Positions 1-64,000 of a stretch of DNA of 64,000 nucleotides are shown piece after piece. Position numbers and translations under genes: made by a program. The notes under the pieces are model-generated. The model saw only the letters and a list, made by a program, of their open reading frames with translations, did no database searches and was not told the origin of the DNA. Origin of the DNA: Dactylosporangium siamense (GTDB lineage Bacteria; Actinomycetota; Actinomycetes; Mycobacteriales; Micromonosporaceae); assembly GCF_016862795.1 (NCBI RefSeq), contig NZ_BONQ01000010.1:1-64000 (forward strand), read 5' to 3'. Each line of letters begins with the position of its first letter. Within the stretch, counting starts at the first letter, position 1.

Positions 1-285
1 AGCCCGCCATCCGACGACGCCGCACATCCGCCTCCGCTACCCCCACAACCGTCAGCCCGCCATCCGACGGCGCCGCACATCCGCCTCCGCGCCACTCTCA
101 CAACCGTCAGCCCGCTACTCGACGGCACCGCACATCCGCCTCCGCCACCCCGCAACCGTCAGCCCGCCATCCGTCGCCACTCCCACAACCGTCAGCCTGC
201 TGCTCGACGGCGCCGCACATCCGCCTCTGCCACCCCCGCAACCGGCAGCCCGCTATTCGACGGCGCCGCACATCTGGCTCCGGTT
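1..285. repeat. Minisatellite, about six imperfect 52-55 bp units
   Basis: Units begin with CAGCCCGC(C/T)AT near 1, 53, 108, 160, 193 and 246 and share a core CGCCGCACATCCGCCTC followed by a CACAACCGT-like tail. The unit starting at 160 is shortened to about 33 bp. The period is not a multiple of three, so it is unlikely to be coding. The array probably continues left of the window. Copies diverge and there are no unique spacers, so it is not a CRISPR array. Confidence 0.8.
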
Positions 286-400
286 GCCAGGTTTGCCGAT
301 CCGGGCTGGTCTGATCGCGGCGGGCTTCCGGCTTCCCCTCCATCGACCCGAACTCAACGGCTGACACCTCCCGCCACACCGCGGCGCTACCGTGCCGGGC

Positions 401-862
401 ATGACCATCCCCGACCGCGTGCCGATCGCGCGGGTCCGCGGCTACCGCACCAGCCACATCGGCCGCTACGCCGACGGCCAGTTCTTCGGCTCGGTCACCG
501 CCACCCTGGAGTCAGGCGCCGGCGCCGAGCCCGACTGGCGCCCGCACAAGCGCTGGTATGCGGTCCTGCACCGCTTCAACCCCACCGGCGACCACACCGG
601 CTCGGAGATCTGGTTCGCCGGCACCAGCGAGCGCGAGCGCGCCGCCATCAAGGTCGCCAAGGCCCACCTCAAGGCGTCGATCGCCGCCCTGCCGGGTCAC
701 ACGTTCGGCAACATCGCCATCGGCCTCTTCCACGTCGAGGTCGACGGCCACGTGTTCGGCCTGGTCGACGGCTCCGACTCGTTCGAGGGCGTCGACCACG
801 CCGAGTTCCTGCCCGACAGCCTCGGCTTCGACCCACCCTGGAACGGCGGCTACGACACCTGA
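401..862 (+). CDS. Hypothetical protein (153 aa)
   Basis: I do not recognise this family. The product is soluble, with no signal peptide or membrane segment. It begins MTIPDRVPIARVRGYR and has a Trp/His-rich middle (WRPHKRWYAVLHRF) followed by a helical stretch rich in Lys and Ala, and ends in an acidic, aromatic C-terminus. An in-frame GTG lies at 392. I prefer the ATG at 401 because a TACCGT (-10-like) hexamer sits exactly 7 nt upstream, as at several other apparently leaderless genes here. It is isolated between a minisatellite and a gene-poor region. Confidence 0.6.
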   Translation: MTIPDRVPIARVRGYRTSHIGRYADGQFFGSVTATLESGAGAEPDWRPHKRWYAVLHRFNPTGDHTGSEIWFAGTSERERAAIKVAKAHLKASIAALPGHTFGNIAIGLFHVEVDGHVFGLVDGSDSFEGVDHAEFLPDSLGFDPPWNGGYDT

Positions 863-1724
863 CCGCCCCGCCGGACCACCCCGGGCAGGCTGCCGCACAC
901 GCCCGTCGTCCGCCCGTGCAGGCGCATGTCGCAGACCCAGCCCCTGAGTCGGGTGTGCAGCGCAATGCGTCGTGGATCAGCGAAGTCGGGCGGGCCCACG
1001 GGGTCGCGTTCTCCCCCGAGAGCCTGTGGTTCGCGGTCGTGTCCGCTGTCGTGGTGTTCGACTGGCCGGGTGGCACATTGGATCACGAACGATCCGTCGC
1101 ATCGCCGCCGCGTCCCGGTCAGAGCGCGAAGAGCGGGAGGCGTCCGCACGCCCCTTTCACGCTATCCGGCGAACATCCGCGCGACGTCCCGGCCCAGGCC
1201 CTCGGCCAATGCCGGCACGGTGACCGCTCGCGATGTCCGTCGCCCAGACCATCGCCCAGACCCTCGCGTGCCGCACGGGGTCGAACGGTCGAGCCGGCGG
1301 GCGGGCAGACCGAGGTCGTGCACGGGCGGTGCGGACAGCCAACCCGCGACCTCGATCGCCAGGAAGATCCGTCCCCGGCCGAGGAGCAAGCAGGCGAACA
1401 CGCTGATCCGGAGCCTCGGCAGCGCCGGATCGGGGTGCCCGGCGTCGCTGCCGGACTTCTCCACAACCGGAAGGATCCCCGGGCCCCCGACCCCGGACAT
1501 CGTTCCGCTTGTCGCGTCACCGCCCACTGGACAAGGCCCCGCACCGCACGACGGTGCGGACCGGCCATCCCGACGGGCCACGAGACGACATCGATCCAGC
1601 CATGAGCAGGTGCCACGACCACGCGCGCGGGCCACAGCACCAAACGGCGGTGTGCCCGTACACCACCTCCGTGGACGCGACCGTCAGGGGCGGTCTGAGG
1701 TATTGACCACTGCCTGGTGAAGGG
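863..1724. other. Gene-poor, apparently decayed region
   Basis: No intact gene is convincing here. Two stretches have coding-like third-position GC: about 955-1080 on the plus strand (reads WISEVGRAHGVAFSPESLWF, then hydrophobic) and about 1162-1430 on the minus strand (listed separately). Neither has a convincing start, and overlapping frames on both strands have poor composition. It looks like remnants of inactivated genes. Confidence 0.45.
1162..1430 (-). pseudogene. Decayed gene fragment, C-terminal part, two frameshifts
   Basis: Reading leftwards, coding-like sequence (RIFLAIEVAGWLSAPPVHDL) runs in one frame to about 1281-1310. It then continues best in a second frame (RPFDPVRHARVWAMVWATDI) and returns to the first frame near 1222-1232 (AVTVPALAEGLGRDVARMF), ending at a TAG at 1162. 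Third codon positions are G/C-rich in each segment only in the frame given, which is the signature of a real gene broken by two indels. The family is not recognised. Confidence 0.4.
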
Positions 1725-2345
1725 TCAGCGAGCAGGACGTTGGGTGCCGGTGGGCCGGCCGGCGCCGCCGGTGGGGCGCAGTTTCGCGTCGGTGACGGAC
1801 GTGGCGGCCGCCATGGAGCCAGAGCCAGAGCCAGAGCCCGAGACGAGGCCGACGACCGTGACCGCGTCGCCGGTCTTCACGTCGGTGATCTTCGAGCTGC
1901 CGCCGTTGACCTTCGTGGAAGCGTCGACGGTGAAGGTGGTCTCGTGGCCGTCCTCGCTCTTCGCGGTGATCGAGGTGGCGCTGACGGCGGTGACGGTGCC
2001 GGACTGGAGGCGTTCGGTGACGTACTTGCCGCTGCTGTCCTTCACCACGTAGTCGCCGTGCAGGGCCTGCGACAGGTCGCCGCGGGCGCCGCCGCCACCC
2101 GGGAAACCGGCCGGGCCGCCGCCGGCACCACGGCCGCCGCCGTAGCCGGATGGGCCGCCGTAGCCGCCGGGGCCTGGTTGTCTGGTTGAGGACGTGGCGG
2201 CGTTGGCCACTGCCACGCCGCCGCCGACGACGATCACGGCTGACACCGCGGCGACGACGCCGAGCTTCCACCGCGACTGCCGGACGGCGGGTGCGGGCGG
2301 ACCGGCCGATGCGGCCCACGGAGGGATGGGGGTTGGTTCGGTCAT
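1725..2345 (-). CDS. Membrane-anchored DUF5666-like protein
   Basis: A 206-aa protein. It has a short Pro-rich cytoplasmic N-terminus and one transmembrane or uncleaved signal segment (about residues 27-48, GVVAAVSAVIVVGGGVAV). A flexible Gly/Pro/Tyr linker (about 50-88) is followed by an extracytoplasmic beta domain (SGTVTAVSATSITAKSEDG) typical of DUF5666 proteins. A (GS)4 stretch lies near residue 170. The likely role is a cell-envelope protein of unknown function. It is convergent with nothing obvious and has its own upstream gap (2346-2416). Confidence 0.7.
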   Translation of the reverse strand: MTEPTPIPPWAASAGPPAPAVRQSRWKLGVVAAVSAVIVVGGGVAVANAATSSTRQPGPGGYGGPSGYGGGRGAGGGPAGFPGGGGARGDLSQALHGDYVVKDSSGKYVTERLQSGTVTAVSATSITAKSEDGHETTFTVDASTKVNGGSSKITDVKTGDAVTVVGLVSGSGSGSGSMAAATSVTDAKLRPTGGAGRPTGTQRPAR

Positions 2346-2416
2346 CGGCCGAGCGTGGCGGGCACACCTGTGCGCAGCGTCCCACGAACATTCGGGTTGC
2401 CTGGGAGTCGGGGACC

Positions 2417-4135
2417 TCAGTGCGACTCGCGGCTGACCCGGGGGCCCGACGAGCCGAGCAGAAACGAGCAGTCCGCGCCGGTGTCGGCGCCGAGGACGGT
2501 GTCGACGTAGAGGCGTTCCCAGCCGCGGTGGGGGCGGGCCAGGCCGTCGAGCAGGGCCTGCGACGGCGGGCGGGCGTCGAACTCGTCCGGTGGCACGTCG
2601 ACGGTGAGCGAACGGCCCGGCACGTCCAGGACCACCATGTCGCCGGTGCGGATGCGGTCGAGGGGGCCGCCGGCCGCCGCCTCCGGGGCCACGTGCAGCA
2701 CGACCGTTCCGTAGGCCGTGCCGCTCATGCGGCCGTCGCAGATGCGGACCATGTCGCGCACGCCCGCGCGGAGGAGCTTCTCCGGCAGCGGCATGTTGGA
2801 CACCTCGGGCATGCCGGGGTACCCCTTGGGGCCGCAGCCCCGCAGCACCAGGACCGTGTCCGGGGTGACGTCGAGGTCGGGGTCGTCGATGCGGGCGTGG
2901 AAGTCCTCGATGGAGTCGAAGACCAGGGCGGGGCCCCGGTGCTGGAGCAGGGCCGGCGTCGCCGCGGCCGGTTTGATGATCGCACCGGCCGGGGCCAGGT
3001 TGCCGCGGAGCACGGCGATGCCGGCGTTTGGCCGTACCGGCGCAGAACGAGGATAAATGACCGAATTATCCCAGACAGCGGCCGACGAAAGCGGAGCGAC
3101 GAACGGCGTGCCGGCGACCGTGACCGCGGACGGGTCGAGCAGGTCCGAAACCTCGCGGAGCACGGCGAAAAGGCCGCCGGCGCGGTGCAGGTCCTCCATG
3201 AGGAACCGGCCGGCCGGCTGCAGGTCGACCAGCAGCGGCACCTCCGCGCCGATCCGGTCGAAGTCGTCCAGGGTGAGCGGCAGGCCGAGCCGCCCGGCGA
3301 TCGCGAGCAGGTGCACGACCGCGTTCGTCGAGCCACCGGTCGCGGCGAGGGTGACGATCGCGTTGTGCATCGAGGCGGCGGTCATCACGGTGCTGGGGCG
3401 GCGGTCGGTGCGGACCATGTCGACGGCGAGCAGCCCGGTCGCGTGGGCGCGGGCGAGGAGCCGGCTGTCCGCGGCGGGGATGCCGGCGGTGCCGGGCAGC
3501 GTCATGCCGAGTGCCTCGGCGAGCAGCCCCATCGTCGAGGCGGTGCCCATCGTGTTGCAGTGCCCGCGGCTGCGGATCATCGAGGACTCCGAGTCCAGGA
3601 AGGCCTGCTCGGTGAGGGTGCCCGCGCGCACCTCCTCGGACAGCCGCCACACGTCGGTGCCGCAGCCGAGCGGCACGCCCCGGAAGGTGCCGGTGAGCAT
3701 CGGGCCGCCGGGCACTACCACGGCCGGCAGGTCGACGGACGCGGCGGCCATGAGCAGCGCCGGGATGGTCTTGTCGCAGCCGCCGAGCAGGACGACGCCG
3801 TCGATCGGGTTGGCGCGCAGCATCTCCTCGATCGCCATCGCGGCCATGTTGCGCCACAGCATCGCGGTCGGGCGGACCTGCGTCTCGCCCAGGGACACGA
3901 CCGGCAGGTTGTGCGGGACCCCGCCGGCCTCCCAGACGCCGCGTTTGACGTGCTCGGCGACCTCGTCGAGGTGGCTGTTGCAGGGCGTCAGGTCCGAGGC
4001 GGTGTTGGCGATGGCGATCTGCGGGCGGCTGCCGTCGAGCGCGTCGTCGGGCAGGCCACGGCGCATCCAGGCGCGATGGATGTAGGCGTTGCGGTCGTCG
4101 CCCGCGTACCACTCGGCACTGCGCAGTCGTGACAT
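2417..4135 (-). CDS. Dihydroxy-acid / sugar-acid dehydratase (IlvD/Edd family)
   Basis: A 572-aa protein, full length for the IlvD/Edd family, which dehydrates 2,3-dihydroxy acids using an Fe-S cluster. Three cluster cysteines are visible: C52 (TPCNSH), C120 (GGCDKT, also carrying the conserved Lys) and C193 (GHCNTMGTAS). The C-terminal third has the NAGIAVLRGNLAPAG-type swivelling domain. Its closest look is the aldonic-acid (arabonate/gluconate-type) branch rather than housekeeping IlvD, because it sits back-to-back with a zinc sugar/alcohol dehydrogenase. That substrate assignment is inference. An upstream in-frame ATG (4183) would overlap the divergent gene, so the ATG at 4135 (MSRLRSAEWY) is chosen. 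Confidence 0.85.
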   Translation of the reverse strand: MSRLRSAEWYAGDDRNAYIHRAWMRRGLPDDALDGSRPQIAIANTASDLTPCNSHLDEVAEHVKRGVWEAGGVPHNLPVVSLGETQVRPTAMLWRNMAAMAIEEMLRANPIDGVVLLGGCDKTIPALLMAAASVDLPAVVVPGGPMLTGTFRGVPLGCGTDVWRLSEEVRAGTLTEQAFLDSESSMIRSRGHCNTMGTASTMGLLAEALGMTLPGTAGIPAADSRLLARAHATGLLAVDMVRTDRRPSTVMTAASMHNAIVTLAATGGSTNAVVHLLAIAGRLGLPLTLDDFDRIGAEVPLLVDLQPAGRFLMEDLHRAGGLFAVLREVSDLLDPSAVTVAGTPFVAPLSSAAVWDNSVIYPRSAPVRPNAGIAVLRGNLAPAGAIIKPAAATPALLQHRGPALVFDSIEDFHARIDDPDLDVTPDTVLVLRGCGPKGYPGMPEVSNMPLPEKLLRAGVRDMVRICDGRMSGTAYGTVVLHVAPEAAAGGPLDRIRTGDMVVLDVPGRSLTVDVPPDEFDARPPSQALLDGLARPHRGWERLYVDTVLGADTGADCSFLLGSSGPRVSRESH

Positions 4136-4154
4136 CGGTCCTGCTTCCCGGAAG

Positions 4155-5180
4155 ATGGAGCCCGTGCGAGCATTCGTCATCATCGGCCCCCGGCGGGCTG
4201 AGGTCCAGGACGTCGCCGAGCCCGTCGCGGGTCCGGGTCAGGTCGTCGTCGACGTGGAGCGGGCCGGCGTGTGCGGCACCGACGTCGAGTTCTTCACCGG
4301 CGAGATGTCCTACCTGCACGACGGCCAGGCAGAGTACCCGATCCGTATCGGCCACGAGTGGTCCGGCGTGGTGCGCGACGCCGGCCCCGGAGTGGACCCG
4401 GGGTGGGTCGGCCGGCGGGTCACCGGCGACACCATGCTCGGTTGTGGCGGCTGCGGCAGGTGCACGTCCGGCCGCCAGCACCTGTGTGCCGCCAGGCACG
4501 AGATCGGCATCCGGCACGGGTGGCCCGGTGCCCTCGCCGAGCGGCTCCTGGTGCCGGTGGGCGCGTTGCACGCCCTCCCGCCGTCGGTCGACCCGACCCT
4601 CGGCGCGCTGGTCGAGCCCGGCGGCAACGCCCTCCGCGCGGTCCGGGGCGCGGCGCTGCGCCCCGGTGAGCGGCTGCTCGTCCTCGGCCCGGGCACCATC
4701 GGGCTGCTCGTCGCGCAGATCGCGGCCGCGCAGGGGGCCGAGGTGCACCTGCTCGGGGTCACGCCGGCGTCGCTCGGGTTCGCCCGCGGGCTGGGCTGCG
4801 GTGCGGTGTGGACCGCGGAGACGCTGCCGTCGCTGCGGTGGGACGCGGTCGTCGACGCCTCGAACGCCGCGACGTCCCCGGCGGCGGCCCTGGAGCTCGT
4901 CGAGCCGGGGCGGCGCGTGGTGTACATCGGGCTGTCCGGCACGCCGAGCCTGCTCGACTCGCGGACCCTGGCGCTCAAGGACGTGACCGCGGTCGGCGTG
5001 CTCAGCGCGTCGGGTGGGCTCGCCGGCACCGTCGAGCTCTACGCCTCCGGCGCCGTCGACCCGCGACCCCTGGTGGCGGCGACGATCGGGCTGTCCGAGG
5101 CGGCGGCCGCGCTGTCGGGTGACCGGCCGGCCGGGTGGGGCGCCGCCCCGAAGGTGCACATCGACCCGTCGATCGCCTGA
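4155..5180 (+). CDS. Zinc-dependent medium-chain dehydrogenase
   Basis: A 341-aa protein with MDR alcohol/sorbitol/threonine dehydrogenase architecture. Catalytic zinc ligands are C40 (GVCGTD) and H67/E68 (GHEWSG). Structural zinc is bound by C97, C100, C103 and C111 (GCGGCGRC...C). A Rossmann region follows (LLVLGPGTIGLLVAQIAAAQG). It oxidises an alcohol or polyol to a carbonyl with NAD(P). Only 19 bp separate its start from the divergent dehydratase, so the promoters must overlap the coding ends. Paired with an aldonate-type dehydratase, it suggests an oxidative sugar-catabolic route (inference). GTG at 4164 is an alternative start. Confidence 0.85.
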   Translation: MEPVRAFVIIGPRRAEVQDVAEPVAGPGQVVVDVERAGVCGTDVEFFTGEMSYLHDGQAEYPIRIGHEWSGVVRDAGPGVDPGWVGRRVTGDTMLGCGGCGRCTSGRQHLCAARHEIGIRHGWPGALAERLLVPVGALHALPPSVDPTLGALVEPGGNALRAVRGAALRPGERLLVLGPGTIGLLVAQIAAAQGAEVHLLGVTPASLGFARGLGCGAVWTAETLPSLRWDAVVDASNAATSPAAALELVEPGRRVVYIGLSGTPSLLDSRTLALKDVTAVGVLSASGGLAGTVELYASGAVDPRPLVAATIGLSEAAAALSGDRPAGWGAAPKVHIDPSIA

Positions 5181-6052
5181 CGCTGTCTACGCGGGGACGG
5201 CACGCAGTGCGCCGGGCGGCGGCCGTGCAGATGGTCCAGGGCCGCCGTCGCGGCGGCGTCGGCGGGCAGGTGCACCACCAGCCGCTGATCGTCGTCGGCC
5301 GGGAGTTCGAGCGTCTCGTATGCCAGGCGCAGCTCCCCCACCACCGGGTGCACCAGCCGCAGCACCCCGTGCACGAGCGGCAGCCCGGGCAGCGTCGCCA
5401 CCCGGCGGGTGAACGGCTCGCCCGCCGTCACGGTCAGCTCGTCGGCGAGCGCGGCCATCGCGCCGTCGGCCCGGAACGGTCCCTGCTTCAGCGCGGCGAC
5501 CTGCTCGTCGGCGACGTGCTCCCAGTCCGGGAACACCGTGCGGGCCCGCGGATCGGTGAACACGAACCGCGGCAGGCTCGGCGGATCCACCGCCCCATCG
5601 CCGTCGAGCAGCCCGGTCGGCCCGGCGAGCGACTCGTATGCCGGCGTGTGCGCCAGGATCTCGCCCAGTCGGTTGAGCAGCACGACCGGCGACGGTGACA
5701 GCCGCTCCAGCAGCGCCCGCGCCCCGGCCCGGACCGTCCTGGCCGCCTCGGCCGCGCCGCGGCACCGGAACGCGCCCTCGGCCGCCTTGGTCAGGATCAG
5801 CAGGTGCCTGCGCTCGGCCGGGGTGAGCCGCAACGCGTCCGCGAGCGCGGCGAGGACCTGCGGCGACGGCCGCCGGTCCCGGCCCTGCTCGAGCCGGATC
5901 ACGTATTCGACGCTGACCCCGGCGAGCGCGGCGACCTCCGACCGGCGCAGCCCCGGCGTGCGCCGCCGCGGACCCGCCGGCAGCCCCACCACCGCCGGGT
6001 CGAGGGCCTCGCGGCGGGACCGCAGCAGCACCCCCAGCTCGTTGTCGCTCAC
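5039..6052 (-). CDS. XRE-family regulator, MmyB-like
   Basis: A 337-aa protein with an N-terminal helix-turn-helix (LRRSEVAALAGVSVEYVIRL, about residues 33-52) and a C-terminal MmyB-type ligand domain (LNRLGEILAHTPAYESLAG; FTDPRARTVFPDWEHVA). It is probably a transcriptional repressor controlling the divergent FAD oxidoreductase. The GTG at 6052 gives the usual N-terminus VSDNELGVLLRSRR. Unusually, the frame stays open about 50 residues past the normal family end (after LDHLHGRRPAHC). It therefore runs 142 bp antisense into the 3' end of the dehydrogenase gene. The tail is low complexity and may reflect a lost stop codon. Confidence 0.8.
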   Translation of the reverse strand: MSDNELGVLLRSRREALDPAVVGLPAGPRRRTPGLRRSEVAALAGVSVEYVIRLEQGRDRRPSPQVLAALADALRLTPAERRHLLILTKAAEGAFRCRGAAEAARTVRAGARALLERLSPSPVVLLNRLGEILAHTPAYESLAGPTGLLDGDGAVDPPSLPRFVFTDPRARTVFPDWEHVADEQVAALKQGPFRADGAMAALADELTVTAGEPFTRRVATLPGLPLVHGVLRLVHPVVGELRLAYETLELPADDDQRLVVHLPADAAATAALDHLHGRRPAHCVPSPRRQRQAIDGSMCTFGAAPHPAGRSPDSAAAASDSPIVAATRGRGSTAPEA

Positions 6053-6154
6053 GATCCGACGGTACCCCCGCCGCGCCGGACGGATCGTGTCCCCGCCACT
6101 ACCAGCCTTGCCTCGGACTCCCTCCGCCGCGCGTCGCGGGCGACGGTGATCGGC

Positions 6155-7186
6155 ATGACCACACACCACACCGCGTCCGTGCTCGTCGTCGGCGGCGGGT
6201 ACGGCGGCATCGCCGTCGCCAAGGCCCTCGACGACATCGCCGACGTCACCGTCATCGAACCCCGCGACACGTTCGTGCACCACGTGGCGGCCCTGCGCGC
6301 GGTCGTCGACCCCGACTGGGTCGAGCGGATCTTCCTGCCGTTCGACCGGCTCCTGACCCGCGGCAGGTTCGTCCGGGACCGGATGGTGCGGGTCGACGGG
6401 ACCCGGGTGGAGCTCGCCTCCGGCGGCTCGCTGACCGGCGACCATGTCGTCGTCGCGACGGGGACCGGCTATCCGTACCCGGCGAAGCTCGACCTCCCGG
6501 ACAGCGCGACGGCGAAGGCGAGGCTGCGCGCGACCCACGCCGAGCTCGCCGGCGCCGACCGGGTGCTGCTGCTGGGCGCCGGGCCGGTGGGCCTGGAGTT
6601 CGCCGGTGAGATCGCCGCCGCCTGGCCCACCAAGCGGGTCACCGTCGCCGACCCGTCGCCGGTGCTGCTGCCGGGCGGGTATCCGGACGAGTTCCGTGCC
6701 GAGGTGCACCGGCAGCTGGACGAGCTCGGCGTGCGGCTGCTGCTGGGCACCACCGTCCCGCAACCACCGACGCCTCCGGGGCAGGCCGGCGGGTTCAGCG
6801 CCGGCGGCATCGAGGCCGACATCTGGTTCCGCTGCCACGGCGCGCAGCCACGCCCGTCACTCGCGGTCGACCCGCACCTGCGGGTCCACGGCCAGCCCGG
6901 GCAGTGGGCCGTCGGCGACGTCACGGACGTGCCGGAGTCGAAGATGGCCCGCCTCGCCCAGGCGCACGGCGAGGTCGTCGCCGCCAACATCCGCGCGGTG
7001 CTGACCGGCGGCGACCTGACCGTGCACGAGCCCGCCCCGGACATGCTGATGCTCCCGCTCGGCCCGAAGGCCGGCGCCGGCTACGGCCCGGACTTCGGCG
7101 TCCTCGGCGCCGCGACCACCGCCGACATCAAGAGCGGCGACCTGTTCGTCGGGTACTACCGCGCGGTGCTGAACCTCAACCCCTAG
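6155..7186 (+). CDS. FAD-dependent NAD(P)H:quinone-type oxidoreductase (AIF/FSP1-like)
   Basis: A 343-aa two-dinucleotide-binding-domain flavoprotein. The N-terminal FAD-binding fingerprint is VLVVGGGYGGIAVAKAL (residues 8-24). The NAD(P) fingerprint is VLLLGAGPVGLEFAGEIAA in the middle, and the second FAD-contact motif is WAVGDVTDV. It lacks the redox CxxC of disulfide reductases and resembles AIF/AMID (FSP1)-type or NDH-2-like enzymes that reduce quinones. It is divergent from the XRE regulator with 102 bp between start codons, which suggests local regulation. Confidence 0.8.
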   Translation: MTTHHTASVLVVGGGYGGIAVAKALDDIADVTVIEPRDTFVHHVAALRAVVDPDWVERIFLPFDRLLTRGRFVRDRMVRVDGTRVELASGGSLTGDHVVVATGTGYPYPAKLDLPDSATAKARLRATHAELAGADRVLLLGAGPVGLEFAGEIAAAWPTKRVTVADPSPVLLPGGYPDEFRAEVHRQLDELGVRLLLGTTVPQPPTPPGQAGGFSAGGIEADIWFRCHGAQPRPSLAVDPHLRVHGQPGQWAVGDVTDVPESKMARLAQAHGEVVAANIRAVLTGGDLTVHEPAPDMLMLPLGPKAGAGYGPDFGVLGAATTADIKSGDLFVGYYRAVLNLNP

Positions 7187-7270
7187 GGGCCCGGTTCAGT
7201 GGTGTTCCCGCATGTGCGGCGCACGGATCCGGGGGAGGCTTACATCCTCGTCGTCGTTGAGAGGACTCCG

Positions 7271-7936
7271 ATGCGCGCTGTGCCCGCCGCGATCGCGGTG
7301 CTGCTGCTGGGTTCCCTCGCGGGCTGTGGTCTCCGCCCACGGGAGACGGTGTCGCAGCAGTACCGCGTCGAGGAGCCGGTGACCGTGCTCGCCATCACCG
7401 GCGACACGATGGACGTCACCGTGAAGCCCGGGGACGGCCCGGTCACCGTCGTGGAGCGCCGCCGGTGGCCGTCCGGCGGCACCCCACCCGCCACGACGCA
7501 CCACACGGCGGCGGGCCGGCTCGAGCTGACCGCCGCCGGCTGCCACCGCTGCGACGTGACCCTGACCATCACGGTGCCCGCCGCGACCCGCACCGACATC
7601 CGCGTCGACACCGGCAAGCTGACCCTGCGCGACCTGTCCGGCGACGCGACCGCGTCCGTCGACACCGGCGAGATCACCGGCTCGGGCCTGCGCGGCGGCA
7701 CGTATCACGTGGCCGTGGACAGCGGCCGCGTCGAGCTGACCCACGCGGTCTCCCCCACCGACGTCGTCGCCACGGTCGACACCGGCGAGGTTTTCGTGCG
7801 GGTGCCCGGAGGCGCGTCGTACGCGGTCCGCAGCGACCGTGGCCTGTCCGATGTGGACGTTGCCCGGGATCCTTCGTCCCCGCATGCCATCACGGTCAAC
7901 GTCGACACCGGCCACGCCACTGTTCACCAGACCTGA
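7271..7936 (+). CDS. Lipoprotein with DUF4097-like repeat domain
   Basis: A 221-aa protein. The signal peptide ends in a lipobox (GSLAGCG; lipidated Cys about residue 19). The mature part is made of repeated short strands carrying DTG motifs (VDTGKLTLRDL, VDTGEITGSGL, VDTGEVFVRV, VDTGHATV). This is the parallel beta pattern of DUF4097 'adhesin-like' proteins. The function is unknown, probably at the envelope surface. The ATG at 7271 is chosen because it starts the signal peptide and has a GAGAGGA ribosome site upstream. Confidence 0.75.
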   Translation: MRAVPAAIAVLLLGSLAGCGLRPRETVSQQYRVEEPVTVLAITGDTMDVTVKPGDGPVTVVERRRWPSGGTPPATTHHTAAGRLELTAAGCHRCDVTLTITVPAATRTDIRVDTGKLTLRDLSGDATASVDTGEITGSGLRGGTYHVAVDSGRVELTHAVSPTDVVATVDTGEVFVRVPGGASYAVRSDRGLSDVDVARDPSSPHAITVNVDTGHATVHQT

Positions 7937-7963
7937 CCCGGGTGCTGGGGTTCGCGACGGACC

Positions 7964-8709
7964 TCAGCCCCGCTTGGTCACCGCCTTGCGGTAGTCGGAG
8001 TTCAGGCGGCCGATCAGCGTCAGCGGGATGCCCTTCGGGCACACCGTCGTGCACTCACCGGCGTTGGTGCAGCCGCCGAACCCGGCCTCGTCGTGCGCCT
8101 CGAGCATGCCCACGACCCGGGTGTCCCGCTCCGGCTGCCCCTGGGGCAGCAGGCCGAGGTGGCCGACCTTCGCGGCGGTGAAGAGCATCGCCGAGCCGTT
8201 GGGGCAGGCCGCCACGCAGGCGCCGCAGCCGATGCAGGTGGCGGCCTCGAAGGCGGCGTCCGCGTCGACCTTCGGCACCGGGGTCGCGTGGGCGTCCGGG
8301 GCGGCGCCGGTCGGGGCGCTGATGTAGCCGCCCGCCTGGATGATGCTGTCGAAGGCGCCGCGGTCCACGACGAGGTCCTTGACGACCGGGAACGCGGCGG
8401 CCCGCCACGGCTCGACGTCGATGGTCTCGCCGTCCTTGAAGTGCCGCATATGCAGCTGGCAGGTGGTGGTGGCGCGGGACGGGCCGTGGGCCACCCCGTT
8501 GATCATCATGCCGCACATGCCGCAGATGCCTTCGCGGCAGTCGTGGTCGAAGGCGATGGGCTCGTCGCCGGCGAGGATGAGCCGCTCGTTGAGGACGTCG
8601 AGCATCTCCAGGAACGAGGCGTCGGGCGAGATGTCCTCGACAAGATACGTGACCATGCGGCCGCGGGAAGACGGGTCGGTCTGGCGCCAGACGCGCAGCT
8701 TGAGGTTCA

Positions 8710-8710
<1 letters not shown>
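7964..8710 (-). CDS. sdhB: Succinate dehydrogenase iron-sulfur subunit
   Basis: A 248-aa protein, the electron-transfer subunit of complex II. The [2Fe-2S] cysteines lie in [12 protein letters not shown] plus a later Cys (TTTCQLH). The [4Fe-4S] motif is [12 protein letters not shown] and the third cluster site is [16 protein letters not shown]. It passes electrons from the flavoprotein to menaquinone at the membrane. The start codon overlaps the sdhA stop by one base (TAATG), so translation is coupled. Confidence 0.95.
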
Positions 8711-10647
<1,937 letters not shown>

Positions 10648-10655
10648 GGGATCAC

Positions 10656-11402
10656 TCACTTGATCGCTCCGATCGTGACGGCGAACGGCACCGACAGGTA
10701 GCCGACGACCAGGACGAGGGACAGCACCAGGGCGATCGCGCGGGCCCGGCGTTCCCCGCGCGGCGTCTGCTGGCCGAGGGTGCGCAGCGCGCTGAAGATG
10801 CCGTGCCGCAGGTGGAACCCGACGGAGACGATCGCGAGGGTGTAGAAGAGCGTCACGTACCAGCGCGACGGCGCGAAGTCCGCGACGACGTTGGCGTAGG
10901 GGTGCTGGGCGTCGCCGACCGGGTTCACGGTGCCCGTGGTCAGGTCGAGGATGTGGAAGATGACGAACAGCAGGATGATGACGCCGCCCCAGCGCATGGT
11001 GCGGGCCGCGTAGCTGCCCTGCACCTTCGGGCGGTGGGCGTAGCGGACCGGCCGGGCCAGCCTGGCCCGCCGGGCGAGGATCACCGCGGCGGCGATGTGG
11101 CCCACGACGGCGACGGTGAGCCCGCCGCGCTGGATCCACAGGTACCAGGTGTGCGGCAGCAGCGGCGTACCGATGTCGCGCAGCCAGTGCGCGTAGTGGT
11201 CGAACGCGTCCGCGCCCACGAAGATCTTCAGGTTGCCGGCCATGTGCGCGAACAGGAACAGCACGAGCAGCAGGCCGGTGCCCGCCATGAGGAGCTTGAG
11301 GCCGACCGACGACCTGCGTTTCCTGGGTGCGCGCGGCGTCACCGCGGGCCTGGGTGCTGCATCAACCGCCACGCAATCGACGCTAGGGACCGGTCCTTTC
11401 AT
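10656..11402 (-). CDS. sdhC: Succinate dehydrogenase cytochrome b subunit
   Basis: A 248-aa protein with five predicted transmembrane helices (for example [56 protein letters not shown]). Histidines in the helices ([22 protein letters not shown]) suit haem ligation. It anchors SdhA/B and reduces menaquinone. It is the first gene of the sdhCAB operon and there is no sdhD, as expected for this type. The exact start is uncertain: the ATG at 11402 gives an unusual basic Pro/Ala leader, and an internal GTG about 10 codons later is possible. Confidence 0.9.
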
Positions 11403-11431
11403 TCGTCCAATGCATCATGTACGCAGTGTCG

Positions 11432-11446
11432 ATAGCCGTAGGCTAT
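11432..11446. promoter_or_regulatory. Candidate LysR operator between sdhC and the LysR gene
   Basis: ATAGCC-GTA-GGCTAT is a perfect 6-bp inverted repeat overlapping the LysR start codon. It lies in a 42-bp divergent gap. LysR proteins usually bind such sites in divergent promoters to control themselves and the neighbour. Confidence 0.45.
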
Positions 11447-12389
11447 GAGCGTGCAGCTCCAACAGCTTCGATACTTCGTGTCCGTGGCCGAATCAGGACA
11501 TTTCACGCGATCGGCCGAGGCGCTCGGAGTGAGCCAACCGACACTCAGTAAACAAATTCACACCCTCGAGGCGACGCTCGGCGCGCCCCTGTTCGACCGG
11601 TCCCGCGGCGGCGTCATGCTCACCACCGCCGGGGAGACCCTGCTGCCGCTCGCCCGCCGGATGGTCGCCGACGCCGACGCCGCCCGCGACGCCGTGCAGG
11701 AGGTCGTCGGGCTGCGCCGCGGCCGGGTCCGCCTCGGTGCCACGCCCAGCCTGTGCACGTCGCTGGTCCCGGTGGTGCTGCGCCGCTTCCACGCCGCCCA
11801 CCCCGACATCGCCCTGCACGTCGACGAGGGCGGCTCGCAGGACCTCGTCGCCGGCCTCGTCGCGCACCAGCTCGACCTGGCGCTCATCGTCGCCTCCGCG
11901 CACGGCACCGACGCGGCGCTGGAGGTCGTGCCGATCCTCCGCGAGGACCTCGTGGTCGCCTCCGTGCACCCGCTGCCGGAGTCGTTGACCCTCACCGACC
12001 TCCGCGACACCCCGATGGTCATGTTCCGCACCGGGTACGACCTGCGCGACGTCACCATCGAGGCCTGCCTGCGGGCCGGGTTCACCCCGCGGTACGCGGT
12101 CGAGGGCGGCGAGCTCGACGCCGTGCTCGCCTTCGTCGAGGCCGGACTGGGCGTCGCGCTGGTGCCGAGCATGGCCCTGGTCAACCGGCCGCTGCTGCGC
12201 GCCACTCCCCTCGCCGCGCCCGGCGTCCACCGCACGATCGCCCTGGCCAATCCTCGCGGCGCCGTGCTGTCCCACGCCGCCCGGGCACTGCGCGCGATGC
12301 TGCTGGAACAGACCGTGCAGACCCCCGGAGTGCGCCGCGTGCAAGCGCTAGAGTCCCCGGCAACCGAGGTCAGGGGGAGGCCGGGGTGA
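11445..12389 (+). CDS. LysR-family transcriptional regulator
   Basis: A 314-aa protein with an N-terminal winged helix-turn-helix (LRYFVSVAESGHFTRSAEAL, then SQPTLSKQI) and a periplasmic-binding-protein-like effector domain (GRVRLGATPSLCTSLVPVVL). It is divergent from sdhCAB with a 42-bp gap, so a role in controlling succinate dehydrogenase and itself is likely (inference from position). It overlaps the next gene by 4 nt (GTGA), an odd coupling of a regulator with a WXG100-like protein. Confidence 0.9.
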   Translation: MSVQLQQLRYFVSVAESGHFTRSAEALGVSQPTLSKQIHTLEATLGAPLFDRSRGGVMLTTAGETLLPLARRMVADADAARDAVQEVVGLRRGRVRLGATPSLCTSLVPVVLRRFHAAHPDIALHVDEGGSQDLVAGLVAHQLDLALIVASAHGTDAALEVVPILREDLVVASVHPLPESLTLTDLRDTPMVMFRTGYDLRDVTIEACLRAGFTPRYAVEGGELDAVLAFVEAGLGVALVPSMALVNRPLLRATPLAAPGVHRTIALANPRGAVLSHAARALRAMLLEQTVQTPGVRRVQALESPATEVRGRPG

Positions 12390-13477
12390 ACGATTTCTTC
12401 GTCGATCCGAGCGGGTTGCGGGCGCTCAGCGGGCAGCTCGCGCGGGCGGGCGGCGACGCCCGCGACACGTTGGACTACACACGGCGGCACTGCGTGCTCA
12501 GCTGGGACCGGCGGGGGCTGCTGATGCTCGTCGCCGACCCGCACGGCAAGGCGTATGGCCGGGTCACGGCGGCGCTGGACCGACTGCGGGAGCTCAGCGA
12601 CGGCGCCGCGGCACAGGTCGACCGGGCCGCCGGGCAGTATGCGGCCGGCGACCTGGCCGCCGCCGCGAGGCTGGACGCCGCGTATCCCGGCGCCACCGAC
12701 CCGGCCGCGCTGCGCGGCACGCTGCACCAGTCGCGGCCCGACCTGCTGCCGGTGCGGGCCCCGTTCGCGGACATCGCCACGGTCACGCTGCCCCCGCCGG
12801 TTGCCGGCGAGCGGGCCGACGCGTTCACGCTCAACCCGATCACCGACCTGCTCAGCCCGGTCGCGTGGATCCGGCAGGTCGCGGTCTGGCTGTTCGGCGT
12901 CGACCCGTTCGAGCCGTGGCTGGTGGCGTACAGCGGCGACTGGCGCGCCTACGAGCACTGCATGGCCGCGTGGCCGCACATCGGCGCCGCCGCCACCGCG
13001 TTCGGCGGCAACCTCATCACCGGCGCCGCCGACGTCGGGGTCGCGTGGCGCGGCCACGCCGCGGAGGCCGAGCAGGAGTTCCAGCTGGCGCTCGGCAGCG
13101 CCGCGACCGCTCTCGGCCCCGCCTGCGCCGAATACGCGCGGCTGTATCCCCTCGCGGTCGACGCGTGCCGGCAGCTGTACGAGGCGACCGGCAGCCTCAT
13201 CGGGCAGCTCATCGACACGCTCATCATCGTCAACGTCGCCGGCGTCATCGGCACCACCACGATCGAGACCGGCATCGGCGCCGTCGCCGGCTACACGGTG
13301 GCCGCCTACTACACCTGGCAGGCCTACAAGCTCTATCAGGAGATCTCCCGGCTCTACTCGGCGGCCGACATCACGTTCCGGCTCCTCGCCGCGCAGATCG
13401 AGGCGGTGCAGGCGGGCGCCGAGGTGACCCGCCTGCCGTCCGTCGAGCCGTATCACCACCCGGCGGTCCCCCGGTGA
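12386..13477 (+). CDS. WXG100/ESX-like large protein, function unknown
   Basis: A 363-aa, mostly helical protein. The N-terminal about 110 residues (VNDFFVDPSGLRALSGQLAR) look like a WXG100/EspB-type helical hairpin as found in type VII secretion substrates. The middle has a hydrophobic or amphipathic stretch (WIRQVAVWLFGVDPF). The C-terminal half repeats a helical hairpin (WRGHAAEAEQEFQLALGSAA) and contains a Gly/Thr-rich hydrophobic segment (VNVAGVIGTTTIETGIGAVA). No secretion apparatus is nearby. The GTG start overlaps the LysR stop. Confidence 0.6.
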   Translation: MNDFFVDPSGLRALSGQLARAGGDARDTLDYTRRHCVLSWDRRGLLMLVADPHGKAYGRVTAALDRLRELSDGAAAQVDRAAGQYAAGDLAAAARLDAAYPGATDPAALRGTLHQSRPDLLPVRAPFADIATVTLPPPVAGERADAFTLNPITDLLSPVAWIRQVAVWLFGVDPFEPWLVAYSGDWRAYEHCMAAWPHIGAAATAFGGNLITGAADVGVAWRGHAAEAEQEFQLALGSAATALGPACAEYARLYPLAVDACRQLYEATGSLIGQLIDTLIIVNVAGVIGTTTIETGIGAVAGYTVAAYYTWQAYKLYQEISRLYSAADITFRLLAAQIEAVQAGAEVTRLPSVEPYHHPAVPR

Positions 13478-13701
13478 CCGACGACCCCGTGGTGGCGGCG
13501 TTGCTGCGCCGGCTGGTCGAGCTGCGACCGGCCTCGGATCCACTGCACGGGTTCGCCACGACCGTGCTGTCCGGCGAGGCGACGTTGCGGGTCGCCGCCG
13601 GCCACCCAGCCTTCGCGGAAGCGTTCACGGACGCCGCCACGGAAGCAGCCACGGAAGCAGCGGCACTGCGGCGCCGGGCCGCGGATCAGGAGGCCGGCTG
13701 A
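13474..13701 (+). CDS. Small hypothetical protein (75 aa)
   Basis: Begins VTDDPVVAALLRRLVELRPA, is helical and Ala-rich, and ends in EAATEAAALRRRAADQEAG. It is coupled by a GTGA overlap to the WXG100-like gene, so it is the third cistron of the LysR operon, perhaps a chaperone-like partner of that protein. That partner role is inferred from size and position only. Its TGA stop lies inside the first unit of a tandem repeat. Confidence 0.5.
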   Translation: MTDDPVVAALLRRLVELRPASDPLHGFATTVLSGEATLRVAAGHPAFAEAFTDAATEAATEAAALRRRAADQEAG

Positions 13702-13833
13702 GTCAGGAGGCGGCCGAGCCAGAAGGCCGGGAGACGGCTGAGTCAGGAGGCGGCTGAGTCAGGAGGCGGCTGAGTCAGGAGGCGGCTGGGTCAGAAGGCC
13801 GGCTGGGTCAGGAAGCCCGGCTGCGTCAGGAGG
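13686..13833. repeat. 16-bp tandem repeat between convergent genes
   Basis: About eight imperfect copies of a unit like GGCGGCTGAGTCAGGA. Each unit holds TGA (plus strand) and TCA (a minus-strand TGA). The first copy supplies the stop of the small gene on the left and the last supplies the stop of the diguanylate cyclase on the right. Confidence 0.85.
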
Positions 13834-15376
13834 GGTCGGCGAGGACCCGGTTGCGGCCGCTGCGCTTCGCGGCGTAGAGGTTGCGGTCGGCCTGGCTGAG
13901 CAGCGCCGCCGAGGTGATCCGGCCATCGGCGGCGCTGGACACCCCGATGCTCACCGTCACCGGCAGGTCGCCGGTCAGCTCGGACCAGGGATGTGACTGG
14001 ATCGCGGCACGGATCCGTTCGCAGCGGGCGATCGCCTCCTGCGCGCCGGCGCCCGGCAGCACGACCACGAACTCCTCGCCCCCGAGCCTGGCCACCGTGG
14101 CGGGCTCGTCGACGGCGCCCGCCATGACGGTCGCGACCCGCTGCAGGACCAGGTCACCCACCTCGTGCGACAGGGTGTCGTTGATCCGCTTGAAGAAGTC
14201 GATGTCGACCAGCGCCGCGGACACCGCCTCGCCACGCTGCTCCGCGCGGCTCAGCAGCGCCGGCAGCTGCGCGTCGACGAACCGCCGGTTGTAGAGGCCG
14301 GTCAACGCGTCCCGCAGCGCCATCTCCCGGAACCGGACCGTCTCGCGCTGCCCTTCCCGGCTCTCGAACACCAGCTGGGCCAGCCTCGCCTGCTCCTCCC
14401 GCTCCGCCGACCGCAGCGCCTGGGACTCCTCGTCGTAGCGGCACTGCTCCTCGTACGCCTCCCGGAAACGATGCCTCGCCGCGTGCAGGCGGGCCAGCTC
14501 GCGCCGGGCCCTCGCCCCGACGTCCACCATGCCGCGCTGCGCACTGACCGTCCGGCACCGCTCGACGGTCGCCTCGGCGCGGTCCAGCGCGCCGCCGAGC
14601 CGCTGCGCCTCGGCGAGAGTCAGCAGCACCTCGGGCAGCATGTTGCCCTCGACGTCGCGCCGGGACACCCCCGGCTCGACGAGGGGCAGGAGGGTGCGCT
14701 CGGCCTCGTCGAACCGCCCCTGCAGCAACTGCACCCGGGCGATCGTGTCGAGGTCAGGGGGCCGCAGCTCGACGCCGGTCCGGTCCACCAGGCGGCGCAT
14801 CCGCTCGACGAACTCACCGGCGGCGGCCGCGTCGCCGTCCTGATACGCGGCGTACGCCATGTTGTTCAGCACCGAACGGCTCAGCTCGTGGTCACCGGCG
14901 GCCGCGGCGATGTCGAGCGCCTCGGCGTGGTACGGCGCGGCGTCGGCCCGGGACACCACGTCGACGGACAGGGCCAGGATCACCAGGTGCGCCCCGCGGA
15001 TGAGCGGCGGCACGTGGTCCGGCAGGTGGTCCACCGACATCAGCGCGTGCCGCCGCGCCTGGGCGTTGTCGCCGAGGCAGGTGTGCAGGATCGACAGCAG
15101 GAAGTGGGTGCGGGCCAGCACGTACTGGTCGTTCTCGAGCACCGCCCACCGGTGCACCTCGTGCAGCAGCGGCGCCGACGCCGCGAGCTCCCCGCCGCGG
15201 GCCAGGGCGTCGGCGACGACGAGCCGGGCCCTGGCCGCCAGGTCGGCGCGGCCGAGCTCGACCGCGGCCCGCTCGGCGGCCTCGGCCTGCTCCCGGTCGG
15301 CGGTGCGCCGGTCGACCTCCATGCCCAGCACCACCGCCGCGACCCGGTCCGCGCTGATCACCGCTGTGCCACTCAT
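13826..15376 (-). CDS. TPR-containing diguanylate cyclase (GGDEF)
   Basis: A 516-aa protein. The N-terminal about 330 residues are tetratricopeptide-like helices (for example ARTHFLLSILHTCLGDNAQA). A short coiled-coil (EESQALRSAEREEQARLAQL) leads to a complete GGDEF domain: DALTGLYNRRF and the active loop RLGGEEF, with DIDFFKRIND for metal and substrate binding. It should make cyclic di-GMP from GTP. The RxxD product-inhibition site expected just before GGEEF is absent (sequence there is DEPATVAR). There is no membrane segment, so the TPR part is the probable protein-binding input. Start is at MSGTAVIS. Confidence 0.88.
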   Translation of the reverse strand: MSGTAVISADRVAAVVLGMEVDRRTADREQAEAAERAAVELGRADLAARARLVVADALARGGELAASAPLLHEVHRWAVLENDQYVLARTHFLLSILHTCLGDNAQARRHALMSVDHLPDHVPPLIRGAHLVILALSVDVVSRADAAPYHAEALDIAAAAGDHELSRSVLNNMAYAAYQDGDAAAAGEFVERMRRLVDRTGVELRPPDLDTIARVQLLQGRFDEAERTLLPLVEPGVSRRDVEGNMLPEVLLTLAEAQRLGGALDRAEATVERCRTVSAQRGMVDVGARARRELARLHAARHRFREAYEEQCRYDEESQALRSAEREEQARLAQLVFESREGQRETVRFREMALRDALTGLYNRRFVDAQLPALLSRAEQRGEAVSAALVDIDFFKRINDTLSHEVGDLVLQRVATVMAGAVDEPATVARLGGEEFVVVLPGAGAQEAIARCERIRAAIQSHPWSELTGDLPVTVSIGVSSAADGRITSAALLSQADRNLYAAKRSGRNRVLADPS

Positions 15377-15397
15377 GACCCGAACCATCGGCACGCG

Positions 15398-15490
15398 GCG
15401 CCGGGACCTGAGCGCAACCCGCGCCGGGACCCTGAGCGCATCCCGCGCCGGACCTGAGCGTGACCCGCGCCGGGACCTGAGCGCACTGCC
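15398..15490. repeat. Four direct repeats of 22-24 bp
   Basis: Units near 15398, 15421, 15445 and 15467 follow GCGCCGGGACCTGAGCGCA plus ACCC/TCCC. They lie in the divergent gap between the diguanylate cyclase and uppP, just upstream of the uppP promoter region. They could be regulatory or simply a minisatellite. Confidence 0.75.
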
Positions 15491-15543
15491 GCGGGGCAGC
15501 CGCCTAGGATCGGGCGGACGTCGCAGGCACGAGAGGGGATCCC

Positions 15544-16380
15544 GTGGAGATCTGGCAAGCGGTCGTGCTCGGCGTCGTGGAGGGGGTGACCGAGTTCCTG
15601 CCGGTCTCCTCGACCGGTCACCTGACCATCACCGAGAAGCTGATGGGCATCCCGATCGACGACAAGGGCGTCACCGCGTTCACGGCGGTCATCCAGGTCG
15701 GCGCGATCATCGCCGCGATCATCTACTTCCGCAACGACATCGGGCGGTTCATCGCCGGGTTCGTGAAAGGTCTTCGCAGCGCCGAGGCGCGCAAGGAGAC
15801 CGGCTGGAAGATGGCGATCAACGTCATCGTCGGGTCGCTGCCGATCGCGGTGATCGGGCTGCTGTTCAAGGACCTCATCGAGGGTGAGCTGCGCAGTCTC
15901 TGGTTCGTCGCCGGGGCCCTCGTGGTGTGGAGCCTCGTCATGGTCATCTCCGAGCACCTGGCCACCCAGGATCGGGGCGAGGCGGACCTCACGTGGAAGG
16001 ACGCGCTGATCATCGGCCTGGCGCAGTGCATCGCGCTGATCCCCGGCGTGTCCCGGTCCGGCGCGACGATCAGCGTCGGCCTGCTGCGGCACCTCGACCG
16101 GGTGACCGCCACCCGCCTGTCGTTCTTCCTCGGCATCCCCGCCCTTGCCGCCGCCGGCATCCTGGAGGGCGTGCAGCGGGCCGGCGAGGTCAGCGAGACC
16201 GTCGGCTGGGGGCCCGCCGCGGTCGGCACCGTCGTCAGCTTCGTGGTCGCGTACGCGTCGATCGCCTGGCTGCTCAAGTTCGTCGCCAGCAACTCCATCG
16301 CCACGTTCGTGTACTACCGCGCCGCGGTCGGTGGCATCATCGTGGCCCTGCTGTGGGGCGGCGTCATCAGCGCCACGTAG
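15544..16380 (+). CDS. uppP: Undecaprenyl-diphosphatase
   Basis: A 278-aa integral membrane enzyme that removes one phosphate from undecaprenyl pyrophosphate to recycle the lipid carrier of peptidoglycan synthesis (BacA/UppP family; overexpression gives bacitracin resistance). The signature motifs are EGVTEFLPVSSTGHL (residues 13-27) and IPGVSRSGATIS, and about eight hydrophobic helices are visible. Its length is typical. It is a stand-alone gene followed by the RNA ligase gene 51 bp downstream. Confidence 0.95.
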   Translation: MEIWQAVVLGVVEGVTEFLPVSSTGHLTITEKLMGIPIDDKGVTAFTAVIQVGAIIAAIIYFRNDIGRFIAGFVKGLRSAEARKETGWKMAINVIVGSLPIAVIGLLFKDLIEGELRSLWFVAGALVVWSLVMVISEHLATQDRGEADLTWKDALIIGLAQCIALIPGVSRSGATISVGLLRHLDRVTATRLSFFLGIPALAAAGILEGVQRAGEVSETVGWGPAAVGTVVSFVVAYASIAWLLKFVASNSIATFVYYRAAVGGIIVALLWGGVISAT

Positions 16381-16431
16381 GTGGCGTAAACCGCGCGACG
16401 CCGCACCGGACCTGTAGGGATACTGCCGGTC

Positions 16432-17367
16432 ATGCGGCACCTGGCGTACCCGAAGATCCCGACGGCGAGGCAACTCGGCAGCGGCCGGTCCGGCGGCGGC
16501 ACCTGGGTCGCCACCGAGAAGGTGCACGGGGCGCAGCTGGTGATCGCGTCCGACGGCGGCGCGACCCGAGTCGGCAAGCGCAAGGCGTGGCTGGACGGCG
16601 ACGAGCCGTTCTTCGGCTGGCAGCTGCTGCGCGGCGCGTTCGAGCAGGCCGCGCGGGTCGCGCTGGCAGACGGCGCGGCGGCGGTACGGCTGTACGGCGA
16701 GCTGCACGGCGGCCACTACCCGCACCCGGACGTGGCGCCGACGCCGGGAGCGGCCGCGGTGCAGACCGGCGTCTGGTACGCACCGGACGTCCGGTTCGCC
16801 CTGTTCGACGTCCTCGACCACGAGCGTCCCGACGACGACGGCGTGTACCGGACCTACGCGCGGGTCGCGGAGGTCGCCGCCGGCGCGGGGCTCGACGTCG
16901 TGCCGCTGCTCGGGCGCGGCACCCGCACCGCCGTGGACGCCGTGCCGGTCCGGTTCCCGACGCGGGTGCCGCAGACGCACGGCCTGCCACCGCTGGACGG
17001 CAACCTCGCCGAGGGTGTCGTGCTGCGTCCCGACGCCGCGCTGCCGCCGCCGGACCGCACGGTCGTCAAGGTGAAGATCGACGAGTTCGACGAGCAACGG
17101 TTCGGGGAAAGCCGCGCCTGGGACCCGTACACCCGGATCCCCTTCGACGACCTGCGCCGGCTGGCGGTGGGGCTGGTCAACGCGCCCCGGATCGCCGGCG
17201 CCCGTTCGAAGGTCGGCGACGGGGCACCGGCGGAGCTGCTCGACGAGGTCGTCCTGGACGTCATGGTCGACCTGTCCGAGGCGTACCCGGCGGCCGTCGC
17301 GGCCCTCGACGCCGCCGGGCAGGCCACGGTCGAGGACGCGGTCCGGCGGGCGGCCGGCGCCGCCTGA
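16432..17367 (+). CDS. Rnl2-like RNA ligase (nucleotidyltransferase superfamily)
   Basis: A 311-aa protein with the covalent nucleotidyltransferase motifs in order. Motif I is TEKVHGAQ (nucleophile K30), motif III is RLYGELHGG (86-94), IIIa is VRFALFDVL (120-128), IV is AEGVVLRP (193-200) and V is VVKVK (211-215). The KxHG form of motif I and the LYGELHG motif are those of T4 Rnl2/kinetoplastid-type RNA ligases rather than DNA ligases. It probably seals RNA ends with ATP. No partner end-healing enzyme or RtcB is adjacent. A GATACT hexamer 7 nt before the ATG suggests a leaderless transcript. Confidence 0.8.
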   Translation: MRHLAYPKIPTARQLGSGRSGGGTWVATEKVHGAQLVIASDGGATRVGKRKAWLDGDEPFFGWQLLRGAFEQAARVALADGAAAVRLYGELHGGHYPHPDVAPTPGAAAVQTGVWYAPDVRFALFDVLDHERPDDDGVYRTYARVAEVAAGAGLDVVPLLGRGTRTAVDAVPVRFPTRVPQTHGLPPLDGNLAEGVVLRPDAALPPPDRTVVKVKIDEFDEQRFGESRAWDPYTRIPFDDLRRLAVGLVNAPRIAGARSKVGDGAPAELLDEVVLDVMVDLSEAYPAAVAALDAAGQATVEDAVRRAAGAA

Positions 17368-17385
17368 AACGACTATCGTCGCGGT

Positions 17386-18597
17386 ATGCCGTTCGACGTC
17401 GCACGGGCCCGGCGGGCGTATCCCGCACTGGCCGAAGGGTTCGTCCACTTCGACGGTGCCGCCGGCACCCTGGTCGCGGAGCCGGTGGCGCGGGCCGTCG
17501 CCGGGGTCCTCGGCGGTGCCGTGAGCAACCGGAGCACCGCGTTCGAGCCGGGCCGGCGGGCGCTGCGCATCGTCGAGCGGGCCCGCGCCGCCGTCGGTGA
17601 CCTGCTCGGCGCCGACCCGGCCGGAGTGGTGTTCGGTCCGAGCGCGACCGCGCTGACATACACCGTCGCCCGGGGGCTCGCGGAGCGCTGGAGTCCCGGC
17701 GACAACGTCGTGGTGACCCGGCTCGACCACGACGCGAACGTGCGGCCGTGGGTGCAGCTGGCGCAGCGGGCCGGGGTGGAGGTGCGGTGGGCGGCGTTCG
17801 ACCCGGGCACCGGGGTGCTGCCCACGGACGCGTTCCGGACGCTCGTCGACGGGCGGACCCGGGTGGTGGCGGTGACCGCCGCGAGCAACGCCATCGGGAC
17901 CCGGCCCGACGTGGCCGCGATCGCCGGGATCGCGCACGAGGCCGGCGCCGTCGTCTACGTCGACGGGGTGCACGCCACCGCGCACCTGCCGGTCGACGTG
18001 GCCGCGCTCGGCGCCGACTTCTACGTCACCAGCGCCTACAAGTGGTCCGGGCCGCACCTGTCGGCGTGCGTCGCGGCGCCGTCGCGGTGGGAGGAGACCG
18101 CGATGCTGAAGCTGCTGCCGTCCCCGGACGCGGTGCCGGAGCGGTTCGAGCTGGGCACGCCGAGCTTCGAGCTGCTCGCCGGGGTGGAGGCGGCGGTGGA
18201 GTTCCTGGCGTCGCTCGACGGCGACGCTGCGGGGTCTCAGGGGTCGCGCCGCGAGCGGATCCTGCGGTCGATGGCCGCCGTCCACGCGTATGAGCTGGAG
18301 CTGTTCGAACGGCTCCTCGACGGGCTGAAGCCGGTGCGGGTGCTGCCGGCGCCGGCCGGTGGCTGCCCGACGGTGTCGTTCCGGGTCGACGGGCAGCACC
18401 CGCAGCGGACCGCCGAGCTCCTGGGCGACCAGGGGATCTGTGTCTTCTCCGGCGACTACTACGCCGCGGAGTACTTCATCGCGACGGGGCTGCGGGAGTC
18501 CGGCGGCGCGGTCCGGGCCGGGATCTACCACTACACGACCGCCGACGACGTGGACCGGCTCGTCGACGCCGTCGGCGCCATAGCTCAGGCGCGGTAG
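17386..18597 (+). CDS. Class V aminotransferase / cysteine desulfurase-like protein
   Basis: A 403-aa PLP enzyme, with the PLP lysine in TSAYKWSGPH and the cofactor Asp in VVYVDGVHATAHL. It belongs to the cysteine desulfurase-like (SufS/CsdA-related) group found in actinomycetes, with an N-terminal FDVARARRAYPAL. The substrate is unknown; desulfuration of cysteine or a related elimination is inferred. It lies 18 bp after the RNA ligase. A TATCGT hexamer sits 6 nt before its ATG, so it may have its own leaderless promoter as well as read-through. Confidence 0.8.
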   Translation: MPFDVARARRAYPALAEGFVHFDGAAGTLVAEPVARAVAGVLGGAVSNRSTAFEPGRRALRIVERARAAVGDLLGADPAGVVFGPSATALTYTVARGLAERWSPGDNVVVTRLDHDANVRPWVQLAQRAGVEVRWAAFDPGTGVLPTDAFRTLVDGRTRVVAVTAASNAIGTRPDVAAIAGIAHEAGAVVYVDGVHATAHLPVDVAALGADFYVTSAYKWSGPHLSACVAAPSRWEETAMLKLLPSPDAVPERFELGTPSFELLAGVEAAVEFLASLDGDAAGSQGSRRERILRSMAAVHAYELELFERLLDGLKPVRVLPAPAGGCPTVSFRVDGQHPQRTAELLGDQGICVFSGDYYAAEYFIATGLRESGGAVRAGIYHYTTADDVDRLVDAVGAIAQAR

Positions 18598-18697
18598 CCG
18601 TTCGGCGTCGTCGGCGTGCCGCCCGTCGATCCGAAGTGGGCGGTCGGTGAGGATCGCCGACGACGACCTCGGCCACGAGTCGTCTCCTGCGCGGCGG

Positions 18698-19876
18698 TCA
18701 GCACGCGTCGCCGGTGCCGGCGGGCGGTAGGCGCACGGTGACCCGCAGGCCGCCGCCGGGGTTGGGCACGAGACTCGCGTGTCCACCGTGGACGGTCGCG
18801 ATCGACGCGACGATGGCGAGGCCGAGCCCGAAGCCGTCGGCACCGGTGCGGGTGTGCCGGTGGAACGGCCGGAACAGCCCCTCGGCGTCCGCCGGGTCGA
18901 TGACCGGGCCGGTGTTGGCGACGGTGAGCGACGCGCCCGCCGCCGTGGTGATCCAGATGTCGCCGCCGGCGACGTTGTGCCGGACGGCGTTGTCGACGAG
19001 GTTCGCGGCGAGCCGCTCCAGCAGGACCGGATCGCCGGCCGTCACGGCGGGTTCGAGGGACAGGTGCAGCCGCCGGTCGCCGACGTCGGTGCCGTCCAGG
19101 ACGTCCTCGACGCAGGTGGCGAGGTCGACCGTCTCCCGCGCGGCCAGGCCGGCGTCGGTGCGGGCGAGGGTCAGCAGGGCCTCCATGAGCGCCTCGGCCT
19201 GCCTGGCCGCGGCACGGATGTCGTCGGCCATCCGCAGCAGTTCCTCCCGCGACGGCGCCGGTTTGGCCAGGACCACGTCGACGGTGGCCCGCATGACGGT
19301 CAGCGGGGTCCGCAGCTCGTGGCTGGCGTTGGCGATGAACCGGCGCTGCCCGGTGAACGCGGCCTCCAGGCGGTCCAGCATCGCGTCGAACGTGTCGGCG
19401 AGCTGCCGCAGCTCGTCGCGGGGGCCACCGAGCGCCACCCGCGACGCGAGGTTGTCCTCCGTGGCGGCCCGGGCGGCGGCGGTGATCCGGTGCAGCGGCC
19501 GCAGCACCCGGCCGGCGACCAGCCACCCGGCCGCCGCGGACAGCACGGTGACGACGGCGAGCGTGGTCACCGAGTACTGCACCAGGTTGTCCAACGTCTC
19601 CTGGCGCTGGGTCTGCACCCCGGCCAGGACGCCCTCGTCGAAGGCATTCTGGCACTTGTTGCGCATGCCGGGCTCCTGCTCCGGGGCGCCCTGCAGCACC
19701 GCCTTGCAGGCCTCCGCGAACTTCGCCGGTGCCTGCGCCCCTTCCTTGCGGGCCGGGGGGTCGTCGGTCAGGCTGGCGGCGACGAGGCCGTAGATGATCG
19801 CGACGACGATCGCGCCGCCGGTCGCGAACAGCACCGTGTAGAGCAGGGTCAGGCGGACCCGGACGGTGAGCCTCAC
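18698..19876 (-). CDS. Sensor histidine kinase
   Basis: A 392-aa protein. TM1 (LTLLYTVLFATGGAIVVAII), an extracytoplasmic loop of about 80 residues with two cysteines, TM2 (TLAVVTVLSAAAGWLVAG), HAMP, then the H-box FIANASHELRTPL, N-box NLVDNAVRHN and G-box GFGLGLAIV. It phosphorylates the upstream response regulator. Its GTG start overlaps the regulator stop (GTGA). The pair is divergent from the lipoprotein/export operon and likely controls it in response to an envelope signal (inference). Confidence 0.92.
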   Translation of the reverse strand: MRLTVRVRLTLLYTVLFATGGAIVVAIIYGLVAASLTDDPPARKEGAQAPAKFAEACKAVLQGAPEQEPGMRNKCQNAFDEGVLAGVQTQRQETLDNLVQYSVTTLAVVTVLSAAAGWLVAGRVLRPLHRITAAARAATEDNLASRVALGGPRDELRQLADTFDAMLDRLEAAFTGQRRFIANASHELRTPLTVMRATVDVVLAKPAPSREELLRMADDIRAAARQAEALMEALLTLARTDAGLAARETVDLATCVEDVLDGTDVGDRRLHLSLEPAVTAGDPVLLERLAANLVDNAVRHNVAGGDIWITTAAGASLTVANTGPVIDPADAEGLFRPFHRHTRTGADGFGLGLAIVASIATVHGGHASLVPNPGGGLRVTVRLPPAGTGDAC

Positions 19877-20517
19877 ATCCGGTACCCCTTGCCGACGACG
19901 GTCTCGATGAGCCCCGGCGGGCCGAGTTTGCGCCGCAGCCGGGTCAGCGTCACCGACACGATGTTGCTGAACGGGTCGGCGTTGGCGTCCCAGACGTGTT
20001 CCAGGAGCTCCTCGGCGCTGACCACGGCACCGTCGGCGGCGATGAGCATCTCCAGGACGCCGAACTCCTTGCGGGTCAGCTGCAGCGGCCGGTCGGCGCG
20101 GCTGGCACGGTGCCGGGCCCGGTCGACGGTCAGGTCGCCGCGGCGCACGACCGGCGGCGCCGACGGTGCCCGGCGGGCCAGCGCCCGCACCCGCGCGACG
20201 AGTTCGTGGAAGGCGAACGGCTTGCCGAGGTAGTCGTCGGCGCCCAGCTCCAGGCCGTCGACCCGGTCGTCCACCGCCGACGCGGCGGTCAGCATGAGGA
20301 TACGGGCCGCACCGCCGGCCAGGGACCGGCACACCTGGTCGCCGTGGACGACCGGCAGGTCGCGGTCGAGCACGACGACGTCGTAATCGGTTTCGCCGGC
20401 CCGGGTCAGCGCGGCGGCGCCGTCGGTGACGACGTCGACCGCCATCCCCGCGTCCCGCAGCCCCTCACCGATCCGGGCGGCGAGGGTCGCGTGGTCCTCG
20501 ACCACCAGCACCCGCAT
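19873..20517 (-). CDS. OmpR-family response regulator
   Basis: A 214-aa protein with an N-terminal receiver (VVEDH acidic pocket, phospho-Asp in VVVLDRDLPVVHG, conserved MLTAAS Thr and LGKPF Lys). The C-terminal winged helix has RKEFGVLEMLIAADGAVVSA and the recognition helix NIVSVTLTRLRRKLG. It binds DNA as a dimer when phosphorylated by the adjacent kinase. The start is at MRVLVVEDH. A gap of 86 bp separates it from the divergent lipoprotein gene. Confidence 0.93.
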   Translation of the reverse strand: MRVLVVEDHATLAARIGEGLRDAGMAVDVVTDGAAALTRAGETDYDVVVLDRDLPVVHGDQVCRSLAGGAARILMLTAASAVDDRVDGLELGADDYLGKPFAFHELVARVRALARRAPSAPPVVRRGDLTVDRARHRASRADRPLQLTRKEFGVLEMLIAADGAVVSAEELLEHVWDANADPFSNIVSVTLTRLRRKLGPPGLIETVVGKGYRM

Positions 20518-20603
20518 GGCGCCCATTGTGCCGCGCCGGTCATGACATCCGTCCGACATGCGCGGTAGCGCCCGTGTCACCCCTGTCCCCGTACACCTGC
20601 TGC

Positions 20604-21173
20604 ATGAGAATCGTCATCGCCTGCCTCGCGGTGCTCGTGCTCGCCGGGTGCAGCGGCCCGGCCTCACCGGGCGTCCCCCGGCTGTCCGGCGGCGCGGCCG
20701 GAGGCGGCACCGGGCCGCAGCGCCAAGCCGCGTTGCACGCCGCAGCCGAATGCATCCGGCAGCACGGCATCACCGGCTACCAGGATCCCGTGCTGACCGC
20801 CGACGGCCACGTCTACACCGACTCCCGCAGCTACCGCGACGCCGAGGACGCCACCATCCAGGCCGTCGAGACGGCCTGCAAGGCGCTGCTGGACGCGGCG
20901 CAGTTCCAGCCGACCGAACAGGCCCCGGCCCCGCCGGCGCTGGTGCAGGCCGGGGTCCGGGCGCACCAGTGCCTGCGCGAGCACGGCCTGGTCAACGTCA
21001 AGGACCCGACCGCAGCGACGGAGTTCACCCCCGGGCACGGCTTCGGCGTCGACCCCGCGGAGATGCCGGGCGACAAGACCGATCCGGTCGTGCGGCGGGC
21101 GCTCGAGGCGTGCCGGGCGATCCTGGACGAGGAGGCCCGCGTGTCGAGCCTCGGAAACCTCGGCGATGCGTAG
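20604..21173 (+). CDS. Lipoprotein, unknown function, first gene of export operon
   Basis: A 189-aa protein. The signal peptide MRIVIACLAVLVLAGCSG has a clear lipobox. The mature domain has two related halves, each with a C-[IL]-R-[QE]-H-G motif (ECIRQHGITGYQDP and QCLREHGLVNVKDP) and a later Cys (ETACKALL, LEACRAIL). This internally duplicated, four-Cys fold is common in actinobacterial lipoproteins encoded beside ABC exporters and TCS genes. It overlaps the next gene by 8 nt. Confidence 0.75.
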   Translation: MRIVIACLAVLVLAGCSGPASPGVPRLSGGAAGGGTGPQRQAALHAAAECIRQHGITGYQDPVLTADGHVYTDSRSYRDAEDATIQAVETACKALLDAAQFQPTEQAPAPPALVQAGVRAHQCLREHGLVNVKDPTAATEFTPGHGFGVDPAEMPGDKTDPVVRRALEACRAILDEEARVSSLGNLGDA

Positions 21174-22227
21174 GCGGGCCGTGGTCGCCGGGGCGGCGGC
21201 CGTCGTCGCGGCGGGCGCCACCGGCGGCTGGTGGGTCCGGGACCGGCCGGCGCCCGCGGCGGCCACGAGCCAGGCGGCCACCGGCACCGTGGCCGTCGTG
21301 CGGACCGACCTGTCCACGACCACGCACGTGACCGGGGCGCTCGGCTTCCGGGACACCTACACGGTCTTCGCTCAGGGACCCGGCGGGACGATCACCGCGC
21401 TGCCCCGGCCCGGCCAGGTCGTCAGCCGCGGCGAGCCGGTGTACGACCTGGACGGCCGGCCCGTGCGGCTGCTCTACGGCAACCACCCGGCGTGGCGGCC
21501 GTTCGGCGCCGGCATGACCCGCGGCGCGGACGTGCGCGCGCTGAAGGAGAACCTGGTGGCGCTCGGCCACGGACGGTCGCTGACCGTCGACGACACGTTC
21601 ACGGCGGCGGCGACGGCAGCGGTCCGCCGCTGGCAGCAGGCGACCGGTCAGCCGGTGACGGGCCGGGTGGAGCTCGGCGCGGTCACGTTCCAGCCGGGCC
21701 CGGTGCGGGTCACCGAGCTCACCGCGAAGCTCGGCGCCACCAATCGCGGCGAGGATCCGGTGCTGACGGGCACGTCGACGGCGGCGGCGGTCACCATCTC
21801 CGTCCCGGCGGGGCGCACCTACCTCGTGCACGCCGGCGACAAGGTCACCGTCACCATGCCCGACGACACCAAGGCGGACGGCACGGTGGCGTACCTGTCC
21901 CCGGTCGCGGAAGCGGCGCCGGCCATGGACGGGCGCCCGCCCCAGCCGATGGTCACCGGGCTCGTCACCCTCGACAAGCCGTCGACCGCCGGCGACCTCG
22001 ACCGCGCGCCGGTCCAGGTGAACATCACCGGCAAGTCCGTCAGCGGCGTGCTCGCGGTGCCGGTCACCGCGCTCGTCGCGCTCGCCGGCGGCGGCTACGC
22101 CGTGTGGCTCGGCGCGGGCGCGCAACGCCGGCTGGTCGCGGTCACCACCGGGCTGTTCGCCGAGACGCTCGTCGAGGTGCGCGGCGACCTGCACGAGGGC
22201 GACCTGGTGGAGGTGCCGGTCGGATGA
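21166..22227 (+). CDS. Periplasmic adaptor with peptidoglycan-binding domain
   Basis: A 353-aa protein. The signal or anchor segment [20 protein letters not shown] is followed by an HlyD/MacA-like adaptor core ([36 protein letters not shown]). Embedded in it is a PGBD-type peptidoglycan-binding helix set ([17 protein letters not shown]...[10 protein letters not shown]). It probably links the downstream ABC transporter to the cell wall in a MacAB-like exporter of Gram-positives. ATGA overlap with the ATPase gene. Confidence 0.8.
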
Positions 22228-22904
22228 CCACGGCGCTGGAGCTCCACCTCGTCAACAAGATCTACCCACCGCCGACCACGGTGACCGCGCTGCGCGACGT
22301 GTCGCTGGTGGTGCGCACCGGCGAGACCGTCGCGATCACCGGCCCGTCCGGCGCCGGGAAGACGACCCTGCTCAGCATCCTGGGCACCCTGGAGCGGCCG
22401 ACCTCCGGGGCGGTCCGCATCGCCGGCACCGACACCACCGATCTGTCGGATCCCGATCTGGCCGGGGTACGGGCCTGGCACCTCGGATTCGTCTTCCAGC
22501 AGTTCTTCCTGCTCGATCACCTTTCGGTGCTGGACAACGTGGCGACCGGCCTGCTGTATCGGGGGGTGCCCGCCGCGACGCGCCGGGCGCGGGCCGGCGA
22601 GGTGCTCGAACGCGTCGGGCTGTCCGGCCGGCTCCGGCACCGCCCGGCGCAGCTGTCCGGGGGCGAGCGGCAGCGGGTCGCGATCGCCCGGGCGCTGGTC
22701 GGGCAGCCGGCGGTGCTCCTCGCCGACGAACCGACCGGCAACCTCGACTCGGCCACCGGCCAGGAGATCGCGGCGCTGCTGGCCGGCCTCGGCGGCTCGA
22801 CGACGGTCGTGCTCATCACCCACAACATGGAGGTGGCCGCGACCATGGCCCGCCAGGTGCAGCTTCGGGACGGCCGGATCCTCGACACCGCGGACGCCCC
22901 GTGA
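22224..22904 (+). CDS. ABC transporter ATP-binding protein (MacB/LolD type)
   Basis: A 226-aa protein with Walker [13 protein letters not shown]-loop [10 protein letters not shown], signature LSGGERQR, Walker [14 protein letters not shown] and H-loop LITHNM. It is the MacB/LolD/FtsE-type ATPase that powers the FtsX-like permease encoded next. It starts at the ATG overlapping the adaptor stop. Confidence 0.93.
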
Positions 22905-24085
22905 AGGCGGCCACGCGGCTGCGGGCCGGCGACGCGGTCGCGGTGTCGACGGCCGGCCTGCGGGCCCGGCGGTTGCGCGCGGCCCTGTCGGCGCTCGGCG
23001 TCGCGATCGCCATCGCCGCGCTCGTCGCCGTCCTGGGCGTCGCGGAGTCCTCCAAGGCCGAGCTGCTCGACCAACTCGGCCGGCAGGGAAACCTGCTCAC
23101 CGTCGCGACCGGCAAGACGTTCGGCGGCGACCCGGCCCCGCTGCCGGCGACCGCACCGGCGATGATCCGGCGCATTCCGCCGGTCCGGTCGGTGACGGCG
23201 GTCGGCAACGTCGAAGGCGTCACGGTCCGCCGGTCCGCCGCCGTGCCGTCGCAGCAGACCGGCGGCATCACGGTCCTCGCCGCCCAGCCGTCCCTCGTGG
23301 ACGTGCTCGCCGTGCCGCTCGCACGGGGCGCGTTCCTGCCCCACCCCGCTTTCCCGGAGGTGGTGCTCGGCGACGCCACCGCGCGGATCCTCGGCATCGG
23401 CGCCATCGACGCGCAGACCCAGGTGTACCTCGGTGGCACCTACTTCACCGTCGTCGGGATCCTCGCCCCGACGCCGGTCGCCCCCGAGATCGACACCGCC
23501 GCACTGATCAGCTACGACGTGGCCGACGAGCTGTTCCAGCTGCAGGGCCGGTCCAGCCGGGTGTACCTGCGCGTCGACCCCGACCAGGTCGCCGACGTGG
23601 CGGCGGTCCTCGCGTTCACCGCCGCGCCCCAGGACCCGCGTTCCGTGGAGGTCGGCCGGCCGTCCGACCTGCTCCTCGCCCGGATCGCGGCGAAGGGTGC
23701 CTTCGTCGGGCTGTTCCTCGGCCTCGGCAGCATCGCCCTGCTCGTCGCCGGCGTCGGCATCGCCAACATCATGGTGATCTCGGTGCTGGAACGCCGGGCC
23801 GAGATCGGCCTGCGCCGCGCGCTGGGTGCCCGCCGCCGGGACGTCGCCGTGCAGTTCCTGCTCGAGTCGGCGCTGCTCACCACCGCCGGCGGGGTCCTCG
23901 GGGTCGCGCTGGGCTGCCTCGCCACCGCCGTCGCCGCGCACCTGGCCGGCAACCCGGTCGCGATCCCGGTGGTCGCGCCCATCGCCGGGCTCGCCGCGGC
24001 GCTCGCCGTCGGTGCCCTCGCCGGCTGCTACCCGGCGCTGCGGGCCGCCCGCCTCCCACCGGCGGACGCCCTTCGGACGCCGTGA
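22901..24085 (+). CDS. ABC transporter permease (FtsX/MacB type)
   Basis: A 394-aa protein. TM1 near residues 28-48 is followed by a MacB periplasmic core domain of about 200 residues (residues 50-260). Three C-terminal helices ([60 protein letters not shown]) and the FtsX signature [19 protein letters not shown] follow. It exports lipids, peptides or antibiotics or performs mechanotransmission; the substrate is unknown. GTGA overlap with the ATPase gene. Confidence 0.9.
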
Positions 24086-24090
24086 CCCGC

Positions 24091-24142
24091 TTGACGGGGC
24101 CAGGTCACAGGACAATACTCCTAATCGTGTTAGGTGAACCTA
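24091..24142 (+). promoter_or_regulatory. Promoter and double-palindrome operator of the TetR gene
   Basis: TTGACG (24091-24096), a 17-bp spacer and AATACT (24114-24119) predict transcription starting at or next to the GTG at 24127, so the mRNA is probably leaderless. Two overlapping palindromes cover the start: CCTAA-N5-TTAGG (24118-24132) and TAGGT-GA-ACCTA (24131-24142). They are probably the autoregulatory site. Confidence 0.65.
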
Positions 24143-24738
24143 GACGCGATAGGAAAACCGAACGTCGTGCGGCAATCCGGCGAGAGATCGTCGACGCCGC
24201 TTGGCAGATCGCCCGCGACAAGGGGCTGGCGCAGGTGACCCTGCGCGACGTCGCCGACCTGGTGGGGATGCGGCCACCGTCGCTCTACACGCACTTCGAG
24301 TCCAAGAACGCCATCTACGACGCGATGTTCGGCGACGCCTGGACGCAGTACGCAGAGCACTCCAAGACGGCCGAGGCCGACGAGCCGCGCACGAGCCGGG
24401 CGGCGATGCGCTTCTACGCCCGCGTCTTCTTCGACTTCGCGGTCGCGTTCCCGGCCCGGCATCAACTGATGAACCTCCGCACGATCCCGGACTTCACCCC
24501 GAGCGCCGACGCCTACGCACCGTCCATGGCGGTCATGGAGCACTTCGTCGCCCGGATGGCCCGCCACGGCGTGCACGGGCGGGACGACATCGACCTGTTC
24601 GTCGCCATCGTCTCCGGGATGATCGACGCGCAGCTCGCCAACGACCCCGGCGGGACGCGCTGGTCCGGACTGCTGGACCGGGCCGTCGACATGTTCGCCG
24701 ACAACATCGGCATCACCGACGAGAGGAGCCGACCGTGA
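24127..24738 (+). CDS. TetR-family transcriptional regulator
   Basis: A 203-aa protein with an N-terminal HTH (RREIVDAAWQIARDKGLAQV, TLRDVADLVGMRPPSLYTHF) and a C-terminal helical ligand domain with a TetR_C_33-like pattern. It most likely represses its own operon, which includes the coupled downstream enzyme gene (GTGA overlap). The GTG at 24127 fits the predicted leaderless promoter; a longer frame from 24082 would include the promoter. Confidence 0.88.
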   Translation: MLGEPRRDRKTERRAAIRREIVDAAWQIARDKGLAQVTLRDVADLVGMRPPSLYTHFESKNAIYDAMFGDAWTQYAEHSKTAEADEPRTSRAAMRFYARVFFDFAVAFPARHQLMNLRTIPDFTPSADAYAPSMAVMEHFVARMARHGVHGRDDIDLFVAIVSGMIDAQLANDPGGTRWSGLLDRAVDMFADNIGITDERSRP

Positions 24739-25493
24739 CCACGCCAGTGCTGGCCCCCCGACGCCCGTGTTTCGAACGGGACCTGGCGAAGCGCCTCGCC
24801 ACCGACGAGTACGCACGGTGCTCCGAACTCCTGACCCGCCTGGATCCCCACCACTGGTCCGCCCCGACCGTCAACACCGGATGGGACGTCCGCGACACCG
24901 CCGGCCACATGCTCGGCATGGTGCAGATGATGAGCAGCCTGCCGCAGCTGCTCAACCAGATGTCGACGTCGACGCGTCAGGCCAAGAAGGCCAAGGCCCC
25001 GGTCTCGATCGACTTCCTCACCGCGCTGCAGGTGCGGCGCAACGCCGGACTCACCCCGGCCGAGCTGATCGGGGCGTGGCAGCGGCTCGCCCCGAAGGCG
25101 GTGCGCGGCCGCGGCCGCATGCCGGGCTTCCTGCGCGGCCGCGCCATGCCCGAGGCCCAGCTGGTCGGCGGGCAGCTGGAGCGATGGACCTTCGCGTACC
25201 TGATGGACGTGATCCTGACCCGCGACCCGTTCATGCACCGCCTGGACATCTGCGCCGCCACCGGCCTGGACCCGCGGCCCACCGCGGAGCACGACGGCCG
25301 CATCGTCGACGACGCCGTCCAGGAGTGGGCCGGGCGGCACGGTCAGCCCTACTCCCTGGAGCTCACCGGCCCGGCCGGCGGTGTCTGGGGCGCCGGCACC
25401 GACCGGATCACGATGGACGCGCTGGACTTCTGCCGCATCATCTCCGGACGGGGCGAGGCAGCCGGCCTCCTCACCACGTCGGTGCCGTTCTGA
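24735..25493 (+). CDS. Maleylpyruvate isomerase-fold (mycothiol-dependent family) protein
   Basis: A 252-aa protein with a DinB/MDMPI metal-binding helical domain. WDVRDTAGHMLGM carries the first histidine ligand and FMHRLDIC the second, followed by the MDMPI C-terminal domain (LELTGPAGGVWGAG...MDALDFCRIISGRG). Family members include mycothiol-dependent maleylpyruvate isomerases and other mycothiol S-transferases, consistent with an actinobacterial host. The substrate is unknown. Control by the coupled TetR protein suggests response to a xenobiotic or metabolite. Confidence 0.8.
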   Translation: MTTPVLAPRRPCFERDLAKRLATDEYARCSELLTRLDPHHWSAPTVNTGWDVRDTAGHMLGMVQMMSSLPQLLNQMSTSTRQAKKAKAPVSIDFLTALQVRRNAGLTPAELIGAWQRLAPKAVRGRGRMPGFLRGRAMPEAQLVGGQLERWTFAYLMDVILTRDPFMHRLDICAATGLDPRPTAEHDGRIVDDAVQEWAGRHGQPYSLELTGPAGGVWGAGTDRITMDALDFCRIISGRGEAAGLLTTSVPF

Positions 25494-25567
25494 CCCGCCC
25501 CCCACCGGCCGACGCCTGCTGACCGTGTGGCCGATTGCCGAGCGTCGATCCGGGGAACGGGTACGGC

Positions 25568-26092
25568 ATGCGATACGAACTCGTGCGCCGGCCCGTGTGG
25601 GTGCGAAGCATCCTGAGCGCGCTGGTGTTCGCCGCGGTGACGACGGTGTTCAGGCTGCTCACCACGCCGACCGGACCGCTGCCGGCGCTGACCGCCGGTG
25701 TCGGCGGCGGCGCGCTGTTCGGCGTGGTGTTCGGCCTGTTCCTGTACCGGCAGGACCGCCAGCTCTGGGGTGACCAGCGGCTCAGCGGCGATGAGCGGGT
25801 CGCCGCGGTCCGCGCCGTCGACCGGGGGGACCCACCGTCCGAGCCCGACGTCCGAACGGCGGCGACCCGCGTCGCCCGGCTGCGCACCGCCCCGTCGAAC
25901 CATCCCGCCGCGGTCGTGGCCATGTTCGGGCTCCTGCTGGTGGTGGCCCTGGTCGAAGCCGCTGTTCTCGGCAACCGCTTCTGGTGGCTGATCGCGGGGT
26001 TCGTCGTGGTGTTCGCGCCGTGGGTGACGATCCGGACGGTCCGCCAGCGATCCACCGCCCGCCGGTTCCTCGCCGCGGTCGGAAACTCCTGA
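25568..26092 (+). CDS. Hypothetical membrane protein (four helices)
   Basis: A 174-aa protein with two N-terminal hydrophobic helices (SILSALVFAAVTTVFRLL; AGVGGGALFGVVFGLFLY). A charged cytoplasmic loop with DERVAAVRAVDRGDPP follows, then two more helices (VVAMFGLLLVVALVEAAVL; FWWLIAGFVVVFAPWVTI). I do not recognise a function. It stands alone just outside the left arm of the long inverted repeat. Confidence 0.65.
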   Translation: MRYELVRRPVWVRSILSALVFAAVTTVFRLLTTPTGPLPALTAGVGGGALFGVVFGLFLYRQDRQLWGDQRLSGDERVAAVRAVDRGDPPSEPDVRTAATRVARLRTAPSNHPAAVVAMFGLLLVVALVEAAVLGNRFWWLIAGFVVVFAPWVTIRTVRQRSTARRFLAAVGNS

Positions 26093-26123
26093 CACGCAGG
26101 GTTTTCGGGACTCCGGACAGGGC

Positions 26124-26156
26124 TGAGGCCGGTCACCGTGTTGGTGACCGGCCTCA
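26124..26156 (-). terminator. Hairpin terminator of the left acidic-protein gene
   Basis: TGAGGCCGGTCACC and its exact reverse complement flank a 5-nt loop (GTGTT): a 14-bp perfect stem 45 bp past the stop codon of the 26201 gene. Without a U-run, as usual in actinomycetes. Confidence 0.8.
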
Positions 26157-26200
26157 CGCCAGGGGGTCCTGCTCTTGGTTTGTCAGTTGCTCTTGGTTGG

Positions 26201-26632
26201 TTAGTTGGAGGCGACGCCGAGTTCGGCTGCGCCGCCGCCGGTGTGGATTTCGGTGCCGGAGGCGAAGGCGCTGTCCAGGCGGGCCTGGAGGGCGTCGAGC
26301 TGGGAGTATTCGGCGTTGTGCGAGGACTCGCTGCCTTCGGCGGCGAAGACGTGGTCGGTTTCGGCGGCGGAGTGGTCGTAGGAGGTGTAGTCCGACTCCT
26401 CGTAGTGCGCGCCGTTGGGGTTGCTGTACTCGACGTGGTGGCCCTGGTCGAAGCTGGTGTTCTCGGCTGCGGCGTGGTCCTGCTCGTAGACGTTGAACTG
26501 GTTGTTGTAGTCGGCCTCGCTGGCGTTGACCTGGTGCAGCTGGTCCAGGGACTCGTGCTCCTGGCCGGTCTCGACGTGACCGTAGTCCGCGCCGCCGTCG
26601 TAGCCGGTGTCGCCGCCGTCGTAGTCGCTCAT
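26201..26632 (-). CDS. Acidic Asp/Tyr/His/Glu-rich protein, copy A
   Basis: A 143-aa, strongly acidic and hydrophilic protein with no hydrophobic core until the C-terminus. It begins MSDYDGGDTGYDGGADYGHV. Nearly every segment is built from D, E, H, N, Q, S and Y with a YE/DH rhythm, and it ends with a short helix (LDALQARLDSAFASGTEIHT) and a Gly-rich tail. It is probably largely disordered; the family is not recognised. The amino-acid sequence is identical to copy B at 29740-30171. GGGGAGA ribosome site. Transcribed outward from the repeat pair. Confidence 0.8.
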   Translation of the reverse strand: MSDYDGGDTGYDGGADYGHVETGQEHESLDQLHQVNASEADYNNQFNVYEQDHAAAENTSFDQGHHVEYSNPNGAHYEESDYTSYDHSAAETDHVFAAEGSESSHNAEYSQLDALQARLDSAFASGTEIHTGGGAAELGVASN

Positions 26633-26732
26633 CGCTATCTCCCCTGAGGTGTGTGTCTGTCTCGCTGTTGGAACAAACGTTAGGCGTGGGGGAAGCGGTT
26701 CAAATCCCGGAAACGTGCCACCCGGCCAGGGG

Positions 26733-27257
26733 TCAGCGGGGGCGTGCGTTGTGCAGGCGGATGCCGCTGAAACGCAGGCTGCTGGCCGTGACCGCGTCCC
26801 AGAACGACCACAGGTTCGGCAGCACCCGCAGCTGGATGCCGGCGCCGGCGTGCAGCTCGAAGAGGTCCCCGACCGGCTCCGGCGGGCCGAGCGGCTCGAC
26901 CGGCTCGACGGCGACGTGGGCGTGGCTGCCGAACGGTGCGAACGGCGCCGCCGGGAACCGGTACGCGAACAGCCGGGCGGTCCGGATCGCCTCCAGCCAG
27001 CCGTATTCGACGGCGTGGACGCGCTCGCCGCAGCCGGCGCCGACGATCCGGTCGCGGTCCTCGGCGGTGGTGCCGGGGACGGTCCAGGCCATCGCCCGCG
27101 GGCACTGGCGCGGGAACCAGTAGTCCGGTGAGCGCCCGTGGTCCACGGCCCAGACGTACGCCTCCGGCTGCTGCGCGGTCGCCGCGACGTGCGGCACGAA
27201 CCTGGTGATCGTCGGGTCCTCGGAGAAGTGCAGCACCTGCCCCGGCTCCGGTCGCAT
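26733..27257 (-). CDS. DUF6886-like protein
   Basis: A 174-aa soluble protein starting MRPEPGQVLHFSEDPTITRF. The HFSEDP opening, AYVWAVDHGRSPDYWFPRQC and PRAMAW are, as I remember it, features of the DUF6886 family, whose function is unknown. The ATG overlaps the CGNR gene stop by one base (TGATG), so the two are co-translated. The gene ends 11 bp inside the left repeat arm boundary. Confidence 0.65.
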   Translation of the reverse strand: MRPEPGQVLHFSEDPTITRFVPHVAATAQQPEAYVWAVDHGRSPDYWFPRQCPRAMAWTVPGTTAEDRDRIVGAGCGERVHAVEYGWLEAIRTARLFAYRFPAAPFAPFGSHAHVAVEPVEPLGPPEPVGDLFELHAGAGIQLRVLPNLWSFWDAVTASSLRFSGIRLHNARPR

Positions 27258-28246
27258 CAGTCGCCCTCCCTGCCGCTGCCGTGGTGGCGCTGGTAGTGCC
27301 GGGCGACCCTGGCCCGGTTGCCACAGCCGTCGGAGCACCACTCACGGCGTGGATGGTTGCGCAGGAAGTACAGCACGCAGCCGGGCGCTCGGCAGGCCCG
27401 CAGCAGCAGCCGGTCCGGGCCGGCGAACAGGGCGACGGCCTCCTCGGCGATGGCCGCGACGGCCGCGAGCCCCGGCGAGTGCGAGGTGCGCACCACCCGC
27501 ATGTGACCGCCCGCCTGCCCGGCGCCGGCCGCCTGCGCAGCGCTGGCCGCTTGCGCCGCGCTGGCCGCTTGCGCCGCGCTGGCTTCCGGCAAGCCGATCT
27601 CGCCGTCGGCCGCGATCCCGTGGTCCGGGCGGCGCTCCTGGGACCAGTGCAGCTCGGACCACGACGGCGCTCGTGCGCAGGCCCGGTTGAGGACACCGAC
27701 GGCGGCTTCCAGATCTGCGGCCGACACGACGGTCGGGTGGTCGCCGGCCTCGGTGGCGGCCGGCCAGGTGTGGTCGGGCGAGAGGGGGATCGGCCGAGTG
27801 TGGCCGGGTGTGACGGGGGCCGATCGGGCGTGGTCAGGCGTGACGGCGGCCGACCGGGCGTGGTCAGACGACGTGACGGGGGCCGGCCGGGCGTGGTCGG
27901 ACGCGACGGGGGCCGGCCAGGTGTGATCGGACGTGACGGCGGCCGGCCGGGCGTGGTCGGACGCGACGGGGGCCGGCCAGGTGTGATCGGACGTGACGGG
28001 GGCCGGCCAGGTGTGATCGGGCGTGACGGCGGCCGGCCGATCGTCGCCGGTCTCGGCGGCGGCCAGCAGGCGCAGCGCGTCGCGGAGGTCGCGCAGCTCG
28101 GCGACGGCCTCCCAACCGGCGATCCCGACCTCGGGCCGGGCCTCCCGCAACCAGCGCGCGGCGGCGGCCGGGTCGGCGATCGTGTCCTGCACGCCGTCGC
28201 GGCCCGCCACCACCGTGTTCATCAGTTCAACCGGCAACGACTCCAC
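27257..28246 (-). CDS. CGNR zinc-finger regulator with in-frame repeat expansion
   Basis: A 329-aa protein. It has an N-terminal ABATE domain (LPVELMNTVVAGRDGVQDTI, about 1-72, resuming at about 170-215). A C-terminal CGNR treble-clef zinc finger carries Cys 285, 290, 304 and 308 (CRAPGC...WCSDGCGNRARVARHY), which probably binds DNA. Family members are normally about 180-200 aa. Here the ABATE domain is interrupted by nine decapeptide units of the V(T/A)(S/P)DH(T/A)(W/R)PAP type (74-164), and a second AAQAAS repeat lies before the finger (about 220-240). It is divergent from the flavin-reductase-like gene, a common regulator-target arrangement. Confidence 0.8.
   Translation of the reverse strand: MESLPVELMNTVVAGRDGVQDTIADPAAAARWLREARPEVGIAGWEAVAELRDLRDALRLLAAAETGDDRPAAVTPDHTWPAPVTSDHTWPAPVASDHARPAAVTSDHTWPAPVASDHARPAPVTSSDHARSAAVTPDHARSAPVTPGHTRPIPLSPDHTWPAATEAGDHPTVVSAADLEAAVGVLNRACARAPSWSELHWSQERRPDHGIAADGEIGLPEASAAQAASAAQAASAAQAAGAGQAGGHMRVVRTSHSPGLAAVAAIAEEAVALFAGPDRLLLRACRAPGCVLYFLRNHPRREWCSDGCGNRARVARHYQRHHGSGREGD
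27528..27592. repeat. 18-bp in-frame repeat (AAQAAS) inside the CGNR gene
   Basis: GCTGGCCGCTTGCGCCGC is repeated exactly at 27542 and 27560 with partial copies on both sides. It encodes three AAQAAS hexapeptides. Confidence 0.8.
27755..28027. repeat. 30-bp tandem repeat array inside the CGNR gene
   Basis: About nine units of 30 bp (one 33 bp) share cores such as GGGGCCGGCCAGGTGTGATC and encode decapeptides around SDHTWPAP or SDHARPAA. All indels are multiples of three, so the frame is preserved. This looks like recent expansion by slippage or unequal recombination. Confidence 0.9.
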
Positions 28247-28332
28247 GGTCCTAATGGTAAGGCATTGCGAAAACCATTTGGTCGTGTACTAATGGAAGCA
28301 ACGCACTTCATCCGTTAGGAAGGGAGACTGCG
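28247..28332. promoter_or_regulatory. Divergent promoter region, CGNR gene / flavin-reductase-like gene
   Basis: An AT-rich gap of 86 bp. It contains AATGGT (28252) and ACCATT (28272) as a spaced inverted repeat and a second ACTAATGG copy (28289). AGGAAGGGAG at about 28318 is the ribosome site of the rightward gene. The AATGG repeats are candidates for CGNR-regulator binding. Confidence 0.4.
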
Positions 28333-29232
28333 GTGTTCCATGAGGGAGAGCTGGCGGTGCAGGAGCGGGCCGGCGTGCGGCTCGAGGCGGCCCGGCTGAC
28401 CGGCATGCTGGCGCCCGGCGGCCTGAGCCGCGGCGCCGGCGGCTGGCTGGCCGAGCGGACCCTGGCCGTGCTCACCGGCCGCGACCGGGCCGGACGGCTG
28501 TGGGCATCGGCGCTGACCGGCCCGCCCGGCTTCCTCGACGGTGCCGGGCAGCGGCTGCGGGTGGACGCGGCGTTCGCCCCCGGCGACCCGCTGCACGACC
28601 TGCCGGGTGGCCAGCGGGTCGGCCTGATCGCGATCGACTTCGCGACCCGCCGCCGGATGCGGGTCAACGGCACGCTGTTCACCGAGGAAGCCGGCCGGGA
28701 CGGGCGGGACGAGCTCACCGTCGAGGTGGCGGAGGCGTTCGGCAACTGCCCGCAGTACATCCAGCCGCGCCGGCTCGCCCCGGCCAGGGCGGCGGGCGCC
28801 GGGCCGATGTTCACGTCGCTGCCGGTGCTCACACCGGCCGCCGCGGCGACGGTCGCCGGTGCCGACACGTTCTTCCTCGGCACCGCCCACCCGGGCCGCG
28901 GCGCCGACGCCTCACACCGCGGCGGCCCGCGCGGGTTCCTGCGCGTCGACGGCGACGACCTGTGGTGGCCCGACTATCCGGGCAACAACATGTTCAACAG
29001 CCTCGGCAACCTCGCCACCGACCCGTCCGCGGCGCTGCTCGTGCCCGACTTCGCCACCGGCCGCACCCTGCACCTGTCGGGCACCGCGACGGTGGAGTGG
29101 ACCGAGCCGGGCACCGGCGCCCCCGACGAGGTGACGGGCCGCCGGGTCCGCTTCCACCCGACCGCCGTCGTCGCCGGCGAGCACCCCGCCCTCGTCGCCG
29201 TCCACACCGGACCACCCGGCGGCGGCCCGTGA
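28333..29232 (+). CDS. Pyridoxamine 5'-phosphate oxidase-fold flavoprotein
   Basis: A 299-aa protein with a split-barrel FMN/PPOX domain in two halves. The N-terminal half is LTGRDRAGRLWASALTGPPG. The second half has the FMN-site pattern GADTFFLGTAHPGRGADASHRGG, LRVDGDDLWWPDYPGNNMFN and SLGNLATDPSAALLVPDF. It resembles 'pyridoxamine 5'-phosphate oxidase family / flavin-nucleotide-binding' proteins, probably an FMN-dependent reductase or oxidase of unknown substrate. GTG start after an AGGAAGGGAG site. The last about 12 residues (VHTGPPGGGP) are encoded by the first unit of a minisatellite. Confidence 0.75.
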   Translation: MFHEGELAVQERAGVRLEAARLTGMLAPGGLSRGAGGWLAERTLAVLTGRDRAGRLWASALTGPPGFLDGAGQRLRVDAAFAPGDPLHDLPGGQRVGLIAIDFATRRRMRVNGTLFTEEAGRDGRDELTVEVAEAFGNCPQYIQPRRLAPARAAGAGPMFTSLPVLTPAAAATVAGADTFFLGTAHPGRGADASHRGGPRGFLRVDGDDLWWPDYPGNNMFNSLGNLATDPSAALLVPDFATGRTLHLSGTATVEWTEPGTGAPDEVTGRRVRFHPTAVVAGEHPALVAVHTGPPGGGP

Positions 29233-29381
29233 ACCCGCCGTCCACACCGGACCACCCGGCGGCGGCCCGTGAACCCGCCGTCCACACCGGACCACCCGGT
29301 GCCGGCTCGTGAACCGCCGCCCACACCGGACCGACCCCTTGAACCGCCGCCCACACCGGATCACCCGCCGCCGGCCCGTGA
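29197..29381. repeat. 39-40 bp minisatellite starting in the flavoprotein gene 3' end
   Basis: Five units of the type GCCGTCCACACCGGACCACC plus GGCGGCGGCCCGTGAACC. The first two are almost exact copies and later ones diverge or shorten. Unit 1 supplies the C-terminus and TGA stop of the flavoprotein; each following unit carries the same GTGA/TGA. Confidence 0.85.
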
Positions 29382-29452
29382 CCGGCCCGTGTTTCGCCCG
29401 GAGCGCCGCCGGGAATCCGTGTGCTCAACCGGTCCCCCCACGGAGGTTTCCC

Positions 29453-29599
29453 ATGTCGGCACAGGCCGTCCTGTACATCATCGCCATCATCCTGCTCGCC
29501 GTCGCGGCGCTGCCGGTGCCGTCCCGCGGCTTCAACCTGGCGATCCTCGGCGCCGCCGTCGCCCTCCTCGCCTACGCCTGGCCGATCGTCAGCGCCTGA
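29453..29599 (+). CDS. Small two-helix membrane protein (48 aa)
   Basis: MSAQAVLYIIAIILLAVAAL opens a hydrophobic helix, a short VPSRGFN turn follows, then a second helix (LAILGAAVALLAYAWPIV). Such 45-55 aa proteins are widespread in actinomycetes and of unknown function. CGGAGG lies 9 bases upstream. A terminator follows at once. Confidence 0.65.
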   Translation: MSAQAVLYIIAIILLAVAALPVPSRGFNLAILGAAVALLAYAWPIVSA

Positions 29600-29614
29600 C
29601 CGAGGCACCCGCGA

Positions 29615-29654
29615 CCACGGCCGGTCACCCTTCCCCCGGGGTGGCCGGCCGTGG
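29615..29654 (+). terminator. Hairpin terminator after the 48-aa membrane protein
   Basis: CCACGGCCGG (29615-29624) pairs perfectly with CCGGCCGTGG (29645-29654), with a further CACCC/GGGGTG pairing inside. It abuts the inner edge of the right repeat arm. Confidence 0.7.
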
Positions 29655-29739
29655 CACGTTTCCGGGATTTGAACCGCTGCCCCCACGCCTAACGTTTGTT
29701 CCAACAGCGAGACAGACACACACCTCAGGGGAGATAGCG

Positions 29740-30171
29740 ATGAGCGACTACGACGGCGGCGACACCGGCTACGACGGCGGCGCGGACTACGGTCACGTCG
29801 AGACCGGCCAGGAGCACGAGTCCCTGGACCAGCTGCACCAGGTCAACGCCAGCGAGGCCGACTACAACAACCAGTTCAACGTCTACGAGCAGGACCACGC
29901 CGCAGCCGAGAACACCAGCTTCGACCAGGGCCACCACGTCGAGTACAGCAACCCCAACGGCGCGCACTACGAGGAGTCGGACTACACCTCCTACGACCAC
30001 TCCGCCGCCGAAACCGACCACGTCTTCGCCGCCGAAGGCAGCGAGTCCTCGCACAACGCCGAATACTCCCAGCTCGACGCCCTCCAGGCCCGCCTGGACA
30101 GCGCCTTCGCCTCCGGCACCGAAATCCACACCGGCGGCGGCGCAGCCGAACTCGGCGTCGCCTCCAACTAA
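29740..30171 (+). CDS. Acidic Asp/Tyr/His/Glu-rich protein, copy B
   Basis: A 143-aa product identical to copy A (26201-26632), transcribed rightwards, away from the enclosed block. The same GGGGAGA site precedes the ATG by 6 bases. The identity of the untranslated flanks as well as the coding region shows a recent duplication or active gene conversion rather than selection on the protein alone. Confidence 0.8.
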   Translation: MSDYDGGDTGYDGGADYGHVETGQEHESLDQLHQVNASEADYNNQFNVYEQDHAAAENTSFDQGHHVEYSNPNGAHYEESDYTSYDHSAAETDHVFAAEGSESSHNAEYSQLDALQARLDSAFASGTEIHTGGGAAELGVASN

Positions 30172-30215
30172 CCAACCAAGAGCAACTGACAAACCAAGAG
30201 CAGGACCCCCTGGCG

Positions 30216-30248
30216 TGAGGCCGGTCACCAACACGGTGACCGGCCTCA
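30216..30248 (+). terminator. Hairpin terminator of the right acidic-protein gene
   Basis: The mirror copy of the 26124-26156 hairpin (14-bp perfect stem, 5-nt loop), 44 bp after the stop codon. Confidence 0.8.
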
Positions 30249-30279
30249 GCCCTGTCCGGGGCGGCGGGACAGTAGGTGC

Positions 30280-30594
30280 ATGAGCAACAGCCCCGCACGG
30301 GTGTTCCGGATCGCCGCGATCGGGGAGGCGTGCTCCTGGCTCGGCCTGCTGGTCGGGATGTTCTTCAAGTACGTCGTGGTCGAGAACGAGATCGGCGTGA
30401 AGGTCTTCGGGCCGATCCACGGTGCGATGTTCGTGATCTACCTGGTCGCGCTGGTGTGGGTGGCCAGGGCGGAGCGGTGGAGCCTCGCGCGGTTCGCCGT
30501 CGGGGCGGTGGCGTCGATCCCGCCGTTCACGACGCTGCTGTTCGAGCTGTGGGTGGAGCGGGTCAGGCGCGCCCCGGTGCCGGAACGCGCCTGA
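30280..30594 (+). CDS. DUF3817 integral membrane protein
   Basis: A 104-aa protein with three helices (IAAIGEACSWLGLLVGMFFK; VFGPIHGAMFVIYLVALVWV; FAVGAVASIPPFTTLLFELW). EACSWLGLL, GPIHGAMF and IPPFTTLLFE match the DUF3817 signature. The function is unknown. It lies just outside the right repeat arm and is convergent with the GH30 gene with a 9-bp gap. Confidence 0.85.
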   Translation: MSNSPARVFRIAAIGEACSWLGLLVGMFFKYVVVENEIGVKVFGPIHGAMFVIYLVALVWVARAERWSLARFAVGAVASIPPFTTLLFELWVERVRRAPVPERA

Positions 30595-30603
30595 CCACAG
30601 GCA

Positions 30604-32550
30604 TCAGGCCGGCAGGGTCCAGCGCTGGTTCTGGCCCGTGCCGCAGGCCCAGATCTGCAACTGGGTGCCGTCGGCGGAGCTGGGCCCGGTGGCGTCGAGG
30701 CACTTGCCGAGGGCGCGCAGCGTGCCGTCGCCCGGTGCGGTCCAGGTCTGCGCGGTGCTGCCGTTGCAGTCGTAGAGCTGGACCTTCGTGCCGTTCGCGG
30801 AGTTGGCCGCGGCGACGTCGAGGCACTTGCCGAGCGCGCGCAGCGTGCCGTCCGTGCCGACGGTCCAGGTCTGGGCGGTGGTGCCGTTGCAGGTCCACAG
30901 CTGGATCTTCGTGCCGTTGGCCGGGCTGGCGCCGGCGACGTCGACGCACTTGGCGCCGTAGCCGGTGATCGGGCCGACCCGGGTGGACGGGGTGCCGCTG
31001 CTGGCGCCCGCCCACAGGTAGGTGCCGACCGTCTTCGCCGGCAGGGTGCTGCTCACCTGCTGGGTGCCGACCCGCAACGTGAACGACTGCGATGCGGAGG
31101 TCTGGTTGACCACCACGGTGACCAGCGTGCCGTCGGGGTTGAGGAACGCGACGTTGGTGACCGTGCCGGTGCTGCCGTAGCCGGTGGCGACGCGGCGGGC
31201 GCCAGCCTTCACGAACTTCGAGAACTGGGCCACCATGTTGTAGTCCGGCAGCGCCCAGAAGGTGTCGCGGTTGCTGGTGCTCTGCACGAGCATCGTCGGG
31301 TCGGGCGAGCCGGACCAGCGTTCCGGGGCGCGGTTCTGGTCGAGCATGCTGACCCAGCCCTCATACAGGGTGGCCTGGTTGCGGAAGTACTGCACGATCC
31401 GGTCCGCGCCCGAGGTGCCCCACACGGAGCGCTCGGTCATCAGCACGTCCTTGTCCGGGTAGGACGCCTTCACCGTGCTCATCGCCGACGGGTCGCCGGC
31501 GTAGTCGTGGAAGGCCACACCGTCCACCGAGCCGTAGGCGTCCGAGTGCGACGAGGAGCTGCCCAGCACCCCGGCCGCATAGGAGACCGACTCGGAGAAG
31601 TTGTGGTCGAAGGCCCAGATGCGGGTGCCGAGACCGTTGGCCGACAGCTCGGTCCGCAGCGCCTTGGCGAGCTGCCGCTCCTGGTCCGCGGAGACGAGCA
31701 TGCCGGGGTAGTCCGCCGGGGAGAACAGCGGCTCGTTCTGCAGCGTGAGGGCGTGGATCGGGATGCCCTGGGCGGTGTAGGCCTGCACGGCCCGCCGATA
31801 GTACGCCGCGAGGGTCGGGATCTGGCTGGTGACGAGGCTGCCGCCGATGATGGCGTTGTTCGTCTTCATCCAGCCCGGTGCCGACCACGCGCTCGCGAAC
31901 ACCTTGATGTCGGGGTTGATGGCGAGGGCCTGGCGGACGGTGGCGATGATCCCGTAATCGATGTCGCGCTGGATGGAGAACCGGGACAGCGTCGGGTCGG
32001 CCGCGCCGTCGTCGTAGGTGTAGAAGTCGTGCGACGTGAAGTCGCTGGTGCCGAACGTGATCCGGATGACGTTGAAGCCGGCGCCGGTGGCCGGGTCGAC
32101 GAGCGCGCGCAGGGCCCGGTCGCGGGCGGTGGCGCTCATCCGGGACAGGTTGTAGACCGTGGACTCCTCCAGGGACGAGCCCACACCGAGGATCGTCTGG
32201 AAGCGGGAGTTCGTGTCGGCGGTGATGGTGGGGGCACCGGTGGCCGCGACCACCGGCACGTCGGCCTGGCGGGACAGCTGGTAGGGCGTGCCGGCGAGGC
32301 CGGTGGCCGGGTTGGTGTACCAGTTGCCGTTCTTCGGCTCGTAGCCAGCGGTGCGGGACTCGGAGCTCCAGTAGACCTGCACGCTGGTGGCGGCGGCCTG
32401 AGCGCTGGGCACGCTCAGGCCGACGACGGAAGCGCCGAGGACGCATGCGGCGAGGCCGATGCGGGAGAGGCCGGTGCGGGAGAGGACGGTGCGGAAGAGG
32501 ACGGTGCGGAAGGGGACGGTGCGGGCGAGCAGCGGTCGGGTTGGGACCAT
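30604..32550 (-). CDS. Secreted GH30 glycosidase with ricin-type lectin domain
   Basis: A 648-aa protein. The catalytic region is about 50-500 and is GH30-like (glucosylceramidase / beta-1,6-glucanase type). The opening RFQTILGVGSSLEESTVYNL, the acid/base Glu in TLQNEPLFSP and the nucleophile Glu in LMTERSVWG are all visible. A beta-sandwich follows and then a C-terminal ricin B trefoil with three repeats ending in QTW, QTW and QRW (about 512-648) for carbohydrate binding. It is probably exported to attack fungal or plant beta-glucan. The signal peptide has an unusually long Arg-rich n-region built of RTV-type pentapeptides, encoded by a 15-bp DNA repeat. Confidence 0.85.
   Translation of the reverse strand: MVPTRPLLARTVPFRTVLFRTVLSRTGLSRIGLAACVLGASVVGLSVPSAQAAATSVQVYWSSESRTAGYEPKNGNWYTNPATGLAGTPYQLSRQADVPVVAATGAPTITADTNSRFQTILGVGSSLEESTVYNLSRMSATARDRALRALVDPATGAGFNVIRITFGTSDFTSHDFYTYDDGAADPTLSRFSIQRDIDYGIIATVRQALAINPDIKVFASAWSAPGWMKTNNAIIGGSLVTSQIPTLAAYYRRAVQAYTAQGIPIHALTLQNEPLFSPADYPGMLVSADQERQLAKALRTELSANGLGTRIWAFDHNFSESVSYAAGVLGSSSSHSDAYGSVDGVAFHDYAGDPSAMSTVKASYPDKDVLMTERSVWGTSGADRIVQYFRNQATLYEGWVSMLDQNRAPERWSGSPDPTMLVQSTSNRDTFWALPDYNMVAQFSKFVKAGARRVATGYGSTGTVTNVAFLNPDGTLVTVVVNQTSASQSFTLRVGTQQVSSTLPAKTVGTYLWAGASSGTPSTRVGPITGYGAKCVDVAGASPANGTKIQLWTCNGTTAQTWTVGTDGTLRALGKCLDVAAANSANGTKVQLYDCNGSTAQTWTAPGDGTLRALGKCLDATGPSSADGTQLQIWACGTGQNQRWTLPA
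32461..32535. repeat. 15-bp tandem repeat in the GH30 signal-peptide coding region
   Basis: Four units like GCGGGAGAGGACGGT (32461, 32476, 32491, 32506) and a degenerate fifth. In frame they encode RTV(L/P)F and RTGLS pentapeptides that extend the n-region of the signal peptide. Confidence 0.85.
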
Positions 32551-32592
32551 GAGGGTGCTCCTGGCGGGGACGCGGGGAGTGCACGGAAACTT

Positions 32593-32613
32593 CAGGACTC
32601 GAAATAAGTCCTG
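32593..32613. promoter_or_regulatory. Palindromic operator candidate upstream of the GH30 gene
   Basis: CAGGACT-N7-AGTCCTG is a perfect 7-bp inverted repeat with a 7-bp AT-rich spacer (CGAAATA), 43 bp before the GH30 start and 32 bp after the next gene's stop. There is no U-run, so an operator is more likely than a terminator. Confidence 0.5.
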
Positions 32614-32644
32614 ACCGAACTCTCCGCAATAGGCAGCCAACCTG

Positions 32645-33607
32645 TCAATAGGTGGCCACGTTGAGCTTGCCCTTCGGATCGAAGTAGCCGATGGTGTCGT
32701 GGAAGCCGTCGGTGGCCGTGCCGACCCCGGACGCCGCTCGCAACTCGTAGTCGTAGACGTAGAAGCAGGTCGGCCGGCAGCCCTGGGAGTAACCGCGGCG
32801 CACGGTGCCGTCCGGCGCGTGGAACCAGATGTAGAGGTCCGAGGGGTGTGAGGTGAGCGAGAACCCGCCCGACGAGCTCGCCACGACCGGCTGCGTGACG
32901 GTGCTGCGGTTGGTGAGCGTCGCCGAGCCCGTCGTGGCGGTGGCCAGGTTGATCGCGCCGCCGGCGGTCCAGCCGAGGATGAGGCCGTTGTCCGCACCGG
33001 AGTCGTCGAAGCCGAGCGTCGGCCCCTCGGCGGTGGTCTCGGCGAACGCCACCCGGTCGCGCAGCACCATGCCGCCGGGCGCGCCGGCGCCGGTGCAGCC
33101 GCTGCTGTCGAGCCGGGCGAGGTTGATCCGGTTGTCGGTGCCGGTCCACGCGATCCAGCGGGTGCCGAAGGTGTCGTGCGCGAGCGCGGGCGACCGGGTC
33201 GTGCGCACGCCGGTGAACGCGGTGCGGCACTTGAGACCGTTGCCAATGGTGTAGCCGACGGTCAGGGTGTTGGCGTTGTTGGCCGCGGACCAGGCGAGGT
33301 AGACCCCGACGGCGTAGCCGAACGAGCCGTCGGCGTCCAGCGCCGGGCCCTCACCCTCGGGCACGCGCTCGACGACCGTGTTGTCCTTGGTGAAGTGCTG
33401 CCCGCCGTCGACCGACCAGCCGATGATCAGCTGCTTGCCGGACGTGCCGGAGGTGGAGCCGGTCCAGGCGGCGTAGAGCCGGTTGCTCGCGAAGGCGAGC
33501 GCGGGCCGGCCGGAGCCGGTGTGGACGGTGGTGTACGCCGCCGCCACGCCCGGGAACAGTCCCAGCAGGAGCGTGGCGGCGGCGACGGACAGGATGAAGC
33601 GGCGCAC
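32645..33607 (-). CDS. Secreted beta-propeller-like protein (sialidase/BNR style)
   Basis: A 320-aa protein. The signal peptide is VRRFILSVAAATLLLGLFPG...AAAY. The mature part has repeated blade-like segments (RPALAFASNRLYAAWTGSTS; GPALDADGSFGYAVGVYLAW; SPALAHDTFGTRWIAWTGTD; GPTLGFDDSGADNGLILGWT) as in BNR/sialidase-type propellers. Asp-box motifs are weak, so enzymatic function is doubtful; a binding role is possible. The GTG at 33607 is chosen because GGAG lies 6 bases upstream and because the operator at 33642 would otherwise be within the gene. Confidence 0.65.
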   Translation of the reverse strand: MRRFILSVAAATLLLGLFPGVAAAYTTVHTGSGRPALAFASNRLYAAWTGSTSGTSGKQLIIGWSVDGGQHFTKDNTVVERVPEGEGPALDADGSFGYAVGVYLAWSAANNANTLTVGYTIGNGLKCRTAFTGVRTTRSPALAHDTFGTRWIAWTGTDNRINLARLDSSGCTGAGAPGGMVLRDRVAFAETTAEGPTLGFDDSGADNGLILGWTAGGAINLATATTGSATLTNRSTVTQPVVASSSGGFSLTSHPSDLYIWFHAPDGTVRRGYSQGCRPTCFYVYDYELRAASGVGTATDGFHDTIGYFDPKGKLNVATY

Positions 33608-33641
33608 AGGTGTCTCCACTCGACGGCGGCGGGCGTTTCGA

Positions 33642-33653
33642 GAGAGCGCTCTC
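33642..33653. promoter_or_regulatory. LacI-family operator-like palindrome GAGAGCGCTCTC
   Basis: A perfect 12-bp palindrome of the type bound by CebR/XlnR-like LacI repressors of actinomycetes (GGGAGCGCTCCC class). It lies 34 bp upstream of the propeller gene start. The LacI protein in this window appears to use a different motif, so the cognate regulator is probably elsewhere. Confidence 0.6.
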
Positions 33654-33710
33654 CGCGCCAGTCTGGAGACGGCATTACCGTCGGTCAATCCTTGTTGCCA
33701 TCAGTTGCCA

Positions 33711-35426
33711 TCAGTTGCCATCCACGGCCCACACCTGGAACGTCGGGCCGTCCGTGGGCACCTCCGCCGCTCCCCCGTAAACGTTGACGGAGGACTCGAG
33801 GCCGGCGATGCGCAGCGGCGCACCGGCCGCCCGCCGGGCCACCACCAGCAGCCGCTCGTCCGCGGTCTCCCGCCAGAACGCGATGGTGTCGGCGTCGGCG
33901 TGTGCGAGGCGCAGCCCGCCGTGCCGCAGCGCCGGGTGGGCGCGGCGCAGCCGCAGCAGCGCCCGGTACCGGGCCAGCGTCGGCCGGTGCCAGCTGGGCT
34001 CGTCGTGCCACGGCATGGCGCGCCGGGCCTCCTCGCCCCGCGCGCCGGTGAGGCCGAGCTCGTCACCGGCGAACACCAGCGGCACGCCGGGCAGGGTCGC
34101 GAGCAGCCCCGCGGCCACCTCGACCCGGTCCGGGTCGCCCACGACGGTGCGGATCCGGGCCGTGTCGTGGGTGCCCAGCGCCGTCCACGAGTGCGTCCAC
34201 GACCGCCACGACATGCCCGCCGCGGCGGAGCGCATCGAGCGCACCACGGCGTCGCCACCGCGGGCCGGCACGCCGCCCGGGACGCCGAGGAAGTCCGGCA
34301 GCGCCAGATCGGCCGCGCGCAGCCAGGTCCACAGTGGACGGGTGAACCCGGCGTAGTTCATCGTGCCCTGCCAGCCGTCGACGTCCAGGTCGCTGCCGGC
34401 GCTGTGGGAGTGCTCGGCGACGAGCATCGCGTCGGGGCGCACGTCGCGGACGGCCCGGGCGACGAGCCGGGACACCTCGTGGGTGAGGTCGTCGGTGCCG
34501 TGCCGGCCGGTCATGTTGGCCACGTCGACGCGCCATCCGTCGAGGTGCTCGAGCCACCGCTGCAGCGGGTCGACGAACGCCTTGCGCAGCCCGGTGGAGT
34601 TCCAGTTGAGCTTCGGCAGGCTCGGCACCCCGAGCCAGGCGGCGTACCCGCCGTCCGGCGAGCGGTAGTAACGGTCCTGCGCGGCCGGATCCAGGAACCA
34701 CTCGTGCCCGTCGCCGGTGTGGTTCGTGGTGATGTCGCCGATGAGCCGCATGCCGCGGTCGTGCAGGGCGTCGGCGAGCCGGGCGAGGGCCGCGTCGCCG
34801 CCCAGCAGCGGATCGACGGCGTCGAAGGTGGACGCGTCGTAGCGGTGGTTGGAGCCGGCCGGGAAGAACGGCGTCAGGTAGACGGTGTCGGCGCCGAGGG
34901 ATTGGATGTGGTCCAGCCGGCCGATGATGCCGTCGAGGTCACCGCCGTACACTTGCCGGCCGGTGAGCTCGCCGCGGCCGGCGACGGGGGCGTCCCAGCC
35001 GCACGGGACCGCCCAGGAGGGCAGCGCCCGCTCGGCGTAGGCGGGCGACCGGGCGAACCGGTCGGGGAAGATCTGGTAGACGCACGCGTCCCGGATCCAG
35101 GCGGGCGGCGCGGGGTGCGCCACCAGCCGGAAGTCCGTGGCGTCGGAGATCTCGTGGTCGGCGGGGCCGGCCGCGCTGTACCAGCGGTCCCCGACCAGGA
35201 AGCGGTACGGAGTGACCGGGTTGCGCACGGGAACGGCCGCCCGCCACCACAGCTCGTCGCCGCGGCGCTCGGGCACCGCCTCGCTGAACCGCGGCTCACC
35301 GTCCACAAGGGACCTGACGTGCACCCGTGAGACGCCCGGCGACGTCCGCAGCACCACGTCGACGTCGGTGCCCAGGACGGGCGCCTGGTCAGGCACGTGC
35401 AGGGCGGACCCGTCATGGTGGATCAT
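33711..35426 (-). CDS. Cytoplasmic GH13 neopullulanase/cyclomaltodextrinase-like enzyme
   Basis: A 571-aa protein with no signal peptide. An N-terminal beta domain (about 1-110: VPDQAPVLGTDVDVVLRTSP) precedes the (beta/alpha)8 barrel. GH13 regions are I DITTNHTGD, II GWRVDVANM (nucleophile Asp), III LVAEHSHS (acid/base Glu) and IV LGTHDTARI. It should hydrolyse imported maltodextrins, cyclodextrins or pullulan fragments. The start overlaps the malG stop (ATGA), so it is the fourth cistron of the malEFG operon. Confidence 0.9.
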   Translation of the reverse strand: MIHHDGSALHVPDQAPVLGTDVDVVLRTSPGVSRVHVRSLVDGEPRFSEAVPERRGDELWWRAAVPVRNPVTPYRFLVGDRWYSAAGPADHEISDATDFRLVAHPAPPAWIRDACVYQIFPDRFARSPAYAERALPSWAVPCGWDAPVAGRGELTGRQVYGGDLDGIIGRLDHIQSLGADTVYLTPFFPAGSNHRYDASTFDAVDPLLGGDAALARLADALHDRGMRLIGDITTNHTGDGHEWFLDPAAQDRYYRSPDGGYAAWLGVPSLPKLNWNSTGLRKAFVDPLQRWLEHLDGWRVDVANMTGRHGTDDLTHEVSRLVARAVRDVRPDAMLVAEHSHSAGSDLDVDGWQGTMNYAGFTRPLWTWLRAADLALPDFLGVPGGVPARGGDAVVRSMRSAAAGMSWRSWTHSWTALGTHDTARIRTVVGDPDRVEVAAGLLATLPGVPLVFAGDELGLTGARGEEARRAMPWHDEPSWHRPTLARYRALLRLRRAHPALRHGGLRLAHADADTIAFWRETADERLLVVARRAAGAPLRIAGLESSVNVYGGAAEVPTDGPTFQVWAVDGN

Positions 35427-36301
35427 CCCTTCACCGCCCCGGCGGTCAGCCCCGACACGATGTACCGCTGCAGCGACTGGAACACCAGCACCGTCGGGAT
35501 CGCGGTCAGCAGCGACCCGGCGCAGAACATCCCGAAGTTCGCGTTGCGCTGGCCGGCGATGAGGCCGTAGAGGCCGACAGCGAGGGTTTTCGAGTCGTCG
35601 GAGCGCAGGAACACGTTGGCGAGCAGGACCTCGTTGATGGTGCCGATGAAGCCGAGCAGCGCGGTGACCGCGAGGATCGGGGCGATCAGCGGCAGCGTGA
35701 TCCGGAAGAACGTCTGCGCGTGGGTCGCGCCGTCCATGACCGCGGACTCGTCCAGCTCGCGCGGGACGGTGTCGAGGAAGCCCTTCATCAGCCAGGTGCC
35801 GACGCCGAGGGCACCGCCGAGGTACAGCAGCATCAGCCCCCACGGGCTGTCCAGCCCGAACGACGGGTAGAAGTCGCCGATCCCGGCGAACAGCAGGTAG
35901 ATCGTGACGACGGCGAGGAACTGCGGGAACATCTGGATGAGCAGCAGCGCCATCAGCCCGACCCGGCGGCCGGCGAAGCGCATCCGGGAGAAGGCGTAGG
36001 CGGCGAGCACCGACAGGAACACCCCCACGGCCGAGGCGGTCAGCGCGATGACGACGGAGTTGACGTACCAGCGGCTGAACGCCGTCCTGGTGAACAGGTC
36101 GATGAAGTTGGCGGTGCTGGCGCCGGTCGGGTAGAGCTCGGTCGAGCTGAGCGAGCCGACCGGGTTGAACGCCGCGGACACCACGAACACGATCGGGAAG
36201 AGCGAGAACACCACGGCCGCGATCCCGGCCAGGTGACGCCAGCCCATCTGACGCATCCACTTCCCCACACCGGCTCGTTCGCTGCGCTTCGGAACGCTCA
36301 T
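35423..36301 (-). CDS. malG: Maltodextrin ABC transporter permease (MalG type)
   Basis: A 292-aa inner-membrane permease with six hydrophobic helices. The EAA loop contacting the ATPase is ELDESAVMDGATHAQTFFRI. It ends in the typical GLTAGAVKG tail. It pairs with MalF to move maltose/maltodextrins delivered by MalE. No ATPase gene is present, as usual for actinomycete sugar ABC systems that share a distant MsiK. ATGA coupling on both sides. Confidence 0.9.
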   Translation of the reverse strand: MSVPKRSERAGVGKWMRQMGWRHLAGIAAVVFSLFPIVFVVSAAFNPVGSLSSTELYPTGASTANFIDLFTRTAFSRWYVNSVVIALTASAVGVFLSVLAAYAFSRMRFAGRRVGLMALLLIQMFPQFLAVVTIYLLFAGIGDFYPSFGLDSPWGLMLLYLGGALGVGTWLMKGFLDTVPRELDESAVMDGATHAQTFFRITLPLIAPILAVTALLGFIGTINEVLLANVFLRSDDSKTLAVGLYGLIAGQRNANFGMFCAGSLLTAIPTVLVFQSLQRYIVSGLTAGAVKG

Positions 36302-37830
36302 GAGTACACCTCCTCCTGCTTGCGACTGCGGCGGAACCCGATCACGGACACGAGCGCGACGATGGCGAAGATGTAGACCGAGATCGCCGCGGCGAACCCG
36401 AACTGGGCGCCGGAGCCGCCGAACGCCAGCCGGTAGGTGTAGGTGATGAGCAGGTCCGTGGCGCCGACGCTGGAGTCGTCGGGCGGGAACGGGCCGCCCT
36501 CGGTGGTCAGGTAGATCGCGTTGAAGTTGTTGAAGTTGAACGCGAACGAGGCGATGAGCAGCGGGGTCAGCGCGACCAGCAGCAGCGGCAGGGTGACCTG
36601 TTTGAAGCGCTGCCACATCGAGGCGCCGTCGATCGTGGCGGCCTCCGTCATCTCCTTCGGGATGGCCTGTAGCGCGCCCGTGGCGACCAGGAACATGTAG
36701 GGGTAGCCCATCCACAGCTGCACGAGGATGACCGCGAGCCGGGCCGTCGCCGGCTGGCCGAACCAGTCGACGTCGAGGCCGAAGAGCCGGTTGATCAGCC
36801 CGAACTGCTGGTTGAACAGGTCCCGCCAGACGAGCAGCATCGCGAAGCCCGGCATCGCGTAGGGCAGGACCAGCAGCACCCGGTAGACGCTGCGGCCCCG
36901 CAACCGGTCGGCGTTGAGCGCGATCGCGCAGCCGAGCCCGAGGCCGAACGTGACGAGCACCGAGCCGATCGCGAACGCGAAGTTCCACAGCAGGGTCTGC
37001 AGGAAGTGCCCGGAGATGCGGGAATCGGTCAGGACCCGGGTGAAGTTGCTGAAGCCGACGGACACCTTCCAGCCCTGCGGGAGCCGCTCGCCGTCGGCGG
37101 CGACGAAGCCGCCGGCGTCGTTGTCGGCCGTCCACTGCTTGCCGGTGCCGCGGTCGGTGACGCAGTCGCAGCCGCCGTCGTAGAACTGGGTGGCCTGGCC
37201 GTTGTACGCGCGGGTGAGGCCGGACGCGCGGACCGCGCCCTCGCCGGTCGGCACGCTGAACGCGAGGATGTCGTCGTTGCGCAGGTTGGCCTCGCCGAGG
37301 CTCAGCAGGGTGTAGCCGTCGGCCTCGACGACCTTGCCACCGGCGACGGTGAACTGCGCCGGGTGCAGGCCGTCGCCGTCGCCGACGAACGTGGCGCCGG
37401 TCTTGTCGACCAGCAGGAAGACGATGGCGCCCTCCCGGGTGGCGACGGCGAGGTCGTACTCCATGGAACCCGGGACCTGCTTCACCGACGCACCCTGCAC
37501 GGCGATGATCGCCTCGGCCTTGCTGCCGCGGTGCCCGTCGCCGTAGTTGGTGAAGGCGGTGCTGGCCGTGTAGAGCACCGGCACGACCTGGAACGCGAGC
37601 AGGAAGATGGTGCCGGGCACGAGGTACTTGGCCGCGATGTGCCGCGGGGTCAGGTAGATGTAGAAGAGCAGTGCGGTGGTCGCGGCGAGCACCGCGAGCC
37701 AGCCCCAGGCGTGGGCGCCGACCAGCGGGAGGGCGGCCGCGATCGCCAGCGCCAGCCCGGCGCCGAGCAGGGCGATCTTGATGGTGGGGCCGGCGAGCGA
37801 GCCGCCTTCCCGCTGAGTCGTCGTCTTCAT
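36298..37830 (-). CDS. malF: Maltodextrin ABC transporter permease (MalF type)
   Basis: A 510-aa permease. Three N-terminal helices and a large extracytoplasmic insertion (about residues 100-280) precede the ABC core, like the MalF P2 loop that contacts the binding protein. The EAA loop is EMTEAATIDGASMWQRFKQV. It follows malE by only 2 bp and overlaps malG by 4. Confidence 0.9.
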   Translation of the reverse strand: MKTTTQREGGSLAGPTIKIALLGAGLALAIAAALPLVGAHAWGWLAVLAATTALLFYIYLTPRHIAAKYLVPGTIFLLAFQVVPVLYTASTAFTNYGDGHRGSKAEAIIAVQGASVKQVPGSMEYDLAVATREGAIVFLLVDKTGATFVGDGDGLHPAQFTVAGGKVVEADGYTLLSLGEANLRNDDILAFSVPTGEGAVRASGLTRAYNGQATQFYDGGCDCVTDRGTGKQWTADNDAGGFVAADGERLPQGWKVSVGFSNFTRVLTDSRISGHFLQTLLWNFAFAIGSVLVTFGLGLGCAIALNADRLRGRSVYRVLLVLPYAMPGFAMLLVWRDLFNQQFGLINRLFGLDVDWFGQPATARLAVILVQLWMGYPYMFLVATGALQAIPKEMTEAATIDGASMWQRFKQVTLPLLLVALTPLLIASFAFNFNNFNAIYLTTEGGPFPPDDSSVGATDLLITYTYRLAFGGSGAQFGFAAAISVYIFAIVALVSVIGFRRSRKQEEVYS

Positions 37831-37832
37831 GG

Positions 37833-39080
37833 TTACTTGTTGATCGCTTCGGTGATCGCCTTGCCGGCGGCCGCGAGGGTCGTCTGCACATCGGCGCCGC
37901 CGATGATCGCCGCCTCGGCCTTGCCGAACGGGTCCCAGACCGCGGCCATGGCCGGGATCGCGGGGAGCACGGCGCCGCCCTTGCCGGCGTCCAGCCACTT
38001 CTGGATGTCCGCGTCGCTGCCCTTGACCTGGTCGAGCGCGGCGACGAGCGCCGGCGGCCGCGGGTTGGCCTGGTACAGCGCCACCTGCAGGTCGGGCTTG
38101 GTCAGGTAGTTGGTGATGAACTCGTTCGCGAGGGCCTTGCTCTTGCCCTTGGAAGCGACGTAGAACGCCTGCACACCGACGAACGGCTGGGCGGGCTTGC
38201 CGCCGGCGAACGCCGGGATCGGGGTGATGTCGTACTTGACGCCGGCCTTCTTGATGTCGGCGACGGCCCAGGGGCCGGAGATGAGGAACGCGGTCTTGCC
38301 GCCGGTGAAGGTGGGGATGGCGTTGTCGCCGGTGATGGAGCGGGTCAGCGCGCCGCTGCCCTTCTCACCGAGCGCGGCGATCTTCTTGAACGCCTCGACC
38401 GAGGCGGGCTTGTCCACGCCCAGGTCGGCGGGGTCGTAGTCGCCGTTGGCCTTCTGGCCGAAGAGGTAGCCGCCGGCCGAGGCGTACAGCGGGTACGCGT
38501 GGTACGCGTCGCCGGTGGTGCCGACCTGCAGCGACATGATGTTGGTGACCTTGCCGGCCGTTTTCAGCGTCTGCCCGGCCTTGACCAGGTCCTCGATCGA
38601 CGCGGGCGCGGTGGGCGCCAGATCCGTGTTGCGGATCAGGGCGAGGTTCTCGATCGCGTAGGGGACGCCGTAGAGCTGGCCGTTGAAGGTGACGGCCTTG
38701 ACCGCGACCTCGGCGAACGCGGACTTCTGCGCGTCCGGCAGCTGCACCGGGTCGATCGCGCCGTTCTGGACCAGGTTGCCGATCCAGTCGTGCGCGCCGA
38801 CGACGATGTCCGGGCCCTTGCCGGACTGCGACGCGGTGACGAAGTTCGTCTGCAGGTCCTTGGAGATCGCCTGGACCTCGACGGTGACGCCGTTGTCCTT
38901 GCCGAACTTCTCGGCGAACGGCTTCAGCGCCGCGGAGCGCTGGTCGTCGGCCCAGATGGTGAGGGTGCCGCCGGCGGCCTTCGACGCGGTGGACGACGCG
39001 GGCGTGGCGTCGGAACCGCAGGCGGTGAGTGCCAACGACAGAGCCGCAAGGGTGACGACACCCGTGATGCGGATGCGCAT
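37833..39080 (-). CDS. malE: Maltose/maltodextrin-binding lipoprotein (MalE type)
   Basis: A 415-aa protein. The signal peptide has a lipobox (LSLALTACGSD; Cys about 21). The fold is the maltodextrin cluster of solute-binding proteins (GTLTIWADDQRSAALKPFAE; GPDIVVGAHDWIGNLVQNGA; TAFLISGPWAVADIKKAGV). It captures maltodextrins outside the membrane for MalFG. It is the first gene of malEFG-GH13, preceded by AGGAG 7 bases before the ATG and divergent from the LacI gene over 292 bp. Confidence 0.92.
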   Translation of the reverse strand: MRIRITGVVTLAALSLALTACGSDATPASSTASKAAGGTLTIWADDQRSAALKPFAEKFGKDNGVTVEVQAISKDLQTNFVTASQSGKGPDIVVGAHDWIGNLVQNGAIDPVQLPDAQKSAFAEVAVKAVTFNGQLYGVPYAIENLALIRNTDLAPTAPASIEDLVKAGQTLKTAGKVTNIMSLQVGTTGDAYHAYPLYASAGGYLFGQKANGDYDPADLGVDKPASVEAFKKIAALGEKGSGALTRSITGDNAIPTFTGGKTAFLISGPWAVADIKKAGVKYDITPIPAFAGGKPAQPFVGVQAFYVASKGKSKALANEFITNYLTKPDLQVALYQANPRPPALVAALDQVKGSDADIQKWLDAGKGGAVLPAIPAMAAVWDPFGKAEAAIIGGADVQTTLAAAGKAITEAINK

Positions 39081-39296
39081 GGGGGTTCTCCTGTTCGGGG
39101 CAGGGGTGTGCCTCAACCGCCCGCTGAGGGGCGGAAGGCGAAAAAGGGTGTGGGGTGGTGCGCGGCGTCCTTGCGCAACCACTGACGTGGTCTTGCGGAG
39201 CCACGGAAATGCCGGAACTGAGCGAAAAGCGGGGTGTGAGGCGGACGGGTGCCGGGTCGCGATTCCTACGACACCCGTGCGCCGTGGCCGAACGCT

Positions 39297-39366
39297 AGCA
39301 AGACCTTGCTGTTAATGAAAGACCTTGCATCGACCTTTCACAAACGGCGGTTCGATGCTTTACAGT
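39297..39366. promoter_or_regulatory. malE/LacI divergent control region with CTTGCA operators
   Basis: AGCAAG-AC-CTTGCT (39297-39310) is a near-perfect palindrome and AAAGACCTTGCA (39318-39329) a second half-similar site. They match the CTTGCAA motifs at 52613-52762. For the LacI gene, TTTCAC (39336) and TTTACA/TACAGT (39359-39366) can serve as -35/-10, placing transcription almost at its ATG. The rest of the 39081-39296 gap shows no gene. Confidence 0.6.
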
Positions 39367-39372
39367 CGGCCT

Positions 39373-40386
39373 ATGTCCACCGAGCCACCCCGTGCCCGGC
39401 TCGCTGACATCGCCCGGCAGGCGGAGGTCAGCGAGGCGACGGTGTCCCGCGTGCTCAACAACCGCGCCGGCGTCAGCGCGGACACGCGGCAGGCCGTCCT
39501 CACCGCGCTCGACGTGCTCGGCTACGAGCGCCCCGAGCGGCTGCGCAAGCGCAGCGCGGGCCTCGTCGGACTGGTCACGCCCGAGCTGGAGAACCCCATC
39601 TTCCCGCTCTTCGCCCAGATCATCGAGTCGTCGCTGGCCCAGCACGGCTTCACGCCGGTGCTGTGCACGCAGACCCCGGGCGGCGTGACCGAGGACGAGT
39701 ATGTCGAGATGCTGCTGGACCGGTCCGTCGCCGGGATCATCTTCATCTCGGGCCTGCACGCCGACACCACGGCGGACCACGACCGCTACCGCAAGCTGAT
39801 CGACCGGCCCCTGCCGATCGTGATGATCACCGGCTACGTCGCGGGTCTCGACGCCCCCTGCATCTCCTGCGACGACCGACTCGCCAGCCAGACCGCGGTG
39901 GACCACCTCGCCTCGCTCGGCCACACCCGCATCGGCCTCATCTCGGGCCCCGACCGTTTCCTGCCGGTGCAGCGCAAGCTCACCGGCTACCGCGCGGCGA
40001 TGCAGCGCCACGGGCTCGACGAGATGGTCGAGCTGTCCCTCTTCGGCGTCGAGGGCGGCGCCGCGGCCGCGGACCGGCTCATCGCGCGCGGCGCGACCGG
40101 CCTCGTCTGCGGCTCGGACCTCATGGCGCTCGGCGCGGTCCGGGCCGCCCGCGCCCGCGGTCTCTCGGTGCCGAGGGACGTCTCCGTCGTCGGCTACGAC
40201 GACTCGCTGCTCATCGCCTTCACCGACCCGCCGCTGACCACGCTGCGGCAGCCGGTCCGGGCGATGTCCAACGCCGCGGTGCGCGCCCTCGTCGACACCA
40301 TCAACGGGCAGCCGACCCCCCATTCGGAGTACCTGTTCAATCCGGAGCTCGTGGTCCGCGGCTCCACGGGCATCGTCGCCCGCTGA
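39373..40386 (+). CDS. LacI-family repressor of the maltodextrin genes (MalR type)
   Basis: A 337-aa protein with an N-terminal HTH ([22 protein letters not shown]) and hinge followed by a periplasmic-binding-like sugar domain ([50 protein letters not shown]). It is placed between malE (divergent) and a GH13 glucosidase (same strand), the layout of actinomycete MalR/AglR regulators that respond to maltose. It probably binds the CTTGCA palindromes here and at 52.6 kb (inference). Confidence 0.92.
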
Positions 40387-40424
40387 ACTTCCCCCACTTT
40401 TTTCGCGTAAGGGATTCCTTCACC

Positions 40425-41939
40425 GTGCCTTCTTCCAACTGGTGGCGCACCGCGGCCATCTACGAGATCTACGTGCGCAGCTTCGCCGACGGCAACGGCG
40501 ACGGTGAGGGCGACCTCATCGGGCTGCGGGAACGCCTGCCATACCTCAAGGACCTCGGCGTCGACGCGATCTGGCTGACGCCGTTCTTCCGCTCCCCCAT
40601 GATCGACGGCGGCTACGACGTCGCCGACTACCGCGACGTGGACCCGATGTTCGGCACCCTGGCCGACTTCGACGCGATGCTCGCCGCGGCGCACGCCCTG
40701 GACATCCGGGTCATCGTCGACATCGTGCCCAACCACACGTCGTCGCAGCACGCCTGGTTCGCCGAGGCGCTGGCCGCACCGCCCGGGTCCCTGGCCCGCG
40801 ACCGGTACATCTTCCGGCCCGCCACCGAGGAACCGCCGAACGACTGGGAGTCCATCTTCGGCGGCCGGGCCTGGACCCGCACCCCCGACGGCGAGTGGTA
40901 CCTGCACCTGTTCGACCCGGCCCAGCCCGACCTCAACTGGGACAACGCCGACGTGCGCGCCGAGTTCGAGTCGGTGCTGCGGTTCTGGCTGGACCGCGGC
41001 GTCGACGGCTTCCGCGTCGACGTCGCCCACGGCATGGTGAAGGAGGCCGGCCTGCCGTCCGTCGGGCACCCGCAGCAGATCGGGCTGCTCGGCCGCGAGC
41101 CGCTGCCGTACTTCGACCAGGACGGCGTCCACGAGATCTACCGTGCGTGGCGCAAGATCCTCGACTCCTACCCCGGTGACCGGATGGCGGTCGCGGAGGC
41201 GTGGGCGTCGACCCCGCGGCGGCTGGCCCGCTACGTCGCCCCCGACGAGCTGCACCAGGCGTTCAACTTCGACTTCCTCGCCGCACCGTGGTCCGCGGCC
41301 GAGCTGCGCGCGACGGTCGACGCGTGCATCGAGGCCGCCGACAGCGTCGGCGCGCCGACCACGTGGGTGCTGTCCAACCACGACAAGGCCCGCCACGTCA
41401 CCCGCTTCGGCTCGTCGTCGGTGGCCCGCGCCGCCGCGCTGCTCATGCTGGCACTGCCCGGCGCGGTCTACCTGTACCAGGGCGAGGAGCTCGGCCTGCC
41501 CGAGGTGCTGGACCTGCCCGACGACGCCCGCCAGGACCCGGTGTGGCACCGCTCCGGCGGCACCGATCCCGGCCGGGACGGGTGCCGGGTGCCGCTGCCG
41601 TGGATCGCGGACGCGCCCGCCTACGGCTTCTCCGCCACCGGCCGCTCGTGGCTGCCGCAGCCGGACTGGTCGGGCCTGGCCGTGTCCGCGCAGCTCGGTG
41701 TGCCGACGTCGGTCCTGGAGTTGTACCGGGAAGCCCTGCGGCTGCGCCGCACCTTCAACGGCCCGCTGGCGTGGCACCCCTCCCCCGCCGACGTGCTGGA
41801 CTTCCAGCGCGGCGACCTGCGGTGCGTGGTCAACCTGTCCAGTGTTCCCGTCCCGGTCCCGGCGGGCGAGGTGCTGCTGTCCAGCGCGGACCTGGCCGGT
41901 GGCCTCCTGCCGCCGGACGCGGCGGTCTGGGTGCGGTGA
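40425..41939 (+). CDS. Cytoplasmic GH13 alpha-glucosidase / oligo-1,6-glucosidase
   Basis: A 504-aa protein with no signal peptide. [20 protein letters not shown] is the classic opening. Regions are [33 protein letters not shown] and [12 protein letters not shown]. It liberates glucose from short maltodextrins. It lies 38 bp after the LacI gene and is probably co-transcribed with it. The GTG at 40425 starts the conserved N-terminus; an upstream AAGGG is 11 bases away. It ends at a strong hairpin. Confidence 0.9.
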
Positions 41940-41947
41940 CGGTGCGA

Positions 41948-41979
41948 CCCGGATGCCCGCCGGTCGGAGGGCATCCGGG
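41948..41979 (+). terminator. Hairpin terminator after the alpha-glucosidase gene
   Basis: CCCGGATGCCC and GGGCATCCGGG form a perfect 11-bp stem around a 10-nt loop, 9 bp past the stop codon. Confidence 0.8.
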
Positions 41980-41992
41980 GGCACGGTTCGCA

Positions 41993-42008
41993 TATGCTCC
42001 CCGCCGTG
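41993..42008 (+). promoter_or_regulatory. Leaderless -10 element of module copy 1
   Basis: TATGCT (41993-41998) is followed by 7 nt and then GTG (42006). The string CGCATATGCTCC plus CGCCGTGCC is repeated at the second copy (44848-44867), which supports a conserved promoter with transcription starting at the GTG. Confidence 0.55.
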
Positions 42009-42947
42009 CCATTCCACGTCCCCGTCCCGGCGAGCGAGCCGGTCGAGCTCTTCCCCAGCCTGCGCGGCCTGGTGGCGGACGGCGAGCGGGGCGACTGGGC
42101 GGCCGTCATGGCGCACCTCGGCGGGCTGCCCGGCCTCGATGACTTCGTCGTCGCGTGCAGCCAGGTGGAGGGGCGCATCGCCGACCACGTGCTCGCGCGG
42201 GTGCCGGTCGGTGACCCGTCGTGGGGTGTGGCGCAGGCGATGCGGGCCGCGCGCATCACCGAGGAGGGCTGGAAGATCCGCGGCGACGGCTGGGCGCGCA
42301 CCGTGACCCCGCCGCAGTGGGCCGCGTTCCGCGAGCACCTCAACCGGGCCGAGCAGCTCCTCATCGACGTCACCGCCCGCGAGCCCCGGCTGGGGTACGC
42401 GTGGCTGGAGCGGATGACCACCTGCCAGGGCCTCTCGCTCGGCGCCGCCGAGGCCCGCCGGCGCTACGACCGGCTCAGTGCGCACGCCCCGCACACGTAC
42501 ATCGCCGGCTTCCGGCTCATGCAGCAGCTCCTGCCCAAATGGAGCGGATCGTGGGAGCAGGTGTCCGCGTTCGCCGCGGAACTGCTGCGGGTGACCCCGG
42601 CCGGGTCGATCGGGCTGCTGCCGGTGCTCGTCGCGCACCTGGAGCGGCACAGCGCCGCCGAGACCGACGCCGAGGCCGCCGCATACCTGCGCGACCCGGC
42701 CGTGGTCGCGGAGATCCACCTGGTCGCGGACCGCACGGTGCGGCACCCCGCGTTCCAGCCCGGCTACCGCGTCTACACCGCGCACGACTACTTCGCCATG
42801 CTGTTCTCCCTCATGGGCGACCACGCCGCCGCCGCGCCGCACTTCCGGGCGCTGCACGGGCGGCGCACCCCGTTCTGGGAGTGGTACTTCGGCGACGCCG
42901 GGGCCGCGTACGCCGGGCACCGGGACCGCGCGCTGGCAAGAGGCTGA
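42006..42947 (+). CDS. DUF4034-like protein, module copy 1
   Basis: A 313-aa soluble helical protein, about two-thirds identical by eye to the 44863 product. Conserved stretches are [51 protein letters not shown] and [20 protein letters not shown]. The C-terminal part resembles DUF4034 proteins as I remember them; function unknown. TPR-like helical repeats are suggested by its periodic LxxAE/LLxVTP segments. It precedes the M16-like gene by 3 bp. An in-frame ATG at 41994 is an alternative start, but GTG 42006 matches the conserved leaderless promoter. Confidence 0.6.
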
Positions 42948-42950
42948 ACC

Positions 42951-44792
42951 GTGCTGCGACACACCGAGGTCGACGGCGTCCCCACCCTGCTCGCGCCGGG
43001 CTCGGGCCCGATGGTCGCCGGCCTGACGTTCCGCGTCGGCCGGGTCGACGAGGGGCTGGCCCGCACCGGCATCACGCACCTCGTCGAGCACCTGGCCCTG
43101 CACCGGCACGGTGTCGCCGACCACCACAACGGCGTCACCGGCGGCATCGTCACCCACTTCCACCTGCGGGGCGCCGAGGCCGACATCGTCCGCTCCCTCG
43201 AGCTGGTCTGTGACTCGCTGTCCGACCTGCCGGTCGAGCGCCTCGAGACGGAGAAGGCGATCCTGCGCGCCGAGGCGGCCGGCCGCGCCGACGGCGTCAC
43301 CGCGCTGCTGCCGCTGTGGCGGTACGGCGCGCAGCACTTCGGCCTGGTCAGCTACCCGGAGTGGGGCGTGGACCAGCTCAGCGCCGACGACGTGCGGGCG
43401 TGGGCGCACACCTGGTTCACCCGGGAGAACGCGGTGCTGTGGATCTCCGGCGACCGGGTGCCGGCCGGGCTGCGCCTACGGCTGCCCGGTGGCGGCCGGC
43501 GCCGGCCGGTGCCGCCCGCGGCCACGGTGCTGCCGTCGACCCCGGCGTACTTCGCCGGACCCAACGGCGGTGTCGTCTTCGACGGCCTCATGCGCCGGCA
43601 CACCGCGGGCACACTGTTCGGCGGGATGCTGGAGCGCGAGCTGCTCCGGGCGCTGCGCCAGGAGGGCGGCCTGTCCACCACGGCGAGCGCGTCCTACGAC
43701 CCGCGCGGCGACGGGTTCGCGGTCGTCACGGCGTTCGCCGACGCGCCGCCCGAACGGCAGGACGCCGTGCTCGGCGGCTTCGTGGACGTCCTGGCCGGGT
43801 TCCGGGTCGGCCGCATCGAACAGGCCGACCTCGACGCGGTCCGGGCGAAGCGCGAGGAGGCGCTGGCCCACCCGGACGTCCACGCGGGCCGGCTGTCGGG
43901 CCTCGCCACGGACCTGCTCACCGGCGAGCCCGTCCTCAGCGTGGACGAGCTGCATGCCGAGCTGCGCGCGGTCACGCTCGACGGCATCCACGACGCCGCC
44001 CTGCAGGTCACCGGCTCCGGGCTGCTGCAGGTCCCGCCGGGGCACCGCGCCGACTGGGCCGGCTTCACCGCCGCGCCGGCGACGTCGAGCGAGACGATCC
44101 CCGGCTACACGTTCCGGTCCGTGGACGGCTCCGGCGCCGCGCTCGTCCTCGGCGCCGAGGGCGTCAGCCTGGTCGAGGGCGAGCGCCGGGTCACGGTCCG
44201 GTTCCGCACCTGCGCCGCCGTCCACGCGTGGCCCGACGGCGCCCGCCAGCTGATCGGCCTGGACGGCATCACGGTGCGGATCGAGCCGACCCTGTTCGCC
44301 GCCCCGCCGGACACCGCGGCCCGCATCGACGCCGCCGTCGACCCGGCGCTGGTGGTGCGGATGCCGGCCCGCACACCCGATGCCATCCCCCGGCCGTACA
44401 CCCCGGCCCAGCCGCCGCCCACGCGGCTCTTCCCCGCCGCGTCGCCGGACCCGAACCTGGTGCTGGTCCCGGGCGCGCAGCAGGGCCTGCCGCAGCCACT
44501 GATCCAGCCGCAGGACCCGGCCGCGTTCCCGGCGGGCCGGTTCGCCGCCCGGCCCGGGCGGACCCGGCCCGGCACCGCGCAGCTGATCATCATGATCGCG
44601 ATGTTCGCCGCCGGCCTGGTGTTCCTGTCCTGTGCCGGCGTCCTCACCATCGCCTCGGTCGAGGGGATCGAACCCGGCGAGGAGGAGTTCCGCGACGTCG
44701 CCTGGTACGTGATCGTGACCATCGCCTGGACGGGCACCCTGACCCTGCTCGGCTGGGCTGGCTACCTGCTGGTCCGTCGCCTCCGCAGCTGA
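42951..44792 (+). CDS. M16-type metallopeptidase-like protein with C-terminal membrane anchor, copy 1
   Basis: A 613-aa protein. The N-terminal half has the inverted zinc motif HxxEH (H43-L-V-E46-H47, in [14 protein letters not shown]) and a downstream conserved Glu stretch ([14 protein letters not shown], about 99-112), as in pitrilysin-family peptidases. A second M16-like domain follows ([34 protein letters not shown]). A Pro-rich linker (about 455-535) leads to two transmembrane helices ([40 protein letters not shown]), which is unusual for M16. It is probably a membrane-tethered peptidase facing the cytoplasm; the substrate is unknown. GTG start 3 bp after the partner gene. Confidence 0.7.
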
Positions 44793-44797
44793 TGTGC

Positions 44798-44838
44798 GCC
44801 GTCCCGGTGCCGGCCCTGCCGGGGGACATCGGGACGGC
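44798..44838 (+). terminator. Hairpin between module copies
   Basis: GCCGTCCCG (44798-44806) pairs perfectly with CGGGACGGC (44830-44838). It separates the two copies, so each is its own transcription unit. Confidence 0.6.
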
Positions 44839-44849
44839 ATGCGCTCGCA

Positions 44850-44865
44850 TATGCTCCGCGCCGTG
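44850..44865 (+). promoter_or_regulatory. Leaderless -10 element of module copy 2
   Basis: TATGCT (44850-44855), 7 nt, then GTG (44863): the same arrangement and nearly the same sequence as at 41993-42008, although the DNA further upstream differs. Confidence 0.55.
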
Positions 44866-45804
44866 CCGTTTCAGCTGCCGGTGCCGGAGAGCCAGCCGGC
44901 CGACCTGTTCGCCGAGCTGCGCCGTCTCGCCGCCGACGCCGGCCGGGGTGACTGGGCCGCCGTGGCGGCGTTCCTCGGCGGGCTGCGGTCGCTCGACGAC
45001 CTCGCGGTGGCGTGCGGCCAGATCGAGGACAAGCTCGACGACCAGGTCCTCCAGCGGGTGCCGTACGGCGACCCGGCCTGGGCGCTGGCATACACGATGC
45101 TCGGGGTCCGCACCGTGCTGCGCGGGTGGAAGATCCGCGGGACCGGCTGGGCCCGCGACGTCACGCGGCAGCAGTGGGCGGGCTTCCACGAGCACCTCAA
45201 CCGGGCCGAGCAGATCCTCATCGACGTCACCGCCCGCGAGCCGCAGCAGGGCTACGCGTGGCTGGAGCGGATGATCATCTGCCGGGGCATCTCGCTCGGC
45301 CACGACGAGGCCCGGCGGCGGTACGACCGGCTGAGCGCGCACCACCCGTTCGCGTACATCGCCGGATATCACCTCGTGCAGCAGCTGCAGCCGAAGTGGG
45401 GCGGGTCGTGGGAGAAGGTGGCCGAGTTCGGCGCCGAGCTGCTGCGCACCGCGCCCGCGGGGTCGGTCGGGCTGCTCGCCGTCCTCGCCGGGCACATGGA
45501 GCGCTTCCAGGCGTCGGACTCCGACGTCGAAGGCACGGCGCTGCTGCGCGCCCCGGCGACCGTGGCGCAGATCCACCAGGTCGCCGACCGGACCGTCCGG
45601 CACCCCGCGTTCCAGCCCGGCTACCGGTTCTACACCGCGCACGACTACTTCGCGATGCTGTTCTCCCTCGTCGGCGACCACGCCGCCGCGGCGCCGCACT
45701 TCCGGGCACTGGCCGGGCGGCGCACCCCGCTCTGGACGTCGTACTTCGACAACCCCGGCGTCGCGTACGCGAACCTCCGGGACCGCGCGCTGGCGAGAGG
45801 TTGA
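44863..45804 (+). CDS. DUF4034-like protein, module copy 2
   Basis: A 313-aa protein, exactly the same length as copy 1 and colinear over its whole length ([51 protein letters not shown]). The lack of indels despite many substitutions implies selection on structure. It lies 4 bp before its M16-like partner. An upstream in-frame ATG at 44851 exists; the GTG is chosen from the conserved promoter spacing. Confidence 0.6.
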   Translation: MPFQLPVPESQPADLFAELRRLAADAGRGDWAAVAAFLGGLRSLDDLAVACGQIEDKLDDQVLQRVPYGDPAWALAYTMLGVRTVLRGWKIRGTGWARDVTRQQWAGFHEHLNRAEQILIDVTAREPQQGYAWLERMIICRGISLGHDEARRRYDRLSAHHPFAYIAGYHLVQQLQPKWGGSWEKVAEFGAELLRTAPAGSVGLLAVLAGHMERFQASDSDVEGTALLRAPATVAQIHQVADRTVRHPAFQPGYRFYTAHDYFAMLFSLVGDHAAAAPHFRALAGRRTPLWTSYFDNPGVAYANLRDRALARG

Positions 45805-45808
45805 TCCC

Positions 45809-47401
45809 GTGCTCCACCGCACCGACGTCGACGGCGTCCCGACGCTGCTCGCGCCGAGCTCCGGCCCGATGACCGCCGGGCTGACCTTCCGGGTCGGCCT
45901 GGCCGACGAGGGCGCCGCCCGCATCGGCATCACGCACCTCGTCGAGCATCTCGCGCTGCACCGGCACGGCGTCGCCGACTACCACTACAACGGCGCCACC
46001 GGCAGCGTCGTCACGCATTTCCACATGGAGGGCAGCGAGCGCGACATCGTCACGTACCTGGAGATGGTCTGCGACTCCCTCGCCGACCTGCCGGTGCAGC
46101 GGCTGGAGACCGAGAAGGCGATCCTGCGCACCGAGGCGGCCGGGCGCGGCGGCGGCGTCAACCGGATGCTGCCGATGTGGCGGCACGGCGCCCAGCACTA
46201 CGGCCTGGTCGGCTACCCCGAGTGGGGCATCGACCGACTCGGCCCCGACGACGTGCGGGCCTGGGCGAACGCCTGGTTCACCCGCGCGAACGCGGTGCTG
46301 TGGATCTCCGGCGACCGGGTCCCGCCGGGCCTGCGGCTGCGCCTGCCGGCCGGGACGCTCCGCCCGGTGCCGGTCGCCTCGACGGTGCTGCCGGCGACAC
46401 CGGCCTACTTCACCGGCGCCGGCGGCGGCGTGGTCTTCGACGGCGTCATGCGCCGGCACGTGGCCGGTTCGGTGTTCGCCCTGATGCTGGAGCGGGAGCT
46501 GTTCCGGTCGCTGCGGCAGGAGAGCGGCCTGTCCTACGCGGCGAGCGCCTCCTACGACCCGCGTGGCGACGGCATGGCGGTCGTCACCGCGTTCGCCGAC
46601 GCGCTGCCGGAGAAGCAGCGCGCGGTCGTCGGCGGTTTCGTCGACGTCCTCGCCGGGTTCCGGGTCGGCCGGATCTCCCAGACCGAGCTCGACGCGGTCC
46701 GCGCGAAACGCGACGAGGCGCTGCGCCATCCCGACGCGCCCGCGGGCCGGCTGCCGGGCCTGGCCACCGACCTGCTCACCGGCGCACGGCTGCGCACCCT
46801 CGACGAGCTGCGCGCCCAGCTCTACGCCGTCGCCCTCGCCGACGTGCACGGCGCCGCCCTGCAGGTCCTCGACTCGGGACTGCTGCAGGTGCCGCCGGGC
46901 AGCCGGGCCGACTGGGCCGGGTTCGCGGCGGCGCCGACGACGTCGACGGACGCGATCCCCGGGCACACGTACCGGGCGGTCGACGGCTCCGGGGCTTCGC
47001 TCGTCCTCGGCGCGGACGGGGTCAGCATCGTCGAGGGCGAGTGCCGGGCGACGGTCCGCTACCGCTCCTGCGCGGTGATGCACGCGTGGCCGGACGGCGC
47101 GCGGCAGCTGGTCGGCCTGGACGGGATCGCGGTGATGATCGAGCCGGCGCTGTTCGCCGCGCCCGCGGACACCGCCGCCCGCATCGACCGGTCCGTGGAT
47201 CCGTCGATCGTCCTGCCGATGCCGGCCCGCAACCCGAACGACATCCCCCGCCCGTCGACGGCACCTGCCACCGGCACGTTCCCGCCGTCAACCGCGACGG
47301 TTCCGGCCCCCACCGGAGGGTTCCCGCCGGCGACCGGCGGGATCCCGCGGACCATCACGGTGCTCCCGCCCGATGGTTCGTTCCCGCCCGCCGGCCGCTG
47401 A
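45809..47401 (+). CDS. M16-type metallopeptidase-like protein, soluble form, copy 2
   Basis: A 530-aa paralogue of the 42951 product: HLVEH at 43-47 and TEKAILRTEAAGR retained, second domain LERELFRSLRQESGLSYAAS. The colinearity ends in the linker. Instead of two membrane helices it ends in a Pro/Thr-rich tail with FPP repeats (GTFPPSTATVPAPTGGFPP). So the pair provides one membrane-anchored and one soluble form. M16 enzymes often work as heterodimers of related subunits, which is a plausible reading here (inference). The zinc site appears intact in both. Confidence 0.7.
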   Translation: MLHRTDVDGVPTLLAPSSGPMTAGLTFRVGLADEGAARIGITHLVEHLALHRHGVADYHYNGATGSVVTHFHMEGSERDIVTYLEMVCDSLADLPVQRLETEKAILRTEAAGRGGGVNRMLPMWRHGAQHYGLVGYPEWGIDRLGPDDVRAWANAWFTRANAVLWISGDRVPPGLRLRLPAGTLRPVPVASTVLPATPAYFTGAGGGVVFDGVMRRHVAGSVFALMLERELFRSLRQESGLSYAASASYDPRGDGMAVVTAFADALPEKQRAVVGGFVDVLAGFRVGRISQTELDAVRAKRDEALRHPDAPAGRLPGLATDLLTGARLRTLDELRAQLYAVALADVHGAALQVLDSGLLQVPPGSRADWAGFAAAPTTSTDAIPGHTYRAVDGSGASLVLGADGVSIVEGECRATVRYRSCAVMHAWPDGARQLVGLDGIAVMIEPALFAAPADTAARIDRSVDPSIVLPMPARNPNDIPRPSTAPATGTFPPSTATVPAPTGGFPPATGGIPRTITVLPPDGSFPPAGR

Positions 47402-47410
47402 TCGACGAAC

Positions 47411-47440
47411 GGCCCGAGCCCGTAGCGGCGGGCCCGGGCC
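47411..47440. terminator. Bidirectional hairpin between convergent genes
   Basis: GGCCCGAGCCCG and CGGGCCCGGGCC form a 12-bp stem with one mismatch and a 6-nt loop, 9 bp past the stop of the plus-strand gene and 8 bp before that of the amylase. Confidence 0.65.
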
Positions 47441-47448
47441 CGGTGCGG

Positions 47449-49545
47449 CTACTTCCAGGTGGCGTTGACGGTCTGGTTGGCGGTGCCGGTGCTCAGGGTG
47501 CGGTTGGCGCCGCTCTCCCAGGTCACGTTGCCCGAGCCGTCCTTCTTGATGAACTTGTACTCCACGGCGGTGTTGGACGGCAGCGTGACCGTGCCGGACC
47601 AGACGGGGTAGTTCGCCGAGGACAAGGCGATCGCGTTCGCCGTGTTCCAGGAGCCCAGTGCCGGGATCGAGCCGATCACGTACACGTTCTGGCCGAGGAC
47701 CGTGGTGACGGTGGCGTTGAAGGTCACCGCCGGGTTCATCGTCGAGGAGCCGTTCCAGGTGGTGTTGATGGTCCCGGTGCCGTTGGCCGGGACCGTGTAG
47801 GTGTGGTTGCTGCCCGGCTCCCAGGTGACGTTGCCGGCGCCGTCCTTGGCGATGAACTTGTACTCCACCGCGGTGCTCGCCGGCAGGGTGACCGTCTTCG
47901 TCCAGTTCGAGCCGGCGGCGGTCATCGGGATGGCGTTCGCGGTGTTCCACGAGCCCAGCGCCGCCACGGAGCCGACCAGGTAGATCGGGTTGCCGGTGGG
48001 CGCGCCGCTGACGGTGAAGGCGACCCCGGCCGGGTTCGGCGACGAGGTGGACGGCGTCGGGGACGGGGTGCCGCCGGTGACGCGGGCGTTGACGTGGATC
48101 GCGACGGCGTCCTTGGCGTTCGCGCCGACGATCACCTGGCCGGAGCCGTTGACGGTGACGGTCGGGCCGCTGCACGTGGACGTGCCGGCCGTGTAGTCGC
48201 CGTGGATGACGTCGCAGTACACGCCCGCCGGCAGGCCGGTGCTGAAGGTGCGGGACGCGACCGAGCCGCCGCCGTTGTTGATGAGGGTCCAGCCGTTGGC
48301 GCCGCGGGAGAACGCGATCGCGTTGGCGCCGTCGCTCCACCAGTTGCCGACGGTCGTGTTGGCCTTGGTGGCGTTGTGGAAGCCGACCATGTTGCGGATC
48401 GAGCGCTGCCGGTGCTGGCACTCCCAGCCGCTGCCGCAGCTGACGGCGCTGACGTAACCGTTACCGTCGGCCGGCGGGGAGGCGTCGGTGTTGGAGAAGG
48501 TGAAGGAGCTCATGACGTTGGGGGTGCCGTAGTTCCAGGCCAGCATGAAGACGGTGGCGAGGGTGTCGGTGCTGCCGTTCTTGTAGCTGAGCGTGGAGCC
48601 GTTGCGCTCGGTGTCGTGGTTGGACACGAACGCGGTCGCCTTGTCCGTGGGCCGCAGGCCCCAGCTGGTGCCGAACGTCTGCAGGTTGGCGATGTTGCCC
48701 TGGAACTGGCTCTTGAGGTTGGTCGCGTAGTTGAACTCCAGGACGCCGCCGATGCCCTCGTAGGCGGCCATGGACAGGTTGCCGGTGCCGCCGGGCATGA
48801 CCTCCTGCGTCCAGTACACGTTCTGGTTCGTCAGCTTGCCCTTGATGGCGGCCAGGTCGGCCTGGGCCATGTGCTTGGCCGCGTCGATGCGGAAGCCGTC
48901 GACGCCGACGCTGATCAGGTTGTTCAGGTACCCGGCGATCTTCGTTCGCACGTAATCGGTTTCGGTGGCCAGGTCGGACAGGCCGACCAGCTGGCAGTTC
49001 CACACCTCGGTCTGGTTGTTCCAGTCGTGGATCTGGTTGTCCGACTGGGGGCAGGCGCCGCCGTTGTGGTGGAAGTCGTTGTACCCGTAGCCCGCGCTCG
49101 GGTAGCTGTAGTTGTTCGTGAACGACGCCGGGCCGTACGCGGTCGTCGACGTCTGGTTGGCGCCGGTCATGTGGTTGATGACGGCGTCGACGTACACCTT
49201 CACACCGGCCGCATGGCAGGTGCTGACCATCGAGGCGAACTGGGCCGCGGTGCCCATGCGGCTGTTCAGGTCGTAGGCGGCCGGCTGATAGATGTCCCAC
49301 CACGGGTGACCGGCGACGCTGATCGAGTCCTCCGGCGGGGCGACCTGCACGGCACCGTAACCGGCCGGTCCGAGCACGTTGGTGCACTCGGAGGCGATGG
49401 AGTTCCACGGCCACGACCACAGGTTGGCGATGACGTCGTCGGACGCGACGGACGCGTCGGCGGAGCGGTCGGCGGACAGCAACGGGTAGGCGAGCGCGCC
49501 GGACAGGGCGAGCGCGACCGCGCCGATACTCAGAGCACGTTTCAC
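47449..49545 (-). CDS. Secreted alpha-amylase with two starch-binding CBM20 domains
   Basis: A 698-aa protein. Signal peptide, then a Streptomyces-type GH13 barrel (NLWSWPWNSIASECTNVLGP). Catalytic regions are GFRIDAAKHM (nucleophile Asp), YWTQEVMPGG (Glu) and FVSNHDTERN (Asp). A C-domain and a Pro/Thr/Ser linker (PSPTPSTSSPNP) precede two CBM20 modules (NPIYLVGSVAALGSWNTANA...; QNVYVIGSIPALGSWNTANA...). It degrades raw starch outside the cell. The GTG at 49545 has GAGGAG 8 bases upstream. It lies 32 bp after the 49578-52520 gene and is probably co-transcribed with it. Confidence 0.93.
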   Translation of the reverse strand: MKRALSIGAVALALSGALAYPLLSADRSADASVASDDVIANLWSWPWNSIASECTNVLGPAGYGAVQVAPPEDSISVAGHPWWDIYQPAAYDLNSRMGTAAQFASMVSTCHAAGVKVYVDAVINHMTGANQTSTTAYGPASFTNNYSYPSAGYGYNDFHHNGGACPQSDNQIHDWNNQTEVWNCQLVGLSDLATETDYVRTKIAGYLNNLISVGVDGFRIDAAKHMAQADLAAIKGKLTNQNVYWTQEVMPGGTGNLSMAAYEGIGGVLEFNYATNLKSQFQGNIANLQTFGTSWGLRPTDKATAFVSNHDTERNGSTLSYKNGSTDTLATVFMLAWNYGTPNVMSSFTFSNTDASPPADGNGYVSAVSCGSGWECQHRQRSIRNMVGFHNATKANTTVGNWWSDGANAIAFSRGANGWTLINNGGGSVASRTFSTGLPAGVYCDVIHGDYTAGTSTCSGPTVTVNGSGQVIVGANAKDAVAIHVNARVTGGTPSPTPSTSSPNPAGVAFTVSGAPTGNPIYLVGSVAALGSWNTANAIPMTAAGSNWTKTVTLPASTAVEYKFIAKDGAGNVTWEPGSNHTYTVPANGTGTINTTWNGSSTMNPAVTFNATVTTVLGQNVYVIGSIPALGSWNTANAIALSSANYPVWSGTVTLPSNTAVEYKFIKKDGSGNVTWESGANRTLSTGTANQTVNATWK

Positions 49546-49577
49546 GGGGTGTCTCCTCAGAATCAAACGGAGGCAGG

Positions 49578-52520
49578 TCAGCGGAGGTAGGGGCCGGCGG
49601 TGCCGACCTTGCCCGGCGCGGGGTTGCCGGGCAGCGACAGCACGTAGACGCGCATGGCGCCCTTGGCGGTCACGGTGGCGGTGAGGGTGCCGTTGGCGAC
49701 GGTCTGCACGTCACCGGTGACGGCGTCGGTGTACGTGCCGTTGGGGATACCGGTGAACGTGGCGGTGCTGGAGACGGCGACGAGGACGAAGCTGTCCACG
49801 CTGCCGGCGGTGTAGCGGCGCTTGTAGGCGATGCCGCCGGAGACGCCCGCGGTGGAGTACTGCCCCATCTGCAGTGCCGGCACCGCGCGGCGGATCTGGT
49901 TGAGCCGTTGGACGTGCTGCACGAGCGGTTTCTGCAGCGTGGTGGCGACCGCGCCGCTGGCGCTGCTGACGGTGCCGTAGCCGGACGCGACGACGGAACC
50001 CTCCACATAGGAGCCGAAGTAGGCGCGGCCGGTGTTGGCCAGGGGGCAGGTCGGGCCGCAGTCGATCTGCTTGCCGGCCTGGAACTCGACCTCCGAGCCG
50101 TAGTAGAGGACGGGGACGCCGCGGAACGTCCACATCAGATCCAGGTTCTCGGCCCACGCGTCCGTGCCGCCGGCGTAGCGGGTCGAGGACTTGTTGGGGC
50201 CGTAGTCGTGCGAGTCCACGTACACGGCGTTGTACGTGGCGTCGTTGACGCTGTCGTCGGAGTCCTTGCCGTTGTTGAAGGCGTTGGCGGCGTCACCGAA
50301 GTTCATGTGCATCCGCATGTCGATGATGTTCATGCCGGAGAACTGGCTGTGGTCCGGCGCGTGGTAGTCGTTGCCCTGCAGGAACGCGTTGGTGGAGGTG
50401 GGCTGGTTCCCGGTGCCCTGCAGGTTCTCGTAGTTGAACTGCTCCAGGGCCGCGGTGGTGTCGTCGGCGCTGTACGTGCGCCGTTCCTTCCAGGTGTAGA
50501 ACTGCGCGGAGTGGTTGACGGAGCCGCGGTTCCACTTGTCGTTGACGAACGCGGCGACCTCGCCGAAGACGTAGAAGTCGTTCGCCTTCGCCGCGCCGTA
50601 CTTCTGGGTCAGGTGCTGCTGCAGGGCCGGCAGGAACCGCCGGTTCCAGGTGACCCGCGGGATGTGCACGGCGGTGTCGATCCGGAACCCGTCGACGCCC
50701 ATGTCGATGTAGGAGTTGTACGCGTCGATGAGGTACTGCTGCACCACCGGGTTCTCGGTGTTGAAGTCGGCGAGGTCGTCGTGCAGCCAGCAGGAGCGGG
50801 CGTCCTCACCCTCCCAGTTGCCGATCCAGCACTGGTGGTAGAGCGAGGCGGGGAACATCTTCGCCGTCGGGCTCGGCCACTGGCAGTGGTGGTTGGCGTA
50901 TCCCTCGGGGCTGAACGTCCCGTTGGTCGCGCCGTAGTTGGGGCAGGTGTTGCCGGCCGGTGCGGTGCTCGACCACAGGTCGCCGTTGTAGGCGCGCCCG
51001 AGCGCGTTCTCGTTCAGCGGGTTGTAGGTCGCGCCGGCGACCTTCTCGCTGTACATCCAGTCCCACTGCCCGTCCCGGGCGCCCCACACGGTCGGCACGT
51101 ACAGGCCGTTCGCTCCCCACCGGGAGCTGTGGTTGTAGACCACGTCCTGGTAGATCTTCAGGCCCTTGGCGTGCGCGGAATTGATCAGGTCCTGGTAGCT
51201 GGCACCCGGTGACTCGAGGCGCGGGTCGACGCGGAAGAAGTCCCAGCCGTGGTAGCCGTGGTAGTCGTAGTCGGACCGGTTGAGCACGACCGGCGTGATC
51301 CAGACGGCGGAGAAGCCCAGGCCCTTGATGTAGTCGAGCTTGTCGACGAGGCCCTTGAAGTCGCCGCGGAACATCGGGTCGTTGTTGGCGGCGTTGCCGG
51401 ACTTCACGTGCTGGCTGCCGCCGCGGTCGTTGGCCGGGTCACCGTCGTAGAACCGGGCGGTGAGGACGAAGTAGATGCTCTCCTTGCGTGGGTCGCCGCC
51501 GAGCATCGACCCGCCGGCGGGCAGCGGCGGCGCGTCGCCGGTCGTGGCGGTGACGGTGTTCGACGGGCCGGAGACGTTGCCGGCGGCGTCGACGGCTTTC
51601 ACGGTGTACGTGTAGGTGGTGCGCGGCGCGAGCCCGGCGTCGATGTAGCCGTTCGCCGCGCTCGTCAGCTGGACCGGTCCCGGGGTGCGGGCGATCTGGT
51701 AGCCGGTGACGCCGCGGTCGTCGGTCGAGGCGGTCCAGGCGAGGGTCACGGTGATGTGGTCGGCGGTCGCGGTGAGCCCGCCGGGGACGCTCGGCGGGGT
51801 GGTGTCGGGCGGGACCGCGGCGCACGGGTCGGTCGCGCCGCCGGTGACGACCCCGCCGGCGACCTTGGACGTGCCGGCGGTGAGGCGGTAGTTGGCGCCG
51901 TTGTTGTTGTCCCAGGTGCCGGATCCGTTGTTGAACACCGCCTGCAGGCCGGTGGCGGCGCCGAGCGCGACGGTCTTCTTCACCCAGCCGGCGCAGGCGG
52001 TCTCGTTCATCGCCACACCGGGCACGGCCGTCCACGCCTCGCCGGTCGGCGCGTAGTGGAGGTTCACCACCGGCCAGCTCTTCCCGGCGGTGGAGTAGAA
52101 GACGGTGGCGGTGTTGCCGGTGGGCGGCGGCGTGGTCGGCGTCGGCTGGCCACCGCAGGGGTTGCCGGTGCCCGCGACCCCACCGGAGACGGTGACGTCG
52201 CCGCTGCCGAGCGAGTAGTTGCGGCCCGAGTTGTTGTCCCACGTGCCGGAGCCGTTGTTGAACACCACCTGCAGGCCGGTCGCGGAGCCGAGGTCGATCG
52301 TCCTGCTGTACCAGCCGGCGCAGGCGGTCGACATCGCGACGCCCGGCACCGCGGTCCACGCGCCGCCGTTGGGCGCGTAGTGGATGTTCACGGTCGTCCA
52401 GGCGGCGGTGGGCTTGTAGTAGACGGTCACGGTGGTGCCCGCGGCGGCGAGGGCGGGGACGACGAGCAGGGACGCCAGCAGCGTCAGGACAGCGAGCAAC
52501 AGAGTTCTGCTACGGGACAC
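49578..52520 (-). CDS. Large secreted GH13 amylolytic enzyme with two CBM25/26-type domains and FnIII
   Basis: A 980-aa protein. Signal peptide 1-27; two starch-binding modules of CBM25/26 type (about 29-120 and 137-228, each with VNIHYAP and NGSGTWDNN motifs). An FnIII domain follows (about 242-328), then a GH13 barrel from about 345 (YFVLTARFYDGDPANDRGGS; GFRIDTAVHI; FYVFGEVAAF; VYVDSHDYGP) and a C-terminal beta domain. It is an alpha-amylase/maltogenic or pullulanase-like enzyme; specificity is uncertain. The GTG at 52520 has AAGGAG 7 bases upstream, against the upstream ATG at 52541 with no ribosome site. Confidence 0.88.
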   Translation of the reverse strand: MSRSRTLLLAVLTLLASLLVVPALAAAGTTVTVYYKPTAAWTTVNIHYAPNGGAWTAVPGVAMSTACAGWYSRTIDLGSATGLQVVFNNGSGTWDNNSGRNYSLGSGDVTVSGGVAGTGNPCGGQPTPTTPPPTGNTATVFYSTAGKSWPVVNLHYAPTGEAWTAVPGVAMNETACAGWVKKTVALGAATGLQAVFNNGSGTWDNNNGANYRLTAGTSKVAGGVVTGGATDPCAAVPPDTTPPSVPGGLTATADHITVTLAWTASTDDRGVTGYQIARTPGPVQLTSAANGYIDAGLAPRTTYTYTVKAVDAAGNVSGPSNTVTATTGDAPPLPAGGSMLGGDPRKESIYFVLTARFYDGDPANDRGGSQHVKSGNAANNDPMFRGDFKGLVDKLDYIKGLGFSAVWITPVVLNRSDYDYHGYHGWDFFRVDPRLESPGASYQDLINSAHAKGLKIYQDVVYNHSSRWGANGLYVPTVWGARDGQWDWMYSEKVAGATYNPLNENALGRAYNGDLWSSTAPAGNTCPNYGATNGTFSPEGYANHHCQWPSPTAKMFPASLYHQCWIGNWEGEDARSCWLHDDLADFNTENPVVQQYLIDAYNSYIDMGVDGFRIDTAVHIPRVTWNRRFLPALQQHLTQKYGAAKANDFYVFGEVAAFVNDKWNRGSVNHSAQFYTWKERRTYSADDTTAALEQFNYENLQGTGNQPTSTNAFLQGNDYHAPDHSQFSGMNIIDMRMHMNFGDAANAFNNGKDSDDSVNDATYNAVYVDSHDYGPNKSSTRYAGGTDAWAENLDLMWTFRGVPVLYYGSEVEFQAGKQIDCGPTCPLANTGRAYFGSYVEGSVVASGYGTVSSASGAVATTLQKPLVQHVQRLNQIRRAVPALQMGQYSTAGVSGGIAYKRRYTAGSVDSFVLVAVSSTATFTGIPNGTYTDAVTGDVQTVANGTLTATVTAKGAMRVYVLSLPGNPAPGKVGTAGPYLR

Positions 52521-52594
52521 GGGGGTGCTCCTTGCGTGCATCGAAGACAGCCTGGCGGGGCGTGCAGCGCGTGGAGGAAGACTGATCTGGCCGA

Positions 52595-52762
52595 TTGACA
52601 CATGTCAAGCTTCTTGCAAAAGTCACCAGCTTCTCACCGACCTCATGGCCAGTGAGCTGCTGAAACGCCGAAGCCATCTTGCAAAGATCAACAGGTCTTT
52701 ACCGGCGCGTTACGGGAAGCTAGCATCAGGGCGCTCTTGCAAGACTTTGCAACTTCTGCAAG
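52595..52762. promoter_or_regulatory. Divergent amylase control region with CTTGCAA operators
   Basis: Repeated motifs: TTGACA-CA-TGTCAA (52595-52608), CTTGCAAAAG (52613), ATCTT-GCA-AAGAT (52676-52688), CTTGCAAG (52736-52743) followed by CTTTGCAA and CTTCTGCAAG (to 52762). The CTTGCAA core is shared with the LacI/malE region at 39.3 kb, so one repressor probably controls both amylase transcripts and the malEFG genes. The TTGACA may also be a -35 hexamer. Confidence 0.65.
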
Positions 52763-52785
52763 TCACCTACAGTGGAGCGTATCCG

Positions 52786-54834
52786 TTGAAGCGTCCCCTC
52801 CTGCTCGCCGCAGTCCTAGCCCTGACCGCCGTCGGGCTCAGCGCCCCGCCCGCGACCGCCTCCGGGTCTCAGAAAGACGTCACCGCGCACCTGTTCCAGT
52901 GGCCCTGGCGCGACGTCGCCCAGGAGTGCCGCAGCACCCTCGGCCCGGCCGGCTACGCCGCCGTGCAGGTCACCCCGCCGCAGGAACACGTCGAGTTACC
53001 GGCCCAGGGCCATCCCTGGTGGCAGGCGTACCAGCCGGTCAGCTACCAGCTCGACAGCCGCTACGGCAACACCCGCGAGTTCGCCGGCATGGTCGAGGCC
53101 TGCCACCGCGCCGGGGTGAAGGTCTACGTCGACGCCGTCATCAACCACATGTCGGGGCAGGTCGGCGGCGGCACCGGCAGCGGCGGCACCCGCTTCGGCA
53201 AGTACGACTACCCCGGCCTGTACGACAGCACCGACTTCCACCACTGCGATGGTGACGGCTGGATCCACGACTGGAACAACGCGTGGGAGATCCAGCACTG
53301 CGAGCTGCTCGGCCTGTCCGACCTCGCCACCGAGCAGGAGGATGTCCGCAGCGACATCGCCGGCTATCTCAACGGCCTGCTCCGCCTCGGCGTCGACGGG
53401 TTCCGCATCGACGCCGCCAAGCACATCCCGGCCGCCGACCTGGCCGCCATCAAGGCCAAGCTCAAGCGCCCCGCGTACCTCTACCAGGAGGTGCTCGGCA
53501 ACACGCCGATCCCGAAGGCCGACTACCTGCCCAACGGCGACGTCATCGAGGACGCCTACGGCCAGCAGATCAGCCGCGTCGTGAAGTCCGGCAAGCTCAG
53601 CTGGCTCGACCAGTTCGGTGAGGCGTGGGGCTTCTCCCCCACCGGCAGCGCCGTCGTCTACGTCGACAGCCACGACACCGAACGGGACCAGAGCGGCGCG
53701 ACACTTACGTACAAGGACGGGCCGCTGTTCGCGATCGGCAACGTCTTCTCCCTGGCCTGGCCCTACGGGCACCCCCTCGTGCTGTCCAGCTACGGCTTCA
53801 CGAGCACCGACGCCGGACCGCCGGGCGCTGCGCCGGACGGTGACCTGCGCTCGGTGCGCTGCGGCGGCGTCACCAGCGGCCCGGGCGGCTGGCTCTGCCA
53901 GCAGCAGGACACCGCGACCGTCGGCATGGTCGGCTTCCGCAACACCGCCGGCACCGCACCGGTGAGCCGGTGGTGGAGCGACGGCGACAACGCCATCGGT
54001 TTCGCCCGCGAGGGCCGCGGCTACGTCGTGCTCAACCGGGAGAGCACCGCCGTCACCCGCACGTTCGACACGGGCCTGCCGGCGGGCGTCTACTGCGACG
54101 TCACCCGCGGCACCGTGCGCGGCAACCGTTGCACCGGGCCGACCGTCACCGTCACGAAGACGGGCACGCTGACCACCACGGTCCCCGGCCTGAGCGCCCT
54201 CGCGATCGACGTCAGGCACCGCGTGTCGCGCCCCGTCGCGGCGGCGGCGCCGGCGGTCAGCTTCTCCGCCTACGCCACCGTCGCCGCCGGCGAGCGGCTC
54301 GTCCTCGTCGGCAACGACCCGGCCCTCGGCGCCTGGAACCCGGCGCTCGGCGTGCGGCTCTCCTCCGCCGGATACCCGCAGTGGACGGCGCGGGTGCGGG
54401 TGCCGGCCGGCACGGCGATCGAGTACAAGTACGTGAAGGTCGCCGCCGACGGCACCGTCACCTGGGAGAGCCGCCCGAACCGGACCGCCACGGTGCCCGC
54501 CGACGGCTGGCTGTCCACTTCGGACGGCTGGGAGGCCGGCGCCACCGTCCAGGCGAACGTGACGATGCACGTCGCCGAGGAGCCGGGTCAGCAGGTGTAC
54601 CTGGTCGGCGCCGCACCGTCGATCGGATCGTGGGACCCGGCGAACGCGGTGCCGCTGGCGAAGACCGCCGACGCGACGTGGACCGGTTCGGTGACCCTGC
54701 CCGGGTCGGCGGTCGTGGAGTACAAGTACATCCGCAAGGACGCCGCTGGCACCGTGACCTGGGAGAGCGACCCGAACCGCACGGTCAGCACCCCGTCGGG
54801 CGGCACCATCACCCTCGACGAGACCTGGCGCTGA
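52786..54834 (+). CDS. Secreted alpha-amylase with two CBM20 domains, paralogue
   Basis: A 682-aa protein. TTG start with GGAG 9 bases upstream; signal peptide LKRPLLLAAVLALTAVGLSA. A GH13 barrel of the same type as the 47449 product (HLFQWPWRDVAQECRSTLGP; GFRIDAAKHI; YLYQEVLGN; VYVDSHDTER). A C-domain and two CBM20 modules follow (GERLVLVGNDPALGAWNPAL; QQVYLVGAAPSIGSWDPANA), with no long linker. It is transcribed divergently from the other two secreted starch enzymes from the shared CTTGCAA control region. Confidence 0.92.
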   Translation: MKRPLLLAAVLALTAVGLSAPPATASGSQKDVTAHLFQWPWRDVAQECRSTLGPAGYAAVQVTPPQEHVELPAQGHPWWQAYQPVSYQLDSRYGNTREFAGMVEACHRAGVKVYVDAVINHMSGQVGGGTGSGGTRFGKYDYPGLYDSTDFHHCDGDGWIHDWNNAWEIQHCELLGLSDLATEQEDVRSDIAGYLNGLLRLGVDGFRIDAAKHIPAADLAAIKAKLKRPAYLYQEVLGNTPIPKADYLPNGDVIEDAYGQQISRVVKSGKLSWLDQFGEAWGFSPTGSAVVYVDSHDTERDQSGATLTYKDGPLFAIGNVFSLAWPYGHPLVLSSYGFTSTDAGPPGAAPDGDLRSVRCGGVTSGPGGWLCQQQDTATVGMVGFRNTAGTAPVSRWWSDGDNAIGFAREGRGYVVLNRESTAVTRTFDTGLPAGVYCDVTRGTVRGNRCTGPTVTVTKTGTLTTTVPGLSALAIDVRHRVSRPVAAAAPAVSFSAYATVAAGERLVLVGNDPALGAWNPALGVRLSSAGYPQWTARVRVPAGTAIEYKYVKVAADGTVTWESRPNRTATVPADGWLSTSDGWEAGATVQANVTMHVAEEPGQQVYLVGAAPSIGSWDPANAVPLAKTADATWTGSVTLPGSAVVEYKYIRKDAAGTVTWESDPNRTVSTPSGGTITLDETWR

Positions 54835-54843
54835 TGTTCCGTG

Positions 54844-54872
54844 GCCCGCACCGCGCGAACCGCGGTGCGGGC
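54844..54872. terminator. Bidirectional hairpin terminator
   Basis: GCCCGCACCGCG and CGCGGTGCGGGC form a perfect 12-bp stem with a 5-nt loop between the amylase stop and the convergent MarR gene stop. Confidence 0.85.
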
Positions 54873-55333
54873 TACGTGGCGGCGTCCTTCCGCCGGGCCA
54901 GGGCCTGGCCCGCGGGAAGGTCGGCGACGAAGGTCCGCAGGAAGCCGGTGAGCTGCGTCAGGTCGAGACCTTCGGCCGCGGCGTCGATGGACCGGTAGAG
55001 CGACTCCTCGATCTCGGCGATCCGCTGGGCCAGGTCGGCACCCATTGCGGTGAGGGTGAGCTGGACCTGCCGCCGGTCGTGCACGGCGACCACCCGGTCG
55101 ACCAGGCCGGCGGCGGCGAGCCGGTCGACGAGCCGGCTGGGACTGCTGCCGCTCTCGCAGACCAGCAGGTCGCCGAGGCCGTTGAGGGTGAGGGGCTGGC
55201 GGTCCTGCAGGACGCGGAGCACCTCCGCCTGGGAGGCGGTGACGCCCAACGGCCGGAGGGCCTGGCCGAGCTGGCGGTTGCCTTCCCGCTGGGCGGCAAG
55301 GATCAGAAACCGCAGTTCCTCAGCGGGCCGCAC
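54872..55333 (-). CDS. MarR-family transcriptional regulator
   Basis: A 153-aa protein with winged HTH: LGVTASQAEVLRVLQDRQPL, SGSSPSRLVDRLAAAGLVDR and wing VVAVHDRRQVQLTLT. Dimerising helices lie at both ends. It lies 43 bp downstream of the metallo-beta-lactamase-fold gene on the same strand and is probably co-transcribed. It is a candidate for binding the direct repeats at 56284-56311. Confidence 0.88.
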   Translation of the reverse strand: MRPAEELRFLILAAQREGNRQLGQALRPLGVTASQAEVLRVLQDRQPLTLNGLGDLLVCESGSSPSRLVDRLAAAGLVDRVVAVHDRRQVQLTLTAMGADLAQRIAEIEESLYRSIDAAAEGLDLTQLTGFLRTFVADLPAGQALARRKDAAT

Positions 55334-55376
55334 GGGATCACCTCGTTCCGGTCGCGGATCGCGACGGGTGGAAACA

Positions 55377-56259
55377 CTACACAGCGGGGGTCGCGGGCAG
55401 GCGCATGGCCTGCGCGAGACGGGCCGCCGCGCCCGGGTCGTGGGCCGGCAGGACGACGAGCCCGGGAAGCCGTCGCCGCAGTTCGTTCACCTGCTGGACC
55501 GCGGTGTGCAGCTGCCGCTTGTCGCCCACGCCGGGCAGCTTGCCCTCGGCGAGCAGCCGGTCATCGTAGGTGAGGTCGCCGACCATGAGCAGCGGCGGGT
55601 GCCCGGGCCGGCGGACCAGCAGCGACACCGATCCCGGCGTGTGCCCGGGTGTGGGCAGGAGCACCAGGCTGCCGTCGCCGAACAGGTCGTGCCCCGCGCC
55701 GAACGGCGCGATCGACGCATCGGCCAGGCCTTCCGGTGTCACGCGGTCCCATCGCAGGCCGGGCAGGTCGATGTGGGACCGCATCAGGCCCCGCGCCTCC
55801 GGCAGCGGTGCGTGCAGCGAGTCCCACTCCGGCCGGCTGACCATGATGCGGGCACCGCCGAGCACGGGCAGCCCCGCCGATGTGGTCCTGATGCAGGTGC
55901 GAGATCACGGCGGTGTGGACGTCGTCGACGCCGTGACCCAGCCGGCGCAGGCCGGCCGCGAGGGTCTGGTCCGGTTCGATGTCGAACGTCGCCAGCCTCG
56001 AATACACCTTGCCGGTCAGGCCGCCCGGGAAGTAGTCAGGGTCGGTCACCGAGGCGCGGTCCTGCCCGGTGTCGAACAGCACCAGGCCGTCGCGGTGCTC
56101 GATGACGTAGACGTTGATCGGGCGCGGGTCGGTCCAGCGCCGCGAGGTGAACAGCCAGACGTAGGTGTTCTTCCAGGTCGGTCCGACGTGCTCGGGGCGG
56201 ATGGCCACGGCGCCGGTGCTCAGGACGGAGACCTTGGCGATCGGGTTGTGCGGGTGCAT
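55377..56259 (-). pseudogene. Metallo-beta-lactamase-fold lactonase-like gene, frameshifted
   Basis: The first part (MHPHNPIAKVSVLSTGAVAI ... VIEHRDGLVLFDTGQD ... VISHLHQDHIGG) holds the HxHxDH zinc motif. The second part (LPVLGGARIMVSRPEWDSLH ... LPTPGHTPGSVSLL ... LMVGDLTYDD ... LPAHDP) has the remaining ligands but lies in another frame. Removing one C from the CCCC run at 55872-55875 joins them into one about 293-aa protein like N-acyl-homoserine lactonase/AiiA-type enzymes. Either a natural +1 frameshift has inactivated the gene or the assembly has a homopolymer error. AAGGAG precedes the ATG at 56259. Confidence 0.75.
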
Positions 56260-56283
56260 GACGGCTCCTTCGTCGCGGATTCA

Positions 56284-56320
56284 ATGACACGACATTAGAT
56301 GACACGACATTGATTTACAA
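56284..56320 (-). promoter_or_regulatory. Promoter with direct-repeat operator upstream of the lactonase-like gene
   Basis: On the minus strand TTGTAA (56320-56315), a 17-bp spacer and TAATGT (56297-56292) form a good -35/-10 pair. ATGACACGACATT occurs twice exactly (56284-56296 and 56299-56311), one copy filling the spacer and one covering the -10, as expected for a repressor such as the downstream MarR protein. Confidence 0.6.
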
Positions 56321-56413
56321 GACGTGGGGCCGCGAGGCGCGTTCCATGGCGGCGCCTTGGACGCGGACGACCCGCAGCGCGGCGGGGAGGTCGAGCCTCG
56401 CGGTGCGGAGCGC

Positions 56414-56485
56414 TACCGGCTGGAAGCCCGACCGGCTACCGACTGGAAGCCCCGACCGGCTACCGGCTGGAAGCCGGTCGGGAGC
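56414..56485. repeat. 23-24 bp direct repeat at a LysR gene 3' end
   Basis: Three units of TACCGGCTGGAAGCCCGACC plus GGC. The third runs into the stop codon (56460) and last codons (SRPASSR) of the LysR gene. 56327-56413 shows no gene. Confidence 0.75.
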
Positions 56486-57437
56486 CCGGTTCGTTGTAGA
56501 CGACCGACCAGGGCCCGGGCGCGCCGACGATCCGGTCGGGGCGCCCGGGGCCGGCCTCCAGAACCTCGCGGGCGATCGCGGCGAACCGGGCCACCGCCGG
56601 GTGCGGGTTCGTGGCCGGCCACACGGCGGACGTCTCCTGCCACAGCGGGTCGCCCTCCAGGGGCCGCCAGGCGAGGCGTGGCTCACGGCGCACCGAAGCC
56701 TCCCGCTCCAACGCGATGCCCAGGCCGGCCAGGACCAGCCCGCACAGGAACTCCGGGTTGCGGGCGTGCCGGATGCCACTCAGCGCGTAACCGTTTTCGC
56801 GGCAGGTGGCGAGCAGCTCGTCGTACCGGGCCGGCGCCGTCGAGCGCGGGAACAGGACGAGGCCGTGCCCGGCCAGCTGCTCCAGCCGCAGGGCGGGGAG
56901 CCGGGTCAGCGGCGAGGTCCGGGGCAGGACCACCCCGAGCCGGACCCGGGTCACGGGGCCGGAGGCCAGGTCGGCGGCGTCCACCGGGTGGTGCACCAGG
57001 CCCACGTCGAGGCGCGCGCCGGCGAGCTGCTCCAGCTGCTCGGCCGTGGACAGCTCCTGCAGGTCGACGTCGAGGCCGGGGGCCTGCTCCGCGAGGCGGC
57101 GCAGCAGCTCGCCCAGGGCCGGCGCCGGCGTCTCCGGTGGCACGCCGGCGCGCAGCGTGCCGAGGTCACCGTCGCGGATGCTGTGCATGAGCGCCCGCAG
57201 CCGCTGCTCCGCGGCCAGGAACCGCTCCGCCTCGTCGCGCAGCGCGTGCCCGGCGGCGGTCAGCTCGGTGCCGCGCGGCAGCCGGTCGAACAGGGTCACG
57301 CCGAGCTCGCGTTCGAGCCGGCGCATCGCCTGGCTCAGCGGCGGCTGGGCGATGCCGAGCAGCTCCGCGGCCCGGCTGAAGTGCAGCTCCTCGGCGACGA
57401 CCAGGAAGTACCGCAGGTGCCGCGACAGGTCCGCCAT
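56460..57437 (-). CDS. LysR-family transcriptional regulator
   Basis: A 325-aa protein with HTH (HLRYFLVVAEELHFSRAAEL, AQPPLSQAMRRLERELG) and an effector domain (LGTLRAGVPPETPAPALGEL; RLDVGLVHHPVDAADLA; ALSGIRHARNPEFLCGLVLA). It is divergent from the beta-lactamase-fold gene with 11 bp between starts, so it very likely controls that gene. Its C-terminal residues are encoded by a minisatellite. Confidence 0.9.
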   Translation of the reverse strand: MADLSRHLRYFLVVAEELHFSRAAELLGIAQPPLSQAMRRLERELGVTLFDRLPRGTELTAAGHALRDEAERFLAAEQRLRALMHSIRDGDLGTLRAGVPPETPAPALGELLRRLAEQAPGLDVDLQELSTAEQLEQLAGARLDVGLVHHPVDAADLASGPVTRVRLGVVLPRTSPLTRLPALRLEQLAGHGLVLFPRSTAPARYDELLATCRENGYALSGIRHARNPEFLCGLVLAGLGIALEREASVRREPRLAWRPLEGDPLWQETSAVWPATNPHPAVARFAAIAREVLEAGPGRPDRIVGAPGPWSVVYNEPGSRPASSR

Positions 57438-57448
57438 AGGCTGACCCT

Positions 57449-58375
57449 ATGTCGATCAACGATGCGGTCGCCGAGGTGTCCGCCGGCGCGGGGGTGGAGA
57501 TGTCGACCGACGACGAGCTGGCCGCCGTGTTCACCGGCGCCGGCGTGGAGGGGTGGCTGCACGCCCGCGACGTCGACACCGGCCGCGAAATCGGTTACGG
57601 AGCCGGCGAGCCGGTGGTGATCGCCTCGATCGTGAAGATCCTCATCGTCCTCGAGTTCGCCCGGCAGGTCTCGACGGGCACCCTCGACCCGGCGGAACGG
57701 GTCGTCGTGCGCACCGGGGACCGGCTCGGCGGCTGGGGCACGGCGGGCTGCGTCGACGACGTCGAGCTGTCGCTGCGGGACCTCGCGTACTTCACGATGT
57801 CGGTCAGTGACAACACGGCCGCGGACGTGCTGCTGGACCGGGTCGGCCCGGACGTGGTGCCGCTGCTCGCCGCCGAGCTCGGCCTGCACCGGACCCGGAT
57901 CGCCGGCGGCCCGCGGCAGCTGCTCGAGTCGATGTTCGACGACGTCGGCGCCCGCGACGCCGCCGAGTTCGGCCGGGTGTTCCCGACGCTGCCGCCCTCG
58001 CGCGTGCGGGCCTTGCGGGTGTTCGACCCGGCCCGCACGACGTCGAGCACGCCGGAGGAGATGACCCGGCTGCTCGGCCTCATCTGGCGCGACGAGGCCG
58101 GCCCGGCGGAGGCCTGCGCGGCGGTGCGCGGGCTCATGTTCCGGCAGCTGTTCCGGACCAGGCTCGCCGCGGGATTCCCGGCGGACGTGCGGGTGGCCGG
58201 CAAGACGGGGACGCTGCCCGGCCACGCGATGGAGGCGGGCGTGGTCGAGTTTCCCGACGGTGGCCGGTTCGCCGTCGCGGCCTTCGTGCGGTCCGCCGCG
58301 GCCCCCGGCGTGCTGGACGCGACGCTCGCAACGGCCGCGTCGACCGCCGTCGAACGCCTCCGTGACCTGCGCTGA
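57449..58375 (+). CDS. Class A beta-lactamase-fold serine hydrolase, apparently cytoplasmic
   Basis: A 308-aa protein with the serine-hydrolase triad motifs S60-I-V-K63, S120-D-N122 and K252-T-G254 in class A order and spacing. No signal peptide is present, and the N-terminus is an Ala/Asp/Glu-rich stretch. A clear Glu166-type omega-loop motif (ExxLN) is not seen, so penicillinase activity is doubtful. An esterase, DD-peptidase-like or other amidase role is as likely. It is divergent from the LysR regulator in the ampR-ampC style. Confidence 0.8.
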   Translation: MSINDAVAEVSAGAGVEMSTDDELAAVFTGAGVEGWLHARDVDTGREIGYGAGEPVVIASIVKILIVLEFARQVSTGTLDPAERVVVRTGDRLGGWGTAGCVDDVELSLRDLAYFTMSVSDNTAADVLLDRVGPDVVPLLAAELGLHRTRIAGGPRQLLESMFDDVGARDAAEFGRVFPTLPPSRVRALRVFDPARTTSSTPEEMTRLLGLIWRDEAGPAEACAAVRGLMFRQLFRTRLAAGFPADVRVAGKTGTLPGHAMEAGVVEFPDGGRFAVAAFVRSAAAPGVLDATLATAASTAVERLRDLR

Positions 58376-58448
58376 TATCCGATCGGATATGCCCTCAGCG
58401 GTGATCTGATCTTGGACACGGTGCGATCCGCCCTGCTTGGGTGGGCGC

Positions 58449-59394
58449 ATGCCAGATCGTCGTGATTTCATCCGTACCGCCGTCGCCGTCGCCGCCGTTC
58501 CCACCGCCGTTGCCCTTCCAGCCGCCCTTCCAGCCGCTCCGGCCGCTGCCGCGGCCGGCTCGTGGCGCCGGCACATTCCGCTGGTTCGGGACCGCCGGCT
58601 GGCGGATCGACGTCGGCGCGCGGACGCTGCTCGTCGACCCGTACCTGAGCCGGTTCGACACCGGACTGTTCACCGGGGCGTTCAACCCCGCCACGAAGCT
58701 GACCGTCAAGGCCGATGTCATCGCGGCCCGGGTCGGCAAGCCGGAGACGGTCCTGGTCACGCACACGCACTGGGACCACTTCAACGACGTCCCGCACATC
58801 GCCACGACCACCGGCGCCCGCGTCGTCGGCACCCTCACCGCCTACCACCTGGCCCTGGCCGGAGGCGTGCCGAGCGGCAAGCTGTGCCCGGTCAAGGGCG
58901 GCGAGGTCCTCGACTTCGGCGACTACACGGTCGAGGTCGTCGCGTCGCTGCACAGCCGCAACGCCGCCTACTCGATGGCGTTCCCGGGCGTGCGGGTCAG
59001 CCAGCCGGCACCGCCGCAGACGATCGCCGACCTGCCCGAGGGCGACACGCTGTCGTTCCAGGTCAGGATCGCCGGCGGCCCGTCGGTGTTCTTCATGGGC
59101 GGCAGCGACTTCGTCGAACGCAACCTCACCGGGCTGGACCCGGACGTGGCGATGGTCGCGCTGCCGTCCAGCACCGCCACCGACGACTACGTCCCCCGGC
59201 TGATGGAGGCGCTCGGCCGGCCGAAGGTCGTGGTGCCGGTGCACTGGGACAACTTCGAGACCGACCTGCGCAACCCGCCGACGATCGCCCCCGCCGACGC
59301 GACCCGCCTCGACGCCCTGATCGCCGCGGTCCGCAAGGCGTCGCCGCGCTCGCAGGTGATCCGGCCGGAGTACGACACCCCGTACACCTTCTGA
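58449..59394 (+). pseudogene. Tat-exported metallo-beta-lactamase-fold protein, frameshifted after the signal
   Basis: From the ATG at 58449 the frame gives a textbook Tat signal (MPDRRDFIRTAVAVAAVPTA, then an Ala-rich c-region). After about 58560-58585 that frame becomes Arg-rich nonsense, while the +1 frame continues AGTFRWFGTAGWRIDVGART, LLVDPYLSRFD, VLVTHTHWDHFND (HxHxDH zinc motif) and VVPVHWDNFE to the stop at 59394. One base too many (or two missing) in that window separates signal and enzyme. A GTG start at 58441 in the enzyme frame gives an implausible PPFPPPLPFQPP leader. It is probably a UlaG/YycJ-like secreted lactonase or hydrolase. Confidence 0.75.
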
Positions 59395-59402
59395 GACCGT
59401 GA

Positions 59403-60125
59403 TCAGGAGCGCCAGCGGCGGCTGCGCTCCTCGATCTCCTCCCTGGTCACGCGCAGCTGGTCCCGCGCCGCCTGTTCGACGGCGGCCGGGTCGCCGCGCT
59501 CCATGCACTCCACGATGGTCAGGTGGGCGTCGACCTGGACGCGGGGCACCTCGTCGGGGAACAGGTTGGTCTGCTGGCGCCCCCGCAGCGCACTCTCGAC
59601 CGCGTGGCTGAGCTGGGCGAAGATCTTGTTCCCGCTCGCCGACAGCAGGGTGTCGTGGAACCGCACGTCGGCCACGAGATACGCGTGGTAGTCCCCTCTG
59701 ACCCTGGTCGCCTGCATGGTCTCGGCGCATTCGCGCAGGAGGGACAGCTGCGCCGGTTTGATGTTGGTGGTCGCCATCCTGGCGGCCACCGGCTCGACCG
59801 CCTCCCGGAGGTCCATCATCTCGGCCAGGTGGTCGTGCAGGTTCGCGCCGGCCATGCGCCAGGCGATGACGTCCGGATCGAGCAGGTTCCACGACCCGAT
59901 GCCCAGCACCCGGGTGCCGAGCCGGGGGCGGGCCTCGAGCATGCCCTTCGACTCCAGCATCCGCAGGCACTCGCGGACCATCGGCCGGGAGATGCCGTGC
60001 TGCTCGACCAGCCCGTCGATGAAGATCGTGGCACCGGCCGGCAGCTCACCGGTGGTGATCTGCCGGCCGATGGTGTCGACCAGCCGGCCGTAGAGGCTGC
60101 CGCGCAGTTTTGAACCGGTGGGCAC
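59403..60125 (-). CDS. GntR/FadR-subfamily transcriptional regulator
   Basis: A 240-aa protein with an N-terminal winged HTH (LYGRLVDTIGRQITTGELPA; EQHGISRPMVRECLRMLESK) and a C-terminal all-helical FCD domain with metal-binding histidines (VADVRFHDTLLSASGNK; DAHLTIVECMERGD). FCD regulators often sense sugar acids. It is divergent from the ABC importer (207-bp gap) and probably represses it. GTG 60125 is chosen because AGGAGG lies 4 bases upstream; the ATG at 60149 is an alternative. Confidence 0.85.
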   Translation of the reverse strand: MPTGSKLRGSLYGRLVDTIGRQITTGELPAGATIFIDGLVEQHGISRPMVRECLRMLESKGMLEARPRLGTRVLGIGSWNLLDPDVIAWRMAGANLHDHLAEMMDLREAVEPVAARMATTNIKPAQLSLLRECAETMQATRVRGDYHAYLVADVRFHDTLLSASGNKIFAQLSHAVESALRGRQQTNLFPDEVPRVQVDAHLTIVECMERGDPAAVEQAARDQLRVTREEIEERSRRWRS

Positions 60126-60175
60126 AGGCCCTCCTATCTGGAATTCCATGGCGCCACCGGAGTATCGCCAAATGA

Positions 60176-60222
60176 TCGTCCGGACGACAAGGCTTGCCAA
60201 ACTAGTATGACTTATTTACTCT
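60176..60222 (+). promoter_or_regulatory. Importer promoter with candidate FadR-type operator
   Basis: TTGCCA (60194-60199), a 17-bp spacer and TACTCT (60217-60222). The spacer contains TAGTATGACTT, close to the GntR/FadR consensus (TNGTNNNACNA). A 12-bp palindrome TCGTCCGGACGA lies at 60176-60187. The rest of the gap to 60332 shows no gene; GAAGAGG precedes the next start. Confidence 0.55.
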
Positions 60223-60332
60223 CGCGCTACGTCGCCTGCTCGGCCGGCATCCGCCCCTTGCACCCCCACCCCGCCACCGCCGGCCCCGCACCCTGACCCG
60301 TCGCAGCTCGCCACTGACACGAAGAGGTCGCC

Positions 60333-61637
60333 ATGCGTCGAGCCACCCCAGTTCTGTCCGCCCTGCTGTGCACCGCCCTCGTCGCAGCCTCCGCCGGCTG
60401 CGGCAACAGCGGTTCCTCATCCGACTCCGCCGACGGCGGAGTGCTCAACCTCGTCACCGCCAACCATCCGTGGACCGAGGCGGTGAAATCCCTCGGCCTG
60501 CTCGACGAGTACCAGAAAGCCACCGGCACCAAGGTCAGCATCGAGTCGTTCGCCGAGGACCAGCTGACCCAGCAGCTGACCGTCAAGCTCAACGCACCCA
60601 ACAGCGAGATCGACGTCGTGATGTACCGCCCGCCGCAGGAAGGCAGGCAGTTCGTGCTGAACGGCTGGCTGGTCGAGCTGGCCGACCTCACCAAGGACGG
60701 CGCGTTCGACTGGGCCGACTTCCAGGACGGCCCGCGCGGCACGGTCACCATCGACAACAAGGTCTACGGCGCACCGATCGTCACCGAGCGGGAGATCCTC
60801 TACTACCGCAAGTCGCTGCTGCGGCAGAAGGGGATCGAGGTCCCGAAGTCGCTCGACGACCTCGTCGCCGCCGCGCAGAAGCTCGACGACAAGCCCGGCG
60901 GGGTCGCCGGCTTCATCGCCCGGGGCAAGCAGGCCAACGCGGTCACCCAGTTCTCCAGCTACCTCTACGGCTACGGCGGCGACTTCATCAAGGACGGGAA
61001 GTCCGCCATCAACACCCCCGAGGCGATCAAGGCGTTCGACGTCTACGGCTCGCTGCTGCGCGACTACGGACCCCGTCCGGCCGACGCGACCCTGCAGATG
61101 AACTGGCCGGAGGCCCTAGCAGTGTTCGTGCAGGGCAAGGCCGCCATGTACACCGACGCCGACTCGATCGTGGCCGGCATGCTCGACAAGCAGAAGTCGA
61201 AGATCACCGACGACCTCGGCTTCGCACCGTTCCCCGCCGGACCGGCCGGCGCCAGGCCCTACCAGGTGGCCAGCTGGGCACTCGGGGTCAGCGCGAAGGC
61301 ACCACACGCCGCCGCCGCCAAGAGGTTCATCAGCTGGATCGCCAGCAAGGACAACGTGCTGAAACTCCAGCAGAAGGCGGTGCCCGGTCCCCGGCTGTCG
61401 GCGTGGAGCTCCGCGGACGGCACGAAAGGGTTCCCCGCCGAGTACGTCGCCGCGCTCAACGCCACGATGAAGCTCACGACCACCGACCACGACCGGCCCC
61501 AGGTCGTCGGGGTGGCCCGGTCCCGCGAGATCGTCGGCAGCGTCATCGTCGCGTCGATCCAGGGCAAGGACGTCGCGGCCGCGGCGGCCGCCGCGGACAA
61601 GGACCTCACCGAGTTCCTGAAGACCGACGGCAAATGA
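60333..61637 (+). CDS. ABC sugar-binding lipoprotein
   Basis: A 434-aa protein. The signal peptide ends with lipobox SAGCGN. It has the solute-binding family 1 fold (VLNLVTANHPWTEAVKSLGL; SEIDVVMYRPPQEGRQFVLN; VYGAPIVTEREILYYRKSLL; YQVASWALGVSAKAPHAAAA). It binds a carbohydrate (sugar, polyol or sugar acid, not determinable here) for the two coupled permeases. Overlaps the next gene by 4 nt. Confidence 0.9.
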   Translation: MRRATPVLSALLCTALVAASAGCGNSGSSSDSADGGVLNLVTANHPWTEAVKSLGLLDEYQKATGTKVSIESFAEDQLTQQLTVKLNAPNSEIDVVMYRPPQEGRQFVLNGWLVELADLTKDGAFDWADFQDGPRGTVTIDNKVYGAPIVTEREILYYRKSLLRQKGIEVPKSLDDLVAAAQKLDDKPGGVAGFIARGKQANAVTQFSSYLYGYGGDFIKDGKSAINTPEAIKAFDVYGSLLRDYGPRPADATLQMNWPEALAVFVQGKAAMYTDADSIVAGMLDKQKSKITDDLGFAPFPAGPAGARPYQVASWALGVSAKAPHAAAAKRFISWIASKDNVLKLQQKAVPGPRLSAWSSADGTKGFPAEYVAALNATMKLTTTDHDRPQVVGVARSREIVGSVIVASIQGKDVAAAAAAADKDLTEFLKTDGK

Positions 61638-62500
61638 ATCGCCGGTTGCGTTGGCTGTTCGCGTCGCCGGCGACCCTGTTCGTCATCCTGGCGATGGTCT
61701 TCCCGATCCTCTACACGGTCCGGCTCAGCTTCCAGTCGTGGAGCGGCAGCCTGACCAGGGCACCCCGGTGGGTCGGGCTGGACAACTACCGGACCCTGCT
61801 GGCGGACGGCCGCTTCCTCGACGCGACCGCGCGGACGGTGATCTTCACCGTCGGCGCGGTCGCCGTGGAGCTCGTCCTCGGGCTGGCGGTCGCGCTGCTG
61901 CTCGAACGCCCGTTCCGGGGACGGGGTCTGGCCCGCACCGTCATCCTGCTGCCCCTCCTCGCCACCCCGGTCGCGATCGGGCTGGCCTGGCTGCTGATGC
62001 TCAACCCGACCGTCGGCCCGGTGAACTCACTCATCACCGGGCTGGGCCTGCCCGCACAGCCCTGGCTCTCCTCGACGCACAGCGTCCTGCCCACCCTCAT
62101 GCTCATCGACGTCTGGCAGTGGACCCCGATGATGACCCTGCTCTGCCTGGCCGGCCTGGCGACCCTGCCGGCGGAGACCTACGAGGCCGCCGCGGTCGAC
62201 GGGGCCGGCGCCTGGCAGCGGTTCCGGCGGATCACCGTGCCGCTGCTCGGCCCGACGATGACCGCGGCGGTGCTGCTCCGCTCGATCGACGCCCTGAAGA
62301 CCTTCGACATCATCTACGCGATGACCGGCGGCGGTCCCGTCTACCAGAGCGAGACCCTGAACATCTACGGCTACATCACCGGCTTCGAACAGTTCCAGTT
62401 CGGCCGCGCGGCGGCGATCGTCGTCGTGTTCTTCCTGATCGTGCTGGTGTTCGCGATCGTCCTCGCCAAGCTCAACTCGCGATGGGGGGTGGTGCGATGA
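61634..62500 (+). CDS. Sugar ABC transporter permease 1
   Basis: A 288-aa UgpA/MalF-type permease of six helices without a large periplasmic loop. EAA loop ETYEAAAVDGAGAWQRFRRI; substrate region YAMTGGGPVYQSETLNIYGY. ATGA overlaps on both sides. The ATPase is missing locally, implying a shared MsiK-type ATPase. Confidence 0.9.
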   Translation: MNRRLRWLFASPATLFVILAMVFPILYTVRLSFQSWSGSLTRAPRWVGLDNYRTLLADGRFLDATARTVIFTVGAVAVELVLGLAVALLLERPFRGRGLARTVILLPLLATPVAIGLAWLLMLNPTVGPVNSLITGLGLPAQPWLSSTHSVLPTLMLIDVWQWTPMMTLLCLAGLATLPAETYEAAAVDGAGAWQRFRRITVPLLGPTMTAAVLLRSIDALKTFDIIYAMTGGGPVYQSETLNIYGYITGFEQFQFGRAAAIVVVFFLIVLVFAIVLAKLNSRWGVVR

Positions 62501-63294
62501 AGCGGGTCCTGCGGTACACCACGATCGTGGTCGTCCTCGCGGTGTTCCTGGCGCCGTTCCTGTGGATGGTGCTGGCCTCGCTGCGCCGGCACATCGACAT
62601 CACCAGCGGACGGCTGTTCGGGGGCAGCTTCACACTGCGCAACTACCGGACCGTGTTCGACGACTTCCAGTTCGGCGACTACGTCGTCAACAGCCTGGTC
62701 ATCGCGTGCTGGTCCACGGCGCTGTCGCTGCTCATCGGGCTGCCGGCGGCGTACGCCATCGCCCGCGGCGGGATGCGGCGCACCGCGATGACCATCCTGG
62801 TCGCGCGGATGGTGCCCGGCATCGGGCTGGTCACCCCGTGGTACATCCTGTTCAACTACGCGGGGCTGACCGGCACGTACACCTCGATGGTCATCTGCCA
62901 CATGCTGGTGAGCCTGCCGTTCGTCGTGTGGGTGATGATGAACTTCTTCGAGGGCCTGTCGACCGACTTCGAGGACGCCGCGATGACCGACGGGGCCGGC
63001 CCGCTCGGCGCGTTCGTGCGCATCGTGCTGCCGCTGTCCCTGCCGGGCGTGGTCACCAGCGGGATCCTCGCGTTCATCTTCTCCTGGAACAACTTCCTGT
63101 TCTCGCTCGTGCTGAGCAGCAAGTCGACGAAGCCGTTGCCGGTCGCCATGTACAGCTTCATCGGCTACAGCGAGGTCGACTGGGGCGGGCTGATGGCGGC
63201 GGCGGTGTCGGTGACGCTGCCGGTGCTGGTGATCGCGCTGTTCGTCCAGCGGTACATCGTGGCCGGCCTCACCGCGGGCGCGGTCAAGGGCTGA
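62497..63294 (+). CDS. Sugar ABC transporter permease 2
   Basis: A 265-aa UgpE/MalG-type permease. Six helices, EAA loop DFEDAAMTDGAGPLGAFVRI, C-terminus FVQRYIVAGLTAGAVKG. It completes the importer. Followed by a strong terminator. Confidence 0.9.
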   Translation: MKRVLRYTTIVVVLAVFLAPFLWMVLASLRRHIDITSGRLFGGSFTLRNYRTVFDDFQFGDYVVNSLVIACWSTALSLLIGLPAAYAIARGGMRRTAMTILVARMVPGIGLVTPWYILFNYAGLTGTYTSMVICHMLVSLPFVVWVMMNFFEGLSTDFEDAAMTDGAGPLGAFVRIVLPLSLPGVVTSGILAFIFSWNNFLFSLVLSSKSTKPLPVAMYSFIGYSEVDWGGLMAAAVSVTLPVLVIALFVQRYIVAGLTAGAVKG

Positions 63295-63295
63295 G

Positions 63296-63331
63296 GCCCG
63301 GGGCCCGGCGCGGCTGCGCCGGGCCCCGGGC
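63296..63331. terminator. Bidirectional 16-bp hairpin terminator
   Basis: GCCCGGGGCCCGGCGC and its exact reverse complement around a GGCT loop, centred between the permease stop and the convergent DUF1080 gene stop. Confidence 0.9.
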
Positions 63332-63337
63332 ACCCGG

Positions 63338-64000
63338 TCAGGCCGGTTCGATCCAGATGTTGCGGTAGCGGACGTTGGCGCCCGCGTCGTTGTGGTCCTG
63401 CAGGCGGATCGGCAGGTTCGCCGCGGACTCGGCCGCGCCGTTGCCGGTCGGTCCGTCGATCTCGATGTCGTTGTGGACGGTGACCCCGTTCCACACCACG
63501 GTGACCCGGGCGTTGGAGACCTTCGTCGTGCCGTTCCACCGGGCCGCGCGGAACGTGACGTCGTAGGTCTGCCACGTCTCCGGCGCCGTCCCGGCGTTGC
63601 TGTTCGGCGCCCGCTTCAGGTAGATGGCGCCGCACTCGTTGTTGGCCAGGGTCGCCTTGCCGAACGTGTCGAGCACCTGCAGCTCGTAGCGGTCCTGCAG
63701 GTAGATCCCGCTGTTGCCGCGGGCCTGGCCGGTCACCTCCGGCGGCAGGTTCGGCAGCCAGAACTCCACGTGCAGCTTGAAGTCGCCGAAGGCCTGCTTG
63801 GTGCGCAGGTCACCGCCGAGCACCTCGGCCGAGCCGCCCGACACGGGCCAGGTCGCGGCGCTGCCGTCGGAGGCGGCGAACGCGTTGAGGTTGCCGCCGT
63901 CGAACAGCTGCACCCGGCTGGTGCCGTTGTGCGTCCACACCTGCTGCGCGGCGCCGGTGGCGTCGGCGATCTGCAGCTGGGTGCCGTTGGCGGTGCCGCC
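63338..64000 (-). CDS. Secreted lectin-DUF1080 (LamG-like hydrolase) protein, C-terminal part
   Basis: At least 221 residues, with the 5' part beyond the window. The visible start (GTANGTQLQIADATGAAQQV, then WTHNG) is the end of a ricin B-type lectin repeat. The remainder is a DUF1080 domain (VQLFDGGNLNAFAASDGSAA; GDFKLHVEFWLPN; GNSGIYLQDRYELQVLDTFG; PIRLQDHNDAGANVRYRNIW). DUF1080 includes 3-keto-disaccharide hydrolases and laminin-G-like glycoside-binding proteins. It is likely an exported polysaccharide-acting enzyme. Confidence 0.85.
   Translation of the reverse strand, partial: GGTANGTQLQIADATGAAQQVWTHNGTSRVQLFDGGNLNAFAASDGSAATWPVSGGSAEVLGGDLRTKQAFGDFKLHVEFWLPNLPPEVTGQARGNSGIYLQDRYELQVLDTFGKATLANNECGAIYLKRAPNSNAGTAPETWQTYDVTFRAARWNGTTKVSNARVTVVWNGVTVHNDIEIDGPTGNGAAESAANLPIRLQDHNDAGANVRYRNIWIEPA

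Follow-up and report, generated by a model that had tools for sequence, protein, structure and literature searches.

Two near-identical inverted arms in the 64,000-nucleotide window (the whole stretch of DNA that was analysed, from the soil actinomycete Dactylosporangium siamense) are most probably two neighbouring inverted paralogues of a dispersed gene family which have been homogenised by homologous recombination, leaving the segment between them potentially flippable. The arms, at 26113-26721 and 29651-30259, are reverse complements over 609 bp with 608 of 609 positions complementary, and the computed alignment bears out the inverted duplication with one mismatch given in a preliminary description of this DNA. 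The sole mismatch lies near the inner edge, in the spacer between promoter box and -10 element, where the left arm has A at position 26693 (partner 29679) and the reverse-complemented right arm has C. The unit has sharp edges, with homology ending abruptly on either side and flanks that are mutually unrelated all round. No other long near-identical inverted pair was found among repeats of at least 40 nt in the window, the runner-up being 201 nt at 79% identity. The length and identity of the arm pair rule out a chance origin.

Each arm is a complete unit by arm alignment and repeat scan, on the reverse strand at the left and the forward strand at the right, and is predicted to form one transcription unit of promoter box, 143-aa acidic gene and hairpin. 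From the arm alignment and box geometry, the promoter box TGGCACGTTTCCGGGATT occupies 26703-26720 (reverse strand; arm identity stops one base past it) and 29652-29669 (forward strand), and is followed after 20 bp by the -10-like motif TAACGT, counted from the sequence to 26677-26682 (reverse) and 29690-29695 (forward). The open-reading frames at 26201-26632 (reverse) and 29740-30171 (forward) encode identical proteins, and beyond each lies a terminator-like hairpin with a 13-bp stem (26125-26155, reverse; 30217-30247, forward), recognised by inspection and unlisted by the computed scan because it lacks a T-run. The arms thus hold the non-coding flanks, promoter, hairpin and identical gene previously attributed to them. 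The geometry of box, N20 and TAnnnT is nearly fixed (61 of 64), a sigma-70 scan gave no site and no named regulator was identified for the box promoter; the window contains no tRNA and no RNA family at the gathering threshold.

The arm gene is a member of a Dactylosporangium-specific dispersed family and not an orphan element: the family is present in seven of seven Dactylosporangium genomes and in none of 54 genomes outside the genus, with 7-14 matches per Dactylosporangium genome, and D. siamense itself has 14 protein matches, both arms counted, with related units elsewhere in the genome. As far as sequence comparison can show, these copies evolve in concert, the centre of the gene being species-specific and its ends following the locus. 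The closest core-DNA neighbour was a same-species paralogue for 27 of 37 copies; when the gene ends were compared, this held for 14 of 37. In trees of 35 copies, a set that leaves out the D. siamense window pair, the core required 4 changes of clade and 23 of locus, the ends 7 and 16. Likewise excluding the window pair, and with the control locus D6 set aside, core identity was higher between paralogues (0.823, n = 87) than between orthologues (0.749, n = 62), a relationship reversed in the gene ends (0.711 for paralogues, 0.751 for orthologues). D6, a locus that does not mix, had a core identity of 0.871 across 21 between-species pairs, higher than the 0.749 just given for orthologues, whose 62 pairs come from mixing loci. 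Synteny was followed for 33 copies in three sister pairs, with counts constrained by contig ends: 18 were matched on both sides, seven on one side, two form an inverted pair, one had a flank match but no copy and five had no match at all. Between D. fulvum and D. roseum, four of the seven D. fulvum copies are collinear on both sides.

Inverted pairs also occur in relatives, and the block within one of them is reversed between two species. D. vinaceum carries its own pair, 581 bp at 100% identity, in a complete chromosome; this pair and the within-species likeness of the cores support the recent homogenisation or gene conversion proposed earlier for the window. Identity sets in a single base beyond the box in three pairs: that of the window, that of D. 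vinaceum and a distant one in D. fulvum. In the D. roseum copies L094 and L095 the high-identity tract extends about 16 bp past the box, which shows that a tract need not end there. Comparison of the inverted pair of D. fulvum with that of D. roseum reveals an 813-bp block in reversed orientation (96.8% identity) between collinear outer flanks, with the promoter halves of the arms exchanged, which together place the crossover inside the arms, within the broad coding core and not at a short site. On these alignments, an arm-internal inversion is a fixed difference between the two species. Additional genes on either side of the left arm mean that the D. fulvum inversion is not a bare flip, and its left outer flank is like neither arm. 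At a second locus the flanks are swapped. The reversed block and this swap lend support, at loci other than the window pair, to the invertible segment that the preliminary description had proposed. Under random placement, the closest pair had P values of 0.06, 0.008 and 0.012 in three complete genomes; the second and third of these genomes have ancestry in common, and family copies also occur as direct pairs, so that inverted pairing per se is not shown to be favoured. The preliminary description had set one fixed, diverged arrangement in all related strains against its reading, and the relatives present a different picture.

The block between the window arms encodes, by Pfam, a DUF6886 protein (26733-27341, reverse; start possibly 27257), an ABATE/CGNR zinc-finger protein whose gene contains 30-bp tandem repeats in the repeat scan (27257-28246, reverse), a PNPOx-domain (pyridoxamine-phosphate-oxidase-like) protein (28333-29232, forward) and a small membrane-like open-reading frame of 48 aa without a Pfam match (29453-29599, forward). 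A DUF3817 gene forms the right outer flank (30280-30594, forward), and on the left outer side a MacB/FtsX permease gene (22901-24085, forward) lies 2 kb from the arm, separated from it by TetR, MDMPI and 185-aa membrane protein genes (24082-26092, forward). A Pfam scan that covered 11 different proteins encoded in the arm, the block and the near flanks showed, as originally described, neither transposase nor integrase, and no recombinase either. In D. aurantiacum the DUF3817 orthologue adjoins copy L130 and the permease orthologue copy L129, both of them family copies that lie at contig ends. The permease there is directly beside its copy, the three genes that intervene in the window being missing from that position, and DUF6886 has no match in that genome, so the locus has been rearranged in other ways too. 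The inner arm flanks have no match in D. aurantiacum. By eye, the 3' UTR of both window arms resembles that of the DUF3817-side copy more, a weak resemblance that would fit overwriting of the left copy. In relatives, the orthologues located for DUF6886, PNPOx, DUF3817 and the 185-aa protein had no family copy or box (≤3 mismatches) near them in the loci fetched, some spanning only 3-4 kb; with no copy beside the block in the other genomes examined, its orientation is not comparable, and flipping of the window block itself is inferred as possible. The D. siamense assembly is a draft of 296 contigs in which three other family copies are cut at contig ends, and the inner junctions therefore rest on a single assembly.

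We propose that the family unit of box-promoter, small acidic gene and hairpin is inherited in many copies at fixed loci, some of which have been lost through internal deletion, and that the copies overwrite one another repeatedly by homologous recombination in the form of gene conversion, which we assume to be of RecA type. As the homology reaches no further than the functional unit, conversion of a full unit would yield arms that start at the promoter box; where two copies are close, alike and inverted, a crossover between them would flip the intervening segment.

For the window pair we infer conversion rather than fresh duplication, in which one arm would be an inverted copy of the other produced by template switching or break-induced copying. 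Identity of the whole unit and inner flanks with no D. aurantiacum counterpart would fit such a duplication, which we nonetheless hold to be rather unlikely, as a shared start base at the box in the window, D. vinaceum and distant D. fulvum pairs would be rare for random ends and D. aurantiacum has two separate copies, beside its DUF3817 and left-side permease orthologues. A single real copy placed twice by the assembler is suggested by the draft state of the genome and the breakage of other family copies at contig ends; we judge this artefact highly improbable, given that the arms differ by one base, that their flanks are unrelated all round, that D. aurantiacum has a match for the right outer junction and, at the left, the same permease beside a copy, and that complete chromosomes contain like architecture. 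A programmed switch, in which a dedicated recombinase working on the arms alters how the block or the acidic genes are expressed, would agree with their inverted arrangement and with the flip fixed between D. fulvum and D. roseum. It is very unlikely in view of the 11 locus proteins, none of them a recombinase, and of a crossover that maps to the broad coding core instead of a short site; with the same gene and promoter facing outward in each arm, a flip would also alter the expression of these genes little.

MITE-like non-autonomous insertion elements are short, dispersed and sharply bounded and lack a transposase, and the preliminary description had suggested a new element of the non-autonomous kind. 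A non-autonomous element or gene cassette that a transposase encoded elsewhere had spread would account for the dispersed copies and the sharply bounded unit, for the near-identical D. fulvum copies at distant sites and for several copies whose flanks find no match in the sister species. The Dactylosporangium units, however, differ from such elements in lacking terminal inverted repeats (their ends share just 5 of 20 bases in both window units and 7 of 20 in both D. vinaceum units) and a consistent target-site duplication, with no candidate in three of four units and only 3-4-bp offset matches in the fourth. Two deleted copies have left parts of the box and hairpin as scars, with no precise empty site seen at either, the 18 of 33 copies syntenic on both sides also argue against mobility, and searches of phage, plasmid and viral collections gave no relatives. 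A transposon or cassette origin was rejected on target duplications, terminal repeats, empty sites and phage, plasmid or viral relatives, the suggested element is not supported, and this reading is the least probable of those considered.

Homogenised inverted paralogues, the reading we prefer, have counterparts in known systems. Bacterial rRNA operons and tuf genes are near-identical housekeeping genes whose dispersed copies are kept alike through gene conversion and are able to mediate inversions; the Dactylosporangium family differs in that likeness within a species lies mainly in the gene centre, and the ends keep their locus identity. According to the published account, the flip/flop region of Saccharomyces chromosome XIV, with its Centroid sporulation genes, is an inverted repeat of a homogenised gene family, in which 4-kb repeats in concerted evolution flank a 24-kb segment that has been re-inverted repeatedly across the genus, with both orientations documented among strains (PMC9731477). 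The two cases are alike in homogenised family repeats and inversion of the intervening segment, and differ in that the Dactylosporangium units are about 0.6 kb and sit at several dispersed loci on a bacterial chromosome, with orientations that differ only between species and at a pair other than that of the window. The family provides a bacterial case of a dispersed, uncharacterised protein family in concerted evolution. Exchange falls mainly in the central part of the gene, D6 supplies an internal control locus that does not mix, and one inversion can be followed back to a crossover within genes; the case would also explain why Dactylosporangium draft assemblies break within these genes.

The 143-aa protein has a pI of 4.1, contains neither lysine nor cysteine and matched no Pfam or NCBIfam family. 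An AlphaFold model built from 55 rows was poor (mean pLDDT 53.4, pTM 0.22) and shows two long strands and one helix. Nothing on the family appeared among the matches listed, available as partial texts, in the literature on Dactylosporangium repeats and on Micromonosporaceae promoter motifs or small acidic proteins. Our guess is that it is small, acidic and in part disordered, and that a regulator of development or stress common to the copies controls it. Speculatively, and we regard this as decidedly unlikely, the copies could constitute a genome-wide network in which promoter-gene-terminator units trade protein centres as if from a common reservoir of sequence, with inverted neighbours as recurrent flip points and the centre as a collectively updated species tag; were this so, the centre would mark, for example, the spore or sporangium matrix rather than reflect passive drift. 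Of 143 other Micromonosporaceae genomes, 21 have the box promoter too, at one or two sites, and the shared promoter offers a handle on a putative regulon.

The two arms at 26113-26721 (minus strand) and 29651-30259 (plus strand) are as the preliminary description claimed, 609 bp long with a single mismatch; their edges are sharp, and the window contains no second inverted pair close to them in likeness. Each arm is one transcription unit. Read in gene orientation, with positions taken from the sequence, the arm opens with a single G and the box TGGCACGTTTCCGGGATT, 20 bp separate the box from TAACGT, and the gene of 143 codons has its start codon 88 bp downstream of the box's first base. The gene is followed by a hairpin with a 13-bp stem, and the identity stops 12 bp past this hairpin, which a consensus terminator scan did not list because its stem is without a T-run. 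The encoded protein has a pI of 4.1, no lysine and no cysteine, matches no Pfam or NCBIfam model, and its predicted structure is of low confidence over most of its length. Protein matches were found in all seven genomes of the genus, Dactylosporangium by its named records (7-14 each, contig-end fragments counted in) and in none of 54 genomes outside it, a 55-row family profile matched nothing in 120 other genomes of the order sample (50 genera), and searches of phages, plasmids and viral contigs turned up no relatives. Within the window's own genome, the arms aside, the top eight nucleotide matches are 76-93% identical.

The box is present in 64 of 66 upstream regions (34 with zero mismatches, all with six or fewer), and a TAnnnT hexamer follows exactly 20 bp later in 61 of the 64, the spacing being 21 in two and 22 in one. 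At two or fewer mismatches the genus has 8-15 boxes per genome (72 in total) against 0-1 for the reversed control. We assigned these by reading the loci: 58 lie 5' of family genes (some seen only as first codons at a contig end), ten lie 5' of other acidic genes, whose products either have DxDGDG repeats or begin with MSDF, three sit where a copy has left remnants or may have done so, and one is without such a gene. Examples are a DxDGDG-repeat gene (locus L165, 5324-5884) and an MSDF-type gene (L164, 5732-6106), which perhaps share a regulon with the family genes. At one mismatch the box occurs in 28 of 150 genomes of the bacterial family, the 7 of the genus and 21 of 143 others; two of six non-genus loci read have it 5' of an acidic DxDGDG-type gene and four 5' of other genes, and nine further genomes have, by positions, a match within ~250 bp of such an acidic gene. 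The box may therefore be an older promoter amplified in Dactylosporangium. In another genus of the family (L182 and L183) it lies 5' of a DxDGDG-type gene for an acidic protein of 86 aa, so this promoter may predate Dactylosporangium.

Of 77 matches at the loci retrieved, 61 were aligned; they show a species-specific protein middle, with N- and C-termini that go with the locus, a pattern of concerted evolution. By locus, 44 copies were sorted by flanking genes into 11 locus groups, the window pair and the D. vinaceum pair being excluded from the counts. With the control group left out, core identity is 0.823 between same-species paralogues (n = 87) versus 0.749 between orthologues (n = 62), and gene-end identity is 0.711 versus 0.751. 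The nearest core neighbour of 37 copies is a same-species paralogue in 27 cases, the same locus in 7 and other in 3, versus 14, 21 and 2 by gene ends. A tree of 35 copies agrees with the identities: the core requires 4 changes of clade and 23 of locus, the ends 7 and 16, respectively. Simple fast evolution of the core would not explain this, since at D6, a divergent control locus whose copies do not mix, core identity stays at 0.871 (ends 0.712) over all 21 pairs of seven species.

Near-identical copies also occur elsewhere in the genus: an inverted pair on the complete D. vinaceum chromosome is 100% identical over 581 bp, within-genome pairs in D. roseum and D. fulvum are 99.2% identical over 477 bp and 95.2% over 455 bp, and two copies in D. 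fulvum, separated by 7.5 Mb according to record coordinates, share 96.5% over 569 bp. In three pairs (the window's, that of D. vinaceum and the distant one of D. fulvum) identity starts a single base outside the box; it extends ~16 bp further in D. roseum (L094/L095), and weaker tracts vary. Conversion that stops where homology stops explains this shared edge, which arbitrary duplication would rarely produce. The preliminary description had also offered a new type of non-autonomous element, a reading argued against by copies that lost their ORF and kept box and hairpin, and by the failure to find terminal repeats or a consistent target duplication in four units. One D. fulvum locus retains box, promoter and hairpin around an ORF lost there and retained in D. 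roseum, and the window's genome has lost an ORF whose two halves sit at contig ends in D. aurantiacum, which we infer from their neighbours to be one copy; scars of box and hairpin without the ORF lie at L171 (11313) and L163 (5886). For 33 copies (7 of D. fulvum, 12 of genome G002 and 14 of the window's genome), position was compared through flanks of 3 kb across three pairs of sister species. Eighteen match a sister-species copy on both sides (three via two contig-end halves of one copy), two are the D. fulvum inverted pair compared with D. roseum, seven match on one side, one has matching flanks that lack a copy in the sister species, and five match nowhere, misses that are partly due to contig ends.

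An inversion is seen between two related species at an inverted pair of copies. Outside this pair the D. fulvum locus L088 is collinear with L095 of D. roseum, and the 813-bp, two-gene inner block is reversed (96.8% identity). Scored along the arms in bins of 40 columns, the right copy of D. fulvum is 94-100% identical to the D. roseum left copy from promoter to start codon, versus 30-70% to the D. roseum right copy, whereas its outer flank bin is 100% identical to the right copy and 45% to the left. The promoter half of the D. fulvum left copy is reciprocal (95, 98, 48 and 100% identity with the right copy of D. roseum, an indel lying in the low bin), and its outer flank resembles neither copy, owing to additional D. 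fulvum genes on that side. The switch falls within the coding core, where all four copies are alike. At a second locus, what comes after the upstream gene g2 differs between species: a copy and then g6 in three of them (a fourth, D. fulvum, having the copy deleted); a copy and then g1 or g11 in D. aurantiacum and the window's genome; and yet another arrangement in D. vinaceum. Genes g4, g5, g3 and g2, between the two copy sites, run in opposite order in D. fulvum and the window's genome, one of the D. fulvum sites being seen only as a box with two mismatches. No inversion was seen at most other copies in the 33-copy flank comparison.

We conclude that the window pair is real and probably consists of inverted paralogues homogenised by gene conversion, a kind of pair that can flip the segment between its members; the nearest described case that we came across is the flip/flop region of Saccharomyces. 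In D. aurantiacum two copies, both cut by contig ends, adjoin orthologues of flanking genes, one that of the left-side permease and the other that of DUF3817 in the right outer flank; the 3' UTRs of these copies differ, and by eye both window arms are nearer the DUF3817-side one. The two copies are therefore probably older than the split of the two species, the left one having been recently overwritten or re-made. TetR, MDMPI and 185-aa genes between permease and arm are present in the window only, compared with D. aurantiacum, where DUF6886 has no match. Flipping of the inter-arm block itself is a prediction, as the surroundings of the orthologues of DUF6886 and DUF3817 in the other species showed neither a family copy nor a box.

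Within the block, 30-bp tandem repeats in the ABATE/CGNR gene (27725-28104) encode SDHxRPAPVT-like repeats, and a 40-bp tandem repeat in four copies, 85-100% alike, spans the end of the PNPOx gene (29196-29384). DUF6886 orthologues in three other species (L041, L042 and L044) have an in-frame stop and so may be decaying. Part of the block recurs in genome G003, where a PNPOx relative (43%) adjoins a CGNR zinc finger (64%) in a 3.8-kb locus without a family copy (L143). Elsewhere in the window, further genes show inverted similarities of 73-90% (40997-54792), and diverged direct duplications ~2.86 kb apart are 81-83% identical (42267-46656).
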